DNA of 42,437 nucleotides. It comes from Sulfitobacter sp. (GTDB taxonomy: Bacteria; Pseudomonadota; Alphaproteobacteria; Rhodobacterales; Rhodobacteraceae). The first letter of the stretch is position 1; every line of letters starts with the position of its first letter. This document shows, piece after piece, positions 1 through 42,437 of this stretch. Location: the NCBI GenBank assembly GCA_024637305.1, contig JAGXFI010000014.1, forward strand, positions 1-42,437, written 5' to 3'. The notes below the pieces were generated by a model, which did no database searches, was not told the origin of the DNA, and saw only the letters and a list, made by a program, of their open reading frames with translations. The position numbers and the translations under genes are program-made.

Positions 1-2
1 CG

Positions 3-506
3 CTGAAATGGCTGTGCGGAACACCGGGTGCCGGGATTGTACAGGTCAATCAGGGACTATTGTCGGAACTCTCACCTGAATTTCGCGGGTGGTTCAGCCA
101 GCCCAACCCGTTTTCCTGGGACCTCGACGCCTTCGAATACGCCCCGGATGCACGAAGGCTCGACCACGGCACGCCGTCAGTGCTGGCATGTGTCGGGTCC
201 GTACCGGCGTTGCGCTGGCACGCGGGGCAAACGGGGCTGAGGGCACAGAACCGCACGTTGACGGACGCCGTTATCGCAGCAGCGGATGTCGGCGGCTACG
301 CGCTGGCAAGCCCGCGCGACCCAGAAAGACGCGGCGGCAGCGTCATGTTGCGGCTGGAAGGCGATGGTGCGGCATTGGTCGACGCGTTGCGTACGCGGCG
401 AATCCATGTCGATTGCCGCGGGCAAATCTTGCGGATTTCGCCCGGCGCTGTGACAAACACGGATCATGTCGCTGCGCTTTTTGCTGCGCTGAAAGAGTTA
501 TGGTGA
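3..506 (+). CDS. Kynureninase-like class-V PLP enzyme, C-terminal part (5' end outside window)
   Basis: The reading frame is open through the left edge. The visible part begins at LKWLCGTPG, which resembles the PLP-lysine motif of class-V aminotransferases and kynureninases (K-W/Y-L-x-G-x-PG), so about half of the protein is missing. It continues with a GWF motif, a DHGTPS-type segment and RRGGSVMLR near the C-terminus, the layout seen in kynureninase and cysteine-desulfurase-fold enzymes. Kynureninases cleave kynurenine to anthranilate plus alanine. Substrate here is not shown by the sequence. A TTG at 60 could be mistaken for a start but lies inside the fold. The stop is 16 nt before the SDR gene, so the two are probably cotranscribed. 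Confident for class-V fold, moderate for kynureninase-like. Confidence 0.72.
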   Translation: MKWLCGTPGAGIVQVNQGLLSELSPEFRGWFSQPNPFSWDLDAFEYAPDARRLDHGTPSVLACVGSVPALRWHAGQTGLRAQNRTLTDAVIAAADVGGYALASPRDPERRGGSVMLRLEGDGAALVDALRTRRIHVDCRGQILRISPGAVTNTDHVAALFAALKELW

Positions 507-522
507 ACGGAAGGACAAGTAG

Positions 523-1242
523 ATGAAAATTGCCGTTGTGACAGGGGCCGCCGGAGGTATGGGGCGCGCTATTACGGAGCGTCTGGTCAAAGACGGTCTA
601 CATGTGATCGGCCTTGATCTGGATGCTGCTGGCCTGAAGGATATGGCGCAGGACAATTTCGAAGGGATGACGGTCGACCTTACCGATGCGGAGGCGATCG
701 CTGCCGTGTTCGACCGGATCGGTGCGAACCATGGCGGCGTCGACGCGCTGATAAACAACGCCGGCACCTGCTTTATGTCCGAATTTCCCGACATTCCGGT
801 AAAGGAATTCGAAAAACAGATGGCGCTGAATTTTTCAGGCGCGTTTCATTGCTGTCAGGCAGCAATCAAGCTGATGGCGGGACGGGAAGGCGTGCGAAAG
901 ATCGTCAATATCTCTTCGAACGGAGCCTATAATTTCGACGCCTTCGACCCGCCGCATTATCGCGCGTCAAAGGCCGCGCTGGATACGCTGACCAAGGATC
1001 TGGCGCGGCGGTACGCGCGCGAGATGATCTCGGTCAATTCGATTGCGCCGGCCATGACGGAAACACCGCTCTTTGGTGTGGTCAGCAAAGAAGTGCTGGC
1101 CGAAGCGATCGCCGCGATGCCACATGGGCGCGCGATGCAACCGGCGGAGATCGCGGCATGGGTCGGATTTCTGGTCTCGCCCGCCGGAGACATCTCAAGC
1201 GGCAATGTGATCATCCTTAATCAGGGGCGCGATGTGCGGTAA
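523..1242 (+). CDS. Short-chain dehydrogenase/reductase (SDR)
   Basis: This is a 239-residue classical SDR that should oxidise or reduce an alcohol/ketone with NAD(P). The cofactor motif TGAAGGMG lies at residues 7-14, NNAG at 78-81, SS at 131-132 and the catalytic YRASK with Tyr146 and Lys150. An acidic residue at the end of the second strand (LDLD, about 31-34) favours NAD over NADP. The ATG is preceded by GGAAGGA around 509-515. It follows the class-V enzyme after 16 nt and converges on the MBL hydrolase with a 15-nt gap. Its role in the local catabolic cluster is inferred from position only. Family is sure, substrate unknown. Confidence 0.88.
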   Translation: MKIAVVTGAAGGMGRAITERLVKDGLHVIGLDLDAAGLKDMAQDNFEGMTVDLTDAEAIAAVFDRIGANHGGVDALINNAGTCFMSEFPDIPVKEFEKQMALNFSGAFHCCQAAIKLMAGREGVRKIVNISSNGAYNFDAFDPPHYRASKAALDTLTKDLARRYAREMISVNSIAPAMTETPLFGVVSKEVLAEAIAAMPHGRAMQPAEIAAWVGFLVSPAGDISSGNVIILNQGRDVR

Positions 1243-1257
1243 GTCTTTGAAATGCGG

Positions 1258-2016
1258 CTATTCGAACCAATCCGGTGCCTTCTTCAGATCGGGCCACTGT
1301 TCGGGAGAGTGGCCGTAAATCACCAAAGCGTCGCGTTCAGCCGCCAACTTCATCAGCCGGTCGCCATGGTGGATCGCGAGATCAACGTCCCAGGATCCTG
1401 CAAATTTTTCGTCGATCTCCGCCGCGCGGCTGATGGCGTCCGAGGCAAGCAGGACCCACCCCGTTTTTGGCAGTTTAACCATAAACGCCAACTGTCCCGG
1501 CGCGTGACCCGGACAGAGCAGGACTTCGAAATCCGGGCCCAGAACCGTATCTTCGGATATCTGGACATAGTCACGATCCGGCCAGTCCATCGGTTGCTTG
1601 CCAGACCAATATAACGGTCGGGGCAAGGCACGTTCTGCTTGGGAAATCAGGATCGGGACGCCTGGAAAACCACGCATATCACCCACATGGTCGATATGCG
1701 TATGGCTTTGCACCATCAAGGTCACGTCATCGCGGGTCAGACCCAGCTTGGCCAGCTGTGGCACCACCATATTGTCGTCGGTGACGGACAAGACGCGCCC
1801 GAAACTGCCCAGATCATCCTCCGCCGTGGCTGCATCGGCGTTGATAGCGTATTTTGACGGAAATCCGGTGTCGATCAGCACCGTTTCGCCAGCATCCGTC
1901 TGGATGACGTAGCCGCAGATACCGATGATCCGTCCGTTCGCGTGGACCTGAAACAACCCGTAATCCAGTACCGCGAGCCTTTGGGGTTTGCCCTTGAGAG
2001 AAACTTGCATATTCAT
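1258..2016 (-). CDS. Metallo-beta-lactamase-fold hydrolase, AHL-lactonase-like family
   Basis: This 252-residue protein has the complete binuclear zinc site of the MBL superfamily: HTHIDH at residues 105-110, His171 in PGHAPGQ, Asp193 in SDA and His236 in GHS. The N-terminal strand pattern (YVIQTDAGETVLIDTGFP) is typical of proteins annotated as N-acyl homoserine lactonase-like, but general lactonase or esterase activity fits equally well. The open frame extends back to 2286, yet that part lies opposite the aminotransferase gene and has no family resemblance. I chose ATG 2016; alternatives are 2010 and 2043. None has a strong ribosome site. It is divergent from the aminotransferase, with only 25 nt between the start codons. 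No signal peptide, so cytoplasmic. Confidence 0.8.
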   Translation of the reverse strand: MNMQVSLKGKPQRLAVLDYGLFQVHANGRIIGICGYVIQTDAGETVLIDTGFPSKYAINADAATAEDDLGSFGRVLSVTDDNMVVPQLAKLGLTRDDVTLMVQSHTHIDHVGDMRGFPGVPILISQAERALPRPLYWSGKQPMDWPDRDYVQISEDTVLGPDFEVLLCPGHAPGQLAFMVKLPKTGWVLLASDAISRAAEIDEKFAGSWDVDLAIHHGDRLMKLAAERDALVIYGHSPEQWPDLKKAPDWFE

Positions 2017-2041
2017 GTGTCGAACCTGAACGAGGCCCGCC

Positions 2042-3169
2042 ATGAAAGTCAAGATACACACCTTGTTCCAGTACCTGCTGGAAACCACAGACGCGGCACC
2101 CGAAGCGATCGTGGGTTTCTCATTGGCTGAATCGCCAAAGCTGGGCATGTTTCTGGATGATCTTGACCCAGAACAGTCGCTTGACTGGAACGGCCGCGAT
2201 TTTCGCGGGTTGCCGGAGCTGCGGGCGCATGTGCTGGCACAGGCGGGTCTGGACGGCACTTGTACGGCACGCGACGTTCTGATCACCGCCGGCGCGGCGG
2301 AAGCTAATTATCTGGCGATCATGCAGCTGCTGCAGCCAGGAGACGAGATCGTGATCGAAACCCCGGGCTGGCCCCAGGCCGAAGTGTTGGCCCGTGCCAT
2401 CGGCGCGCGGATCGTGAAGGTAACGCGGCGCGAACAGGATGGTTGGCGTCTCCCGATGGACGCCGTGCAAGATGCTGTCACGGACAAGACGCGGATGATC
2501 TTCATCTCGAACCCGAACAATCCCACAGGTGACTTGCTAGCCGAGGCAGAGCTGCGGCAATTGGCCGACATCGCCGGCAAGGTTGGTGCCTGGCTGCTGG
2601 TCGACGAGGTTTATGCGGGCCTTGAATGGGACGGACCACGTTCACCGTCCATTGCCGGAATGTACGAGCGCGGCATCACCACAGGCTCCGTTTCCAAGGC
2701 GCTAGGGTTGCAGGGTCTGCGCACCGGCTGGATGATTTGCCCCGACGAGACCTTGATAATGGATGCGGTGATCTTGCGGGAAAATTCGTCCGAGATCATG
2801 AATATCATGGGCGAGCTCATTGCCGAGATCGCCTTGCGCCCGGATCGCTATGCTACCGCGATGGACGGCGCGCGGCAGGCAGGACTGGACCATCTGGCGC
2901 AGATAAATGAATGGGTCGCAGGGCAGCAGGGGCTGTCCTGGGTGCCGCCCCGTGCGGGGCTGATCGGATTGGGTCGACTGCCAACAGGCATCGACAGTGA
3001 CGCGTTCGCACGGTTCTTGCTCGGAGAACCCTACCGCACATTTCTCTTGCCGGGCAGCGCCTATGACCAACCGGGCCATATCCGGCTGGGTGTCGGCGGC
3101 GGCGCTTCGGTCAATCTTGAGAAGGGGCTGGGACGCTTAGGCCGCGCGCTGGCGGAGTATCCGCGATGA
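2042..3169 (+). CDS. PLP-dependent class I/II aminotransferase
   Basis: A 375-residue fold-type I aminotransferase. Visible motifs are NNPTG at residues 159-163, DEVY at 188-191, the PLP lysine in SVSKA (Lys219) and GLRTGW with Arg227. It should move an amino group between an amino acid and a 2-oxo acid; the donor cannot be read from the sequence. ATG 2042 has ACGAGG about 7 nt upstream. The stop overlaps the start of the flavoprotein gene by 4 nt (ATGA), so the two are translationally coupled and probably act in one pathway. The start codon forms CATG with a possible start of the opposing hydrolase gene. Family is certain. Confidence 0.9.
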   Translation: MKVKIHTLFQYLLETTDAAPEAIVGFSLAESPKLGMFLDDLDPEQSLDWNGRDFRGLPELRAHVLAQAGLDGTCTARDVLITAGAAEANYLAIMQLLQPGDEIVIETPGWPQAEVLARAIGARIVKVTRREQDGWRLPMDAVQDAVTDKTRMIFISNPNNPTGDLLAEAELRQLADIAGKVGAWLLVDEVYAGLEWDGPRSPSIAGMYERGITTGSVSKALGLQGLRTGWMICPDETLIMDAVILRENSSEIMNIMGELIAEIALRPDRYATAMDGARQAGLDHLAQINEWVAGQQGLSWVPPRAGLIGLGRLPTGIDSDAFARFLLGEPYRTFLLPGSAYDQPGHIRLGVGGGASVNLEKGLGRLGRALAEYPR

Positions 3170-4353
3170 CGGCTCCCATCATCATTGCAGGCGGCGGGAT
3201 CGGCGGGCTGGCTGCCGCGGTGGGGCTGGCGCAAAAGGGCATGGGGTCGATTGTTCTGGAACAGGCGGCCCAGTTGCGCGAAATCGGTGCGGGCATCCAG
3301 ATCGGCCCGAATGCCTTTCATTGCTTTGACGCGCTGGGGATCGGCGAGGCTCTGCGCGCCGAGGCGGTCTATATCGATGCGCTGCGTTTGATGGACGCCA
3401 AGACAGCGCAAGAGATAACGCGAATCCCATTGGGCGAAGATTTCCGGCGCTATTTCAACAATCCCTACGCCGTGATCCACCGCGCCGACCTGCACCGGCT
3501 GCTTCTGGAATATTGTTCTGCCTCGCCGCTCGTCGACATCCGAACGCAGGCGCGCGTCAAGGGTTATGAACAGGACGACACCTCCGCCCGCGTGCTGCTG
3601 GAGGACGGACATGTCGAAGGCCGCGCGGTTATCGGGGCGGAAGGTTTGAATTCCGCCATTCGCGCACAGATGCTGGGCGACGGACCGCCGCGGATCTCGG
3701 GGCATGCGACCTACCGTTCGGTTATTCCAACAGACCAGATGCCCATGGACCTGCGGTGGAACGCCGCAACGCTGTGGGCCGGGCCTAAATGCCACATCGT
3801 GCATTACCCGCTGAAGGGCGGACAGGTCTATAACCTCGTCGTAACGTACCACCGCGACATGAAAGAAGCGGTTGCAGGTCGGCCCGTGACCCGCGCCGAG
3901 GTCATGCAGGGATTTGAACATATCCACCCCCGCGCCCGCCAGATCATTGAACACGGCGATGACTGGAAACTTTGGGTGCTGTGCGACCGCGACCCCGTCA
4001 CGAATTGGGTCGATGGCAAGGTCGCCCTGCTAGGTGACGCGGCGCATCCGATGCTGCAGTATTTCGCCCAAGGTGCCTGCATGGCGCTTGAGGACGCGGT
4101 TTGCCTGTCGCGCAGTTTTGCGGATGGCGGCGAAGTGGAAGGCACGCTGGCCCAGTACCAGTCCCATCGCCTGGTCCGCACGGCACGGGTGCAGATGAAC
4201 AGCCGTTTGATCGGCGACTATATTTATCACCCCGACAACGCCAAGGCCGCCGTGCGCAACGAAGTCATGTCCGCGTTGACGCCGCGCCAGTGGTGTGACC
4301 AGTTGCGCTGGCTTTACGGGTCGGACGGCATGGTAGATGTGGCGAACGGATAA
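3166..4353 (+). CDS. FAD-dependent aromatic hydroxylase, 3-hydroxybenzoate 6-monooxygenase type
   Basis: A 395-residue group A flavoprotein monooxygenase. The FAD/NAD site GGGIGG lies at residues 9-14, the DG region is GAEGLNS at 157-163 and the GD motif is LLGDAAHPMLQYFAQGACMALEDA from about 288. The middle segment with RWNAATLWAGPKCHIVHYPL and WKLWVLCDRDPV is characteristic of 3-hydroxybenzoate 6-hydroxylases, which use NADH and O2 to make gentisate. In this copy the Asp of the DG motif is Glu. No gentisate dioxygenase is visible, and the companions are a kynureninase-like enzyme and an aminotransferase, so a hydroxylated or amino-aromatic acid is an alternative substrate. Cytoplasmic. Confidence 0.85.
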   Translation: MTAPIIIAGGGIGGLAAAVGLAQKGMGSIVLEQAAQLREIGAGIQIGPNAFHCFDALGIGEALRAEAVYIDALRLMDAKTAQEITRIPLGEDFRRYFNNPYAVIHRADLHRLLLEYCSASPLVDIRTQARVKGYEQDDTSARVLLEDGHVEGRAVIGAEGLNSAIRAQMLGDGPPRISGHATYRSVIPTDQMPMDLRWNAATLWAGPKCHIVHYPLKGGQVYNLVVTYHRDMKEAVAGRPVTRAEVMQGFEHIHPRARQIIEHGDDWKLWVLCDRDPVTNWVDGKVALLGDAAHPMLQYFAQGACMALEDAVCLSRSFADGGEVEGTLAQYQSHRLVRTARVQMNSRLIGDYIYHPDNAKAAVRNEVMSALTPRQWCDQLRWLYGSDGMVDVANG

Positions 4354-4400
4354 CGCGATATCGGGTCGACCTTGCACGCTCCACCACCAGACAAGCAATT

Positions 4401-4430
4401 TTTCCGCTACTGTCGCGGAACTTTTATAAT
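4401..4430 (+). promoter_or_regulatory. Promoter of phoX with consensus -10
   Basis: A perfect TATAAT stands at 4425-4430, about 60 nt before the phoX start, with a poor -35 near 4402-4407 (TTCCGC). A poor -35 suggests an activator. CTGTCGC at 4410 and CTTTTAT at 4421 have the 11-bp spacing of a PHO box, but each matches only 5 of 7 positions of CTGTCAT and the second overlaps the -10, so I do not call a PHO box here. The intergenic 4354-4490 holds nothing else I can recognise. Confidence 0.5.
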
Positions 4431-4490
4431 AGCGCCTTAGCGTTCGCTGGAACGAGTGCGAGAATCGTTTTTCAGCAAATGGAGCCTGAG

Positions 4491-6548
4491 ATGAAAGATT
4501 TTGAACGGGATTATCCCGACCACACCGAAACGATGGGCTATGAGCACGGCGACGAACCGCAGTGCAACACATCCGACAACCCCAATTTCTATGAAGTGAT
4601 GGATGCACGCGTTGCGCGCCGCGGTTTCCTGATGGGCGGCCTCGCGACCATCGCCACAGGTTTCATCGGTGCTTCGCTGACTGGTAAAGCGGCGCTGGCG
4701 CAGTCGACCTCCGGTCTGATCGGTTTCAATGCCGTGCCGATCAGCTTTGACGACACCGTTGTCGTACCCGAAGGCTACAGTTTCCAGATCCTCGGCGCGA
4801 CTGGCGAGCCTGTCTCGGGCGACATGCCGGCCTATCGCCCCGGGGCCAATACCGGTGCCGAGCAAGAACACCAGATCGGCCAGCACCATGACGGGATTCA
4901 CTTTTTCCCGATTGATGGCTCGTCTGAGGATGGCATCATCGCGGTGAACCACGAATATATTGAACCGCGTTTCCTGCATGCCGAAAAGGCAGGATACAAG
5001 GGCGTTGCCCATGACAAGCGCGCTGTAGTCTACGATGCCGACGGCATGCGTGACGATGACGAGGTGCGCATGGAAATAGCCGCCCACGGCGTCTCGATCT
5101 ACCGCACGACGAAGCAGGCCGATGGCACATGGGCCGTCGTCGCCGACCCGCGCAACCGCAAGGTGACCGGAAACACCCCCGTCGAGATCGGCGGCCCCGT
5201 GCGCGGTTCCGCACATGTCCGCACCAAGTTCAGCCCCGACGGCACCATGACGCGCGGTACGCTAAACAACTGCGCCCACGGCGTGACGCCCTGGAACACC
5301 TACCTGACGGCGGAAGAGAACTGGGCCGGTTATTTCGCCAACACCACCCAGATCGACCAGAAGCCCGACCTGCCGCGCGAACACGCGCGCTATGGCGTGT
5401 CAACCGACCCACAGGGCGGCCGTTACGGCTGGCACCTCGCGAAATCGGGGGCCGATGAATATGTCCGCTTCGACGCCACCACCAAGGGCACGGACGCAAC
5501 CGGGGATTACCGCAATGAGCCAAACAGCTACGGCTACATGGTAGAAATCGACCCCTACAACCCCGACGCGACCCCGATCAAACGCACGCATCTGGGCCGC
5601 TTCGCACACGAAGGTATCGTATTCGCGCCGGTCGTCGAAGGCGCACCCGTCGTCTGCTATTCGGGCGACGATGCGCGGTTCGAATATATCTACAAGTTCG
5701 TATCCAATGGCGTCTTTGTGCCAGGCGAAACCAACGGCTCGATCCTCGACACCGGCACGCTCTACGCGGCGAAGTTCAACGGCGACGGCACCGGCGAATG
5801 GCTGGCACTGGCACCGGGCCGCAACGGGCTGACCCCTGCCAACGGATTTGCCGATCTTGCGGACATTCTTGTCAATACACGTCTCGCCGCCGACCAGGCT
5901 GGCGCGACAAAGATGGATCGCCCCGAATGGGGCACGATCGATCCCAACACCGGCACGGCTTATTTCGCCCTCACCAACAACTCGCGCCGCACCCAGGCAG
6001 AAGTGGACGCGGTCAACCCGCGTGCCGAAAATAACTTCGGCCAGATCGTGCGCTGGAACTACGACAACGGTGATCATACCAAGGCGAGCTTTGACTGGGA
6101 TCTGTTCGTGATCGCAGGGAACGCGAAAAACTCAGCCGTAGCCGCCGGCGGCGCGCTGAGCGAAGACAGCATCTTCGCCTGCCCGGACGGCCTCTGGTGC
6201 GACAACGATTCGCGGCTCTGGATCCAGACGGATATGGGCGATCTCGGCCCGGATTACGAAGGGCCGCTCAAGGATTTCGGCATGAACGCAATGCTTGCGG
6301 CCGATCCGGCCACCGGCGAGATCAAGCGTTTCCTGACCGGTCCCTGGGGGCAGGAAACCACCGGCGTCGTCACCACGCCGGATGGCAAGACCATGTTCGT
6401 GAACTTCCAGCACCCCGGCGCGCATAGCTCTGCCGAGGATTTCGCCGCTGGCAAATATGGCTCCGCCTTCCCCGACTATGACGGCACCGTGCCACGTTCG
6501 GCCACGGTAGTCATCACCAAGGACGACGGTGGCCTTATCGGCAGCTGA
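4491..6548 (+). CDS. phoX: PhoX-family alkaline phosphatase, Tat-exported
   Basis: A 685-residue member of the PhoX/DUF839 family, calcium- and iron-dependent phosphatases that release phosphate from organic esters in the periplasm. A Tat signal is clear: Arg43-Arg44 in RRGFLMGG, a hydrophobic stretch to about 65, and a cleavage site near ALAQ at 68-71. Family segments include NHEYIEPRF, NNCAHGVTPWNTYLTAEENWAG, RFEYIYKFVS and PDGLWCDNDSRLWIQTDMG. ATG 4491 is preferred over ATG 4479 because GGAG at 4481-4484 sits 6 nt before it and overlaps the earlier ATG. It stands alone, with its own promoter and a strong terminator. PhoX usually belongs to the Pho regulon, which fits the phosphate genes 20 kb downstream. 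Confidence 0.95.
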   Translation: MKDFERDYPDHTETMGYEHGDEPQCNTSDNPNFYEVMDARVARRGFLMGGLATIATGFIGASLTGKAALAQSTSGLIGFNAVPISFDDTVVVPEGYSFQILGATGEPVSGDMPAYRPGANTGAEQEHQIGQHHDGIHFFPIDGSSEDGIIAVNHEYIEPRFLHAEKAGYKGVAHDKRAVVYDADGMRDDDEVRMEIAAHGVSIYRTTKQADGTWAVVADPRNRKVTGNTPVEIGGPVRGSAHVRTKFSPDGTMTRGTLNNCAHGVTPWNTYLTAEENWAGYFANTTQIDQKPDLPREHARYGVSTDPQGGRYGWHLAKSGADEYVRFDATTKGTDATGDYRNEPNSYGYMVEIDPYNPDATPIKRTHLGRFAHEGIVFAPVVEGAPVVCYSGDDARFEYIYKFVSNGVFVPGETNGSILDTGTLYAAKFNGDGTGEWLALAPGRNGLTPANGFADLADILVNTRLAADQAGATKMDRPEWGTIDPNTGTAYFALTNNSRRTQAEVDAVNPRAENNFGQIVRWNYDNGDHTKASFDWDLFVIAGNAKNSAVAAGGALSEDSIFACPDGLWCDNDSRLWIQTDMGDLGPDYEGPLKDFGMNAMLAADPATGEIKRFLTGPWGQETTGVVTTPDGKTMFVNFQHPGAHSSAEDFAAGKYGSAFPDYDGTVPRSATVVITKDDGGLIGS

Positions 6549-6569
6549 TGCTGACCCCCTAACCTTGTC

Positions 6570-6597
6570 GAAGGCGCGCCACCCGGCGCGCCTTCTT
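6570..6597 (+). terminator. Hairpin terminator after phoX
   Basis: A perfect 11-bp stem (GAAGGCGCGCC at 6570-6580 with GGCGCGCCTTC at 6585-6595) closes a 4-nt ACCC loop, 21 nt after the phoX stop. The T tract is short (TTCTTG), so termination may be only partly intrinsic. Confidence 0.75.
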
Positions 6598-6677
6598 GCC
6601 CTCTGCAACAGGTGCCTACAGGAAATGTCTTGGCGGTGCGCCATTCGGTGAGTTGCGCAACACCTGAAAGAATCTCT

Positions 6678-6712
6678 TTACAGAACTAGTTTTATGGATA
6701 TATTAATCCCAT
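6678..6712 (+). promoter_or_regulatory. Promoter/operator of the ArsR-family regulator
   Basis: TTTACA at 6678-6683 and TATTAA at 6701-6706 are spaced 17 bp and form a good sigma-70 promoter whose start point would fall at or next to the ATG at 6711. An imperfect inverted repeat at 6694-6712 (ATGGATATA against ATGGGATTA read from the other strand, 7 of 9 matching) covers the -10 and start codon and is a plausible ArsR operator. There is no Shine-Dalgarno sequence between it and the ATG. Confidence 0.5.
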
Positions 6713-7028
6713 GACAACAACCAGCCCCCCTGCCCGCGCCCTTGCCGCCCTTGGCCACGATGCTCGCCTGTCGATCTTTCGCACGCTCGTGAAAGCCGGG
6801 GATGAAGGCCTGCGGGTCGGCGAAATCGGTCTGCATCTTGGCCTCGCGCCTTCGACACTGGCCCATCACCTGTCCACGCTTGTCGATGCCGGCCTTGTGG
6901 TGCAGGAAAAACAGGGCCGCGAGGTCATAAACCGCGCCGATTACCCCGCGATGCACCGGGTTCTGGGTTTCCTGACCTCGGAATGCTGTGCCGGTGTGTC
7001 CATCCAACCTGCGGAGGATGCCGCATGA
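6711..7028 (+). CDS. ArsR/SmtB-family metal(loid)-responsive repressor
   Basis: A 105-residue winged-helix regulator. Residues about 8-28 (ARALAALGHDARLSIFRTL) and the recognition helix region LAPSTLAHHLSTLVDAGLV at about 45-63 are typical of ArsR. A vicinal cysteine pair, Cys92-Cys93 in ECCAG near the C-terminus, matches the NCC/ECC motif of alphaproteobacterial ArsR proteins that is thought to bind trivalent arsenic or related ions. The ATG fits the family N-terminus but lacks a ribosome site. It leads a cassette with a permease and an MFS transporter and probably represses both. The stop overlaps the start of a 20-codon frame. Confidence 0.88.
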   Translation: MTTTSPPARALAALGHDARLSIFRTLVKAGDEGLRVGEIGLHLGLAPSTLAHHLSTLVDAGLVVQEKQGREVINRADYPAMHRVLGFLTSECCAGVSIQPAEDAA

Positions 7029-7087
7029 CGCAGACGCGCCTTTCACTTTGCCTTAAAATAACTACAAATCCGGAGATTTGGACATGA
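7025..7087 (+). CDS. Possible 20-codon coupling ORF between regulator and permease
   Basis: ATG at 7025 overlaps the regulator stop (ATGA), and its own TGA at 7085-7087 overlaps the permease ATG at 7084 (ATGA again). The frame thus bridges the 55-nt gap exactly and could pass ribosomes from one gene to the next. The predicted peptide (starting MTQTRLSLCL) resembles nothing known to me. It may be chance. Confidence 0.25.
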   Translation: MTQTRLSLCLKITTNPEIWT

Positions 7088-8133
7088 CTGATACGACCCT
7101 TTCTTCATCAGGCCTTCGGTCATCGCTGAGCCTGTTGTGGCGCGACCAGCGGGTCTGGATCGCCTCGGCACTGATTCTTGCCGTATTGACGGTGTTCGAC
7201 AGCAATCAAGCCGCCGAAAGCGCAAGCTTTGCTGCGGGGGCGCTGCTGCGAACGGCTCCGTTTCTGATCCTGTCGATTGCCATCGCCGCCTGGGCTAATG
7301 CGACCGGAGCTGACAACCTGATCGCGAAGGCTTTCACAGGTGCGCCGTTGTTGATGATCGGGCTGGGCGCGTTGGCGGGCGGCATCTCGCCGTTCTGCTC
7401 TTGCGGGGTGATCCCGCTGATCGCGGCGCTTTTGGCGATGGGTGTACCCTTGTCGGCGGTCATGGCCTTCTGGCTCGCCTCCCCGATCATGGACCCGTCG
7501 ATGTTCGTCCTGACGGCGGGCATGCTGGATCTGGAATTCGCGGTGGCCAAGACGTTCGCGGCGATAGGCTTGGGTATTTTTGGCGGTACTGTTGTGCACC
7601 TTTTGATGCGTGGCGGAGCATTCGCCGATCCGCTGCGCGAGGGCATCGGCAACGGTGGCTGCGGCGGTTCCAAGATCCGCGCGCCCAAGCCTGTCGTCTG
7701 GCGCTTTTGGCAAGACGCCGAGCGTCGCACAAAGTTTGGCAAGACGGCGCTGAACACAACACTGTTCCTTGCCAAGTGGCTGACGCTTGCCTTCATCCTC
7801 GAAAGCCTGATGCTGGCGTGGATCCCCGCAGAAACCGTGACGGCGGCGTTAGGTGGCGAGGGGCTTATGCCGATTGCAACCGCAACGCTGGTCGGCGTAC
7901 CGGCCTATCTGAACGGTTATGCGGCGCTGCCTCTGGTGGGCGGGCTTATCGAACAGGGAATGGCTCCCGGTGCCGGCATGGCGTTCCTGGTGGCTGGTGG
8001 CGTCACCTCGATCCCAGCGGCGATGGCGGTCTGGGCACTGGCTAAACCGCAGGTTTTTGCGCTCTATATCGGCCTTTCGCTCAGCGGTGCCTTCGCCTCG
8101 GGGCTGCTGTTCCAACTGTGGACTCTGGCATGA
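7084..8133 (+). CDS. ArsP_1-type permease (DUF318), metal/metalloid efflux
   Basis: A 349-residue membrane protein with two blocks of hydrophobic helices joined by a cytoplasmic-type loop (about 180-225) that contains GNGGCGG. The hallmark SPFCSCGVIPL, with Cys105 and Cys107, identifies the ArsP_1/PF03773 permease family, which includes exporters of trivalent organoarsenicals and predicted permeases for other soft metals. Start ATG 7084 has GGAG at 7072-7075, 8 nt upstream; TTG 7078 is too close to it. Located behind an ArsR-type regulator with a Cys pair, it is probably the induced exporter. The exact ion is unknown; methylarsenite, arsenite or a divalent metal are possible. Confidence 0.82.
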   Translation: MTDTTLSSSGLRSSLSLLWRDQRVWIASALILAVLTVFDSNQAAESASFAAGALLRTAPFLILSIAIAAWANATGADNLIAKAFTGAPLLMIGLGALAGGISPFCSCGVIPLIAALLAMGVPLSAVMAFWLASPIMDPSMFVLTAGMLDLEFAVAKTFAAIGLGIFGGTVVHLLMRGGAFADPLREGIGNGGCGGSKIRAPKPVVWRFWQDAERRTKFGKTALNTTLFLAKWLTLAFILESLMLAWIPAETVTAALGGEGLMPIATATLVGVPAYLNGYAALPLVGGLIEQGMAPGAGMAFLVAGGVTSIPAAMAVWALAKPQVFALYIGLSLSGAFASGLLFQLWTLA

Positions 8134-8188
8134 GTGGGTCCGGCGAGGCACCCTGTTTCGTCGGCCCGCTTCAGCACAAGACAAATCT

Positions 8189-9349
8189 ATGACCCCAAAA
8201 CTTCTACCGGGGCGGCGCGGTTTGATCGTGGCCGCTCTTGGCTCGTCCCTGACCGTGAGTTGGGCGTCAAGCTATTACATCCCCGCCGTTCTCGCCGTAC
8301 CGATGGCGCACAGTTTCGGCTTGTCTCCAGTCTGGGTTTTCGGTGCCTTTTCCATGGCGATGGTGGTCTCGGCACTTGTCGGCCCATGGGCCGGAGCACG
8401 GATCGACGGCTTTGGCGGACGGGGCATTCTGATGCTGTCCAACGTCGTCTTTGCGGCAGGCCTTGGCCTGCTGGCCATCGCACCCACGCCCGCCATCCTG
8501 TTTGCAGGCTGGGCGATCATCGGGCTGGGAATGGGCATAGGTCTCTATGAGGCCGGGTTCGCCACGCTGGCTGGTATCTACGGCAAGGACGCGCGCGGCC
8601 CGATCACCGGCATCACGCTGATTGCGGGCTTTGCCAGCACCGTCGGCTGGCCCCTGTCCGGTGTGATGCTGGCAACATGGGGCTGGCGCGAAGCCTGCCT
8701 TGGCTGGGCCTTGATCCATCTGTGTATCGCGCTGCCCCTGAACGCCAGTCTGCCGAAAGGCACCAAAACAATCGCCAAGCCAGTCGCAACGGTCCAAGAC
8801 GGCCCCCCGCCATCGCGCCGGGCGCTGATATTGCTTGCGTTCGTCTTCGCGGCAACCTGGTTTAACTCTACCGCCATGGCCGCCCATCTGCCAGGCTTGC
8901 TGCAAGAGGCCGGGGCCAGCACTGCCATGGCCATCGCGGCGGGTGCCCTGATAGGTCCCGCACAAGTCGCCGCGCGGGTGTTGGAATTCGGCCTGCTGCG
9001 TCGCTTCCACCCGCTGGTCTCCACCCGCGTGGCCGCCGCCGCGCATCCTGTCGCCGCCGTGGCGCTGGTGACATTCGGCGGGCCTGCCGCGTATGTCTTT
9101 GCGGTTCTGCACGGGGCGGGCAACGGCATCCTGACCATCGCCAAAGGCACATTGCCGCTCGCCCTGTTCGGCGCGGCAGGCTACGGGCAACGTATCGGCT
9201 GGCTGAATGCCCCGGCCCGAATTCTCCAGGCAGCAGCCCCGCTGATTTTCGGTGCCGCCCTCACCGCATGGGGCTTGTCCGCGATCTGGCTGACAGCAGG
9301 GATCGGCCTCGCGGCCATGGCGGCGCTTCTGATGCTCAAGCGCGAATAG
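8189..9349 (+). CDS. Major facilitator superfamily transporter
   Basis: A 386-residue MFS protein with about 12 hydrophobic helices in two halves split by a charged loop near residues 190-210 (SLPKGTKTIAKP). The first loop carries GARIDGFGGRG, a variant of the MFS motif between helices 2 and 3. The frame is open far upstream, but ATG 8189 matches the natural start of the family; its ribosome site is weak. It follows the permease by 55 nt and is likely the third gene of the cassette, exporting an ion or a small organic compound. It differs from ArsJ contexts in that no GAPDH gene is present. Nothing recognisable lies in the 57 nt before the convergent E2 gene. Confidence 0.8.
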   Translation: MTPKLLPGRRGLIVAALGSSLTVSWASSYYIPAVLAVPMAHSFGLSPVWVFGAFSMAMVVSALVGPWAGARIDGFGGRGILMLSNVVFAAGLGLLAIAPTPAILFAGWAIIGLGMGIGLYEAGFATLAGIYGKDARGPITGITLIAGFASTVGWPLSGVMLATWGWREACLGWALIHLCIALPLNASLPKGTKTIAKPVATVQDGPPPSRRALILLAFVFAATWFNSTAMAAHLPGLLQEAGASTAMAIAAGALIGPAQVAARVLEFGLLRRFHPLVSTRVAAAAHPVAAVALVTFGGPAAYVFAVLHGAGNGILTIAKGTLPLALFGAAGYGQRIGWLNAPARILQAAAPLIFGAALTAWGLSAIWLTAGIGLAAMAALLMLKRE

Positions 9350-9406
9350 ATGCCGCTCAGTCTCAGCCCCGAACACCTGCGCAAGCTTCGTCTCTACGCT
9401 GTCCTT

Positions 9407-10297
9407 TCAGATAATCATCCGGCGCGGGTCGCTGAGGAGACCTGCGAGATGCGCGGTAAAGCGGGCCGCTTCGGCACCGTTGATGACCCGGTGATCATAG
9501 CTGAGACTGAGCGGCACCATCGGGACGGGCTGAAAGAGCTCACCGTCCCAGACAGGAACCATCTCGCTGCGGGTCAGGCCCAAGATAGCCACCTCTGGCG
9601 GATTGACGATGGGGGTAAAGGCCGTGCCGCCGATGCCGCCCAGGTTGCTGATGGACATCGACGCACCCCCCATCTCATCCGGCCCGACCTTGCGCGCCTG
9701 CGCGCGGGCGGCCAGATCGGTGATTTCTGCGCCTATCTGCCAAAGACCCTTACGGTCTGCATTGCGAATGACCGGCACCATCAGCCCATGCGGCGTATCC
9801 ACGGCAACGCCGATATGGACGAAATCCTTCAGGACCAGAGTTTTGCCATCCGGTGTCAACGAAGCGTTGAAACGTGGGAACGCCCGGAGCGCCCATGCCA
9901 GCGCCTTGACCTGAAAAGCCAGCGTCGTGAGCTTGATGCCCCGCGCTTGTGCCTCCGCCTTCAAAGCGCGCCGGAACTCTTCGATTTTCGAAACATCGGC
10001 GCGGTCATGATGTGTGACCTGCGGGATCATCGCATTGGCCGCCGCAAGATTGGCCGAAGCCACCTGCGCAAAACGGCTGAGAGGCTCTTTGGTCACGGGG
10101 CCAAATTGTGTGTGATCCACATCCCAAAAAGCCGAGTGACTGCTTTGGGAAGCAACCGCTGCGCCACCGCCCGAGAGATCCTCGCGGGCGATGGTGGTAC
10201 GGCCCAGATCATGGGCCAGTTTCTCAAGATCAATGCCTTTCTCGCTGGCGAGGACACGGACGGACGGGGCGGCGATAACTTCTGGCATACCGTTCAC
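9407..10297 (-). CDS. 2-oxoacid dehydrogenase E2 acyltransferase core, no lipoyl domain
   Basis: A 296-residue dihydrolipoamide acyltransferase lacking the usual N-terminal lipoyl domain. Residues 5-41 form a peripheral-subunit-binding domain (IAAPSVRVLASEKGIDL). Residues about 64-296 form a full catalytic domain resembling E2p, with NASLTPDG, IGVAVDTPHGLMVPVIR, SISNLGGIGGTAFTPI and the active site YDHRVING (His269, Asn273). Asn at this place is normal for E2p of the Azotobacter type. GTG 10297 overlaps the ALDH stop by 4 nt; ATG 10288 is the alternative. The lipoyl arms must come from another chain, most likely the product of 11741-13009 in the same operon. Transfers an acyl group from lipoamide to CoA. 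Confidence 0.88.
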   Translation of the reverse strand: MNGMPEVIAAPSVRVLASEKGIDLEKLAHDLGRTTIAREDLSGGGAAVASQSSHSAFWDVDHTQFGPVTKEPLSRFAQVASANLAAANAMIPQVTHHDRADVSKIEEFRRALKAEAQARGIKLTTLAFQVKALAWALRAFPRFNASLTPDGKTLVLKDFVHIGVAVDTPHGLMVPVIRNADRKGLWQIGAEITDLAARAQARKVGPDEMGGASMSISNLGGIGGTAFTPIVNPPEVAILGLTRSEMVPVWDGELFQPVPMVPLSLSYDHRVINGAEAARFTAHLAGLLSDPRRMII

Positions 10298-11724
10298 CAA
10301 CTCGCCGAGATGTATTGAGTCTCCATGAATTCGAGCATGCCCTCATGCCCGCCTTCACGGCCCAGACCGGATTGCTTGACACCGCCAAAGGGGGCCGCCG
10401 GATCGGACACAAGGCCACGGTTCAACCCGACCATGCCGTATTCCAGACGCTCGCAGACTTGCAACGCGCGTTTCATGTTTTCCGAAAAGACATAGGCGAC
10501 AAGCCCGTATTCGGTGTCATTGGCGCGTCGGATGACGTCCTGCTGATCTGTGAAGGTCTGGATCGCGGCGACGGGGCCAAAGATTTCATCATGCACGCAG
10601 TCGGAATTTTCCGCCACGTTCGACATCACCGTGGGGGGATAGAAAAAGCCCGTGCCATCGGGCGTGGCCCCGCCGCATTCGATCCTGGCTCCCTTGGCCA
10701 CGGCATCGGCCACAAAGGCCGCGACCTTGTCGCGGGTCTCAGCGTTGACAAGCGGCCCTACATCGACAGTCGGATCCGTACCATCCCCGACCTTGAGAGC
10801 GGACATGGCTGCAGTGAGCTTTGCGGTGAAGACTTCGGCCACGTCCGCGTGAACATAGATGCGGTTAGCGGCTGTGCAGGCTTCGCCCAGATTGCGCATC
10901 TTGGCCAGCATCGCCCCTTCGACGGCCACGTCGATATCTGCGTCTTCGAACACAATAAGCGGCGCATTACCGCCCAGTTCCATTGCCGGTTTCAAGACCT
11001 GGTCAGCGGCAGAACGCAGCAGCTTGCGGCCCACGCCGGTCGATCCGGTGAACGAGACGACGCGCACGCGCGGGTCGTGCAGCATATGATCCACCAGCGC
11101 GCCAGTGCGTTTGGAGGGCAGGACATTGACCAGCCCCTTGGGTACGCCCGCCTCTTCCAGCAGAGGCATCAACGCCAGCATGGTCAGAGGTGTCTCGGAA
11201 GCGGGCTTGATGATCACGGCGCAACCAGCAGCGAGCGCGGGCGCGATCTTGCGCGTACCCATCGCGGCGGGATAGTTCCACGGCGTAACCAGCACCGCGA
11301 GGCCGGCTGGTTTGTGTTGTACCAAGATGCGCGCGCCTGACGCCGGCGCACGGGTCATCATGCCATCCGCTCGCACGGCTTCTTCGGCAAACCATCGAAA
11401 GAACTCGGCAGCATATGTAGCCTCACCCATGGCATCGGCGCGGGCTTTACCATTTTCCAACGTGATCAGATGGGCGAAATGATCCAGCCGCGAGGTCATC
11501 AGCTCCCACGCGCGGCGCAGCACTTCCGAGCGGTGGCGCGGCGTTTGCGCGGCCCATTGTTTCATCGCGGCCTCAGCGGCATCAAGCGCCGCATCCGCAT
11601 CGGCAATTTCAGCAGAGGCGACAGAGGCGATGACCTCTTCGGTCGCGGGGTTCAGCACGTCAAACCGTTCGCCCGAGGCACCCTTGTGCCATGCGCCGTT
11701 AATGTAGAGATCGGTATGGTCCAT
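10294..11724 (-). CDS. NAD(P)-dependent aldehyde dehydrogenase (succinate-semialdehyde dehydrogenase-like)
   Basis: A 476-residue ALDH with TPWNYP at 148-152, FTGSTGVG at 225-232, general-base Glu249 in MELGGNAP and catalytic Cys283 in NLGEACTAANRIY. Overall layout matches the GabD/succinate-semialdehyde group. The residue before the Cys segment is GE rather than the usual GQ. The gene sits between the lipoyl-carrier gene and the E2-core gene, overlapping the latter by 4 nt. In an acetoin-type cleavage the free product is an aldehyde, and this enzyme is well placed to oxidise it. GGAG lies upstream of the ATG. Substrate unproven. Confidence 0.9.
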   Translation of the reverse strand: MDHTDLYINGAWHKGASGERFDVLNPATEEVIASVASAEIADADAALDAAEAAMKQWAAQTPRHRSEVLRRAWELMTSRLDHFAHLITLENGKARADAMGEATYAAEFFRWFAEEAVRADGMMTRAPASGARILVQHKPAGLAVLVTPWNYPAAMGTRKIAPALAAGCAVIIKPASETPLTMLALMPLLEEAGVPKGLVNVLPSKRTGALVDHMLHDPRVRVVSFTGSTGVGRKLLRSAADQVLKPAMELGGNAPLIVFEDADIDVAVEGAMLAKMRNLGEACTAANRIYVHADVAEVFTAKLTAAMSALKVGDGTDPTVDVGPLVNAETRDKVAAFVADAVAKGARIECGGATPDGTGFFYPPTVMSNVAENSDCVHDEIFGPVAAIQTFTDQQDVIRRANDTEYGLVAYVFSENMKRALQVCERLEYGMVGLNRGLVSDPAAPFGGVKQSGLGREGGHEGMLEFMETQYISASW

Positions 11725-11740
11725 GATCGGTCTCCGAAGA

Positions 11741-13009
11741 TCAGAGCAGGTGACGGAGCGGTTGCTCCATCCGGCCTGCGAAGTTGGAAAGAAGGGAGAT
11801 TGCGTCCTTTGCGTTCAGATGTCCCTTCGCGAATTCGAAAGTGATGGACAGTCCTTCGCCAAGCCGCGTGAGGGTCAAGGTCGGCACCTCTTCAGCCCCG
11901 ACCTGAACGGTCGTGATTGCCGTGAAGCGAAGATCGCGCAAGCGTATCTGCGGAGCGGCGTCCGTCGCCTCTGTCGCGCGGAGCCGGGTGCAAGCGGCAT
12001 AGGTTTTGACCTCGCCAGGGGTTTCAACGGCAACATTCACATCCTTGCCCATGCTGGCCGCACAGAACCCGGCGAGAATGGCCGATGGGTCGGGCAGATC
12101 AGCAGTCTCGCAAGCCCAGACAGAAAAGGCGGTAAAACCTTCGGTGGAAATCTCGGCCGTGAGGCAGCTTGCCGTCTGTGCGGTGCCCGTGCCGGATGCG
12201 GCCCCGCTCGGCAATGACTTGAGCAGTTCCAGATCCTTGACATGGAAGGGTTGGGGATAGCCCGCTTCGACCAGTCGTGCGAGGTCCAGCTGTTGCTCCC
12301 GCGCCAGACGCCGGAGTTTCGGAGAGGCGAGGATCCGCCGGTCTTTTGCAGGCACAGGTTTTGCTTGTGGGCGGGCCTGCTTGACAGTTGGGGGCGCGTC
12401 GGTATCGGGCTGTGCAGTTTTTGAAGCCACGGGAGCTGCAGAGGTTTTGCGCGTAACCGGATTGGCAGGCGCTTCGGCACTTATGATGGCAATGGTCATG
12501 CCGACCGGCACTTCTTCGCCTTCCCCGGCGAGCAAAGCCGCAAGAAAACCATCTGCACCGGCGTTGACTTCAACAGTGCTCTTGTCCGTTTCCACTTCGA
12601 ATAGAATATCATCGGTGGCGACGGGATCGCCTGCCGCCTTGTGCCACTTTACCAGCAGCCCGGTATCTTGCGCCATGCCGAGGGTCGGCATGATGACCTG
12701 CTTGCCCTCGGGAAGCGCATCTGTCGCAGCGGCGGCCCCGTCCTTCGCACCTTCTTGGGGCGCGCTTTCGGCGCTGTCCGAGATTTTGGCGATCACCTGA
12801 CCTACCGGCACATCCATGCCCTTGTTGGCACTCACGTCGGTCAGAAAACCGTCAGCCTGTGCTTCGACCTCAACCGTCGATTTGTCCGTCTCCACCTCAA
12901 AGAGAACGTCGCCTTTGGCCACGGCATCACCCGGCTGTTTGTGCCAGGCGACGATCTGTCCGGTCTCCTGCGCCATCCCCAGCGCGGGCATGATGACGTC
13001 AAGCGGCAT
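11741..13009 (-). CDS. Double-lipoyl E2-like protein with vestigial catalytic domain
   Basis: A 422-residue protein. Two lipoyl domains lie at about 1-77 and 103-178, each with the ETDKSTVEV lipoylation motif (Lys43, Lys143). A Pro/Ala/Lys-rich linker follows, then a peripheral-subunit-binding domain at about 225-262 (RILASPKLRRLAREQQLDL). The remaining 160 residues recall the end of an E2 catalytic domain (PTLTLTRLGEGLSITFEF and a closing helix LLSNFAGRMEQPLRHLL) but have no DHRxxxG active site and are too short. It is therefore probably non-catalytic, comparable in concept to E3-binding protein/protein X. It overlaps the E1 beta gene by 11 nt and has GGGGAG before its ATG. It likely supplies swinging arms to the separate E2 core. 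Confidence 0.85.
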   Translation of the reverse strand: MPLDVIMPALGMAQETGQIVAWHKQPGDAVAKGDVLFEVETDKSTVEVEAQADGFLTDVSANKGMDVPVGQVIAKISDSAESAPQEGAKDGAAAATDALPEGKQVIMPTLGMAQDTGLLVKWHKAAGDPVATDDILFEVETDKSTVEVNAGADGFLAALLAGEGEEVPVGMTIAIISAEAPANPVTRKTSAAPVASKTAQPDTDAPPTVKQARPQAKPVPAKDRRILASPKLRRLAREQQLDLARLVEAGYPQPFHVKDLELLKSLPSGAASGTGTAQTASCLTAEISTEGFTAFSVWACETADLPDPSAILAGFCAASMGKDVNVAVETPGEVKTYAACTRLRATEATDAAPQIRLRDLRFTAITTVQVGAEEVPTLTLTRLGEGLSITFEFAKGHLNAKDAISLLSNFAGRMEQPLRHLL

Positions 13010-13994
13010 CGATCATCTCCCCTCTGACAAGCAACCGCGCCTTTTCGGCTACGCCCTCGGGCGTGGGTACGGTGATATCTTCAAGGGCCGGGCTGAAGGG
13101 GATCGGCACATCCAACGCGCCCATCCGAAGCACCGGCGCGTCAAGATGATAAAAGGCCTTTTCGTTGATGCGGCTGGCAATTTCAGCGGTCACGCCAAAG
13201 CTCTGATGCCCCTCGTCCACAACGATCACCCGGCTGGTCTTGCGTGCCGAGGCAAGGAGCGCGGCCTCATCGAGAGGCACGATGGTACGCGGGTCGATCA
13301 CTTCGGCGCTAACGCCTTCGGCAGCAAGGATTTCAGCGGCTTTCTCACAGACCTGAACCATCGAGGATGTGCCGATCAGCGTGATATCCGTGCCCGCGCG
13401 TTTGATGTTGGCTTCACCGAAAGGGATCAGAAACTCTTCTTCCGGCACCGGAGCCTTGTCCTGATACATCAGCTTGTCTTCGAAAATCACCACCGGGTTG
13501 TTGTCGCGGATAGCGGTTTTCATCAGGCCTTTGGCCTCATAAGCCGATGAGGGCATGGCAACCTTGAGACCGGGAATATGCGCGACCAGCGCATGTAACG
13601 ATTGGCTGTGCTGTGCGGCAGATCGGCGTGTCGCACCCATATTGGTGCGCAGGACCAGCGGCACACTCAGTTTGCCACCTGACATGTAATGCGTCTTGGC
13701 AGCCTGATTGCACAGTTGATCCATGATCAAAAAAATGAAGTCGCCGAACATCAGATCCACGACCGGACGGCTGCCGGTCATCGCGGCCCCGACGGCAAGA
13801 CCCATAAAGCCGGGTTCGGAAATCGGCGTATCGACAACGCGGCCCGTGCCGAATTCTTCGACGAGGCCCGACAGTACCTTGAACGGCGTGCCCGCCTCGG
13901 CCACGTCTTCACCGATAATGAACACGGTCTCATCACGGCGCATTTCTTCGGCCAGTGCTTCGTTCACGGCTTGGGACAGGGTGATCTCTCTCAT
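12999..13994 (-). CDS. 2-oxoacid/acetoin dehydrogenase E1 component, beta subunit
   Basis: A 331-residue transketolase-like E1 beta. The N-terminus MREITLSQAVNEALAEEM, GEDVAEAGTPFKVLSGL, DTPISEPGFMGLAVGAA and the C-terminal domain with DPRTIVPLDEAALL are standard for pyruvate, branched-chain and acetoin dehydrogenases. It binds the TPP pyrophosphate site together with E1 alpha. No lipoyl domain is fused to it, unlike the housekeeping PDH E1 beta of many alphaproteobacteria. GAGGAG precedes the ATG. It lies 11 nt after the E1 alpha gene and overlaps the lipoyl-protein gene. Confidence 0.92.
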   Translation of the reverse strand: MREITLSQAVNEALAEEMRRDETVFIIGEDVAEAGTPFKVLSGLVEEFGTGRVVDTPISEPGFMGLAVGAAMTGSRPVVDLMFGDFIFLIMDQLCNQAAKTHYMSGGKLSVPLVLRTNMGATRRSAAQHSQSLHALVAHIPGLKVAMPSSAYEAKGLMKTAIRDNNPVVIFEDKLMYQDKAPVPEEEFLIPFGEANIKRAGTDITLIGTSSMVQVCEKAAEILAAEGVSAEVIDPRTIVPLDEAALLASARKTSRVIVVDEGHQSFGVTAEIASRINEKAFYHLDAPVLRMGALDVPIPFSPALEDITVPTPEGVAEKARLLVRGEMIDAA

Positions 13995-14005
13995 CGTTGT
14001 TCTCC

Positions 14006-15001
14006 TCAGGCAAGCGCGTGTTTGATGTCGGCAAACACATGCATGTCAACCTCCGACACGTCGGGATATTTGGCGTCGAGCGCATATTTCACTGCCGCTT
14101 CGGCATCCGCTTCGATTTCGGCATTCAGCGCGTCGAGGTCTTCATCGGTTGCGAGACCCTCGCTGACGAGATAGCCGCGGAATCGAATAATCGGGTCGCG
14201 GTTGTCCTTCCAATCCTTCTCTTCCTCCTTGGACCGGTAGTATTCACGGTTGATGTCGCCGACATGGTGGCCGTGATAGCGGTAGGTCATCAGTTCCATG
14301 AAAAACGGGCCTTCGCCTTTCCGGGCGCGGGCGACCAGATCGGTGGTCAACGCGTTGACGGCCAGAACGTCCTGCCCGTCAACCTGATGCGCTTCGATTC
14401 CGAAGGCCTCTGCGCGCGCGGTGATGGAGCCTGCGGCGATTTCCTCGGTCTTGGTATATTCGGAGTAACCGTTGTTTTCGCAGGCGTAGATCACCGGCAG
14501 CTTCCACAGCGCAGCCATGTTCATGACCTCGTACATCAACCCCTGCGCCGTGGCACCGTCGCCAAAAAAGCAGACGGCCACATCATCCTTGCGCAGCAGT
14601 TTGGAGGTGAAAGCCGCACCGGTCGCAATCCCCATCGAGCCGCCGACAATAGCGTTGGCCCCAAGGTTTCCGTTCGACTGGTCGGCAATGTGCATCGATC
14701 CGCCCTTGCCGCGACAGTATCCTTCTTCCTTGCCCAGAAGTTCGCAGAACATCTCCTTGAATTCGGCCCCCTTGGCGACACAATGGCCGTGGCCACGGTG
14801 AGTCGAGGTAATCTTGTCGCGGGTTTCCAGCGCTTCGCAAATGCCTACGGCCACGGCTTCTTCGCCGGAATACATATGGGTCAGCCCCGGCATCTTGGCG
14901 GACAGGTACAACTGGTTGGCGTTGTCCTCGAATGTGCGGATGCGGACCATCTGGCGGTACATGCGCAGGTAGTCTTCCGAATTGGTTTTCTTCTTGGCCA
15001 T
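14006..15001 (-). CDS. 2-oxoacid/acetoin dehydrogenase E1 component, alpha subunit
   Basis: A 331-residue TPP-binding E1 alpha. The GDG-NN TPP motif is visible as GDGATAQG at 147-154 and ENNGY at 175-179; THRGHGHC at 67-74 and RGKGGSMH at 97-104 are the substrate-channel signatures, and YRYHGHHVGD marks the mobile loop. Similarity in pattern is closest to AcoA-type acetoin dehydrogenases, which split acyloins into acyl-CoA plus aldehyde, but pyruvate-like substrates cannot be excluded. GGGGAG precedes the ATG. It is separated from the M24 gene by an 87-nt stretch with a hairpin. Confidence 0.9.
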   Translation of the reverse strand: MAKKKTNSEDYLRMYRQMVRIRTFEDNANQLYLSAKMPGLTHMYSGEEAVAVGICEALETRDKITSTHRGHGHCVAKGAEFKEMFCELLGKEEGYCRGKGGSMHIADQSNGNLGANAIVGGSMGIATGAAFTSKLLRKDDVAVCFFGDGATAQGLMYEVMNMAALWKLPVIYACENNGYSEYTKTEEIAAGSITARAEAFGIEAHQVDGQDVLAVNALTTDLVARARKGEGPFFMELMTYRYHGHHVGDINREYYRSKEEEKDWKDNRDPIIRFRGYLVSEGLATDEDLDALNAEIEADAEAAVKYALDAKYPDVSEVDMHVFADIKHALA

Positions 15002-15043
15002 AGCGGGCTCCCCCCATCAGGATGGTCGTCGATACATGTCTGT

Positions 15044-15079
15044 CTCCGGGCCGGTGCGGGATGGCGCAGCAGCCCGGAG
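15044..15079 (-). other. Intercistronic hairpin between M24 gene and E1 alpha
   Basis: Arms CTCCGGGC (15044-15051) and GCCCGGAG (15072-15079) pair perfectly over 8 bp around a 20-nt loop. No T tract follows, so it may protect or process the mRNA rather than terminate it. Confidence 0.5.
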
Positions 15080-15088
15080 GCGATGGTG

Positions 15089-16399
15089 CTAGTAACGGTT
15101 GGCGATCGGCAGTTCTTCTGCGGGAAAGAGGCTGATCACCTCGCAACCGGTATCGGTCACCACGACTTCTTCTTCGATCCGCGCGGCGGAATAGCCATCT
15201 GCCGCCGGGCAATATGTTTCCAGCGCAAAGACCATACCCGTCTGGATCTCCATCGGATTTTCGAAGCTGACCGCCCGACTGATAATCGGCCGCTCGTGCA
15301 GCGCCAGACCAAGCCCGTGGCCGAATTGCAGACCGAATGCCGACAATTCATCAGGAAAGCCAAGGCTCTCGGCTGTCGGCCAAACTTCTGCCACCTTGTC
15401 CGTCGATACACCCGGCTTGATCCGTTCAATCGCCAGATCCAGCCATTCGCGAGCCTTGATATAGGCATCATTCTGGACCGGTGTCGCGCGACCGATGTTG
15501 AACGTGCGATAATAGCACGTCCTATACCCTTGATAACTTTGCAGAATATCAAAAAACGCCTGATCACCTGGGCGGAAATACCGATCGGTGAAGTTATGCG
15601 GGTGCGGATTGCAGCGTTCGCCGGAAATGGCGTTGATTGCCTCGACATCGTCGCTGCCCATTTCATAAAGCATCTTGTTGGATAGCGCGACGATGTCGTT
15701 TTCACGTATGCCCGGCTTCAGGTTTTCGTAGATCATGTGGTAGACGCCATCGACCATCGAGGCGGCCTGGGTCAGAAGCTGGATTTCGTCCCAGTTCTTT
15801 ATCTCCCGTGCGCTGAGCATGATCTGCTGACCGTCAACCACATTCAATCCCGCTTCCTGCAAGGCGTGGAACATGGCGGTTTCGGCATAATCCACGCCGA
15901 CAGGCATGTCCTTCATTCCGGCATCTTCGATCAGGCCAGCAATTTCTTCGGCGTATTTCTTCATCAGCCCAAAGCTGGGCGGAATGGTGCCGCGCATGCC
16001 CACCACACCGGCGCGGCAGTGATCCGGCACCAGCCAGTCAGAATATTTCCTGTGATGTACGGCGGCCGAGCCAAAGTCCCAGACATATGGCGCATCATCG
16101 CCCGTCAACAGGCAGAAGCGGCACATCTTGTCGCGCTCCCATTCGCCAATCTTGGTGGCGGAAACGTAGCGGATATTGTTCACATCGAACAGCAGCAGCG
16201 TACCGCAATCACTGTTCTGCAGGGCTTGGCGGGTGCGGCCCAGCCGGTAGCGGCGCAGGCGGTCGTGATCGACGCGCTTTTCGAAATCAACGCTGGTGTG
16301 ACCCCAGGCAGGGATTTTCCCCTCCCAACGCCAGTTGGGTTCAATGTCCTGCGGGGTCAGCAGGTTGGGCATAAGGGCCGAGGCCGGGCGGTCTGACAT
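15089..16399 (-). CDS. Creatinase/M24-fold hydrolase with altered metal site
   Basis: A 436-residue pita-bread-fold protein: an N-terminal creatinase domain (about 45-200, with FDVNNIRYVS) and a C-terminal M24 domain. Of the five usual metal ligands, Asp284, His361 (GHGLGLALHE), Glu394 and Glu409 are present, but the second Asp, 11 residues after the first, is Cys295 (GYRTCYYRTF). Creatinase, which works without metals, also differs at these sites. Relatives include Xaa-Pro aminopeptidase, creatinase, ectoine hydrolase and the DMSP lyase DddP; none can be assigned. AGGAG precedes the ATG. It lies inside the E1/E2 operon, so it probably prepares or releases the substrate of that pathway. Confidence 0.82.
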   Translation of the reverse strand: MSDRPASALMPNLLTPQDIEPNWRWEGKIPAWGHTSVDFEKRVDHDRLRRYRLGRTRQALQNSDCGTLLLFDVNNIRYVSATKIGEWERDKMCRFCLLTGDDAPYVWDFGSAAVHHRKYSDWLVPDHCRAGVVGMRGTIPPSFGLMKKYAEEIAGLIEDAGMKDMPVGVDYAETAMFHALQEAGLNVVDGQQIMLSAREIKNWDEIQLLTQAASMVDGVYHMIYENLKPGIRENDIVALSNKMLYEMGSDDVEAINAISGERCNPHPHNFTDRYFRPGDQAFFDILQSYQGYRTCYYRTFNIGRATPVQNDAYIKAREWLDLAIERIKPGVSTDKVAEVWPTAESLGFPDELSAFGLQFGHGLGLALHERPIISRAVSFENPMEIQTGMVFALETYCPAADGYSAARIEEEVVVTDTGCEVISLFPAEELPIANRY

Positions 16400-16415
16400 G
16401 AAAGGCTCCTTCCGA

Positions 16416-16428
16416 GGGGCGGTGCCCC
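16416..16428 (-). other. Small hairpin between SDR and M24 gene
   Basis: GGGGC and GCCCC pair around a 3-nt loop in the 63-nt gap between the two genes. It is short but GC-only; function uncertain. Confidence 0.3.
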
Positions 16429-16462
16429 CGCTTGTGGTGTTGAAATTCAGGGACTGGCAGGG

Positions 16463-17272
16463 CTACTGGATGCACCAGCCGCCATCGATGTGGATCATCT
16501 GACCGGTCATGTAGTCGCTGTCGTTACTGGCAAGGAAAGAGGCGGTCCCGACGATGTCATTGGGATAGGACACGCGTTTGATCTGAAGCGCATCGCGCAC
16601 GATGTCCTCATAGGCCTGCCCCTCTTTTTCCTTGAATCCAATGTCGACCAGATCCTTGTCGAGCTGTTCCCAAAGCGGGGTTACGACGACACCGGGGGCA
16701 TAGCCGTTGACGGTAATACCGTGCTCGGCCAGCCCGATGGCACCGCAATGGGTAAGCGCAAGACACCCATATTTGGAGGTGCAATAGACCGTCACATCCA
16801 CAAGCGGCTTGCGCGACGCGATGGAGCCGACGTTGATCAGCTTGTAGGGGTGATCCTCCATCGGGCCCTGGGCGATCATCTGGCGGGCGGTCTCCTGCAT
16901 GCCCAGCCACATCGCCTTGGTGTTGACGTTCATGATCAAGTCCCAGTTGTCTTCGTCGATATCCATGAAGAAACGGGGCTTGTTCAGACCCGCGTTGAAC
17001 AGGCCGACGTTGATGGACCCGAACGCGTCGACGGTTGCGGCGACGGCGGCGGCGTTGTCTGCGCGTTTGGTGACATCCATCCTGACGGCAATCGCCTTGC
17101 CATTTCCAGCAGCGGCAATCTGGTCGGCCAGCTTTTGCGCCCCATCCAGATCAAGATCGCCCAAACAGACGTTGGCCCCCTGGGCCGCAAAGTTTTCGGC
17201 ATTGGCCGCACCCATGCCTCGGGCGGCACCGGTGATGAGAATATTCTTACCCTTGAGGCGGTTGGGGTCCAT
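16463..17272 (-). CDS. SDR oxidoreductase, butanediol/polyol-dehydrogenase-like
   Basis: A 269-residue classical SDR: TGAARGMG at 14-21, Asp at the end of strand 2 (GDLDLD, NAD preference), FNAG at 92-95 in place of NNAG, Ser150, and YCTSK with Tyr163 and Lys167. The segment after the active site (GITVNGYAPGVVVTPLWEQLDKDL) and the ending SDYMTGQMIHIDGG resemble meso-2,3-butanediol and sorbitol dehydrogenases. It is clearly related to the SDR at 20405-21202: both carry NAGxNKP, EDNW, GMQExARQMIAQG and SDYMTGQ. It starts 18 nt after the regulator gene, so it is cotranscribed with it. Confidence 0.9.
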   Translation of the reverse strand: MDPNRLKGKNILITGAARGMGAANAENFAAQGANVCLGDLDLDGAQKLADQIAAAGNGKAIAVRMDVTKRADNAAAVAATVDAFGSINVGLFNAGLNKPRFFMDIDEDNWDLIMNVNTKAMWLGMQETARQMIAQGPMEDHPYKLINVGSIASRKPLVDVTVYCTSKYGCLALTHCGAIGLAEHGITVNGYAPGVVVTPLWEQLDKDLVDIGFKEKEGQAYEDIVRDALQIKRVSYPNDIVGTASFLASNDSDYMTGQMIHIDGGWCIQ

Positions 17273-17290
17273 GGTTGTCTCCTCCTGTTG

Positions 17291-19132
17291 TCACGTAATT
17301 CCGGATGTCTTGATGACTGCGTCCGCTCTCTGCTGGGCGCGGCGCAGCGCTTCGCGCGGAGGAATGATCCCGCGCAGCATGTCATGGAACTCCTCTCCGC
17401 AGATCTGGATGATCTCGCTTATTTCGGGCACCGGTGGGCGTGGCCAGAATTGCAATTCGTCGCGCCAGGACATGGCATCGACCGCTTCGAAGATCGGCGA
17501 CAGCCGGCGCACATCGGGATCCGCGCCTACAGAATAGCGCGGATTGGTCCGGCTGCCGTTCTGCACGTAAAGCTTTTGCGCTTCAGGCGAGGTGAAAACC
17601 AGCAGCGCCTCCACCGCAGCCTCCAGACGGTCCGGCGCAAGATTGGCGGGAATCCCAAGGATATAACCCCCTACCGGCGCGATCTGGCTGGTGCCCGGTC
17701 CGGCGGGATGTGGCAGATAGCCGGTCTTACCGTGAGCCGGTGAGGCTTCGTCAAGTTCGAAATAGGGCGCGAGCAGCGTGTACCCATAGGCCATCGCGAT
17801 CCGGCCTGCCGCATAGGGGCGCACACGTTCATACCAGGACATCGACAGAATTTCCGGCGGAGAATACTGCAGCAATTCCAGCAAGAATTCCGCAGCCCGC
17901 AAGCCTGCTTCTGTGTCGATGGTCACCCGGTAGTTCCGATCCGCCAGATGCTGCGTGTCGAAGCCCCCCGCATGGGCAGGCAGATCAAGGATCGGTTGCC
18001 CGAAATCGGCCAGTGTCATCAACACCGTATGGCCAAGCGCTGTGCCGCGCGCGGCATTCCACGCGATGCCGTGCTGCCCGCGCTGGGGGTCGTGCAATGC
18101 CTTTGCCGCGGTCAGAAGCGCGTCGGTGGTCGCGGGCGGCTCAAGACCGGCCTGCGCAAAAAGGTCGGTACGATAGAACAGCAGCTCCGGCGTCGTCTGG
18201 GCCGGCACCCCGTATGGCTTGCCGCCCCAATGTGCCGCTTGCCAGCCTGCAGTGTGAAAATCCGCCGGGTCAAGGCGGGCCGTGTCCATTGCTTCGTCCA
18301 GCGGCATCAGAATGCCTTGCTCTGCGAAATCACCCACCCAGGGAAGGTCAACAGCGACAATGTCATATCGGCTGGTCTTGCGGGCGGCATTGCGCAGGGA
18401 TTCCTCGCGCAGCCTGTCGATCGAAAAAGCGCGCTGATGGATCTGGGTGCCAACGGCCTGTTCAAATTGCCGCTTGAGGTTCTCCATGACCATGAACGTC
18501 GGATCGCCATGCACCAGAACCCGCAGGCCCCCGGCCAGCTTGAGAGGCTCTGCCAGAACCTGAAGGGGTGGGATGGATTTGGCGTTCAGGTAGGAGCCAC
18601 CAAAGTAGTAGTCTTCCGTTTCGGTCTGGGTTTCGGCCCCGCCAAAACGCCCCAGGGCGAGCCGCCGGACGCGGCTGGCCAACTGAGACCATTGTTCCAT
18701 CAGTGTTTCGCTGGGATGCAGGGAATAGCTCTTTCCGGTCTTGGTACGGGGGCGCTGTTCGATCAGCCCTGCAGCGACCATTTCCTTGAGCCGGCGATTG
18801 GCCGTCGCATAGGGCGCATGGCTCGCCCCGATCAGCGATGTCGCTGTAATGACGCGCCCTTCGAAATGGCCCCGCACCAGCAGCAGCGTCATTCGCAGGT
18901 TGGGATTCGGCGCGGACAGATCAATCATGTCCTCAAGCTCGTCCCCCAGATCTTCGAGAAAGCCGATGATCTGCAGCATCTCGGTCTTTGCCTTCGGCGG
19001 TATGAACCGGGTCATATTGTCAGTGTTCATCGCATTCATCGGAGTGGCTCGTGCCTTTTCTGGTCCGGACATCAAAGACGCTGCCCGTGAGGTCTTGGAT
19101 TTTCTCGATCTGGATGTTTCTGAATTGCTCAT
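17291..19132 (-). CDS. Cytoplasmic regulator: winged helix fused to MalE-like solute-binding domain
   Basis: A 613-residue two-part protein. Residues about 50-140 form a MarR/DtxR-like winged helix: a helix with GFLEDLGDELEDMIDL, then RVITATSLIGASHAPYATANRRLKEMVAAGLIEQRP and a wing ending KSYSLHPS. Residues about 203-605 form a family-1 extracellular solute-binding fold (DIVAVDLPWVGDFAEQGILMPLDE, KPYGVPAQTTPELLFYRTDLFAQAGLEPP, PVGGYILGIPANL, ALLVFTSPEAQKLYV). There is no signal peptide. ATG 19132 was chosen because GGAGGA sits 7 nt upstream; the open frame to 19267 would add a hydrophobic stretch that the ribosome site argues against. First gene of the catabolic operon and divergent from the importer, so it probably senses the imported ligand or a metabolite. 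SgrR is a distant precedent. Confidence 0.8.
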   Translation of the reverse strand: MSNSETSRSRKSKTSRAASLMSGPEKARATPMNAMNTDNMTRFIPPKAKTEMLQIIGFLEDLGDELEDMIDLSAPNPNLRMTLLLVRGHFEGRVITATSLIGASHAPYATANRRLKEMVAAGLIEQRPRTKTGKSYSLHPSETLMEQWSQLASRVRRLALGRFGGAETQTETEDYYFGGSYLNAKSIPPLQVLAEPLKLAGGLRVLVHGDPTFMVMENLKRQFEQAVGTQIHQRAFSIDRLREESLRNAARKTSRYDIVAVDLPWVGDFAEQGILMPLDEAMDTARLDPADFHTAGWQAAHWGGKPYGVPAQTTPELLFYRTDLFAQAGLEPPATTDALLTAAKALHDPQRGQHGIAWNAARGTALGHTVLMTLADFGQPILDLPAHAGGFDTQHLADRNYRVTIDTEAGLRAAEFLLELLQYSPPEILSMSWYERVRPYAAGRIAMAYGYTLLAPYFELDEASPAHGKTGYLPHPAGPGTSQIAPVGGYILGIPANLAPDRLEAAVEALLVFTSPEAQKLYVQNGSRTNPRYSVGADPDVRRLSPIFEAVDAMSWRDELQFWPRPPVPEISEIIQICGEEFHDMLRGIIPPREALRRAQQRADAVIKTSGIT

Positions 19133-19163
19133 TGCGCGATCCTCCCTCATCATGCTCAACGGA

Positions 19164-19222
19164 ATGGTCAAAACGTATCGCCAAAATATCCAAAACGAAT
19201 AAATAAATATCCATAACGGATA
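19164..19222. promoter_or_regulatory. Tandem operator candidates in the divergent intergenic region
   Basis: AATATCCAAAACGAATA at 19185-19201 and AATATCCATAACGGATA at 19206-19222 agree at 15 of 17 positions and start 21 bp apart, two helical turns. The second contains a perfect inverted repeat ATATCC-N5-GGATAT. A weaker third copy of the core (AAAACGTAT at 19170-19178) lies 22 bp before the second core (AAAACGAAT, 19192). They sit just upstream of the regulator start and 137 nt before the importer gene, where an autoregulator controlling both operons would bind. Part of the ATATCCAA core recurs on the minus strand at 20375-20382. Confidence 0.6.
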
Positions 19223-19273
19223 TCTTGTAAGGGGATTACCCAGCGGCAACTGCGCATTCTGGTCCAAGTCATC

Positions 19274-19285
19274 CCAGCATGCTGG
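19274..19285. promoter_or_regulatory. Perfect 12-bp palindrome upstream of importer operon
   Basis: CCAGCATGCTGG is a perfect palindrome 73 nt before the binding-protein start. It could be a second operator or an RNA hairpin in the leader. I could not pin down -35/-10 elements for the rightward operon in 19223-19358. Confidence 0.35.
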
Positions 19286-19358
19286 ACGATGATTCCCCGA
19301 CGGGAGGAGGGGACGTTAAATCAAGACATCGAAGAGATTCTTCTGGGAGGAAGCCAAA

Positions 19359-20318
19359 ATGAAACTTCACACCATTCTTTCGGCCACTGCTGCGACTGCG
19401 GCCTTGACCGTCGCAGGTGCCGCCAGCGCCGAGACGATGCGCATCGGCATCACGCAGAACAACGTGGGCGTCGACAGCTACCAGACCACCTATGAACAGG
19501 CCTTCATCGCGGCCGCACAAGCCAACCCAAACGTCGAGGTCGTCGTTCTGGATGCGGGCGGCGACGTGGCGCGGCAGATCGCGCAGATGGAAGACCTGAT
19601 TCAGCAGGAAGTGGACGCCATCATCATCTGGCCGACCAACGGCGAAGCGGTGATCCCTGCCGTGCGCAAGGCCGCCCAGGCAGACATTCCTGTGGTCGTG
19701 ACGAATTCAAACATTGCCGAAGCCGGTTTTGACTTCGTCGCGTCTTTCTCTGGCCCTGACAATATCACGCAAGGCTCGCGCTCTGCCGAAATCATGTGCG
19801 ACCGGTTCAAGGATCTCGGAATCGAAAATGAAGCGCGTGTCGTGCAGATTTCCGGCCAGCCCGGCTACACCACCGCGATCGAGCGCGCGAAAGGCTTCGA
19901 GGACCGCCTCCCGGAAGTTTGCCCAAACGTCACGCTGGTTGAATCGCAACCCGGCGACTGGAATCGCGAAAAGTCCCAGCAGGTCATGGAGGCATTTCTT
20001 GTCAAATATGACGACATTGACGGCGTCTATGCCGGGGATGACAACATGGGTGTCGGCGCGTTGAATGCCGCCAATGCGGCGGGCCGCACAGAGGGGATCA
20101 CCTTCGTCGGTGCCACCAATTTCGGCGTCGGCTATGACGCCATGGCGCGCGGAGAATACTGGGGCTCGATCTATCAATCTCCCGTTGACGATGCAGAGGC
20201 GGCCTTGAAGACGGCGATTGATCTGCTCAACGGTGAGGAACTGCCGTTCCTGAACTACTTCGATACGCCGAAGATCACGCAAGACAACATGGGCGATTTC
20301 ACCAAGCCAGTCTTCTGA
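19359..20318 (+). CDS. RbsB-type ABC transporter substrate-binding protein
   Basis: A 319-residue periplasmic binding protein of the ribose/galactose (type 1) group. A Sec signal peptide is seen at residues 1-24 (cleavage near GAASA-ETMRIG). Then follow MRIGITQNNVGVDSYQTTYEQAF, a DAGGDVARQIAQMEDLIQQEVDAIIIWPTNGEAV block typical of sugar binders, and GVYAGDDNMGVGALNA near the hinge. GGGAGGAA lies well placed before the ATG. It is the first gene of an operon with an SDR, two permeases and an ATPase. Ligands of this group include pentoses, polyols and autoinducer-2; the ligand here is unknown but should match the catabolic operon. Confidence 0.92.
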   Translation: MKLHTILSATAATAALTVAGAASAETMRIGITQNNVGVDSYQTTYEQAFIAAAQANPNVEVVVLDAGGDVARQIAQMEDLIQQEVDAIIIWPTNGEAVIPAVRKAAQADIPVVVTNSNIAEAGFDFVASFSGPDNITQGSRSAEIMCDRFKDLGIENEARVVQISGQPGYTTAIERAKGFEDRLPEVCPNVTLVESQPGDWNREKSQQVMEAFLVKYDDIDGVYAGDDNMGVGALNAANAAGRTEGITFVGATNFGVGYDAMARGEYWGSIYQSPVDDAEAALKTAIDLLNGEELPFLNYFDTPKITQDNMGDFTKPVF

Positions 20319-20331
20319 TCTCCTCCCTGAT

Positions 20332-20358
20332 CTGCGGGGCGGCTTCGGCCTCCCGCAG
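20332..20358 (+). other. Hairpin with TTCG tetraloop after the binding-protein gene
   Basis: Arms CTGCGGG and CCCGCAG pair, continued by a GU pair, one bulge and GGC-TTCG-GCC. It lies 14 nt after the stop, with no T tract. Such structures often stabilise the 5' part of the mRNA so that the binding protein is made in excess. Confidence 0.7.
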
Positions 20359-20404
20359 GTTTCGGGGTTCATCCTTGGATATATAGTAATTAGAGAGTGC
20401 ACCA

Positions 20405-21202
20405 ATGGGCCGTGTCTCTGGTCGATCCTGCATCGTGACGGGTGCCGCACAAGGTATAGGGCGCGCGATTGGCGAAGCGCTGTTGGCCGAAGGGGCCGAT
20501 GTCTGTTTTGCCGATATCAACGTCGAAAAGGCGGCCGAGGTCGCCGAATGGAACCGCCGTCACATCAACGGCAGCGGAGCAAAAGTGACCCATGCCCATG
20601 TAGATGTCACCGACCGCGCCGCCGTGCGGGCGATGATCGGACATACGGTGTCCGTCTTTGGGAAGCTGGATGTGAAATTCAATAACGCGGGCGTCAACAA
20701 GCCGATGAACTTTCTCGACGTGACTGAAGATAACTGGAATTTCATCATGGGGATCAACGGGCTGGGGTGCATGATCGGCATGCAGGAAGCCGCCCGCCAG
20801 ATGATCGCGCAAGGGACCGGCGGCAAAATCATCAACACGGCTTCGGTCGCAAGCCGTCAGGGATTTGATAACGTCGCACCCTATTGTGCGAGCAAATGGG
20901 CCGTCGTGTCATTGACGCAGTCAGGCGCGCGCGATCTGGCCAAGCACAACATTACTGTAACGGGCTTTGCGCCCGGCGTGGTACAGACGGAAATGTGGGA
21001 ACAGGTGGATCAGGATCTGATGGACATCGGCGCTGCAACCCGCCCCGGACAGGCGATGGAGGAGTTTTCCTCCGAAATCCTGCGCGGCCGTGTCGCCAAA
21101 CCACAAGATATCACTGGCACCACAACCTTTCTGGCAGCCGCAGAAAGCGACTACATGACCGGACAGATCGTGATGATCGACGGAGGAATGACGCTGGTCT
21201 GA
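20405..21202 (+). CDS. SDR oxidoreductase, meso-butanediol/acetoin reductase-like
   Basis: A 265-residue classical SDR with TGAAQGIG at 12-19, an acidic strand-2 end (ADIN), NNAG at 93-96, and YCASK with Tyr160 and Lys164. HNITVTGFAPGVVQTEMWEQVDQDL and SDYMTGQIVMIDGGM recall 2,3-butanediol dehydrogenases and polyol dehydrogenases. It is a paralogue of the SDR at 16463-17272 on the opposite arm. It lies within the importer operon, between the binding-protein and permease genes, flanked by two hairpins, so its product probably acts on the imported compound. GAGAG is the only ribosome-site-like sequence. Likely NAD-dependent. Confidence 0.9.
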   Translation: MGRVSGRSCIVTGAAQGIGRAIGEALLAEGADVCFADINVEKAAEVAEWNRRHINGSGAKVTHAHVDVTDRAAVRAMIGHTVSVFGKLDVKFNNAGVNKPMNFLDVTEDNWNFIMGINGLGCMIGMQEAARQMIAQGTGGKIINTASVASRQGFDNVAPYCASKWAVVSLTQSGARDLAKHNITVTGFAPGVVQTEMWEQVDQDLMDIGAATRPGQAMEEFSSEILRGRVAKPQDITGTTTFLAAAESDYMTGQIVMIDGGMTLV

Positions 21203-21206
21203 CCCG

Positions 21207-21227
21207 AACGGCCAAGCCTTGGCCGTT
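21207..21227 (+). other. Intercistronic hairpin between SDR and permease
   Basis: AACGGCCAA at 21207-21215 and TTGGCCGTT at 21219-21227 form a perfect 9-bp stem with a GCC loop, 4 nt after the SDR stop. No T tract follows and the next ribosome site is intact. Confidence 0.65.
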
Positions 21228-21280
21228 GCGCGGATCACTTGCAAAACGGGCCCGCAAAATGGTGCTCGAGGGAGGGAACG

Positions 21281-22255
21281 ATGACAGCAATGTCGAGAAC
21301 ACAACTGGTCACGCTGCTGGCGCGGCAGGGCATATTGATCGCCTTTGTGTTGTTCATCATCGGGTTCACCATCGCCAATGGACGCTTTCTGAGCCCGGAC
21401 AACGTCATGGGTGTCGTGCGGTCTTCGGCCATTCTGGGTGTCATGGCGCTTGGGGTGACGTTTGTGGTGATCAGCGGCAACCTCGATCTGTCGGTCGGTT
21501 CTATGATGTCGTTCTCGACCATCGTCGTGCTCGATCTGCATGACAAGATCGGTCCAACGCTGGCCATTCCGGCCATGTTCGCGATGACGCTTTGTCTCGG
21601 GGCGTTCAACGGATTTCTCATCGGCTATCTGAAGCTCAACTCGCTGATCGTGACTCTCGGAATGCTGTCCGCGATCCACGGTCTGACGCTGACCTATTCA
21701 GGCGGCAAGAACATGGACATCGCCGACAAGGATGGCACATGGTTTGACCTGTTCGGTCAGGGAACGGCCTTTGGTATTCCCATGCCAATCCTGATGTTTC
21801 TGGCCCTTGCTGCCCTGTTGGGGATCTTGTTGGCCAAGACGCCTTTCGGTCGTAAGGTTTATGCGGTGGGCGGCAATGGCACGGCGGCGACCTTTTCGGG
21901 CATCCCGCGCGCACGCACCGTGTTTTTCTGCTACGTGATCTCTGCGGGATGCGTGGCAACGGCCGGCCTTATTCAGGCAAGCCGCTCGCTAGGGTCGCAA
22001 AACACCGTCGGCCAGGGGATGGAACTGGACGTGCTGGCCGCTGTCATCCTTGGTGGCGCATCCCTGCTCGGCGGGTCTGGCACGATCTTCAAGACGGTAA
22101 TCGGGGTCCTGATCCTCGGTTTCATCCAGAATGGCCTGCTTTTGGTCGGGCTGCAATTCTACGTCCAATACGTGGTGACATGGGTCATCATCATCCTTGC
22201 TGTCTGGCTCGATATCGCGGCCAAGCGCGGCAAGCTTTGGTCAAACATCGCGTAG
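21281..22255 (+). CDS. RbsC-type ABC transporter permease 1
   Basis: A 324-residue inner-membrane protein of the branched-chain/ribose permease family (BPD_transp_2), with about 10 hydrophobic segments. GNLDLSVGSMMSF near residue 60-75 and AVILGGASLLGGSGTIFKTVIG near 255-275 are the family hallmarks. ATG 21281 is chosen over an upstream TTG at 21239 because GGAGGG lies 5 nt before it. It should pair with the second permease to form the channel. Operon with the binding protein upstream and ATPase downstream. Confidence 0.92.
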   Translation: MTAMSRTQLVTLLARQGILIAFVLFIIGFTIANGRFLSPDNVMGVVRSSAILGVMALGVTFVVISGNLDLSVGSMMSFSTIVVLDLHDKIGPTLAIPAMFAMTLCLGAFNGFLIGYLKLNSLIVTLGMLSAIHGLTLTYSGGKNMDIADKDGTWFDLFGQGTAFGIPMPILMFLALAALLGILLAKTPFGRKVYAVGGNGTAATFSGIPRARTVFFCYVISAGCVATAGLIQASRSLGSQNTVGQGMELDVLAAVILGGASLLGGSGTIFKTVIGVLILGFIQNGLLLVGLQFYVQYVVTWVIIILAVWLDIAAKRGKLWSNIA

Positions 22256-22266
22256 GGGGCGGGATC

Positions 22267-23268
22267 ATGAAAGCCGGAAAACTGTCTACATTTCTGAAAA
22301 GCGGGGCGATCTGGGGTTTCGTGGTTCTCGAACTGATCTTCTTCAGCGTAGCGGGAGAATTCATGTCCCTGTCGAACAAGGCCTTCATGGACCTCGACAA
22401 CATGCTGCTTTTGCTCAAACAGTCGGCACCCATCGGAATCATTGCCATGGGCATGACGATCATCATGATCAACGGCAATATCGACCTTAGCGTCGGAGCC
22501 ATCTTCGCGCTGTCCGCCGTAGTCCTTCTGGACAGCATGACATGGACCATGTTTGCGGGATTGGGCGATTGGGTGATCCCGGTATCGTGGTTGCTGGCAC
22601 TGCTCACGGGCGTTGTGCTGGGAGCCATCAACGGGCTGATCGTCTGGAAAACAGGTGTGGATGCCTTCATCGTGACCTTGGGCTCAATGCTTGGATTTCG
22701 CGGGCTGGTGTTCATGTATAACGGCGAAAACCCGACTTCTTATCTGAACTGGACGCTGGTTGATTTCGCCGAAGCCCAGTTTCTGGGCCTGCACACGGCG
22801 ACATGGTTTCTGGCCGTCGTAACGCTGGTCATCTGGTATGTGATGACGCGCACGGTGCATGGCCGCAACGCCCATGCCATCGGCGACAATCGCGAGGCTG
22901 CGGTAAACGCAGGGATCCGAGTCGGACCGCATATCCTGATCAATTTCATCATCATCGGCTTTCTGGCGGCGTTGTCTGCCGTGGTGTTCTATTCGGAGTC
23001 CGGTTCGGTCAATCCCAATGACGGCCAGCTCTACGAGCTTTGGGTGATCACGGCCGTTGTGCTTGGCGGTACCAAGCTGGCCGGTGGATCTGGGTCGATC
23101 CTGTCCACCCTGGGCGGGGTGCTGGCGATCCAGCTTTTGCGCAAGGGGTTGGGTCATATCGGGGCCGATACCGAAACCGTCAATCTCGTGATCGGCCTGA
23201 TCCTGATCGCGGTTCTGTTCCTTGACCGTCAGCTGAACCTCAAGGGCAAAGAGGAGTTGAAGACATGA
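22267..23268 (+). CDS. RbsC-type ABC transporter permease 2
   Basis: A 333-residue permease of the same family, with GNIDLSVGAIFALSAVVLLD and TAVVLGGTKLAGGSGSILSTLGG as hallmarks. The frame is open upstream to 21949 but that part overlaps permease 1; ATG 22267, 11 nt after the permease 1 stop, gives the correct N-terminus. Its stop overlaps the ATPase start (ATGA). Two unlike permeases point to a heterodimeric channel, as in several polyol and pentose importers. Confidence 0.92.
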   Translation: MKAGKLSTFLKSGAIWGFVVLELIFFSVAGEFMSLSNKAFMDLDNMLLLLKQSAPIGIIAMGMTIIMINGNIDLSVGAIFALSAVVLLDSMTWTMFAGLGDWVIPVSWLLALLTGVVLGAINGLIVWKTGVDAFIVTLGSMLGFRGLVFMYNGENPTSYLNWTLVDFAEAQFLGLHTATWFLAVVTLVIWYVMTRTVHGRNAHAIGDNREAAVNAGIRVGPHILINFIIIGFLAALSAVVFYSESGSVNPNDGQLYELWVITAVVLGGTKLAGGSGSILSTLGGVLAIQLLRKGLGHIGADTETVNLVIGLILIAVLFLDRQLNLKGKEELKT

Positions 23269-24776
23269 CCGTTCCAGTCCCCGCTCTCCGGCTTGAAGGA
23301 ATCGTCAAGACCTTTCCCGGTGTGCGCGCTCTTGATGACGTCTCCTTTTCGGTGATGCCCGGCGAAGTTCATGCCCTGATGGGTGAAAACGGGGCGGGGA
23401 AATCCACGTTGATGAAGGTGCTGGGCGGCATTCACCAACCCGAAGAAGGCCAGATCATCGTTGCCGAAGTGCCAACGGTGATGACATCGCCCCTGCAGGC
23501 CAAGTCGAAGGGTATCGTGTTCATTCATCAGGAACTCAGCCTTGCCGAAGAACTTTCCGTGGCCGAAAATATCTATCTGGGGGAATTGCCGAAACGGTCC
23601 TTTGGCCGGGTCGATTGGGGCAGTCTTTATGCGCAGACCGATGCGATCCTGTCCAAGCTGCGGGTGGGTTTCGACGCGAGAACCCGCGTAGGCGATCTGT
23701 CCATTGCCAACCAGCAAATGGTCGAAATTGCCCGCGCTTTGACGGTCGACGCCAAGGCGGTGATTTTCGATGAACCGACAGCCTCGCTCACCGATGCGGA
23801 AAAAGTGGTGCTGTTCGACGTGATTTCAGACCTCAAGGCGCAGGGCGTGGGGATCATCTATATCTCCCACCGGATGGAAGAAATCTTCAAGATGACCGAC
23901 CGGATCAGCGTGCTGCGCGATGGTCAGTACCGAGGAACCCTCGTCACGGCAGACACCGACGAGGATGAGGTCACGCAATTGATGATCGGGCGTTCGCTTG
24001 ACCTCACCCGCGCGGCCAGCACCCATGATCTGGGCGACGTGGCATTGGAGGTGCGCAATCTGTCCTGTGGTCACTTGTTTCAGAACGTCAGCTTCGCGGT
24101 CCGCCGGGGCGAGGTTCTGGGCTTTTACGGACTGGTTGGCGCGGGCCGCACGGAAATCGCTGAAACCCTTTTCGGACTTCGTGACCCAAGCGGTGGTTCA
24201 ATCCATCTTGACGGCAAGGAGATCCGTATAACCTCACCCGTTGATGCGATCCGCATGGGCCTCTCTCTCGTACCCGAAGACCGCAAGGGACAGGGTCTGG
24301 TGCTGGGCATGAATTGTCGCGACAACATGACCTTGCCACAGATCGGCGACCTGACGGCGGGCCCTTTTGTCGCCGAAGGGGCGGAAATCGCGATCTTCGA
24401 TCAATACCGCGACAAGCTTGATATCCGCACTCCTGGCTGGAAACAGACCGTTGGCAATCTTTCGGGGGGCAACCAGCAAAAGATCGTCATTGGCAAATGG
24501 CTCTCGATGCACCCCAGCGTTCTGATCGTGGACGAGCCGACGCGCGGCATCGACGTGGGTTCGAAATCCGAAATTCACAACCTGATCCGCGAGCTTGCCG
24601 CGCAGGGCTATGCCGTGATCGTCATCAGTTCCGAAATGCCGGAGGTGCTGCATGTCAGTGATCGGATCGTTGCCATGTATAGCGGCCGCGTGATGCGCAC
24701 GTTCACCTCCGACGAGGTGACGGAAGACAATCTGATTCAGGCAATCTCAGGCATCGCTTCCGAACAGGTGGCCTGA
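23265..24776 (+). CDS. RbsA-type ABC transporter ATPase, two nucleotide-binding domains
   Basis: A 503-residue tandem ATPase. The N-terminal domain has Walker A GENGAGKST at 40-48, Walker B VIFDEPTASL and the variant signature LSIANQQ. The C-terminal domain has the reduced Walker A GLVGAGRTE and the good signature LSGGNQQK, followed by LIVDEPTRGIDVGSKSEI. This asymmetry is normal for RbsA/XylG/MglA proteins. Last gene of the importer operon, overlapping the permease 2 stop by 4 nt. It powers import of the RbsB-type protein's ligand. Confidence 0.95.
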   Translation: MTVPVPALRLEGIVKTFPGVRALDDVSFSVMPGEVHALMGENGAGKSTLMKVLGGIHQPEEGQIIVAEVPTVMTSPLQAKSKGIVFIHQELSLAEELSVAENIYLGELPKRSFGRVDWGSLYAQTDAILSKLRVGFDARTRVGDLSIANQQMVEIARALTVDAKAVIFDEPTASLTDAEKVVLFDVISDLKAQGVGIIYISHRMEEIFKMTDRISVLRDGQYRGTLVTADTDEDEVTQLMIGRSLDLTRAASTHDLGDVALEVRNLSCGHLFQNVSFAVRRGEVLGFYGLVGAGRTEIAETLFGLRDPSGGSIHLDGKEIRITSPVDAIRMGLSLVPEDRKGQGLVLGMNCRDNMTLPQIGDLTAGPFVAEGAEIAIFDQYRDKLDIRTPGWKQTVGNLSGGNQQKIVIGKWLSMHPSVLIVDEPTRGIDVGSKSEIHNLIRELAAQGYAVIVISSEMPEVLHVSDRIVAMYSGRVMRTFTSDEVTEDNLIQAISGIASEQVA

Positions 24777-24889
24777 TTTTTGCGTGAGCTTTGCGCCTTG
24801 GGCAGGGAGCGTCTGCCGAACGAGGCGGAATGGGATCACGCCGACCGCGCAGAATGGAGAGATAAAAGCCTGGCGACGAGGGCTTTCAA

Positions 24890-24917
24890 CCCTGCAATAT
24901 CTGGCAGGGCCGGTTTT
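24890..24917 (+). terminator. Possible terminator after the importer operon
   Basis: CCCTGC (24890-24895) and GCAGGG (24904-24909) form a 6-bp stem with an 8-nt loop followed by CCGGTTTT, 114 nt after the ATPase stop. The 402-nt stretch 24777-25178 otherwise holds only the PHO-box candidate; I see no gene in it. Confidence 0.4.
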
Positions 24918-25074
24918 CAAATCATGATCTGAACGGCTACACTGACAGGGTCCATCCCGCCGAACGCCTATGGGCTTGTCACATCGAAGGCGCAAGAATC
25001 CCTGCCCCAACACTTTTGCATTCACATCTCACGCCGCCCTTTCTTGGCCGCTCAAACCACGACATGCCTTTCCA

Positions 25075-25092
25075 TTGTTTCAGATTTGTTAC
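25075..25092 (+). promoter_or_regulatory. Candidate PHO box upstream of Na/Pi cotransporter
   Basis: TTGTTTC (25075) and TTGTTAC (25086) are direct 7-mers spaced 11 bp, the geometry of PhoB sites. Each differs from the CTGTCAT consensus at three or more positions, so it is the weakest of three candidates, but repeat and context support it. It lies 87 nt before the GTG start. Confidence 0.5.
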
Positions 25093-25178
25093 AAAGTGTG
25101 TGGCTGGAAATAGCCGCCAGGAAAGGAAGCGCGCATGCAAATCGATCTTGTGCAGCGCTCCCGCAGGGCGCGGGTCGC

Positions 25179-26846
25179 GTGACAATTCTTTGGTTCATCG
25201 TGCATCTCGCCGGGGCGATCATGCTGCTGCTCTATGCGGTACGCATGGTCCGCACCGGGATCGAGCGCGCATTCGGCGCGTCTTTCAAGCGGGTGATGAC
25301 GCGTAGCGCCGATGTGGTGCGCGCGTCCGCCACCGGACTTGTGCTCGCGGTGATCCTGCAAAGCTCTGCGGCCGTCGGACTGCTGGTGGCGGGGTTCACC
25401 GGGGCGGGTGCGCTGGCCTTTGCGCCGGGGCTGGCGATGACGCTGGGGGCCGATCTGGGATCTGCGCTGCTAATCCAGGTGCTGTCGTTTCCGCTGGATT
25501 GGCTGGTGCCGCTGCTGCTGGCGGTCGGCGGGCTGACCTTCATCCGATCCACCGGGCGCAACGCCAAACAGGCGGGGCGGATCATTCTGGGCGTTGCCTT
25601 CATCCTGATCAGCCTGCGGTTCCTGCGCGACACGATGGATCCGATCCGCGACAGCGCCTTTTTGCCAGCGATTGCAGGCTATCTGGCGCAGGATTACGTG
25701 ACCGCGTTTATCGTCGGTGCCGCATTGGCGCTGGTGATGCATTCGTCGCTGGCGGTCGTACTGATGTGCGTGACGTTGGTCGGGCTCCAAGCATTTCCCG
25801 TCGAGGCGGGCGTGTCGCTGGTACTGGGGGCCAATCTGGGGTCGTCGGTAATTCCCGTCTGGCTCAGCCGTGGCATGTCGCCGGTAGCGCGGCGGGTGCC
25901 AATGGCAAACCTGACCCTGCGGGGAAGCTGGGCCATCATCGCCGTCGTGCTGGTCAATAGCGTCGATATCCTGCCCTATCTGTCCAGCGCGCACCCGGGG
26001 CAGACGCTTGTCAACGTGCATATCGCGTTCAATGCCCTGCAACTGCTGGCGCTGCCGCTCTGCCGGTTCCTCGAAGGACCCATGGCCGGGTTGTTGCCCG
26101 ATGTAGCGCAAGCGGGGACCGAACCACCACTCATTCATCGCAGCGTGCTCGATGATGCCGCGTTGGAGACGCCCGCGCTGGCGCTGGCATCGCTGCGCCG
26201 CGAAGTCCTGCGAATGAGCCAGATCGTCGAAGGCATGATGCGCCCCGTGATGGACCTGTACGGCAGGTACGACAGCGACCGCGCCGCGCTGTTGCGGGCG
26301 GAGGATGGCGCGCTTAATCACGCGCTGGATGGCATCCGGCGCTATGTTGCGTCTATGCCGGGCGAAGCGATGCGCAAAAGCGACTACAAAGAGGCGCGCG
26401 AACTGACCGAATACGCCATCGCGCTGGAATCGGCGGGCGACATCATCGTGCGGACCCTGTTGCCTCTGGCGCAGGAAAAGGACGACGGCAACATCCGGCT
26501 TTCGACCGCCGGTCAGTCTGAGCTGGTGACGATGCATGAACGCATCCTGCACAATCTGAGCCTCGCGTCGAACGTGCTGATCTCGGACGATCTGGCCAGT
26601 GCGCGTTTGTTGCTTGAGGAAAAAGGCGAGATGACCAAGATGGAGCGCAGCAGCCGCAAGAAGCATCTGCGCCGCCTCAGCGAAGGCAAGGCTATCAGCT
26701 TCGAATCAAGCGATATCCATCTGGAAACCACCAGATCTTTCAAGGAATTCAACAGTCTGGTGGCGGCTGTGGCCTATCCGATCCTGTATCGCGGCGGGCA
26801 ATTGCTGGAAACACGCCTGATCGAGACGATGCCGAAAGAAGAGTGA
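25179..26846 (+). CDS. Na/Pi cotransporter-family protein with PhoU-like C-terminus
   Basis: A 555-residue protein. The first about 310 residues are hydrophobic and contain the duplicated NptA/Na-Pi signature: QSSAAVGLLVAG at 61-72 with GADLGSA at 90-96, then HSSLAVVLM at 188-196 with GANLGSS at 217-223. The C-terminal third is helical and charged like PhoU (RREVLRMSQIVEGMMRP, EYAIALESAGDIIVRTLLPLA). It should import phosphate with sodium in the inner membrane. The frame is open from 25044, but the family start (hydrophobic HLAGAIMLLLYAVRMVRTG) points to GTG 25179; no strong ribosome site is seen. A PHO-box candidate precedes it and ugpB follows. Confidence 0.88.
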   Translation: MTILWFIVHLAGAIMLLLYAVRMVRTGIERAFGASFKRVMTRSADVVRASATGLVLAVILQSSAAVGLLVAGFTGAGALAFAPGLAMTLGADLGSALLIQVLSFPLDWLVPLLLAVGGLTFIRSTGRNAKQAGRIILGVAFILISLRFLRDTMDPIRDSAFLPAIAGYLAQDYVTAFIVGAALALVMHSSLAVVLMCVTLVGLQAFPVEAGVSLVLGANLGSSVIPVWLSRGMSPVARRVPMANLTLRGSWAIIAVVLVNSVDILPYLSSAHPGQTLVNVHIAFNALQLLALPLCRFLEGPMAGLLPDVAQAGTEPPLIHRSVLDDAALETPALALASLRREVLRMSQIVEGMMRPVMDLYGRYDSDRAALLRAEDGALNHALDGIRRYVASMPGEAMRKSDYKEARELTEYAIALESAGDIIVRTLLPLAQEKDDGNIRLSTAGQSELVTMHERILHNLSLASNVLISDDLASARLLLEEKGEMTKMERSSRKKHLRRLSEGKAISFESSDIHLETTRSFKEFNSLVAAVAYPILYRGGQLLETRLIETMPKEE

Positions 26847-26850
26847 CCGG

Positions 26851-26868
26851 TTGTCATGCAGCCGTCAC
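26851..26868 (+). promoter_or_regulatory. PHO box upstream of ugpBAEC
   Basis: TTGTCAT at 26851 and CCGTCAC at 26862 are 11 bp apart and match the CTGTCAT unit at 6 and 5 of 7 positions. It starts 4 nt after the Na/Pi gene stop and about 100 nt before ugpB. The -10 is not obvious. PhoB control of ugp is well established in other bacteria. Confidence 0.75.
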
Positions 26869-26969
26869 ATACATGCGCCATCACGCGGACTGGATGGCCC
26901 GGTGACCCTTGCAACTCAGGGGTGAGAGACACTAGGCTGACAGTAAACCACAACCAGGGAGCGAATTAC

Positions 26970-28277
26970 ATGATGATGAGAAAACTGATGGTCAGCGTCG
27001 CGGCGATTGTCACCGCAGCACCGGTCATGGCGCAGACAGAAGTAGAATTCTGGCACGCTTTCACGGGCCGTTTGGGCGAACTGGTCGCCGAACAGGTCGA
27101 GACGTTCAACGCGTCGCAGTCCGATTATGTCGTGAACGCCACTCACAAGGGCAACTATTCCGAAACGCTGAACGCCGGCATCGCCGCATTCCGCGCGGGT
27201 GAACAGCCCGATATCCTGATGGTTTTCGAGGTTGGTACCGCCACAATGATGGCCGCCGAAGGCGCGATCAAGCCGGTCTTTGAGGTGATGGCCGACGCCG
27301 GTGCGGAGTTCGATGCGGACGCCTTTATCGGCTCTGTCAAAGGGTATTACACCACAAATGACGGTGACATGCTGTCGCTGCCGTTCAATTCTTCAACGCC
27401 GGTGCTGTGGGTCAACCGCGATGCGCTGTCGGGGGCCGGGATCGATCCGGACGTCGATCTGACGACATGGGAACAGGTCGGCGATGTGTTGGAAGCGCTC
27501 AAGGTATCGGGCCACGAATGCCCTCTGGTCACCGCATGGCAAAGCTGGGTCCACCTCGAAAACCTCAGCGCCTATCATAACGTGCCATTCGCGTCACAAG
27601 CTAATGGTTTTGGTGGGCTGGACACGGAGCTGATGCTCAACGGCGATGTGCAGACCAAGCACATTCAGACCATGGGCGATTGGGCGAAGGACGGCAAATT
27701 CATCTATACTGGCCGTCGCAACGAAGGCGGCGCGAATTTCCGGGGCGGTGAATGCGCGCTCTTTACCGAAAGCTCGGCGGGGTACGCCGGGATCAAGGCC
27801 GAGGCCGCATTTGATTTTGACGTGCGCCCGCTGCCTTACTGGTCTGGTGTGAGCGGCGCGCCGCAGAACACCATCATCGGCGGGGCGTCGCTTTGGGTCA
27901 TGGCCGGTCAGCCTGCCGTGGAATACGAGGGCGTCGCCGCCTTCCTGAACTTCCTCAGCAGCCCCGAGATTCAGGCGAAATGGCATCAGGACACCGGCTA
28001 TCTGCCGATCACGCAAGCTGCGGCCGACCTCACGCGCGAACAGGGCTTTTACGAGGAAAACCCCGGCACCGATATCGCAGTCGAACAGATGACCGCAAAC
28101 GCGCCCACGGAGAATTCCAAGGGGATCCGCCTGGGCAACTTCGACCAGATCCGCACCATCATCGACGAAGAGCTTGAGGCCGTATGGGCCGGTGACAAGG
28201 ACGCACAGGCGGCGCTTGATTCAGCCAAACAGCGCGGCGACGAGTTGCTGCGCCGGTTCGAGCAAGCCAACCGCTAA
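26970..28277 (+). CDS. ugpB: sn-Glycerol-3-phosphate ABC transporter binding protein UgpB
   Basis: A 435-residue periplasmic protein with a Sec signal (cleavage near PVMA-QTEVEF, about residue 21). It follows E. coli UgpB closely: FWHAFTGRLGELV, HKGNYSETLNAGIAAFRAGEQPDIL, EVGTATMM, LPFNSSTPVLWVNRDAL, WQSWVHLENLSA, NTIIGGASLWVM, TGYLPIT, LTREQGFYE and RLGNFDQIR. The Trp pair in WQSW (190 and 193) and the Arg of RLGN correspond to residues reported to hold glycerol-3-phosphate or glycerophosphocholine. The start is the first of three successive ATGs, 8 nt after AGGGAG; upstream codons are not family-like. Delivers G3P and glycerophosphodiesters to UgpAE. Confidence 0.97.
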   Translation: MMMRKLMVSVAAIVTAAPVMAQTEVEFWHAFTGRLGELVAEQVETFNASQSDYVVNATHKGNYSETLNAGIAAFRAGEQPDILMVFEVGTATMMAAEGAIKPVFEVMADAGAEFDADAFIGSVKGYYTTNDGDMLSLPFNSSTPVLWVNRDALSGAGIDPDVDLTTWEQVGDVLEALKVSGHECPLVTAWQSWVHLENLSAYHNVPFASQANGFGGLDTELMLNGDVQTKHIQTMGDWAKDGKFIYTGRRNEGGANFRGGECALFTESSAGYAGIKAEAAFDFDVRPLPYWSGVSGAPQNTIIGGASLWVMAGQPAVEYEGVAAFLNFLSSPEIQAKWHQDTGYLPITQAAADLTREQGFYEENPGTDIAVEQMTANAPTENSKGIRLGNFDQIRTIIDEELEAVWAGDKDAQAALDSAKQRGDELLRRFEQANR

Positions 28278-28284
28278 AGGCAGC

Positions 28285-28309
28285 GCCGCGCCCTGTGATG
28301 GGGCGCGGC
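28285..28309 (+). other. Strong hairpin between ugpB and ugpA
   Basis: GCCGCGCCC (28285-28293) and GGGCGCGGC (28301-28309) form a perfect 9-bp GC stem with a 7-nt loop. The downstream arm ends 7 nt before the ugpA ATG and would cover its ribosome-binding region, so it may both protect ugpB mRNA and lower ugpA translation. Confidence 0.75.
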
Positions 28310-28316
28310 ATCTCGC

Positions 28317-29198
28317 ATGGAAAAACGCGTCACCTTCAAGGGCATCTGGCTGCCCCTGCTTCTCGTCCTGCCGCAGATGTTGGTGACGGCTGTTTTCTTT
28401 TTCTATCCCGCAGGACAGGCGATCTGGCAGTCGTTGTTCATCCCCGACCCGTTCGGACTGTCGATGCGATACGTGGGCCTTGGAAATTTCGAATACCTGC
28501 TGAGCAACCCATATTACCGCGCGTCCTTCGTCACGACGGCGGTGTTTTCGATCCTTGTCACCGTTTTGTCGATGGGCGTGGCGCTCTACCTCGCGGTGCT
28601 GGCGGATCGGTTGATCAAGGGCTCCGGCGTCTACCGCACTTTGCTCATATGGCCCTACGCGGTGGCCCCGGCAGTCGCGGGCGTGCTATGGCTGTTCATG
28701 TTCAATACCCGTGTCGGCGTGGTGACATGGTATCTGGGCGTATTGGGCTATGACTGGAACCACGTTCTGAACGGAGAAGAGGCGATGGGCCTTGTCGTCG
28801 TCGCCTCCGCATGGGGACGGATCAGCTATAACTTCCTGTTCTTTCTGGCAGGTCTTCAGGCCATCCCCCGCAGCGTGATCGAAGCCGCCGCAATTGACGG
28901 CGCGCGGTTCTGGACACGTTTCCGCACCATCGTCTGGCCGCTCCTGTCGCCGACGACATTCTTCCTGCTGGTCGTCAATATCGTCTATGCGTTCTTTGAG
29001 ACCTTCGGCGTGATCCACACCATTACCTCCGGGGGTCCGCAACAGGCGACAACGATCCTCGTCTACAAGGTCTATGCCGACGGCTTCGTGGGGCAGGATC
29101 TGGGCTCATCCGCCGCACAATCGGTGATCTTGCTGCTGATCGTCGGGGCGCTGACGGTCCTGCAATTCAAGTACATTGAACGGCGGGTGCATTACTGA
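28317..29198 (+). CDS. ugpA: Glycerol-3-phosphate ABC transporter permease UgpA
   Basis: A 293-residue inner-membrane permease of the MalF type with six hydrophobic helices. The EAA loop for ATPase contact is [24 protein letters not shown] near residues 186-210. The N-terminus [32 protein letters not shown] and the [10 protein letters not shown] segment match UgpA. It begins 39 nt after ugpB, behind a hairpin, with a weak ribosome site. Its stop is shared with the ugpE start (TGATG). Confidence 0.96.
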
Positions 29199-30052
29199 TG
29201 ATTACGCGCGAGGGTATGGTCGAAAAACGCGGCGTGGGGCATTGGTTCACCCACTTGGGTCTGATTATCGGGCTGTTGTTCATTTTCTTTCCGATCTGGC
29301 TTGCTTTTGTTGCCTCCACGGTCAGCCAGCCTGAAATCGTGCGCCCGCCGATGCCGCTTTTACCGGGCGATCAGTTTTTCGAGAATTACCGCAAAGCGCT
29401 GGTGTCGGGTGTCAATGCGCCAGTGGCATGGATGATGCTCAATTCTCTGATCATGGCGCTGGGGATCACCATCGGCAAGATCGTGATCTCGTTGCTGTCG
29501 GCCTTTGCGATCGTCTATTTCAAATTTCCGGGGCGGCGGCTGTTTTTCTGGCTCATTTTTCTGACGCTGATGTTGCCCGTAGAGGTCCGCATCGTGCCGA
29601 CCTACGAGGTTGTCGCCAATTTCGGGATGCTCAACAGCTATTCCGGCCTGATCTTTCCGCTGATCGCATCGGCCACGGCGACGTTTCTGTTCCGCCAGTT
29701 CTTCATGACCGTGCCGGATGAATTGGCCGAAGCGGCACGTGTCGACGGCGCGCGGCCCATGCGGTTCTTCTGGGACATTCTGCTACCGATGAGCCGCACG
29801 AACATCGCGGCATTGTTCGTGATCCTGTTCATCTACGGCTGGAACCAGTACCTGTGGCCATTGCTGATCACAACTGACCCCTCAATGAACACCATCGTCA
29901 TGGGCATCAAACAGATGTTCCCCAGCGGCGACGACATCGCCGATTGGCCCGTGATCATGGCGACATCCATCCTGGCGATGATCCCACCGGTGATCGTGGT
30001 CATCAGCATGCAAAAGCTGTTCATCCGCGGCCTTGTAGACAGTGAGAAATAG
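29198..30052 (+). CDS. ugpE: Glycerol-3-phosphate ABC transporter permease UgpE
   Basis: A 284-residue MalG-type permease with six hydrophobic helices and the EAA loop [23 protein letters not shown]. The ending segment [26 protein letters not shown] and the terminal GLVDSEK-type tail match UgpE. The ATG overlaps the ugpA stop by 1 nt, and ugpC follows after 3 nt, so it is tightly coupled. Forms the translocation pore with UgpA. Confidence 0.96.
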
Positions 30053-30055
30053 CAC

Positions 30056-31057
30056 ATGGCGACAGTCAGCCTGAAGGGCATCACCAAGAGTTTCGGCAAG
30101 ACCGAAGTCATCCACGGAATCGACGTGGATATAAGGGACGGCGAATTCATCGTGATCGTCGGGCCGTCCGGCTGTGGCAAATCAACATTGCTGCGTATGG
30201 TCGCGGGACTTGAGACGGTGACCAGCGGCGAGGTGCAGATCGGGGGGGCGCGCGTCAATGACCGCGAGCCGATGGACCGCGACATTGCGATGGTGTTCCA
30301 GAATTACGCGCTTTATCCGCATATGTCGGTGTATGACAACATGGCCTATGGCTTGAAGATCGCAGGCACGCCCAAAGCCGAGATCGCCGAAAGGGTGGCA
30401 GAAGCGGCGACCCTGTTGCAGCTTGAGGATTACCTCAAACGCCGCCCCCGCGAGCTGTCAGGCGGGCAGCGCCAGCGCGTCGCGATGGGGCGCGCCATCG
30501 TGCGCAAGCCGTCGGTGTTCCTGTTCGACGAACCGCTTTCCAACCTCGACGCCAAACTGCGCGTGCAAATGCGGCTGGAGATCAAGCAGCTGCAGCGGCG
30601 GCTGGGGGTCACTTCGCTATACGTGACGCATGACCAGGTGGAGGCGATGACGCTCGCGGACCGCATGATCGTAATGAATGCAGGCCGCGCCGACCAGATC
30701 GGCGCGCCGCTGGAGGTCTATGCCAACCCGCAGACGGAATTCGTTGCGGGCTTCATCGGATCACCGCCGATGAATTTCCTGCCAGCCGACATGGCACATG
30801 ACGCCCCGCCGGGGGCCGTCAAGCTGGGCATCCGGCCCGAACATCTAACCCTTGCCCAGACGGGCACGGCAGCCAAGGTGATCTACACCGAAGCGCTAGG
30901 CGCAGAAACGCTGCTGCATGTGGATCTGGCGAATGGCACCCGCGCCACCGTCCGGCAGGACGCAATCGCCCCGCATCCGAAGGAAGGCGAAACCGTGCAC
31001 CTGGCCTGGGACGCCGGGAACAGGATATTCTTTGACTCCGAAGGCCAGCGGTGTTGA
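30056..31057 (+). CDS. ugpC: Glycerol-3-phosphate ABC transporter ATPase UgpC
   Basis: A 333-residue MalK-type ATPase, slightly shorter than E. coli UgpC (356). Walker [10 protein letters not shown] at about 36-44, Q-loop [14 protein letters not shown], signature [14 protein letters not shown], Walker [14 protein letters not shown] and switch His in YVTHDQVEA are all intact. A C-terminal TOBE/OB domain ([29 protein letters not shown]) follows. Last gene of ugpBAEC; no ugpQ follows. Hydrolyses ATP to drive G3P uptake. Confidence 0.96.
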
Positions 31058-31089
31058 TCTTGGCAGAGCGAAAACCTCGGCGCTGATGG

Positions 31090-31107
31090 CTGTCACATCG
31101 GTGTCAT
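31090..31107 (+). promoter_or_regulatory. PHO box upstream of the PotD-type importer
   Basis: CTGTCAC (31090) and GTGTCAT (31101) are spaced exactly 11 bp and each matches 6 of 7 consensus positions. TTTTAT at 31115-31120 stands about where a PhoB-dependent -10 should be. This is the best PHO box in the window, 71 nt before the binding-protein ATG. Confidence 0.8.
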
Positions 31108-31177
31108 GAGGGGCTTTTATGGACAGGGGAGTCCGACCCCGCAACGCCGCGGTCGGCACAATTTGGAGAACAAAAAG

Positions 31178-32236
31178 ATGAAAACGCAACTGATCTTATC
31201 CACCGTCGCCGCGCTGGCGCTAAGCACGGCCGCGCAAGCCGAAACTCTGCGGCTGCTGACCTGGGGCGGCTACGCGCCTGACGACGTCATCGCGATGTTC
31301 GAAGAGCAGACAGGCCATACTGTCGAGGTCACGAAATCCAACAACGAAGAAATGATCGCCAAACTGCGCGCGACCAATGGCGGCGGGTTCGACCTTGCCC
31401 AGCCCAGCCAGGACCGCATCGCGGGACCACAGATCGAATTCGGCATCTACAAGCCGCTGGACATGTCACAGATCGACACGAGCCTGTTCATTCCGTCGAT
31501 GTTGGAAGCCACGAAGGGCAACACGACCGTCGACGGCGAAGTCTATGCCGTGCCGCATGTCTGGGGCACCTCCGGTCTGGTGGTGAACACGGCGCAGGCG
31601 GCCAGCGTCAGGGATTACACCGACCTGTGCAACGACGATGTCGCGGGCAAGGTATCTTACCGCCTCAAGCGGCCAACGCTGATCGGGTTCGCCTATGCGA
31701 TGGGTCTGGACCCGTTCGCGGCCTATGACGACGAAGCCGCCTACAAGGACATCCTCGATCAGGTCGAGGCAAAGCTGGTCGAATGCAAGTCAAACGTCAA
31801 AACCTACTGGGACGGCGGTGACGAGCTGAAGAACCTGATGCGCTCGGGCGAGGTCGTGGCGTCGATGGCATGGGACACGGGCGGCTGGCAGCTCAACGAT
31901 GACAACGCGGACATTACCTTTGTCGCTCCTGTCTCGGGCGCGCTGGGGTGGATCGACACGTTCGCCCTGCCCGCTCGGGGCCGCGCGGATGAAGCGGCCT
32001 ATGCCTGGATCAACTTCGTCATGCAGCCGGAAATCGCAGCGATGATTACCGCCTCGGCGGGCAACTTCACCGCTTCACAAGGTGGCGACGCGAACGTGGA
32101 CGATGCGCTGAAGGCCAAATACCAGGCGAGCTTCCCCCAAGAAGCCATTGACAACATCAAGTGGTATCCGTCGGTTCCTGCCGGACTTGAAACACTTGAG
32201 GGTGCCGCACTGGACCGGATCAACGCCGCGAACTAA
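31178..32236 (+). CDS. PotD-type ABC transporter binding protein, probably for an amine-containing organophosphate/phosphonate
   Basis: A 352-residue periplasmic protein with a Sec signal (cleavage near AAQA-ETLRLL, residue 21). The fold is PotD/PotF-like: LLTWGGYAPDDVIAMFEEQTGHTV, VPHVWGTSGLVVN and MAWDTGGWQLND. The Trp-x-Asp pair that grips amines in PotD is kept (Trp258, Asp260 in GWIDTFALP). Because a PHO box precedes it and ugp adjoins it, polyamine alone is an unlikely cargo; 2-aminoethylphosphonate, phosphocholine or phosphoethanolamine fit both clues. That is inference. The ATG has GGAG 9 nt upstream. First gene of an SBP-ATPase-permease-permease operon. Confidence 0.85.
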   Translation: MKTQLILSTVAALALSTAAQAETLRLLTWGGYAPDDVIAMFEEQTGHTVEVTKSNNEEMIAKLRATNGGGFDLAQPSQDRIAGPQIEFGIYKPLDMSQIDTSLFIPSMLEATKGNTTVDGEVYAVPHVWGTSGLVVNTAQAASVRDYTDLCNDDVAGKVSYRLKRPTLIGFAYAMGLDPFAAYDDEAAYKDILDQVEAKLVECKSNVKTYWDGGDELKNLMRSGEVVASMAWDTGGWQLNDDNADITFVAPVSGALGWIDTFALPARGRADEAAYAWINFVMQPEIAAMITASAGNFTASQGGDANVDDALKAKYQASFPQEAIDNIKWYPSVPAGLETLEGAALDRINAAN

Positions 32237-32255
32237 GCTGCGATGAAGAATGACG

Positions 32256-32280
32256 GGGAAGCGCGGTCATCGCGCTTCCC
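32256..32280 (+). other. Strong hairpin between binding-protein and ATPase genes
   Basis: GGGAAGCGCG (32256-32265) and CGCGCTTCCC (32271-32280) form a perfect 10-bp stem with a 5-nt loop, 19 nt after the stop codon. TCATTTG follows, not a T tract. Third binding-protein gene on the plus strand to be followed by such a hairpin. Confidence 0.75.
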
Positions 32281-32302
32281 TCATTTGTGTGAAGGCCGTT
32301 TG

Positions 32303-33391
32303 ATGTTCGAAACCCCCGACCTTGAATGCCGCGATATCTCGAAATCCTTTGATGATTTCAAGGCGGTGAAGGATGTGAGCTTTGCCGTGCCGCCGGGGAC
32401 GTTTTTCTCGATCCTCGGCCCGTCGGGCTGTGGCAAGACTACGCTTTTGCGCATGATCGCGGGGTTCCAAAAGCCGTCTTCGGGCGATCTGCTGATCAAG
32501 GGGCGGTCGGTGCTTGATGTGCCGCCGAACAAACGGCAGGTGTCGATGGTGTTTCAGCATCTCGCGCTGTTCCCGATGATGAATATCGGTGCCAATGTCG
32601 GCTTTGGCCTGCGCCAGCGCGGCGTGAACCGCGCCGACATCAAGCGTCAGGTGGAACGTGTGCTGGACCGTGTGGGGCTAACGGGCGTGGCCGACCGACC
32701 GGTTGATTCCCTCTCCGGCGGCCAGAAACAGCGCGTGGCGATCGCGCGCTGCATGGTACTGGAACCTGACGTGCTGCTGCTGGACGAACCTTTGGGCGCG
32801 CTCGACCTGAAACTGCGCGAACATATGAAGATCGAGCTCAAGCAGTTGCAGGCCGAGTTCAATACCACCTTCGTCTATATTACCCATGACCAGTCCGAAG
32901 CGCTGGTCATGTCCGACCAGATAGCCGTGATGAACCGCGGAGTGTTCGAACAGGTCGGCACCGCAAAGGAATTGTATTACGAGCCCAGCACCGCTTTCGT
33001 CGCCGGTTTCGTCGGCGAGGCCAACAAGTTTCGCGCCCGCGTGCAAAGCCTTGATGCCGGTGTGCAGATGGTGACGGATCAGGGCCAGGTGCTGCATGGA
33101 ACTGCCGCTGGCAAGGCACTGGCCAAGGGCGACGCGGTCGATGTCTTTGTCCGCCCCGAAGCCGTGCGCCTGTCGCGCGATACCGCGCTAAACGGCAACG
33201 CCGGACAAGGGCGCGTTGAAAATATCCTTTTCAACGGTGCCAACAGCCAGTTGATCCTGCGCGATCAGACCACCGGCGCGCAGATGAACGTCGCCCTGCC
33301 CCAAACCGGCGAATTCCGCGACCTCTCTGTCGGTGATACCGTCCATTTCGGGTGGGAGCCTGCGCAGACGCGGGTCTATGCCGGTGACTGA
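32303..33391 (+). CDS. PotA-type ABC transporter ATPase
   Basis: A 362-residue ATPase. Walker A GPSGCGKTT, Q-loop FQHLALFPMMNIGANV, signature LSGGQKQRVAIAR, Walker B LLLDEPLGALDLK and switch His in YITHDQSEA are all canonical. A C-terminal TOBE region follows from about residue 260 (FVRPEAVRLSRD). ATG 32303 was preferred to 32243 because the latter would translate through the hairpin and is not family-like; GAAGG precedes it. Overlaps the next permease by 14 nt. Confidence 0.93.
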   Translation: MFETPDLECRDISKSFDDFKAVKDVSFAVPPGTFFSILGPSGCGKTTLLRMIAGFQKPSSGDLLIKGRSVLDVPPNKRQVSMVFQHLALFPMMNIGANVGFGLRQRGVNRADIKRQVERVLDRVGLTGVADRPVDSLSGGQKQRVAIARCMVLEPDVLLLDEPLGALDLKLREHMKIELKQLQAEFNTTFVYITHDQSEALVMSDQIAVMNRGVFEQVGTAKELYYEPSTAFVAGFVGEANKFRARVQSLDAGVQMVTDQGQVLHGTAAGKALAKGDAVDVFVRPEAVRLSRDTALNGNAGQGRVENILFNGANSQLILRDQTTGAQMNVALPQTGEFRDLSVGDTVHFGWEPAQTRVYAGD

Positions 33392-34244
33392 CCGCTCCAG
33401 ACTCACGTTCTACCTGCTGCTGGCCCCGCTGCTTCTTTGGCTGGTCACGCTGATCATCCTGCCGCATGTGGGCATGTTTCTGGTCAGCTTGCGCGAAAAG
33501 GTTGGCGTGCGCGAATACGAGACGGGCTTTGCCAATTACGCCGTATTCTTCAACGAGCCACTTTATTGGAACACCTTCGCGCGCACCGCATACATGTCGA
33601 TCGCAGCAACGGTTCTGACGCTGCTGATCGGGTTCCCCATCGCCTATTACATCGCCAAGCTGACGCGCGGGCGCACCAAGACAACGCTGTTCCTGATGTG
33701 CCTCATCCCGTTCTGGGTCAGCGAGCTGGTGCGCACCTTTGGCTGGATGATCCTGCTGCGGGAAACAGGGGTCTTCTCGAACGTGCTGCAATGGGCGGGA
33801 CTGGCCGATGCCCCGGTCGAAATGCTCTATAATGATGCCGCGATCATGGTGGGTCTGGTCTATACGTCGATGCTGTTCATGGTGGTGCCGCTGGTGACGA
33901 CACTCGACAGCCTCGATGACAGCCTGATCGAGGCGGGCTATGACCTCGGGGCCAGCGGCTTTGCCATCCTGCGCGAAATCGTGATCCCCCACGCCATGCC
34001 CGGCATCGTATCGGGCTGCATCGTGGTGTTCATGTTGTCCCTTGGCAATTACCTCACCCCGATCCTGCTGGGCGGCAAGGACAGCCTGTGGTTCACCGGC
34101 CTGATCTACAGCCAGTTCATCACCCGGTTCAATTGGGAACTCGGCTCGGCGTTCGGATTCCTGCTGCTGGGCCTGTCTTCGACCATCGTGTTCATAGGTC
34201 TGAAACTGTCGCGGCAATCACTGGGCAGGACGATGGCGCAATGA
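33378..34244 (+). CDS. PotB-type ABC transporter permease
   Basis: A 288-residue permease with six hydrophobic helices, beginning RLTFYLLLAPLLLWLVTLIILP. The EAA loop is EAGYDLGASGFAILREIVIPHAMPG. VSELVRTFGWMILLRETGV is typical of spermidine/putrescine-type PotB proteins. ATG 33378 is my choice; GTG 33384 is possible. The stop overlaps the next start (ATGA). Confidence 0.92.
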   Translation: MPVTDRSRLTFYLLLAPLLLWLVTLIILPHVGMFLVSLREKVGVREYETGFANYAVFFNEPLYWNTFARTAYMSIAATVLTLLIGFPIAYYIAKLTRGRTKTTLFLMCLIPFWVSELVRTFGWMILLRETGVFSNVLQWAGLADAPVEMLYNDAAIMVGLVYTSMLFMVVPLVTTLDSLDDSLIEAGYDLGASGFAILREIVIPHAMPGIVSGCIVVFMLSLGNYLTPILLGGKDSLWFTGLIYSQFITRFNWELGSAFGFLLLGLSSTIVFIGLKLSRQSLGRTMAQ

Positions 34245-35095
34245 TTACCGGCATCCCGCAAAGCGGCGGTTTCCGCTGGACCTACCGCGCCTATGTCACG
34301 CTGTTCTTCATCTATCTGGCGCTGCCGCTGGTGACGGTCTGCGTGTTCGCCTTCAACGATTCCGTTTTCCCGTCGCTGCCATGGGAGGGCTTCACATGGG
34401 CATGGTTCTTCGGCACGGATGCGCCATATATCGGCGTCTTTCACGAACGCGGCATCCTGCGGTCGGTGGTAACTTCCGGCATCGTCGCGTTTTGGGTGGC
34501 GCTGCTGTCGGTGTTCGTCGGCACCTGCAATGCGTTCCTGTTCGTGCGGCACGATTTCCGCGGCAAGGGGTTTCTCTACATCCTGATGCTGCTGCCGCTG
34601 ATCATTCCGGGCATCATCCTTGGCATCTCGATTCTGGTTTTCTCATCTTCCGTCGCAAACTATCTTGAGGATGCGACCGGCCTTTGGTTTGACGGGTTGC
34701 GCCCCGGTCTGATCCTGGTTGTGCTGGGGCAGTTTTCCTTCATCACGACCTTCGCCACGCTGGTCATCTCGGCTCGTTTGCAGAAAATTGATCCCTCGCT
34801 GGAAGAGGCGGCGCTAAACCTTGGTGCCACACGCTGGGGTGCCGTGCGTGCCGTCACGCTGCCGTTTCTCTATCCAGCCATGGCGGCGGCGGGAGTCGTG
34901 GCCGTGCTGATGAGCTTCGAGAATTTCAATACGACGCTGATGCTGGTGGGGTCTGACGCGCCGTTGACGATCACCATGTTCGACCGTCTCAAGCTTGGGT
35001 CCACGCCGGTGCTCAACGCGGTGTCGTTGCTGCTGATCGTGGCGTCGGCGATATTGGGGCTGGCGTCGCTGCTCTTGCAAAAGCGAACGGAATAG
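34241..35095 (+). CDS. PotC-type ABC transporter permease
   Basis: A 284-residue permease with six hydrophobic helices and the EAA loop EAALNLGATRWGAVRAVTLPFLYP. FAFNDSVFPSLPWEGFTWAWF is the PotC-like periplasmic start. The frame is open from 34088, but ATG 34241 overlaps the previous stop by 4 nt and gives the family N-terminus. Last gene of the Pho-linked importer; it ends 32 nt before the end of glpV on the other strand. Confidence 0.92.
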   Translation: MITGIPQSGGFRWTYRAYVTLFFIYLALPLVTVCVFAFNDSVFPSLPWEGFTWAWFFGTDAPYIGVFHERGILRSVVTSGIVAFWVALLSVFVGTCNAFLFVRHDFRGKGFLYILMLLPLIIPGIILGISILVFSSSVANYLEDATGLWFDGLRPGLILVVLGQFSFITTFATLVISARLQKIDPSLEEAALNLGATRWGAVRAVTLPFLYPAMAAAGVVAVLMSFENFNTTLMLVGSDAPLTITMFDRLKLGSTPVLNAVSLLLIVASAILGLASLLLQKRTE

Positions 35096-35116
35096 GGGCG
35101 CACCTGCGCGCGCCCC
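35095..35116. terminator. Hairpin between convergent importer operons
   Basis: GGGGCGC (35095-35101) and GCGCCCC (35110-35116) form a 7-bp stem with an 8-nt loop in the 32-nt gap between the PotC-type gene and glpV. It may serve both strands, but T tracts are lacking on both sides. Confidence 0.5.
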
Positions 35117-35127
35117 CAAGGGTCAAT

Positions 35128-36840
35128 TCACTGCCAGGATTTGATCAGCTCGTCATAGCTGATCGTCTCGGGCTGCGGGTCTTCGTTGTCGAGCTTCGGG
35201 TAAGGCGCGCCCGGCTGTGCGAGCCAATACTCCGGTTCACGCTCTTCGTTCATCACCGGTCCCAGATCGCCCTGCACGCCTGCGCGCTCAAGCCGCTCCA
35301 TGACCTTTTCCTGCTCTTCACACAAGGAATCCAATGCTTCCTGAGCCGTCTTGGCCCCTGACATCGCATCACCAATGTTCTGCCACCACAGCTGTGCCAG
35401 CTTTGGATAGTCAGGCACGTTCGTGCCCGTGGGCGACCACGCGACGCGGGCAGGAGAGCGGTAGAATTCCACCAAACCGCCCAGTTTCGGCGCACGCTCG
35501 GTGAAGCTGTCGTGGTTGATCGTGCTTTCACGAATGAAAGTCAGACCGGCATGGGCTTTTTCCACATCCACCGTCTTGGAGGTCACGAACTGCGCATAAA
35601 GCCAGGCAGCCTTGGCGCGGTCGACAGGGGTGCTTTCCATCAGCGTCCATGATCCCACGTCCTGATACCCGACCTTCTGGCCGTCCTTCCAATAAGCGCC
35701 ATGCGGCGACGGTGCCATGCGCCATTTCGGTGTGCCGTCTTCGTTCAGCACGGCCTTGGCGCTGTCGTTGACCATGTCGGCGGTAAACGCGGTGTACCAG
35801 AACATCTGCTGAGCGATGGCACCCTGCGCAGGCACCGGTCCAGCCTCACCAAAGGTCATCCCGGCAGCGGCGGGCGGCGTGTATTTCTCCAGCCACTCGA
35901 TCGCCTTGGTCACCGCATAAACCGCCGCTGGGGCGTTCGTCGCGCCACCGCGACCCATGCAGGAACCGACCGGCTGCGATTGCTCGTTGACGCGGATGCC
36001 CCATTCATCGACCGGCAGGCCGTTGGGTTCGCCCACATCGCCCATCCCCGCCATCGACATCCACGCATCGGTGTAACGCCAGCCAAGGCTCGGGTCTTTC
36101 TTGCCGTAATCCATGTTGCCATAGACCTCGACGCCGTCGATGGTGCGCCCTGTGAAGAATTCCGCGATGTCTTCATAAGCCGACCAGTTCAGCGGCACAC
36201 CCAGATCATAGCCGTATTCTTCCTTGAATTCGGCCATCAGCTCTGGGTCGGTGAACCAATCCTGCCGGAACCAGTAGAGGTTGGCGAATTGCTGGTCAGG
36301 CAGCTGATAAAGTTCGCCATCGGGCGAAGTGGTGAAATCCAGCCCGATGAAGTCGTTGAGATCAAGACCGGGGTTGGTCACGTCCGCGCCCTCTCCCGCC
36401 ATCCAGTCCGTCAGGCTCCGCGCCTGCTTGTAACGCCAATGGGTGCCGATCAGATCAGAGTCGTTGATATAGGCGTCATAGATGTTTTCGCCCGACTGCA
36501 TCTGCGTCTGCAGTTTCTCGACAACGTCGCCCTCGCCGATCAGGTCATGGGTGATGTTGATCCCCGTGATCGCGGTAAAGGCCGGGGCCAGCACGTTGGC
36601 CTCGTATTCATGGGTGGTGATGGTCTCGGACACCACCTTGATGTCCATGCCCTGGAACGGCTGCGCGGCATCGACGAAGAATTGCATCTCCGCCTCCTGC
36701 TCTTCACGGCTCAGCGCGGAACGTTCGATGGTCTCATCGAGAAACGCCCGTGCGGCCTCCATATCCGCAAAGACCGGCCCCGCTAGCAGACCCAGCGTGG
36801 CGGCAAGCGCGGTGCTGGATTTCATGACAGAAAGTTTCAT
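35128..36840 (-). CDS. glpV: Glycerol ABC transporter binding protein GlpV
   Basis: A 570-residue periplasmic binding protein, larger than most family-1 binders, as expected for GlpV of the rhizobial glycerol transporter. A Sec signal is seen (cleavage near GPVFA-DMEAAR, residue 25). Segments such as FQGMDIKVVSETITTHEYEANVLAPAFTAITGI, YINDSDLIGTHWRYKQ and DVGSWTLMESTPVDRAKAAWLYAQF are characteristic. GGAGGA precedes the ATG. Last gene of the glp operon, an unusual place for a binding protein. It should bind glycerol for GlpPQ. Confidence 0.92.
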   Translation of the reverse strand: MKLSVMKSSTALAATLGLLAGPVFADMEAARAFLDETIERSALSREEQEAEMQFFVDAAQPFQGMDIKVVSETITTHEYEANVLAPAFTAITGINITHDLIGEGDVVEKLQTQMQSGENIYDAYINDSDLIGTHWRYKQARSLTDWMAGEGADVTNPGLDLNDFIGLDFTTSPDGELYQLPDQQFANLYWFRQDWFTDPELMAEFKEEYGYDLGVPLNWSAYEDIAEFFTGRTIDGVEVYGNMDYGKKDPSLGWRYTDAWMSMAGMGDVGEPNGLPVDEWGIRVNEQSQPVGSCMGRGGATNAPAAVYAVTKAIEWLEKYTPPAAAGMTFGEAGPVPAQGAIAQQMFWYTAFTADMVNDSAKAVLNEDGTPKWRMAPSPHGAYWKDGQKVGYQDVGSWTLMESTPVDRAKAAWLYAQFVTSKTVDVEKAHAGLTFIRESTINHDSFTERAPKLGGLVEFYRSPARVAWSPTGTNVPDYPKLAQLWWQNIGDAMSGAKTAQEALDSLCEEQEKVMERLERAGVQGDLGPVMNEEREPEYWLAQPGAPYPKLDNEDPQPETISYDELIKSWQ

Positions 36841-36877
36841 TTTGTCCTCCCTAGACAGTTTTCAATCGTAGTGTCGT

Positions 36878-37150
36878 CTACACCCAGCGAAACACCGCCG
36901 CGGCATAGACCAGACAGACCAGCAGCGCATAAGGCTGCGGGCCCGCGTTGAGACCCAGCCAGATCAGGTTGATAAAGGCCGAGCCAAGAAGCGTGATGAA
37001 CAGACGGTCACCACGGGTCGTTTCGATCCTGAGAATACCGACACGCGGCGTCTCGGGATATTTGATCGCAAGGATCGTGAAGGTGATCAGCACCAAGGCG
37101 ATCACACCGAAGAATATCGCGGTGGGCGGGGTCCAGGCCATCCAGCTCAT
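36878..37150 (-). CDS. glpU: Small membrane protein GlpU (DUF2160)
   Basis: A 90-residue protein with hydrophobic segments at about 10-30, 50-67 and 72-88, joined by a polar loop (KYPETPRVGILRIETTRGDR). This is the DUF2160 family found in glycerol transporter operons between glpQ and glpV. Its role in transport is not defined; it may be an accessory subunit of the permease. Lies 55 nt after glpQ and 37 nt before glpV. Confidence 0.85.
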   Translation of the reverse strand: MSWMAWTPPTAIFFGVIALVLITFTILAIKYPETPRVGILRIETTRGDRLFITLLGSAFINLIWLGLNAGPQPYALLVCLVYAAAVFRWV

Positions 37151-37205
37151 GTTCGCGCTCCTTCGCGGTCATCGGTTACCGCATCACAGTTCACAGCTTT
37201 TCCCA

Positions 37206-38075
37206 TCACACCCTCCCCAACGCGAAACCCTTCGCGATGTAGTTGCGCACGAACCAGATCACCAAGGCACCCGGCACGATAGTCAGCACCCCTGCCGCCG
37301 CCAGCACGCCCCAGTCGAGGCCGGAGGCGCTGACCGTGCGGGTCATCGTGGCGGCGATCGGCTTGGCATCCACGCTCGTCAGCGTCCGCGACAACAACAG
37401 TTCCACCCATGAGAACATGAAGCAGAAGAATGCCGCGACTCCGATGCCGCTGGCGATCAGGGGCATGAAGATGCGGACGAAGAAACGCGGGAAGGAATAG
37501 CCGTCAAGATAGGCGGTTTCGTCGATCTCCTTCGGCACGCCACGCATGAAGCCTTCGAGGATCCAGACCGCCAGCGGTACGTTGAACAGACAATGCGCCA
37601 GCGCCACGGCGATATGCGTATCGAAAAGCCCGACGCTGGAATAAAGCTGAAAGAACGGCAGCGCGAACACGGCGGGCGGGGCCATGCGGTTGGTCAACAG
37701 CCAGAAGAACAGATGCTTGTCGCCCATGAAGCTGTAGCGGCTGAACGCATAGGCCGCCGGCAGCGCCACCGACAGGCTGATTACTGTGTTCATCACCACA
37801 TAGATCAGCGAATTGACATAGCCCATATACCAGGACGGATCGGTCAGGATCTTGACGTAATTGGCGAAAGTCAGATCGCGTGGAAAAAGCGAGAACGTCC
37901 CGAGGATCTCTGCATTGGTCTTGAGGCTCATGTTGATGAGCCAGTAGATCGGCAGCAGCAGGAAGATCAGATAGACCGCCATCACGATGGCCGATCCGTT
38001 GGGGCGGAACCGCTTGCGACGGCGGGCGGGCTGCGTGTCGACCAAAGCGCCGGGGATACGGATTGTCTCGGCCAT
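37206..38075 (-). CDS. glpQ: Glycerol ABC transporter permease GlpQ
   Basis: A 289-residue MalG-type permease. A charged N-terminus (about 1-30, PARRRKRFRPNG) is followed by six hydrophobic helices. The EAA loop is ETAYLDGYSFPRFFVRIFMPLI. The open frame extends to 38126, but ATG 38075 shares its A with the glpP stop (TGATG) and gives the natural N-terminus. Not to be confused with the glycerophosphodiesterase also named GlpQ. Confidence 0.92.
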   Translation of the reverse strand: MAETIRIPGALVDTQPARRRKRFRPNGSAIVMAVYLIFLLLPIYWLINMSLKTNAEILGTFSLFPRDLTFANYVKILTDPSWYMGYVNSLIYVVMNTVISLSVALPAAYAFSRYSFMGDKHLFFWLLTNRMAPPAVFALPFFQLYSSVGLFDTHIAVALAHCLFNVPLAVWILEGFMRGVPKEIDETAYLDGYSFPRFFVRIFMPLIASGIGVAAFFCFMFSWVELLLSRTLTSVDAKPIAATMTRTVSASGLDWGVLAAAGVLTIVPGALVIWFVRNYIAKGFALGRV

Positions 38076-38947
38076 CACAGACCATCCCTTTTGTCGAGGT
38101 TGACCATGACGGTATAGAAAACCCACGAGATCAACAGGATTACGAGGAAATACATCAGGCTGAACGCCGCTGCGGGGCCAAGGTCGAACTGGCCAATGGC
38201 CATCTTGACCAGATCAATCGACAGGAAGGTGGTAGCATTGCCCGGACCGCCGCCCGTGACCACGAAGGGTTCGGTATAGATCATGAAACTGTCCATGAAG
38301 CGCAGCAGGATCGCGATCATCAGCACGCCGGCCATCTTGGGCAGCTCGATATAGCGAAACACCGACCAGCGGCTCGCCTGATCGATCTTGGCCGCCTGGT
38401 AATAGGCATCGGGAATGGATTGCAGCCCGGCATATGCCAGCAACGCCACCAGCGAGGTCCAGTGCCAGACATCCATCACGATCACGGTGATCCAGGCCGC
38501 CGTTATGTCCTGCGTGTAGTTGTAGGTGATCCCGAGCTTATCGAGCGTATAGCCCAGCAGGCCGATATCCACGCGTCCGAAGATCTGCCAGATGGTACCG
38601 ACAACGTTCCACGGGATCAGCAGGGGCAGAGACATCAGCACCAGACAGAAGCTGGCCCAGAACCCCTTCTTGGGCATGTTGAGGGCCACGAAGATACCCA
38701 GCGGGATCTCGATGGCGAGGATCGTCGCGGAAAAGATCAGCTGTCGCCCCAACGCGTCCCACATCCGGTCGCTTTCGAGCATGTCGGAAAACCATTCGAG
38801 GCCCACCCAGAAGAATTCATTGCGCCCGAAGGTATCCTGCACCGAATAGTTGACAACCGTCATCAGCGGGATCACGGCGGAGAACGCCACGAGGACCAGC
38901 ACCGGCAGGACGAGAAACCAGGCCTTCTGGTTGACGGTCTTGTTCAT
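38075..38947 (-). CDS. glpP: Glycerol ABC transporter permease GlpP
   Basis: A 290-residue MalF-type permease with six hydrophobic helices beginning KAWFLVLPVLVLVAFSAVIPLMTVVNYSVQDTF. The EAA loop reads QAAKIDQASRWSVFRYIELPKM, with Gln in place of the first Glu. The start overlaps the glpT stop by 4 nt and the stop overlaps the glpQ start. Forms the glycerol channel with GlpQ. Confidence 0.92.
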   Translation of the reverse strand: MNKTVNQKAWFLVLPVLVLVAFSAVIPLMTVVNYSVQDTFGRNEFFWVGLEWFSDMLESDRMWDALGRQLIFSATILAIEIPLGIFVALNMPKKGFWASFCLVLMSLPLLIPWNVVGTIWQIFGRVDIGLLGYTLDKLGITYNYTQDITAAWITVIVMDVWHWTSLVALLAYAGLQSIPDAYYQAAKIDQASRWSVFRYIELPKMAGVLMIAILLRFMDSFMIYTEPFVVTGGGPGNATTFLSIDLVKMAIGQFDLGPAAAFSLMYFLVILLISWVFYTVMVNLDKRDGL

Positions 38948-40029
38948 GGCACTTCTCCTTGCGGGCTGACGCGCCAGTCGTCCGCATAGACATTGATCCC
39001 CGCCGGATCAAAGATGATCCGCTCGGCATCCTCGGGGATGCGGGCACCCTCGCCCGCGATGGCGCTGACCGTGTGGCCCGCGACGTCCAGCCGTATGATC
39101 TTGTGGCGGCCCACATCCTCGACGCGGGTCACGCGCGCGGGCACCCCGTCGTCACCGCGCGACAACTTGATGAATTCAGGACGCACGCCCACCTGCACCT
39201 TGCCGCCTAGCGCTGCATACCCGGCCCCAAGCGCCACTTGCGTTCCGGCGATGGTCGCCGTGTCACCGTTGATCTGCGCATCGAACAGGTTCATCCCCGG
39301 CGAGCCGATGAAGTACCCGACGAACGTATGCGCGGGCCGTTCGAACAATTCCTGCGGCGTGCCGATCTGAACGACACGACCGTCATGCATCACCACGACC
39401 TTGTCGGCGAATGTCAGCGCTTCGGTCTGGTCGTGGGTGACATAGATCATCGTATGGCCAAACTGGTCATGCAGGGATTTGAGCTGCGTGCGCAGCTCCC
39501 ATTTCATATGCGGATCGATCACCGTCAGCGGCTCGTCGAACAGCAGCGCATTGACGTCCTCGCGCACCATACCGCGCCCCAGGGAAATCTTCTGTTTCGC
39601 ATCCGCCGTCAGCCCGCGCGCCTTGCGGTTCAACACATCCTCCATCCCGATCATCTGCGCGATCTGCTGCACCCGCTCGGCGATATAGGCCGTATCCGCC
39701 CCCCGATTGCGCAAGGGAAACGCCAGATTGTCGCGTACCGTCATCGTGTCGTAGACCACCGGAAACTGGAACACCTGCGCGATGTTGCGCTCTGCCGTCG
39801 GCGCGTGGGTGACGTCCACGTCATCGAACAGGATGCGCCCCTGCGAAGGATGCAGCAGACCTGAAATGATGTTGAGCAACGTCGACTTCCCGCAACCCGA
39901 CGCACCCAGCAGCGCATACGCCTCACCGTCGATCCAGTCGTGGTTAAGCTCCTTGAGCGCGTAATCGTCTTCGGATGACGGGCGGGCAAGGTAGGAATGC
40001 GCAAGGTTGTCGAGGGTGATCTTGGCCAT
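38944..40029 (-). CDS. glpT: Glycerol ABC transporter ATPase GlpT
   Basis: A 361-residue MalK-like ATPase. Walker A GASGCGKST is at 42-50, Walker B ALLFDEPLTVID includes Asp165-Glu166, and the switch His199 is in YVTHDQTEA. The ABC signature is degenerate: LTADAKQ at 140-146 instead of LSGGQ. A TOBE-type C-terminus (GVRPEFIKLSRGDDG) follows. ATG 40029 is used; GTG 40032 just upstream is possible. Shares a base with the glpS stop. Works with GlpS, probably as a heterodimer. The name follows the rhizobial transporter and not the G3P permease of E. coli. Confidence 0.92.
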   Translation of the reverse strand: MAKITLDNLAHSYLARPSSEDDYALKELNHDWIDGEAYALLGASGCGKSTLLNIISGLLHPSQGRILFDDVDVTHAPTAERNIAQVFQFPVVYDTMTVRDNLAFPLRNRGADTAYIAERVQQIAQMIGMEDVLNRKARGLTADAKQKISLGRGMVREDVNALLFDEPLTVIDPHMKWELRTQLKSLHDQFGHTMIYVTHDQTEALTFADKVVVMHDGRVVQIGTPQELFERPAHTFVGYFIGSPGMNLFDAQINGDTATIAGTQVALGAGYAALGGKVQVGVRPEFIKLSRGDDGVPARVTRVEDVGRHKIIRLDVAGHTVSAIAGEGARIPEDAERIIFDPAGINVYADDWRVSPQGEVP

Positions 40030-41117
40030 CACGCCGCCTCCGCATAGGGGGCAGCGGCGACCAGATCGCCGTCCGTGCCGAAAATATAGACATGCGCGGG
40101 GTCAAGATAGACGGTCAGGTCCTGCCCGGCCTTCAGGCTTTGTACCCCATGCACCAGCCCGACCCAGCGCGCACCCTGATAGTCCAGATGCACAAAGGTT
40201 TCCGATCCAGTGATCTCCGTCACGGTCAGGCGCGCGCGGAATTCGATCGCCCCGGCGACATGCGGCGATAGCTCCAGATGGTTGGGGCGGAAACCGGCGG
40301 TGTAGTCCCCATCGGACAGGCTGCGCAGCGCAGTGGGCAACGCGGTCCCCTGCCCTTCGCCGAATGTCAGCGTGTCGCCCTGTTTCTTCACCGCCAGAAA
40401 ATTCATCGGCGGGTCGGAAAATACCCGTGCCGTCACGGCATTCACGGGCCGGCGATAGACGGCGGGCGTTGGTCCGAACTGGGTCACGCGACCTTCCCAG
40501 AGAGTGGCGGTATTGCCCCCCAAAAGCAGCGCCTCTTCCGGTTCTGTCGTGGCATAAACAAAGATCGAGCCTGAGCGTTCGAAGATCTTCGGGATCTCCG
40601 CGCGCAATTCCTCGCGCAGCTTGTAATCGAGATTGGCCAGCGGTTCATCCAGCAGCACCAGACCGGCATTCTTGACCAGCGACCGTGCCAGCGCGCAACG
40701 CTGCTGCTGCCCGCCAGACAATTCCAGCGGTCGACGATCTAGGAAAGGCGTCAGCTGCATCAGCTCGGCAGTCTCCCGCACGGCGATGTCGATCTCTTCG
40801 CGGCTCTTGCCGACAAGTTTCATGGGCGAGGCGATGTTTTCGTAAACGCTCATCGACGGGTAGTTGATGAATTGCTGATAGACCATTGCCACCTTGCGGT
40901 CCTGCACGCGCATGCCGGTCACGTCCTGCCCGTTCCAGTGGATACTTCCCGTCGCTGGCTGATCCAGCCCCGCCATCAGGCGCATCAGCGATGTCTTGCC
41001 CGACAGCGTCGGCCCCAGCAGCACGTTCATCGTGCCTTTTTCGAGCGTAAGGTCCGTGGGATGGATATGCACCCTGCCCCCGACCGTCTTGGACACATTT
41101 TTCAAGATGAGGCTCAT
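40029..41117 (-). CDS. glpS: Glycerol ABC transporter ATPase GlpS
   Basis: A 362-residue MalK-like ATPase. Walker A is GPTLSGKT at 35-42, the signature LSGGQQQR at 133-140 is canonical, and Walker B GLVLLDEPLANLDYK contains Asp157-Glu158. The switch histidine is missing: YATTEPEEA has Thr191 where YVTHDQxEA has His. TOBE-like C-terminus with FRPNHLELSPH. ATG 41117 overlaps the glpD stop by 4 nt and replaces the longer frame from 41165. Pairs with GlpT. Confidence 0.92.
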   Translation of the reverse strand: MSLILKNVSKTVGGRVHIHPTDLTLEKGTMNVLLGPTLSGKTSLMRLMAGLDQPATGSIHWNGQDVTGMRVQDRKVAMVYQQFINYPSMSVYENIASPMKLVGKSREEIDIAVRETAELMQLTPFLDRRPLELSGGQQQRCALARSLVKNAGLVLLDEPLANLDYKLREELRAEIPKIFERSGSIFVYATTEPEEALLLGGNTATLWEGRVTQFGPTPAVYRRPVNAVTARVFSDPPMNFLAVKKQGDTLTFGEGQGTALPTALRSLSDGDYTAGFRPNHLELSPHVAGAIEFRARLTVTEITGSETFVHLDYQGARWVGLVHGVQSLKAGQDLTVYLDPAHVYIFGTDGDLVAAAPYAEAA

Positions 41118-42437
41118 GCCCGTCCCTTTTTCAGTTCTGCGCTGGCACCGCGCGATGTCATCCACGCATCCAGCGTCGCGATCTGGTCACTGCTCAGGCG
41201 CAGCCCGAGCTTGTTGCGCCGCCAAACAACATCCTGCGCACTGCGGGCGAATTCGCGATCCATAAGCCATTCGACTTCGCGCGCCGTCAGCGTGGCTCCG
41301 AAATCCTGCCCCAGACTGTCGGCATTGCCTGCCCCGCTCAGAATGTCCCAGCTATCGGTGCCATAGGCCCGGATCATCCGTCGCGCCCAGAACGCGTCGA
41401 GGAAAGTGAAATCCGACTGCAGGCGCGCGATCAACGTATCGACCTGTCCGACGCCGAAATCACCCCCCGGCAAGGCCACACCCGCCGTCCAGTTGCCCGG
41501 CGTTCCGGGAAAGTGACGTGCGATCATCGCCATCGCATCCTCCGCCAGCTTGCGGTAGGTCGTGATCTTGCCGCCGAAGACATTGAGGATCGGCGCGCCG
41601 CCGGTATCATCCACCTTGAGCGTATAATCGCGCGTCGCAGCCGTCGCACTGCTGGCCCCGTCATCGTAGAGTGGGCGTACCCCGGAATATGTCCAGACAA
41701 TATCGTCACGGCTGATATCCTGACGCAGATAGGCATTCACGAAGTTTATCAGGTAATCCTTTTCTTCCGGCGTGCATTCCGGCGCGACCGACGGATCATC
41801 GTGTTCCGCGTCCGTGGTGCCGATCAGGGTGAAATCCGTCTCGTAGGGAATGGTAAAGACGATCCGCCCATCGGTGCCCTGAAAGAAATAGCATTTTTCA
41901 TGGTCATAAAGGCGGCGCGTCACGATGTGACTGCCACGCACAAGCCGCACCCCTTCGGATGAATTGCTGCGCAATGTGTTCTGGATGATATCGCCAACCC
42001 AGGGGCCGCCCGCATTGACCAACATCTTCGCGCGGATGGTGGTGGTTTCGCGGGTCGCTTCGTCATGGACCGCGACGGTCCAGCCGTCCGCATCCCGCGC
42101 GGCCGACGTGACCTTGGTGCGCACCATGATCTGCGCGCCACGCGCCTGCGCATCGCGGGCGTTCAGCACAACCAGCCGCGAATCCTCGATCCAGCAATCC
42201 GAATATTCGAACGCCTTCTCGAAGCGATCCTCCAGCGCGGCCCCTTCCGGCGTGCCTTTCAGGCTCAGGGTCGTGGTCGCGGGCAGGATCTTGCGTCCAC
42301 CAAGATTGTCATACAGGAAAAGTCCCATCCGGATCAGCCAGGCGGGACGCCGACCGCGCGTCCATGGCATCACGACACCGAGGATGCGCGAGGTCGGCGT
42401 GTCCGCCTCGAACCGCATGTCGGGATGATAAGGCAGC
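41114..42437 (-). CDS. glpD: FAD-dependent glycerol-3-phosphate dehydrogenase, N-terminus outside window
   Basis: The last 440 residues of an aerobic GlpD. The frame is open past 42418 to the right edge, so the FAD-binding N-terminus is outside. GRRPAWLIRMGLFLYDNLGGRKILPAT, EYSDCWIEDSRLVVLNARDAQARGA, NAGGPWVGDI, PYETDFTLIGTTDAEH, YSGVRPLYDD and FGGKITTYRKLAEDA are GlpD hallmarks. It oxidises G3P to dihydroxyacetone phosphate at the inner membrane and passes electrons to quinone. It heads the visible part of the glycerol transporter operon, as in Rhizobium, and also serves G3P brought in by UgpBAEC. Confidence 0.96.
   Translation of the reverse strand, partial: LPYHPDMRFEADTPTSRILGVVMPWTRGRRPAWLIRMGLFLYDNLGGRKILPATTTLSLKGTPEGAALEDRFEKAFEYSDCWIEDSRLVVLNARDAQARGAQIMVRTKVTSAARDADGWTVAVHDEATRETTTIRAKMLVNAGGPWVGDIIQNTLRSNSSEGVRLVRGSHIVTRRLYDHEKCYFFQGTDGRIVFTIPYETDFTLIGTTDAEHDDPSVAPECTPEEKDYLINFVNAYLRQDISRDDIVWTYSGVRPLYDDGASSATAATRDYTLKVDDTGGAPILNVFGGKITTYRKLAEDAMAMIARHFPGTPGNWTAGVALPGGDFGVGQVDTLIARLQSDFTFLDAFWARRMIRAYGTDSWDILSGAGNADSLGQDFGATLTAREVEWLMDREFARSAQDVVWRRNKLGLRLSSDQIATLDAWMTSRGASAELKKGRA

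Follow-up and report, generated by a model that had tools for sequence, protein, structure and literature searches.

Canonical 2-oxo acid dehydrogenase complexes carry the swinging arm as a covalent part of their catalytic core. The knob of the knob-hole contact of E2 cores is the C-terminus of the chain. According to excerpts of PMC11700594, neighbouring E2 trimers are joined by this contact, which is hydrophobic, and mammalian E2p carries its own lipoyl domain. E3BP, or protein X (human, N. crassa), stands beside a catalytic E2 and consists of one or more lipoyl domains, a subunit-binding domain and a non-catalytic E2-derived tail; in N. crassa the domain by which it binds the E2 core is itself an E2 domain in reduced form, and E3BP is called a eukaryotic gene (excerpts of PMC10156792), the tail being assigned "no known catalytic function" (excerpt of PMC8146983). 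The E2 acyltransferase domain of actinobacterial OdhA/KGD, part of a hybrid PDH-ODH complex, in turn, uses the lipoyl groups of another protein, AceF (excerpts of PMC7568260, PMC10415282 and PMC8146983); in OdhA this domain is fused to E1o, and the donor is the acetyltransferase E2 of pyruvate dehydrogenase (PDH).

Lipoyl supply in trans (OdhA/AceF) and a dead lipoyl-bearing core subunit (E3BP) are each known, and their bacterial combination was not met in the literature searched, where no bacterial E3BP-like protein or split E2 is named among the matches listed; the available part of PMC5322387 concerns human PDH kinases and mentions the lipoyl domain as part of the assay conditions. An earlier note on this DNA knew of no described bacterial example of the arrangement reported below, which holds for the exact gene set among the matches listed but not for lipoyl supply in trans, also used by actinobacterial OdhA in the excerpts cited.

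Domain content of ARM and CORE

The window, a stretch of 42,437 nucleotides from Sulfitobacter sp., encodes on its reverse strand the two proteins considered here. In ARM (11741–13009, 422 aa), two lipoyl domains are followed by a subunit-binding domain and then by a tail modelled as a reduced, catalytically dead E2 fold, whereas CORE (9407–10300, 297 aa from a TTG start) is an E2 acyltransferase without a lipoyl domain. Between them lies an aldehyde dehydrogenase gene (ALDH, SSADH-like; 10294–11724, reverse strand), overlapping CORE by 7 bases, and ARM overlaps by 11 bases the gene for E1 beta (12999–13994), which is followed on the same strand by that for the ThDP-binding E1 alpha (14006–15001). 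The earlier note had placed both genes in one operon with E1 alpha/beta and an aldehyde dehydrogenase, an organization that is conserved in relatives.

Two stretches of ARM matched PF00364 in the Pfam search. Lipoyl domain 1 covers residues 5–76 (12782–12997), with K43 as predicted lipoyl lysine, and its E40-T41-D42-K43 is invariant in 29/29 rows of alignment A1, which holds the window and 28 of the 30 family loci (the broken L047 and L062, below the score limit, were left out). Lipoyl domain 2 covers residues ~104–176 (12482–12700, limits from A1), with K143 as predicted lipoyl lysine; within the operon, predicted lipoyl-lysine sites occur only on ARM. The peripheral subunit-binding domain (PSBD; residues 225–264, 12218–12337) was assigned from a PF02817 (E3_binding) match at residues 226–246, of 16.0 bits against a cut-off of 23.7, and from a profile comparison of ARM with CORE in which only the PSBDs aligned (E 1.2e-5); in a relative, the ARM of locus L061, the match rises to 24.9 bits, above the cut-off. 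Pfam and the relatives thus agree with the earlier description of this protein as having two lipoyl domains, a subunit-binding domain and no DHRxxxG, the subunit-binding match being weak. With a PSBD below the cut-off in the window and above it in L061, the make-up of ARM (lipoyl, PSBD and non-catalytic E2-fold tail) is that of E3BP/protein X, from which ARM differs in being bacterial and in lying in what we read as a catabolic operon.

CORE begins with a PSBD of short loop (residues ~8–43, 10172–10279; PF02817, end from alignment), whose match at residues 8–28 reaches 22.1 bits, just under the cut-off of 23.7, and 25.8 bits, above it, in the CORE of relative L064. The catalytic domain (PF00198, residues 69–296, 9413–10096) matches profile positions 4–231 of 232 with 262.6 bits, and alignment to the dihydrolipoyl transacetylase 1eaa shows a full-length C-terminus. 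Its active site, numbered from the TTG, comprises D269-H270-R271 and N274; an ATG four codons further on is a possible alternative start. The DHRxxNG motif is kept in 79/79 CORE relatives from the named loci (best 80 of 151 relatives). No lipoyl family was found in CORE by Pfam, in contrast to mammalian E2p with its own lipoyl domain, and no E[TS]DK lipoyl site was found in any of those 79 relatives, again from the best 80 of 151. A lipoyl domain concealed upstream by a frameshift or sequencing error, which the earlier note had raised for the region near 10297, was also considered and rejected, because the ALDH gene ends in that region, and the relatives agree. The same note had described 9407–10297 as a subunit-binding domain and a full core without a lipoyl domain, which stands, with limits corrected to 9407–10300 and its His269/Asn273 to His270/Asn274.

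The best NCBIfam model for CORE is TIGR01348. Ten of the E2s closest to CORE outside the cluster were examined in the family sample, seven of which (45–47% by BLAST over the core) have an lpd-like gene adjacent. Each of these seven Rhodobacteraceae proteins has E[TS]DK sites of its own, one or two in number, whereas CORE carries none and has a shorter PSBD loop; from the TIGR01348 match of CORE, we take them to be AceF-type PDH E2s. OdhA has an E2 acyltransferase domain dependent on lipoyl groups of another protein, as CORE would be, but here CORE and the two E1 subunits, alpha and beta, each have their own ORF, with no E2-E1 fusion of the OdhA/KGD kind in CORE, which is a free-standing PSBD-acyltransferase, and the presumed donor, ARM, appears catalytically dead.

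The C-terminal domain of ARM (residues 275–422, 11744–12187) gave no PF00198 match at E ≤ 1 in the Pfam search of ARM. Neither DHR nor a His at the matching place counted from the C-terminus was found in any of the 80 tails of alignment A4, built on the named loci (best 80 of 151 relatives; window plus 79, L129 having been missed by the motif search; alignment A3 has 30 rows). The AlphaFold model of the tail with the PSBD has a pLDDT of 92.3, and the Foldseek matches listed, 50 out of 91 with E ≤ 0.001, consist almost wholly of CAT-type acetyltransferases and E2 cores, with 7r5m, an E3BP-E2 structure from N. crassa, in third place; the TM-scores are only about 0.5. Because the model matches E2/CAT-fold acyltransferases, the tail is, as modelled, a reduced E2 core domain, read as dead from the absent His; the full catalytic domain with an active-site His that would have contradicted the earlier note was not found by Pfam, the His is present in 0/80 tails (best 80 of 151), and the structure prediction it proposed gave an E2 fold. 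An unrelated domain was ruled out by model and Foldseek. Taken alone, the sequence link between tail and E2 is weak: the tail profile against mixed E2 cores gave E 0.0028 and a score of 26.2 in HHalign (against no more than 18.5 when the columns were shuffled 40 times, and 12.6 when reversed), with a probability of 11%, and of 2.6% against CORE alone. The tail is variable among relatives, and its sequence is too divergent to link it by descent with eukaryotic E3BP. Its PLRHLL end is found in 73/80 rows of A4, a figure that is biased because this C-terminal motif was one of the three retrieval patterns; in A1, whose rows were chosen without the motif, the P at −6 is kept in 28/29.

Occurrence of the pair in relatives

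Two sets were analysed, a family sample of 248 genomes with 30 family loci and the named loci, the best 80 of 151 relatives. CORE orthologs (at least 61% identity) were found in 28/248 genomes of the family sample, and ARM in all 28, that of G102 being cut by a contig end. CORE lies downstream of ARM on the same strand, in the order ARM-(ALDH)-CORE, in 27/30 family loci and in 79/80 named loci, the one miss (L113) being a contig end; divergent forms are under-sampled in the latter figure because these are the best 80 of 151. The CORE alignment comprised 25 rows (the window and 24 of the 27 CORE loci, without L044, L047 and L051), and L113 is missing from the 79-row CORE set. Counting the window, and with nine genomes common to both sets, the distinct loci in which ARM and CORE are neighbours number 98; the earlier note would have fallen had the two never co-occurred in homologues, and they do.

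The distance from ARM to CORE is 1432–1474 bases, corresponding to the ALDH gene, in the 79 named loci (best 80 of 151), except for three Marinobacter loci, which have 9–10 bases and no ALDH. A fused ARM-CORE gene was not found, the best matches being separate ORFs in 79/79 named loci (best 80 of 151). Besides Rhodobacterales, records titled as Roseibium/Stappia, Chelativorans or Marinobacter carry the pair.

A putative two-subunit E2 and alternative readings

The pair probably belongs to a dedicated ThDP-dependent dehydrogenase complex, the E2 of which would be divided between ARM, providing the arms, and CORE, providing catalysis and scaffold. E1 alpha/beta would cleave a 2-oxo acid or alpha-hydroxyketone and load the acyl onto the lipoyl-lysines of ARM, from which CORE would pass it to CoA. 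The dead tail would tether the arms to the CORE scaffold, the role that the protein X/E3BP tail has in mitochondria, and the two subunit-binding domains may share out the binding of E1 and E3. Some relatives have E3 within the cluster, with a dihydrolipoyl dehydrogenase gene after CORE in P. inhibens and in 17/80 named loci (best 80 of 151), and would otherwise presumably come from elsewhere in the genome.

The chances seem evenly balanced that this is a bacterial counterpart of protein X, with all lipoyl arms borne by a dead subunit that binds the core, a catalytic subunit devoid of them, an obligate heteromeric E2, an origin independent of mitochondrial E3BP, and an ARM that, where CORE is lacking, rides on another E2 core. 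Non-catalytic lipoyl-bearing core subunits have so far been described as eukaryotic, and a split that occurs naturally and widely in bacteria would make it possible to test the contribution of the covalent arm-core link, as well as the counts of arms, E1 and E3 per core and the sharing of arms between cores.

ARM and CORE might instead form separate oligomers, the acyl-lipoyl ARM docking at the active sites of CORE in the way that OdhA is served by the lipoyl domains of AceF. We consider this unlikely. Judging from Foldseek, an E2-fold tail might trimerise alone, and mutual information between ARM tail and CORE showed no excess over the control pairs (ARM-ALDH, ARM-E1, ARM-M24, CORE-ALDH, CORE-E1b and CORE-M24) across the 93 loci where all six genes are present; nine of these loci repeat a genome that both sets contain. 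However, the hydrophobic C-terminus of ARM, the part that forms the knob in E2 cores, is kept, with the retrieval bias noted above for the best 80 of 151, and that of CORE is full-length. The complementary domains of the earlier note are borne out and the two genes co-occur strongly, and gene order and the PLRHLL end would fit an ARM bound to an E2 core; the mixed core that the note suggests gains no support from the mutual information, nor from the absence of CORE in 6/35 family genomes having ARM.

Five of these six genomes have a one-lipoyl ARM, and the sixth only a broken one. They bear on a still more doubtful reading, that of ARM as an E3BP-like adaptor in the housekeeping PDH E2 core, with CORE as an accessory or replaceable acyltransferase. 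CORE-less clusters retain ARM and E1, and some of them ALDH as well; two PF00198 cores each are present in G184 and G013, and a single one in G158, in no case CORE; and in four loci without CORE the ARM tail ends in NPLLQLL, NPILQLL, HPVRHLL and EPLLLLL, respectively, which resembles ordinary E2s. In such genomes ARM would need another acyltransferase. In addition, L206 keeps only a 71-residue CORE remnant after ALDH, so CORE loss is tolerated. All this would suit an adaptor, but CORE adjoins ARM in the 27/30 and 79/80 loci (the latter from the best 80 of 151), and 28/28 CORE orthologs of the family sample occur with ARM.

Finally, a decayed or non-functional split, in which one of the two genes would be a degenerating duplicate and they would share no role, is highly improbable: the tail is variable and lacks an active site, and G013 and G090 hold broken pieces, but the 98 side-by-side loci have open frames in nearly all cases, CORE motifs are intact in 79/79 (best 80 of 151), and the taxa extend beyond Rhodobacterales.

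Neighbouring genes

Beyond E1 alpha, the reverse strand encodes a further member of the operon, a DddP/creatinase-like protein of the M24 family (15089–16399), an SDR dehydrogenase similar to acetoin reductase/polyol dehydrogenase (16463–17272) and an SBP_bac_1 protein whose N-terminus weakly matches an HTH (17291–19267), possibly an effector-binding regulator. A ribose-type ABC importer (substrate-binding protein, two permeases and ATPase) is encoded divergently on the forward strand (19359–24776), with a second SDR inside its region (20405–21202), and many of the named loci (best 80 of 151 relatives) also have importer genes next to them.

The ~330 aa E1 alpha/beta, the acetoin-reductase-like SDRs and the nearby aldehyde dehydrogenase presumably liken the operon to the acetoin dehydrogenase complex (AcoABC), from which it differs in having the E2 on two proteins. 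Acetoin E2 and acetoin reductase models of NCBIfam matched below their cut-offs, as did the PDH model that is the best match of E1 alpha. Neither plasmid annotation nor the literature search named a substrate pathway, and our best reading is an uncharacterised operon of sugar or polyol catabolism, which the split marks in marine Rhodobacterales. The operon is plasmid-borne in some marine Rhodobacterales strains.

Operon organisation and co-occurrence of ARM and CORE

The minus-strand operon of the window encodes, in order, an SBP-type protein, a short-chain dehydrogenase (SDR), an M24 protein, E1 alpha, E1 beta, the lipoyl protein ARM (11741–13009), an aldehyde dehydrogenase (ALDH, 10294–11724) and the acyltransferase CORE (9407–10300). 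Spacing is tight, with a widest gap of 87 bases and overlaps of 11 bases (E1 beta/ARM) and 7 bases (ALDH/CORE), and genes for an ABC importer of the ribose type diverge from it, together with that of a second SDR. ARM shows an ETDK site in each of its two lipoyl domains and a degenerate subunit-binding domain (PSBD); its tail matches no Pfam family. CORE contains a PSBD and a complete acyltransferase domain, and its nearest solved structure is the transacetylase core 1eaa of Azotobacter vinelandii. The earlier note, which had proposed an E2 split over these two proteins, had its coordinates and domains right and its residue numbering off by one.

Of 248 genomes from this family, 31 carry a match to the ARM tail, its own genome counted, and CORE followed ALDH in 27 of the 30 other loci, including L047 (CORE split over two frames) and L051 (only its start seen before the contig end). 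In a wider scan of one genome per species, CORE lay downstream of ARM in 79 of the 80 relatives kept (best 80 of 151), the sole exception being a contig end; ALDH stood between them in all but three loci, all of Marinobacter, in which CORE directly adjoins ARM. The co-occurrence on which the earlier reading depended was borne out in 98 distinct loci, window included, with nine genomes common to both sets: the split is real and conserved. CORE orthologs (at least 61% identity) were detected in 28 of the 248 family genomes, all with ARM, counting G102, in which ARM is truncated at the contig end. The tail is sparse in wider samples that include the own genus and family (5/385 class genomes, 7/398 phylum genomes).

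The cluster also lies on plasmids of Phaeobacter, Tritonibacter, Marinovum, Pacificitalea and Rhodobacteraceae bacterium SC52, a distribution that suggests transfer between strains. The gene table of Phaeobacter inhibens plasmid pP92_e labels ARM as "biotin/lipoyl-containing protein" and CORE as "2-oxo acid dehydrogenase subunit E2".

In the same operon, the 658-aa SBP_bac_1 protein (17291–19267) is possibly an intracellular sugar-sensing regulator; its N-terminus weakly matches a winged helix (E 0.025, below cut-off). The adjoining region 6711–9349 is perhaps an arsenic locus. By eye, it begins with ORFs for a short ArsR-like HTH protein (6711) and a permease-like membrane protein (7078); they are followed by an MFS protein whose nearest model is that of the arsenite exporter ArsK (209 bits against a cut-off of 400).

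The ARM tail and a possible origin of CORE

Structure prediction of the ARM C-terminus (AlphaFold, mean pLDDT 92.3, PSBD included) confidently gave an E2-type fold with a shorter middle. In line with the earlier claim of a tail without the active site, 0 of 80 ARM tails have His at that position. The best 50 of 91 Foldseek matches comprised E2 cores and CAT-type acetyltransferases, along with some related domains, e.g., an NRPS epimerisation domain, with the fungal E3BP–E2 structure 7r5m in third place; TM-scores among the matches listed were moderate (0.42–0.54), perhaps partly due to the PSBD in the query. In a profile comparison, the last part of ARM aligned over 35 residues with the strand and helix of the E2 active site, and 73 of the 80 tails retain PLRHLL at the C-terminus. 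Two sources describe a hydrophobic knob-hole contact joining neighbouring trimers in mammalian PDH cores (PMC11700594) and an N. crassa core-binding domain that is a reduced E2 domain and binds the core (PMC10156792).

The architecture of ARM is like that of protein X/E3BP; we do not assign it to E3BP, a class that also calls for E3 binding, core binding and common descent. Among bacteria, the closest precedent is OdhA: according to PMC7568260, PMC10415282 and PMC8146983, it depends on lipoyl groups supplied in trans by AceF. No description of the ARM–CORE pair was met in the literature searched, with most subscription journals outside its scope and the broadest search confined to best matches.

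CORE is an E2 by its catalytic domain, yet falls outside the one-chain definition. After its orthologs, identity among the next ten matches in family genomes falls to 47–50%, and the seven examined are lipoyl-bearing E2s, each adjoining an lpd-like gene; CORE thus looks like an ordinary E2 of this type that lost its lipoyl domain. A Streptomyces sp. YIM 121038 plasmid (L218:13380–16398) carries a cluster of M24, ALDH and fused E1 alpha/beta genes. Its E2-like protein of 264 aa has a PSBD and PF00198, no lipoyl domain, and DPR replacing DHR.

Predicted mixed core, proposed pathway and M24 protein

A mixed ARM–CORE core remains a prediction, and a coevolution test between both proteins was negative. 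CORE is missing from 6 of 35 family genomes with ARM (31 from the tail search, and G102, G201, G090 and G014 through a search with M24). Of these six, G184, G158, G201 and G014 have an ARM with a single lipoyl domain, G090 has such an ARM beside a 71-residue CORE remnant, and G013 has broken pieces only; class member G590 has a one-lipoyl ARM, CORE not being found in the fetched stretch, and L086 and L115 combine a one-lipoyl ARM with CORE. Since G184, G013 and G158 hold few E2 cores (two, two and one), ARM in these genomes may rely on the core of a housekeeping E2. A 71-aa remnant of the CORE C-terminus (11523–11735) lies in L206 between ALDH and ORFs that by eye resemble molybdenum-hydroxylase subunits, and similar ORFs follow ALDH in L063, where CORE is absent.

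In the proposed mechanism, E1 would load acyl groups onto the lipoyl-lysines of ARM, CORE would transfer them to CoA, and E3 would reoxidise the lipoyl arm. No dihydrolipoyl dehydrogenase gene lies beside CORE in the window; one follows CORE in Phaeobacter inhibens pP92_e and in 17 of the 80 relatives' loci (best 80 of 151), which supports a complete complex. The importer, the two acetoin-reductase-like SDRs and ALDH suggest a polyol or sugar substrate whose oxidation would yield a hydroxyketone or 2-oxo acid; an aldehyde by-product would be oxidised as well.

In five further family genomes (L207–L211), SDR–M24 is kept and followed by two other SDRs, apparently an alternative downstream route, with importer genes in view in four and E1, ARM, ALDH and CORE not found in the fetched stretch; the dehydrogenase module therefore looks exchangeable within the pathway. 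The M24 protein (15089–16399, minus strand) is DddP/creatinase-like, scoring 110.8 bits against the DddP model (cut-off 600), and its best solved relatives are 4s01/4rzy, "Peptidase M24" (74 bits). All 70 orthologs checked carry GYR[TS]CYYRT where 4s01 reads VDISRT; because the Asp of the latter, a metal ligand, is replaced, the protein is unlikely to be a normal dinuclear metallopeptidase.
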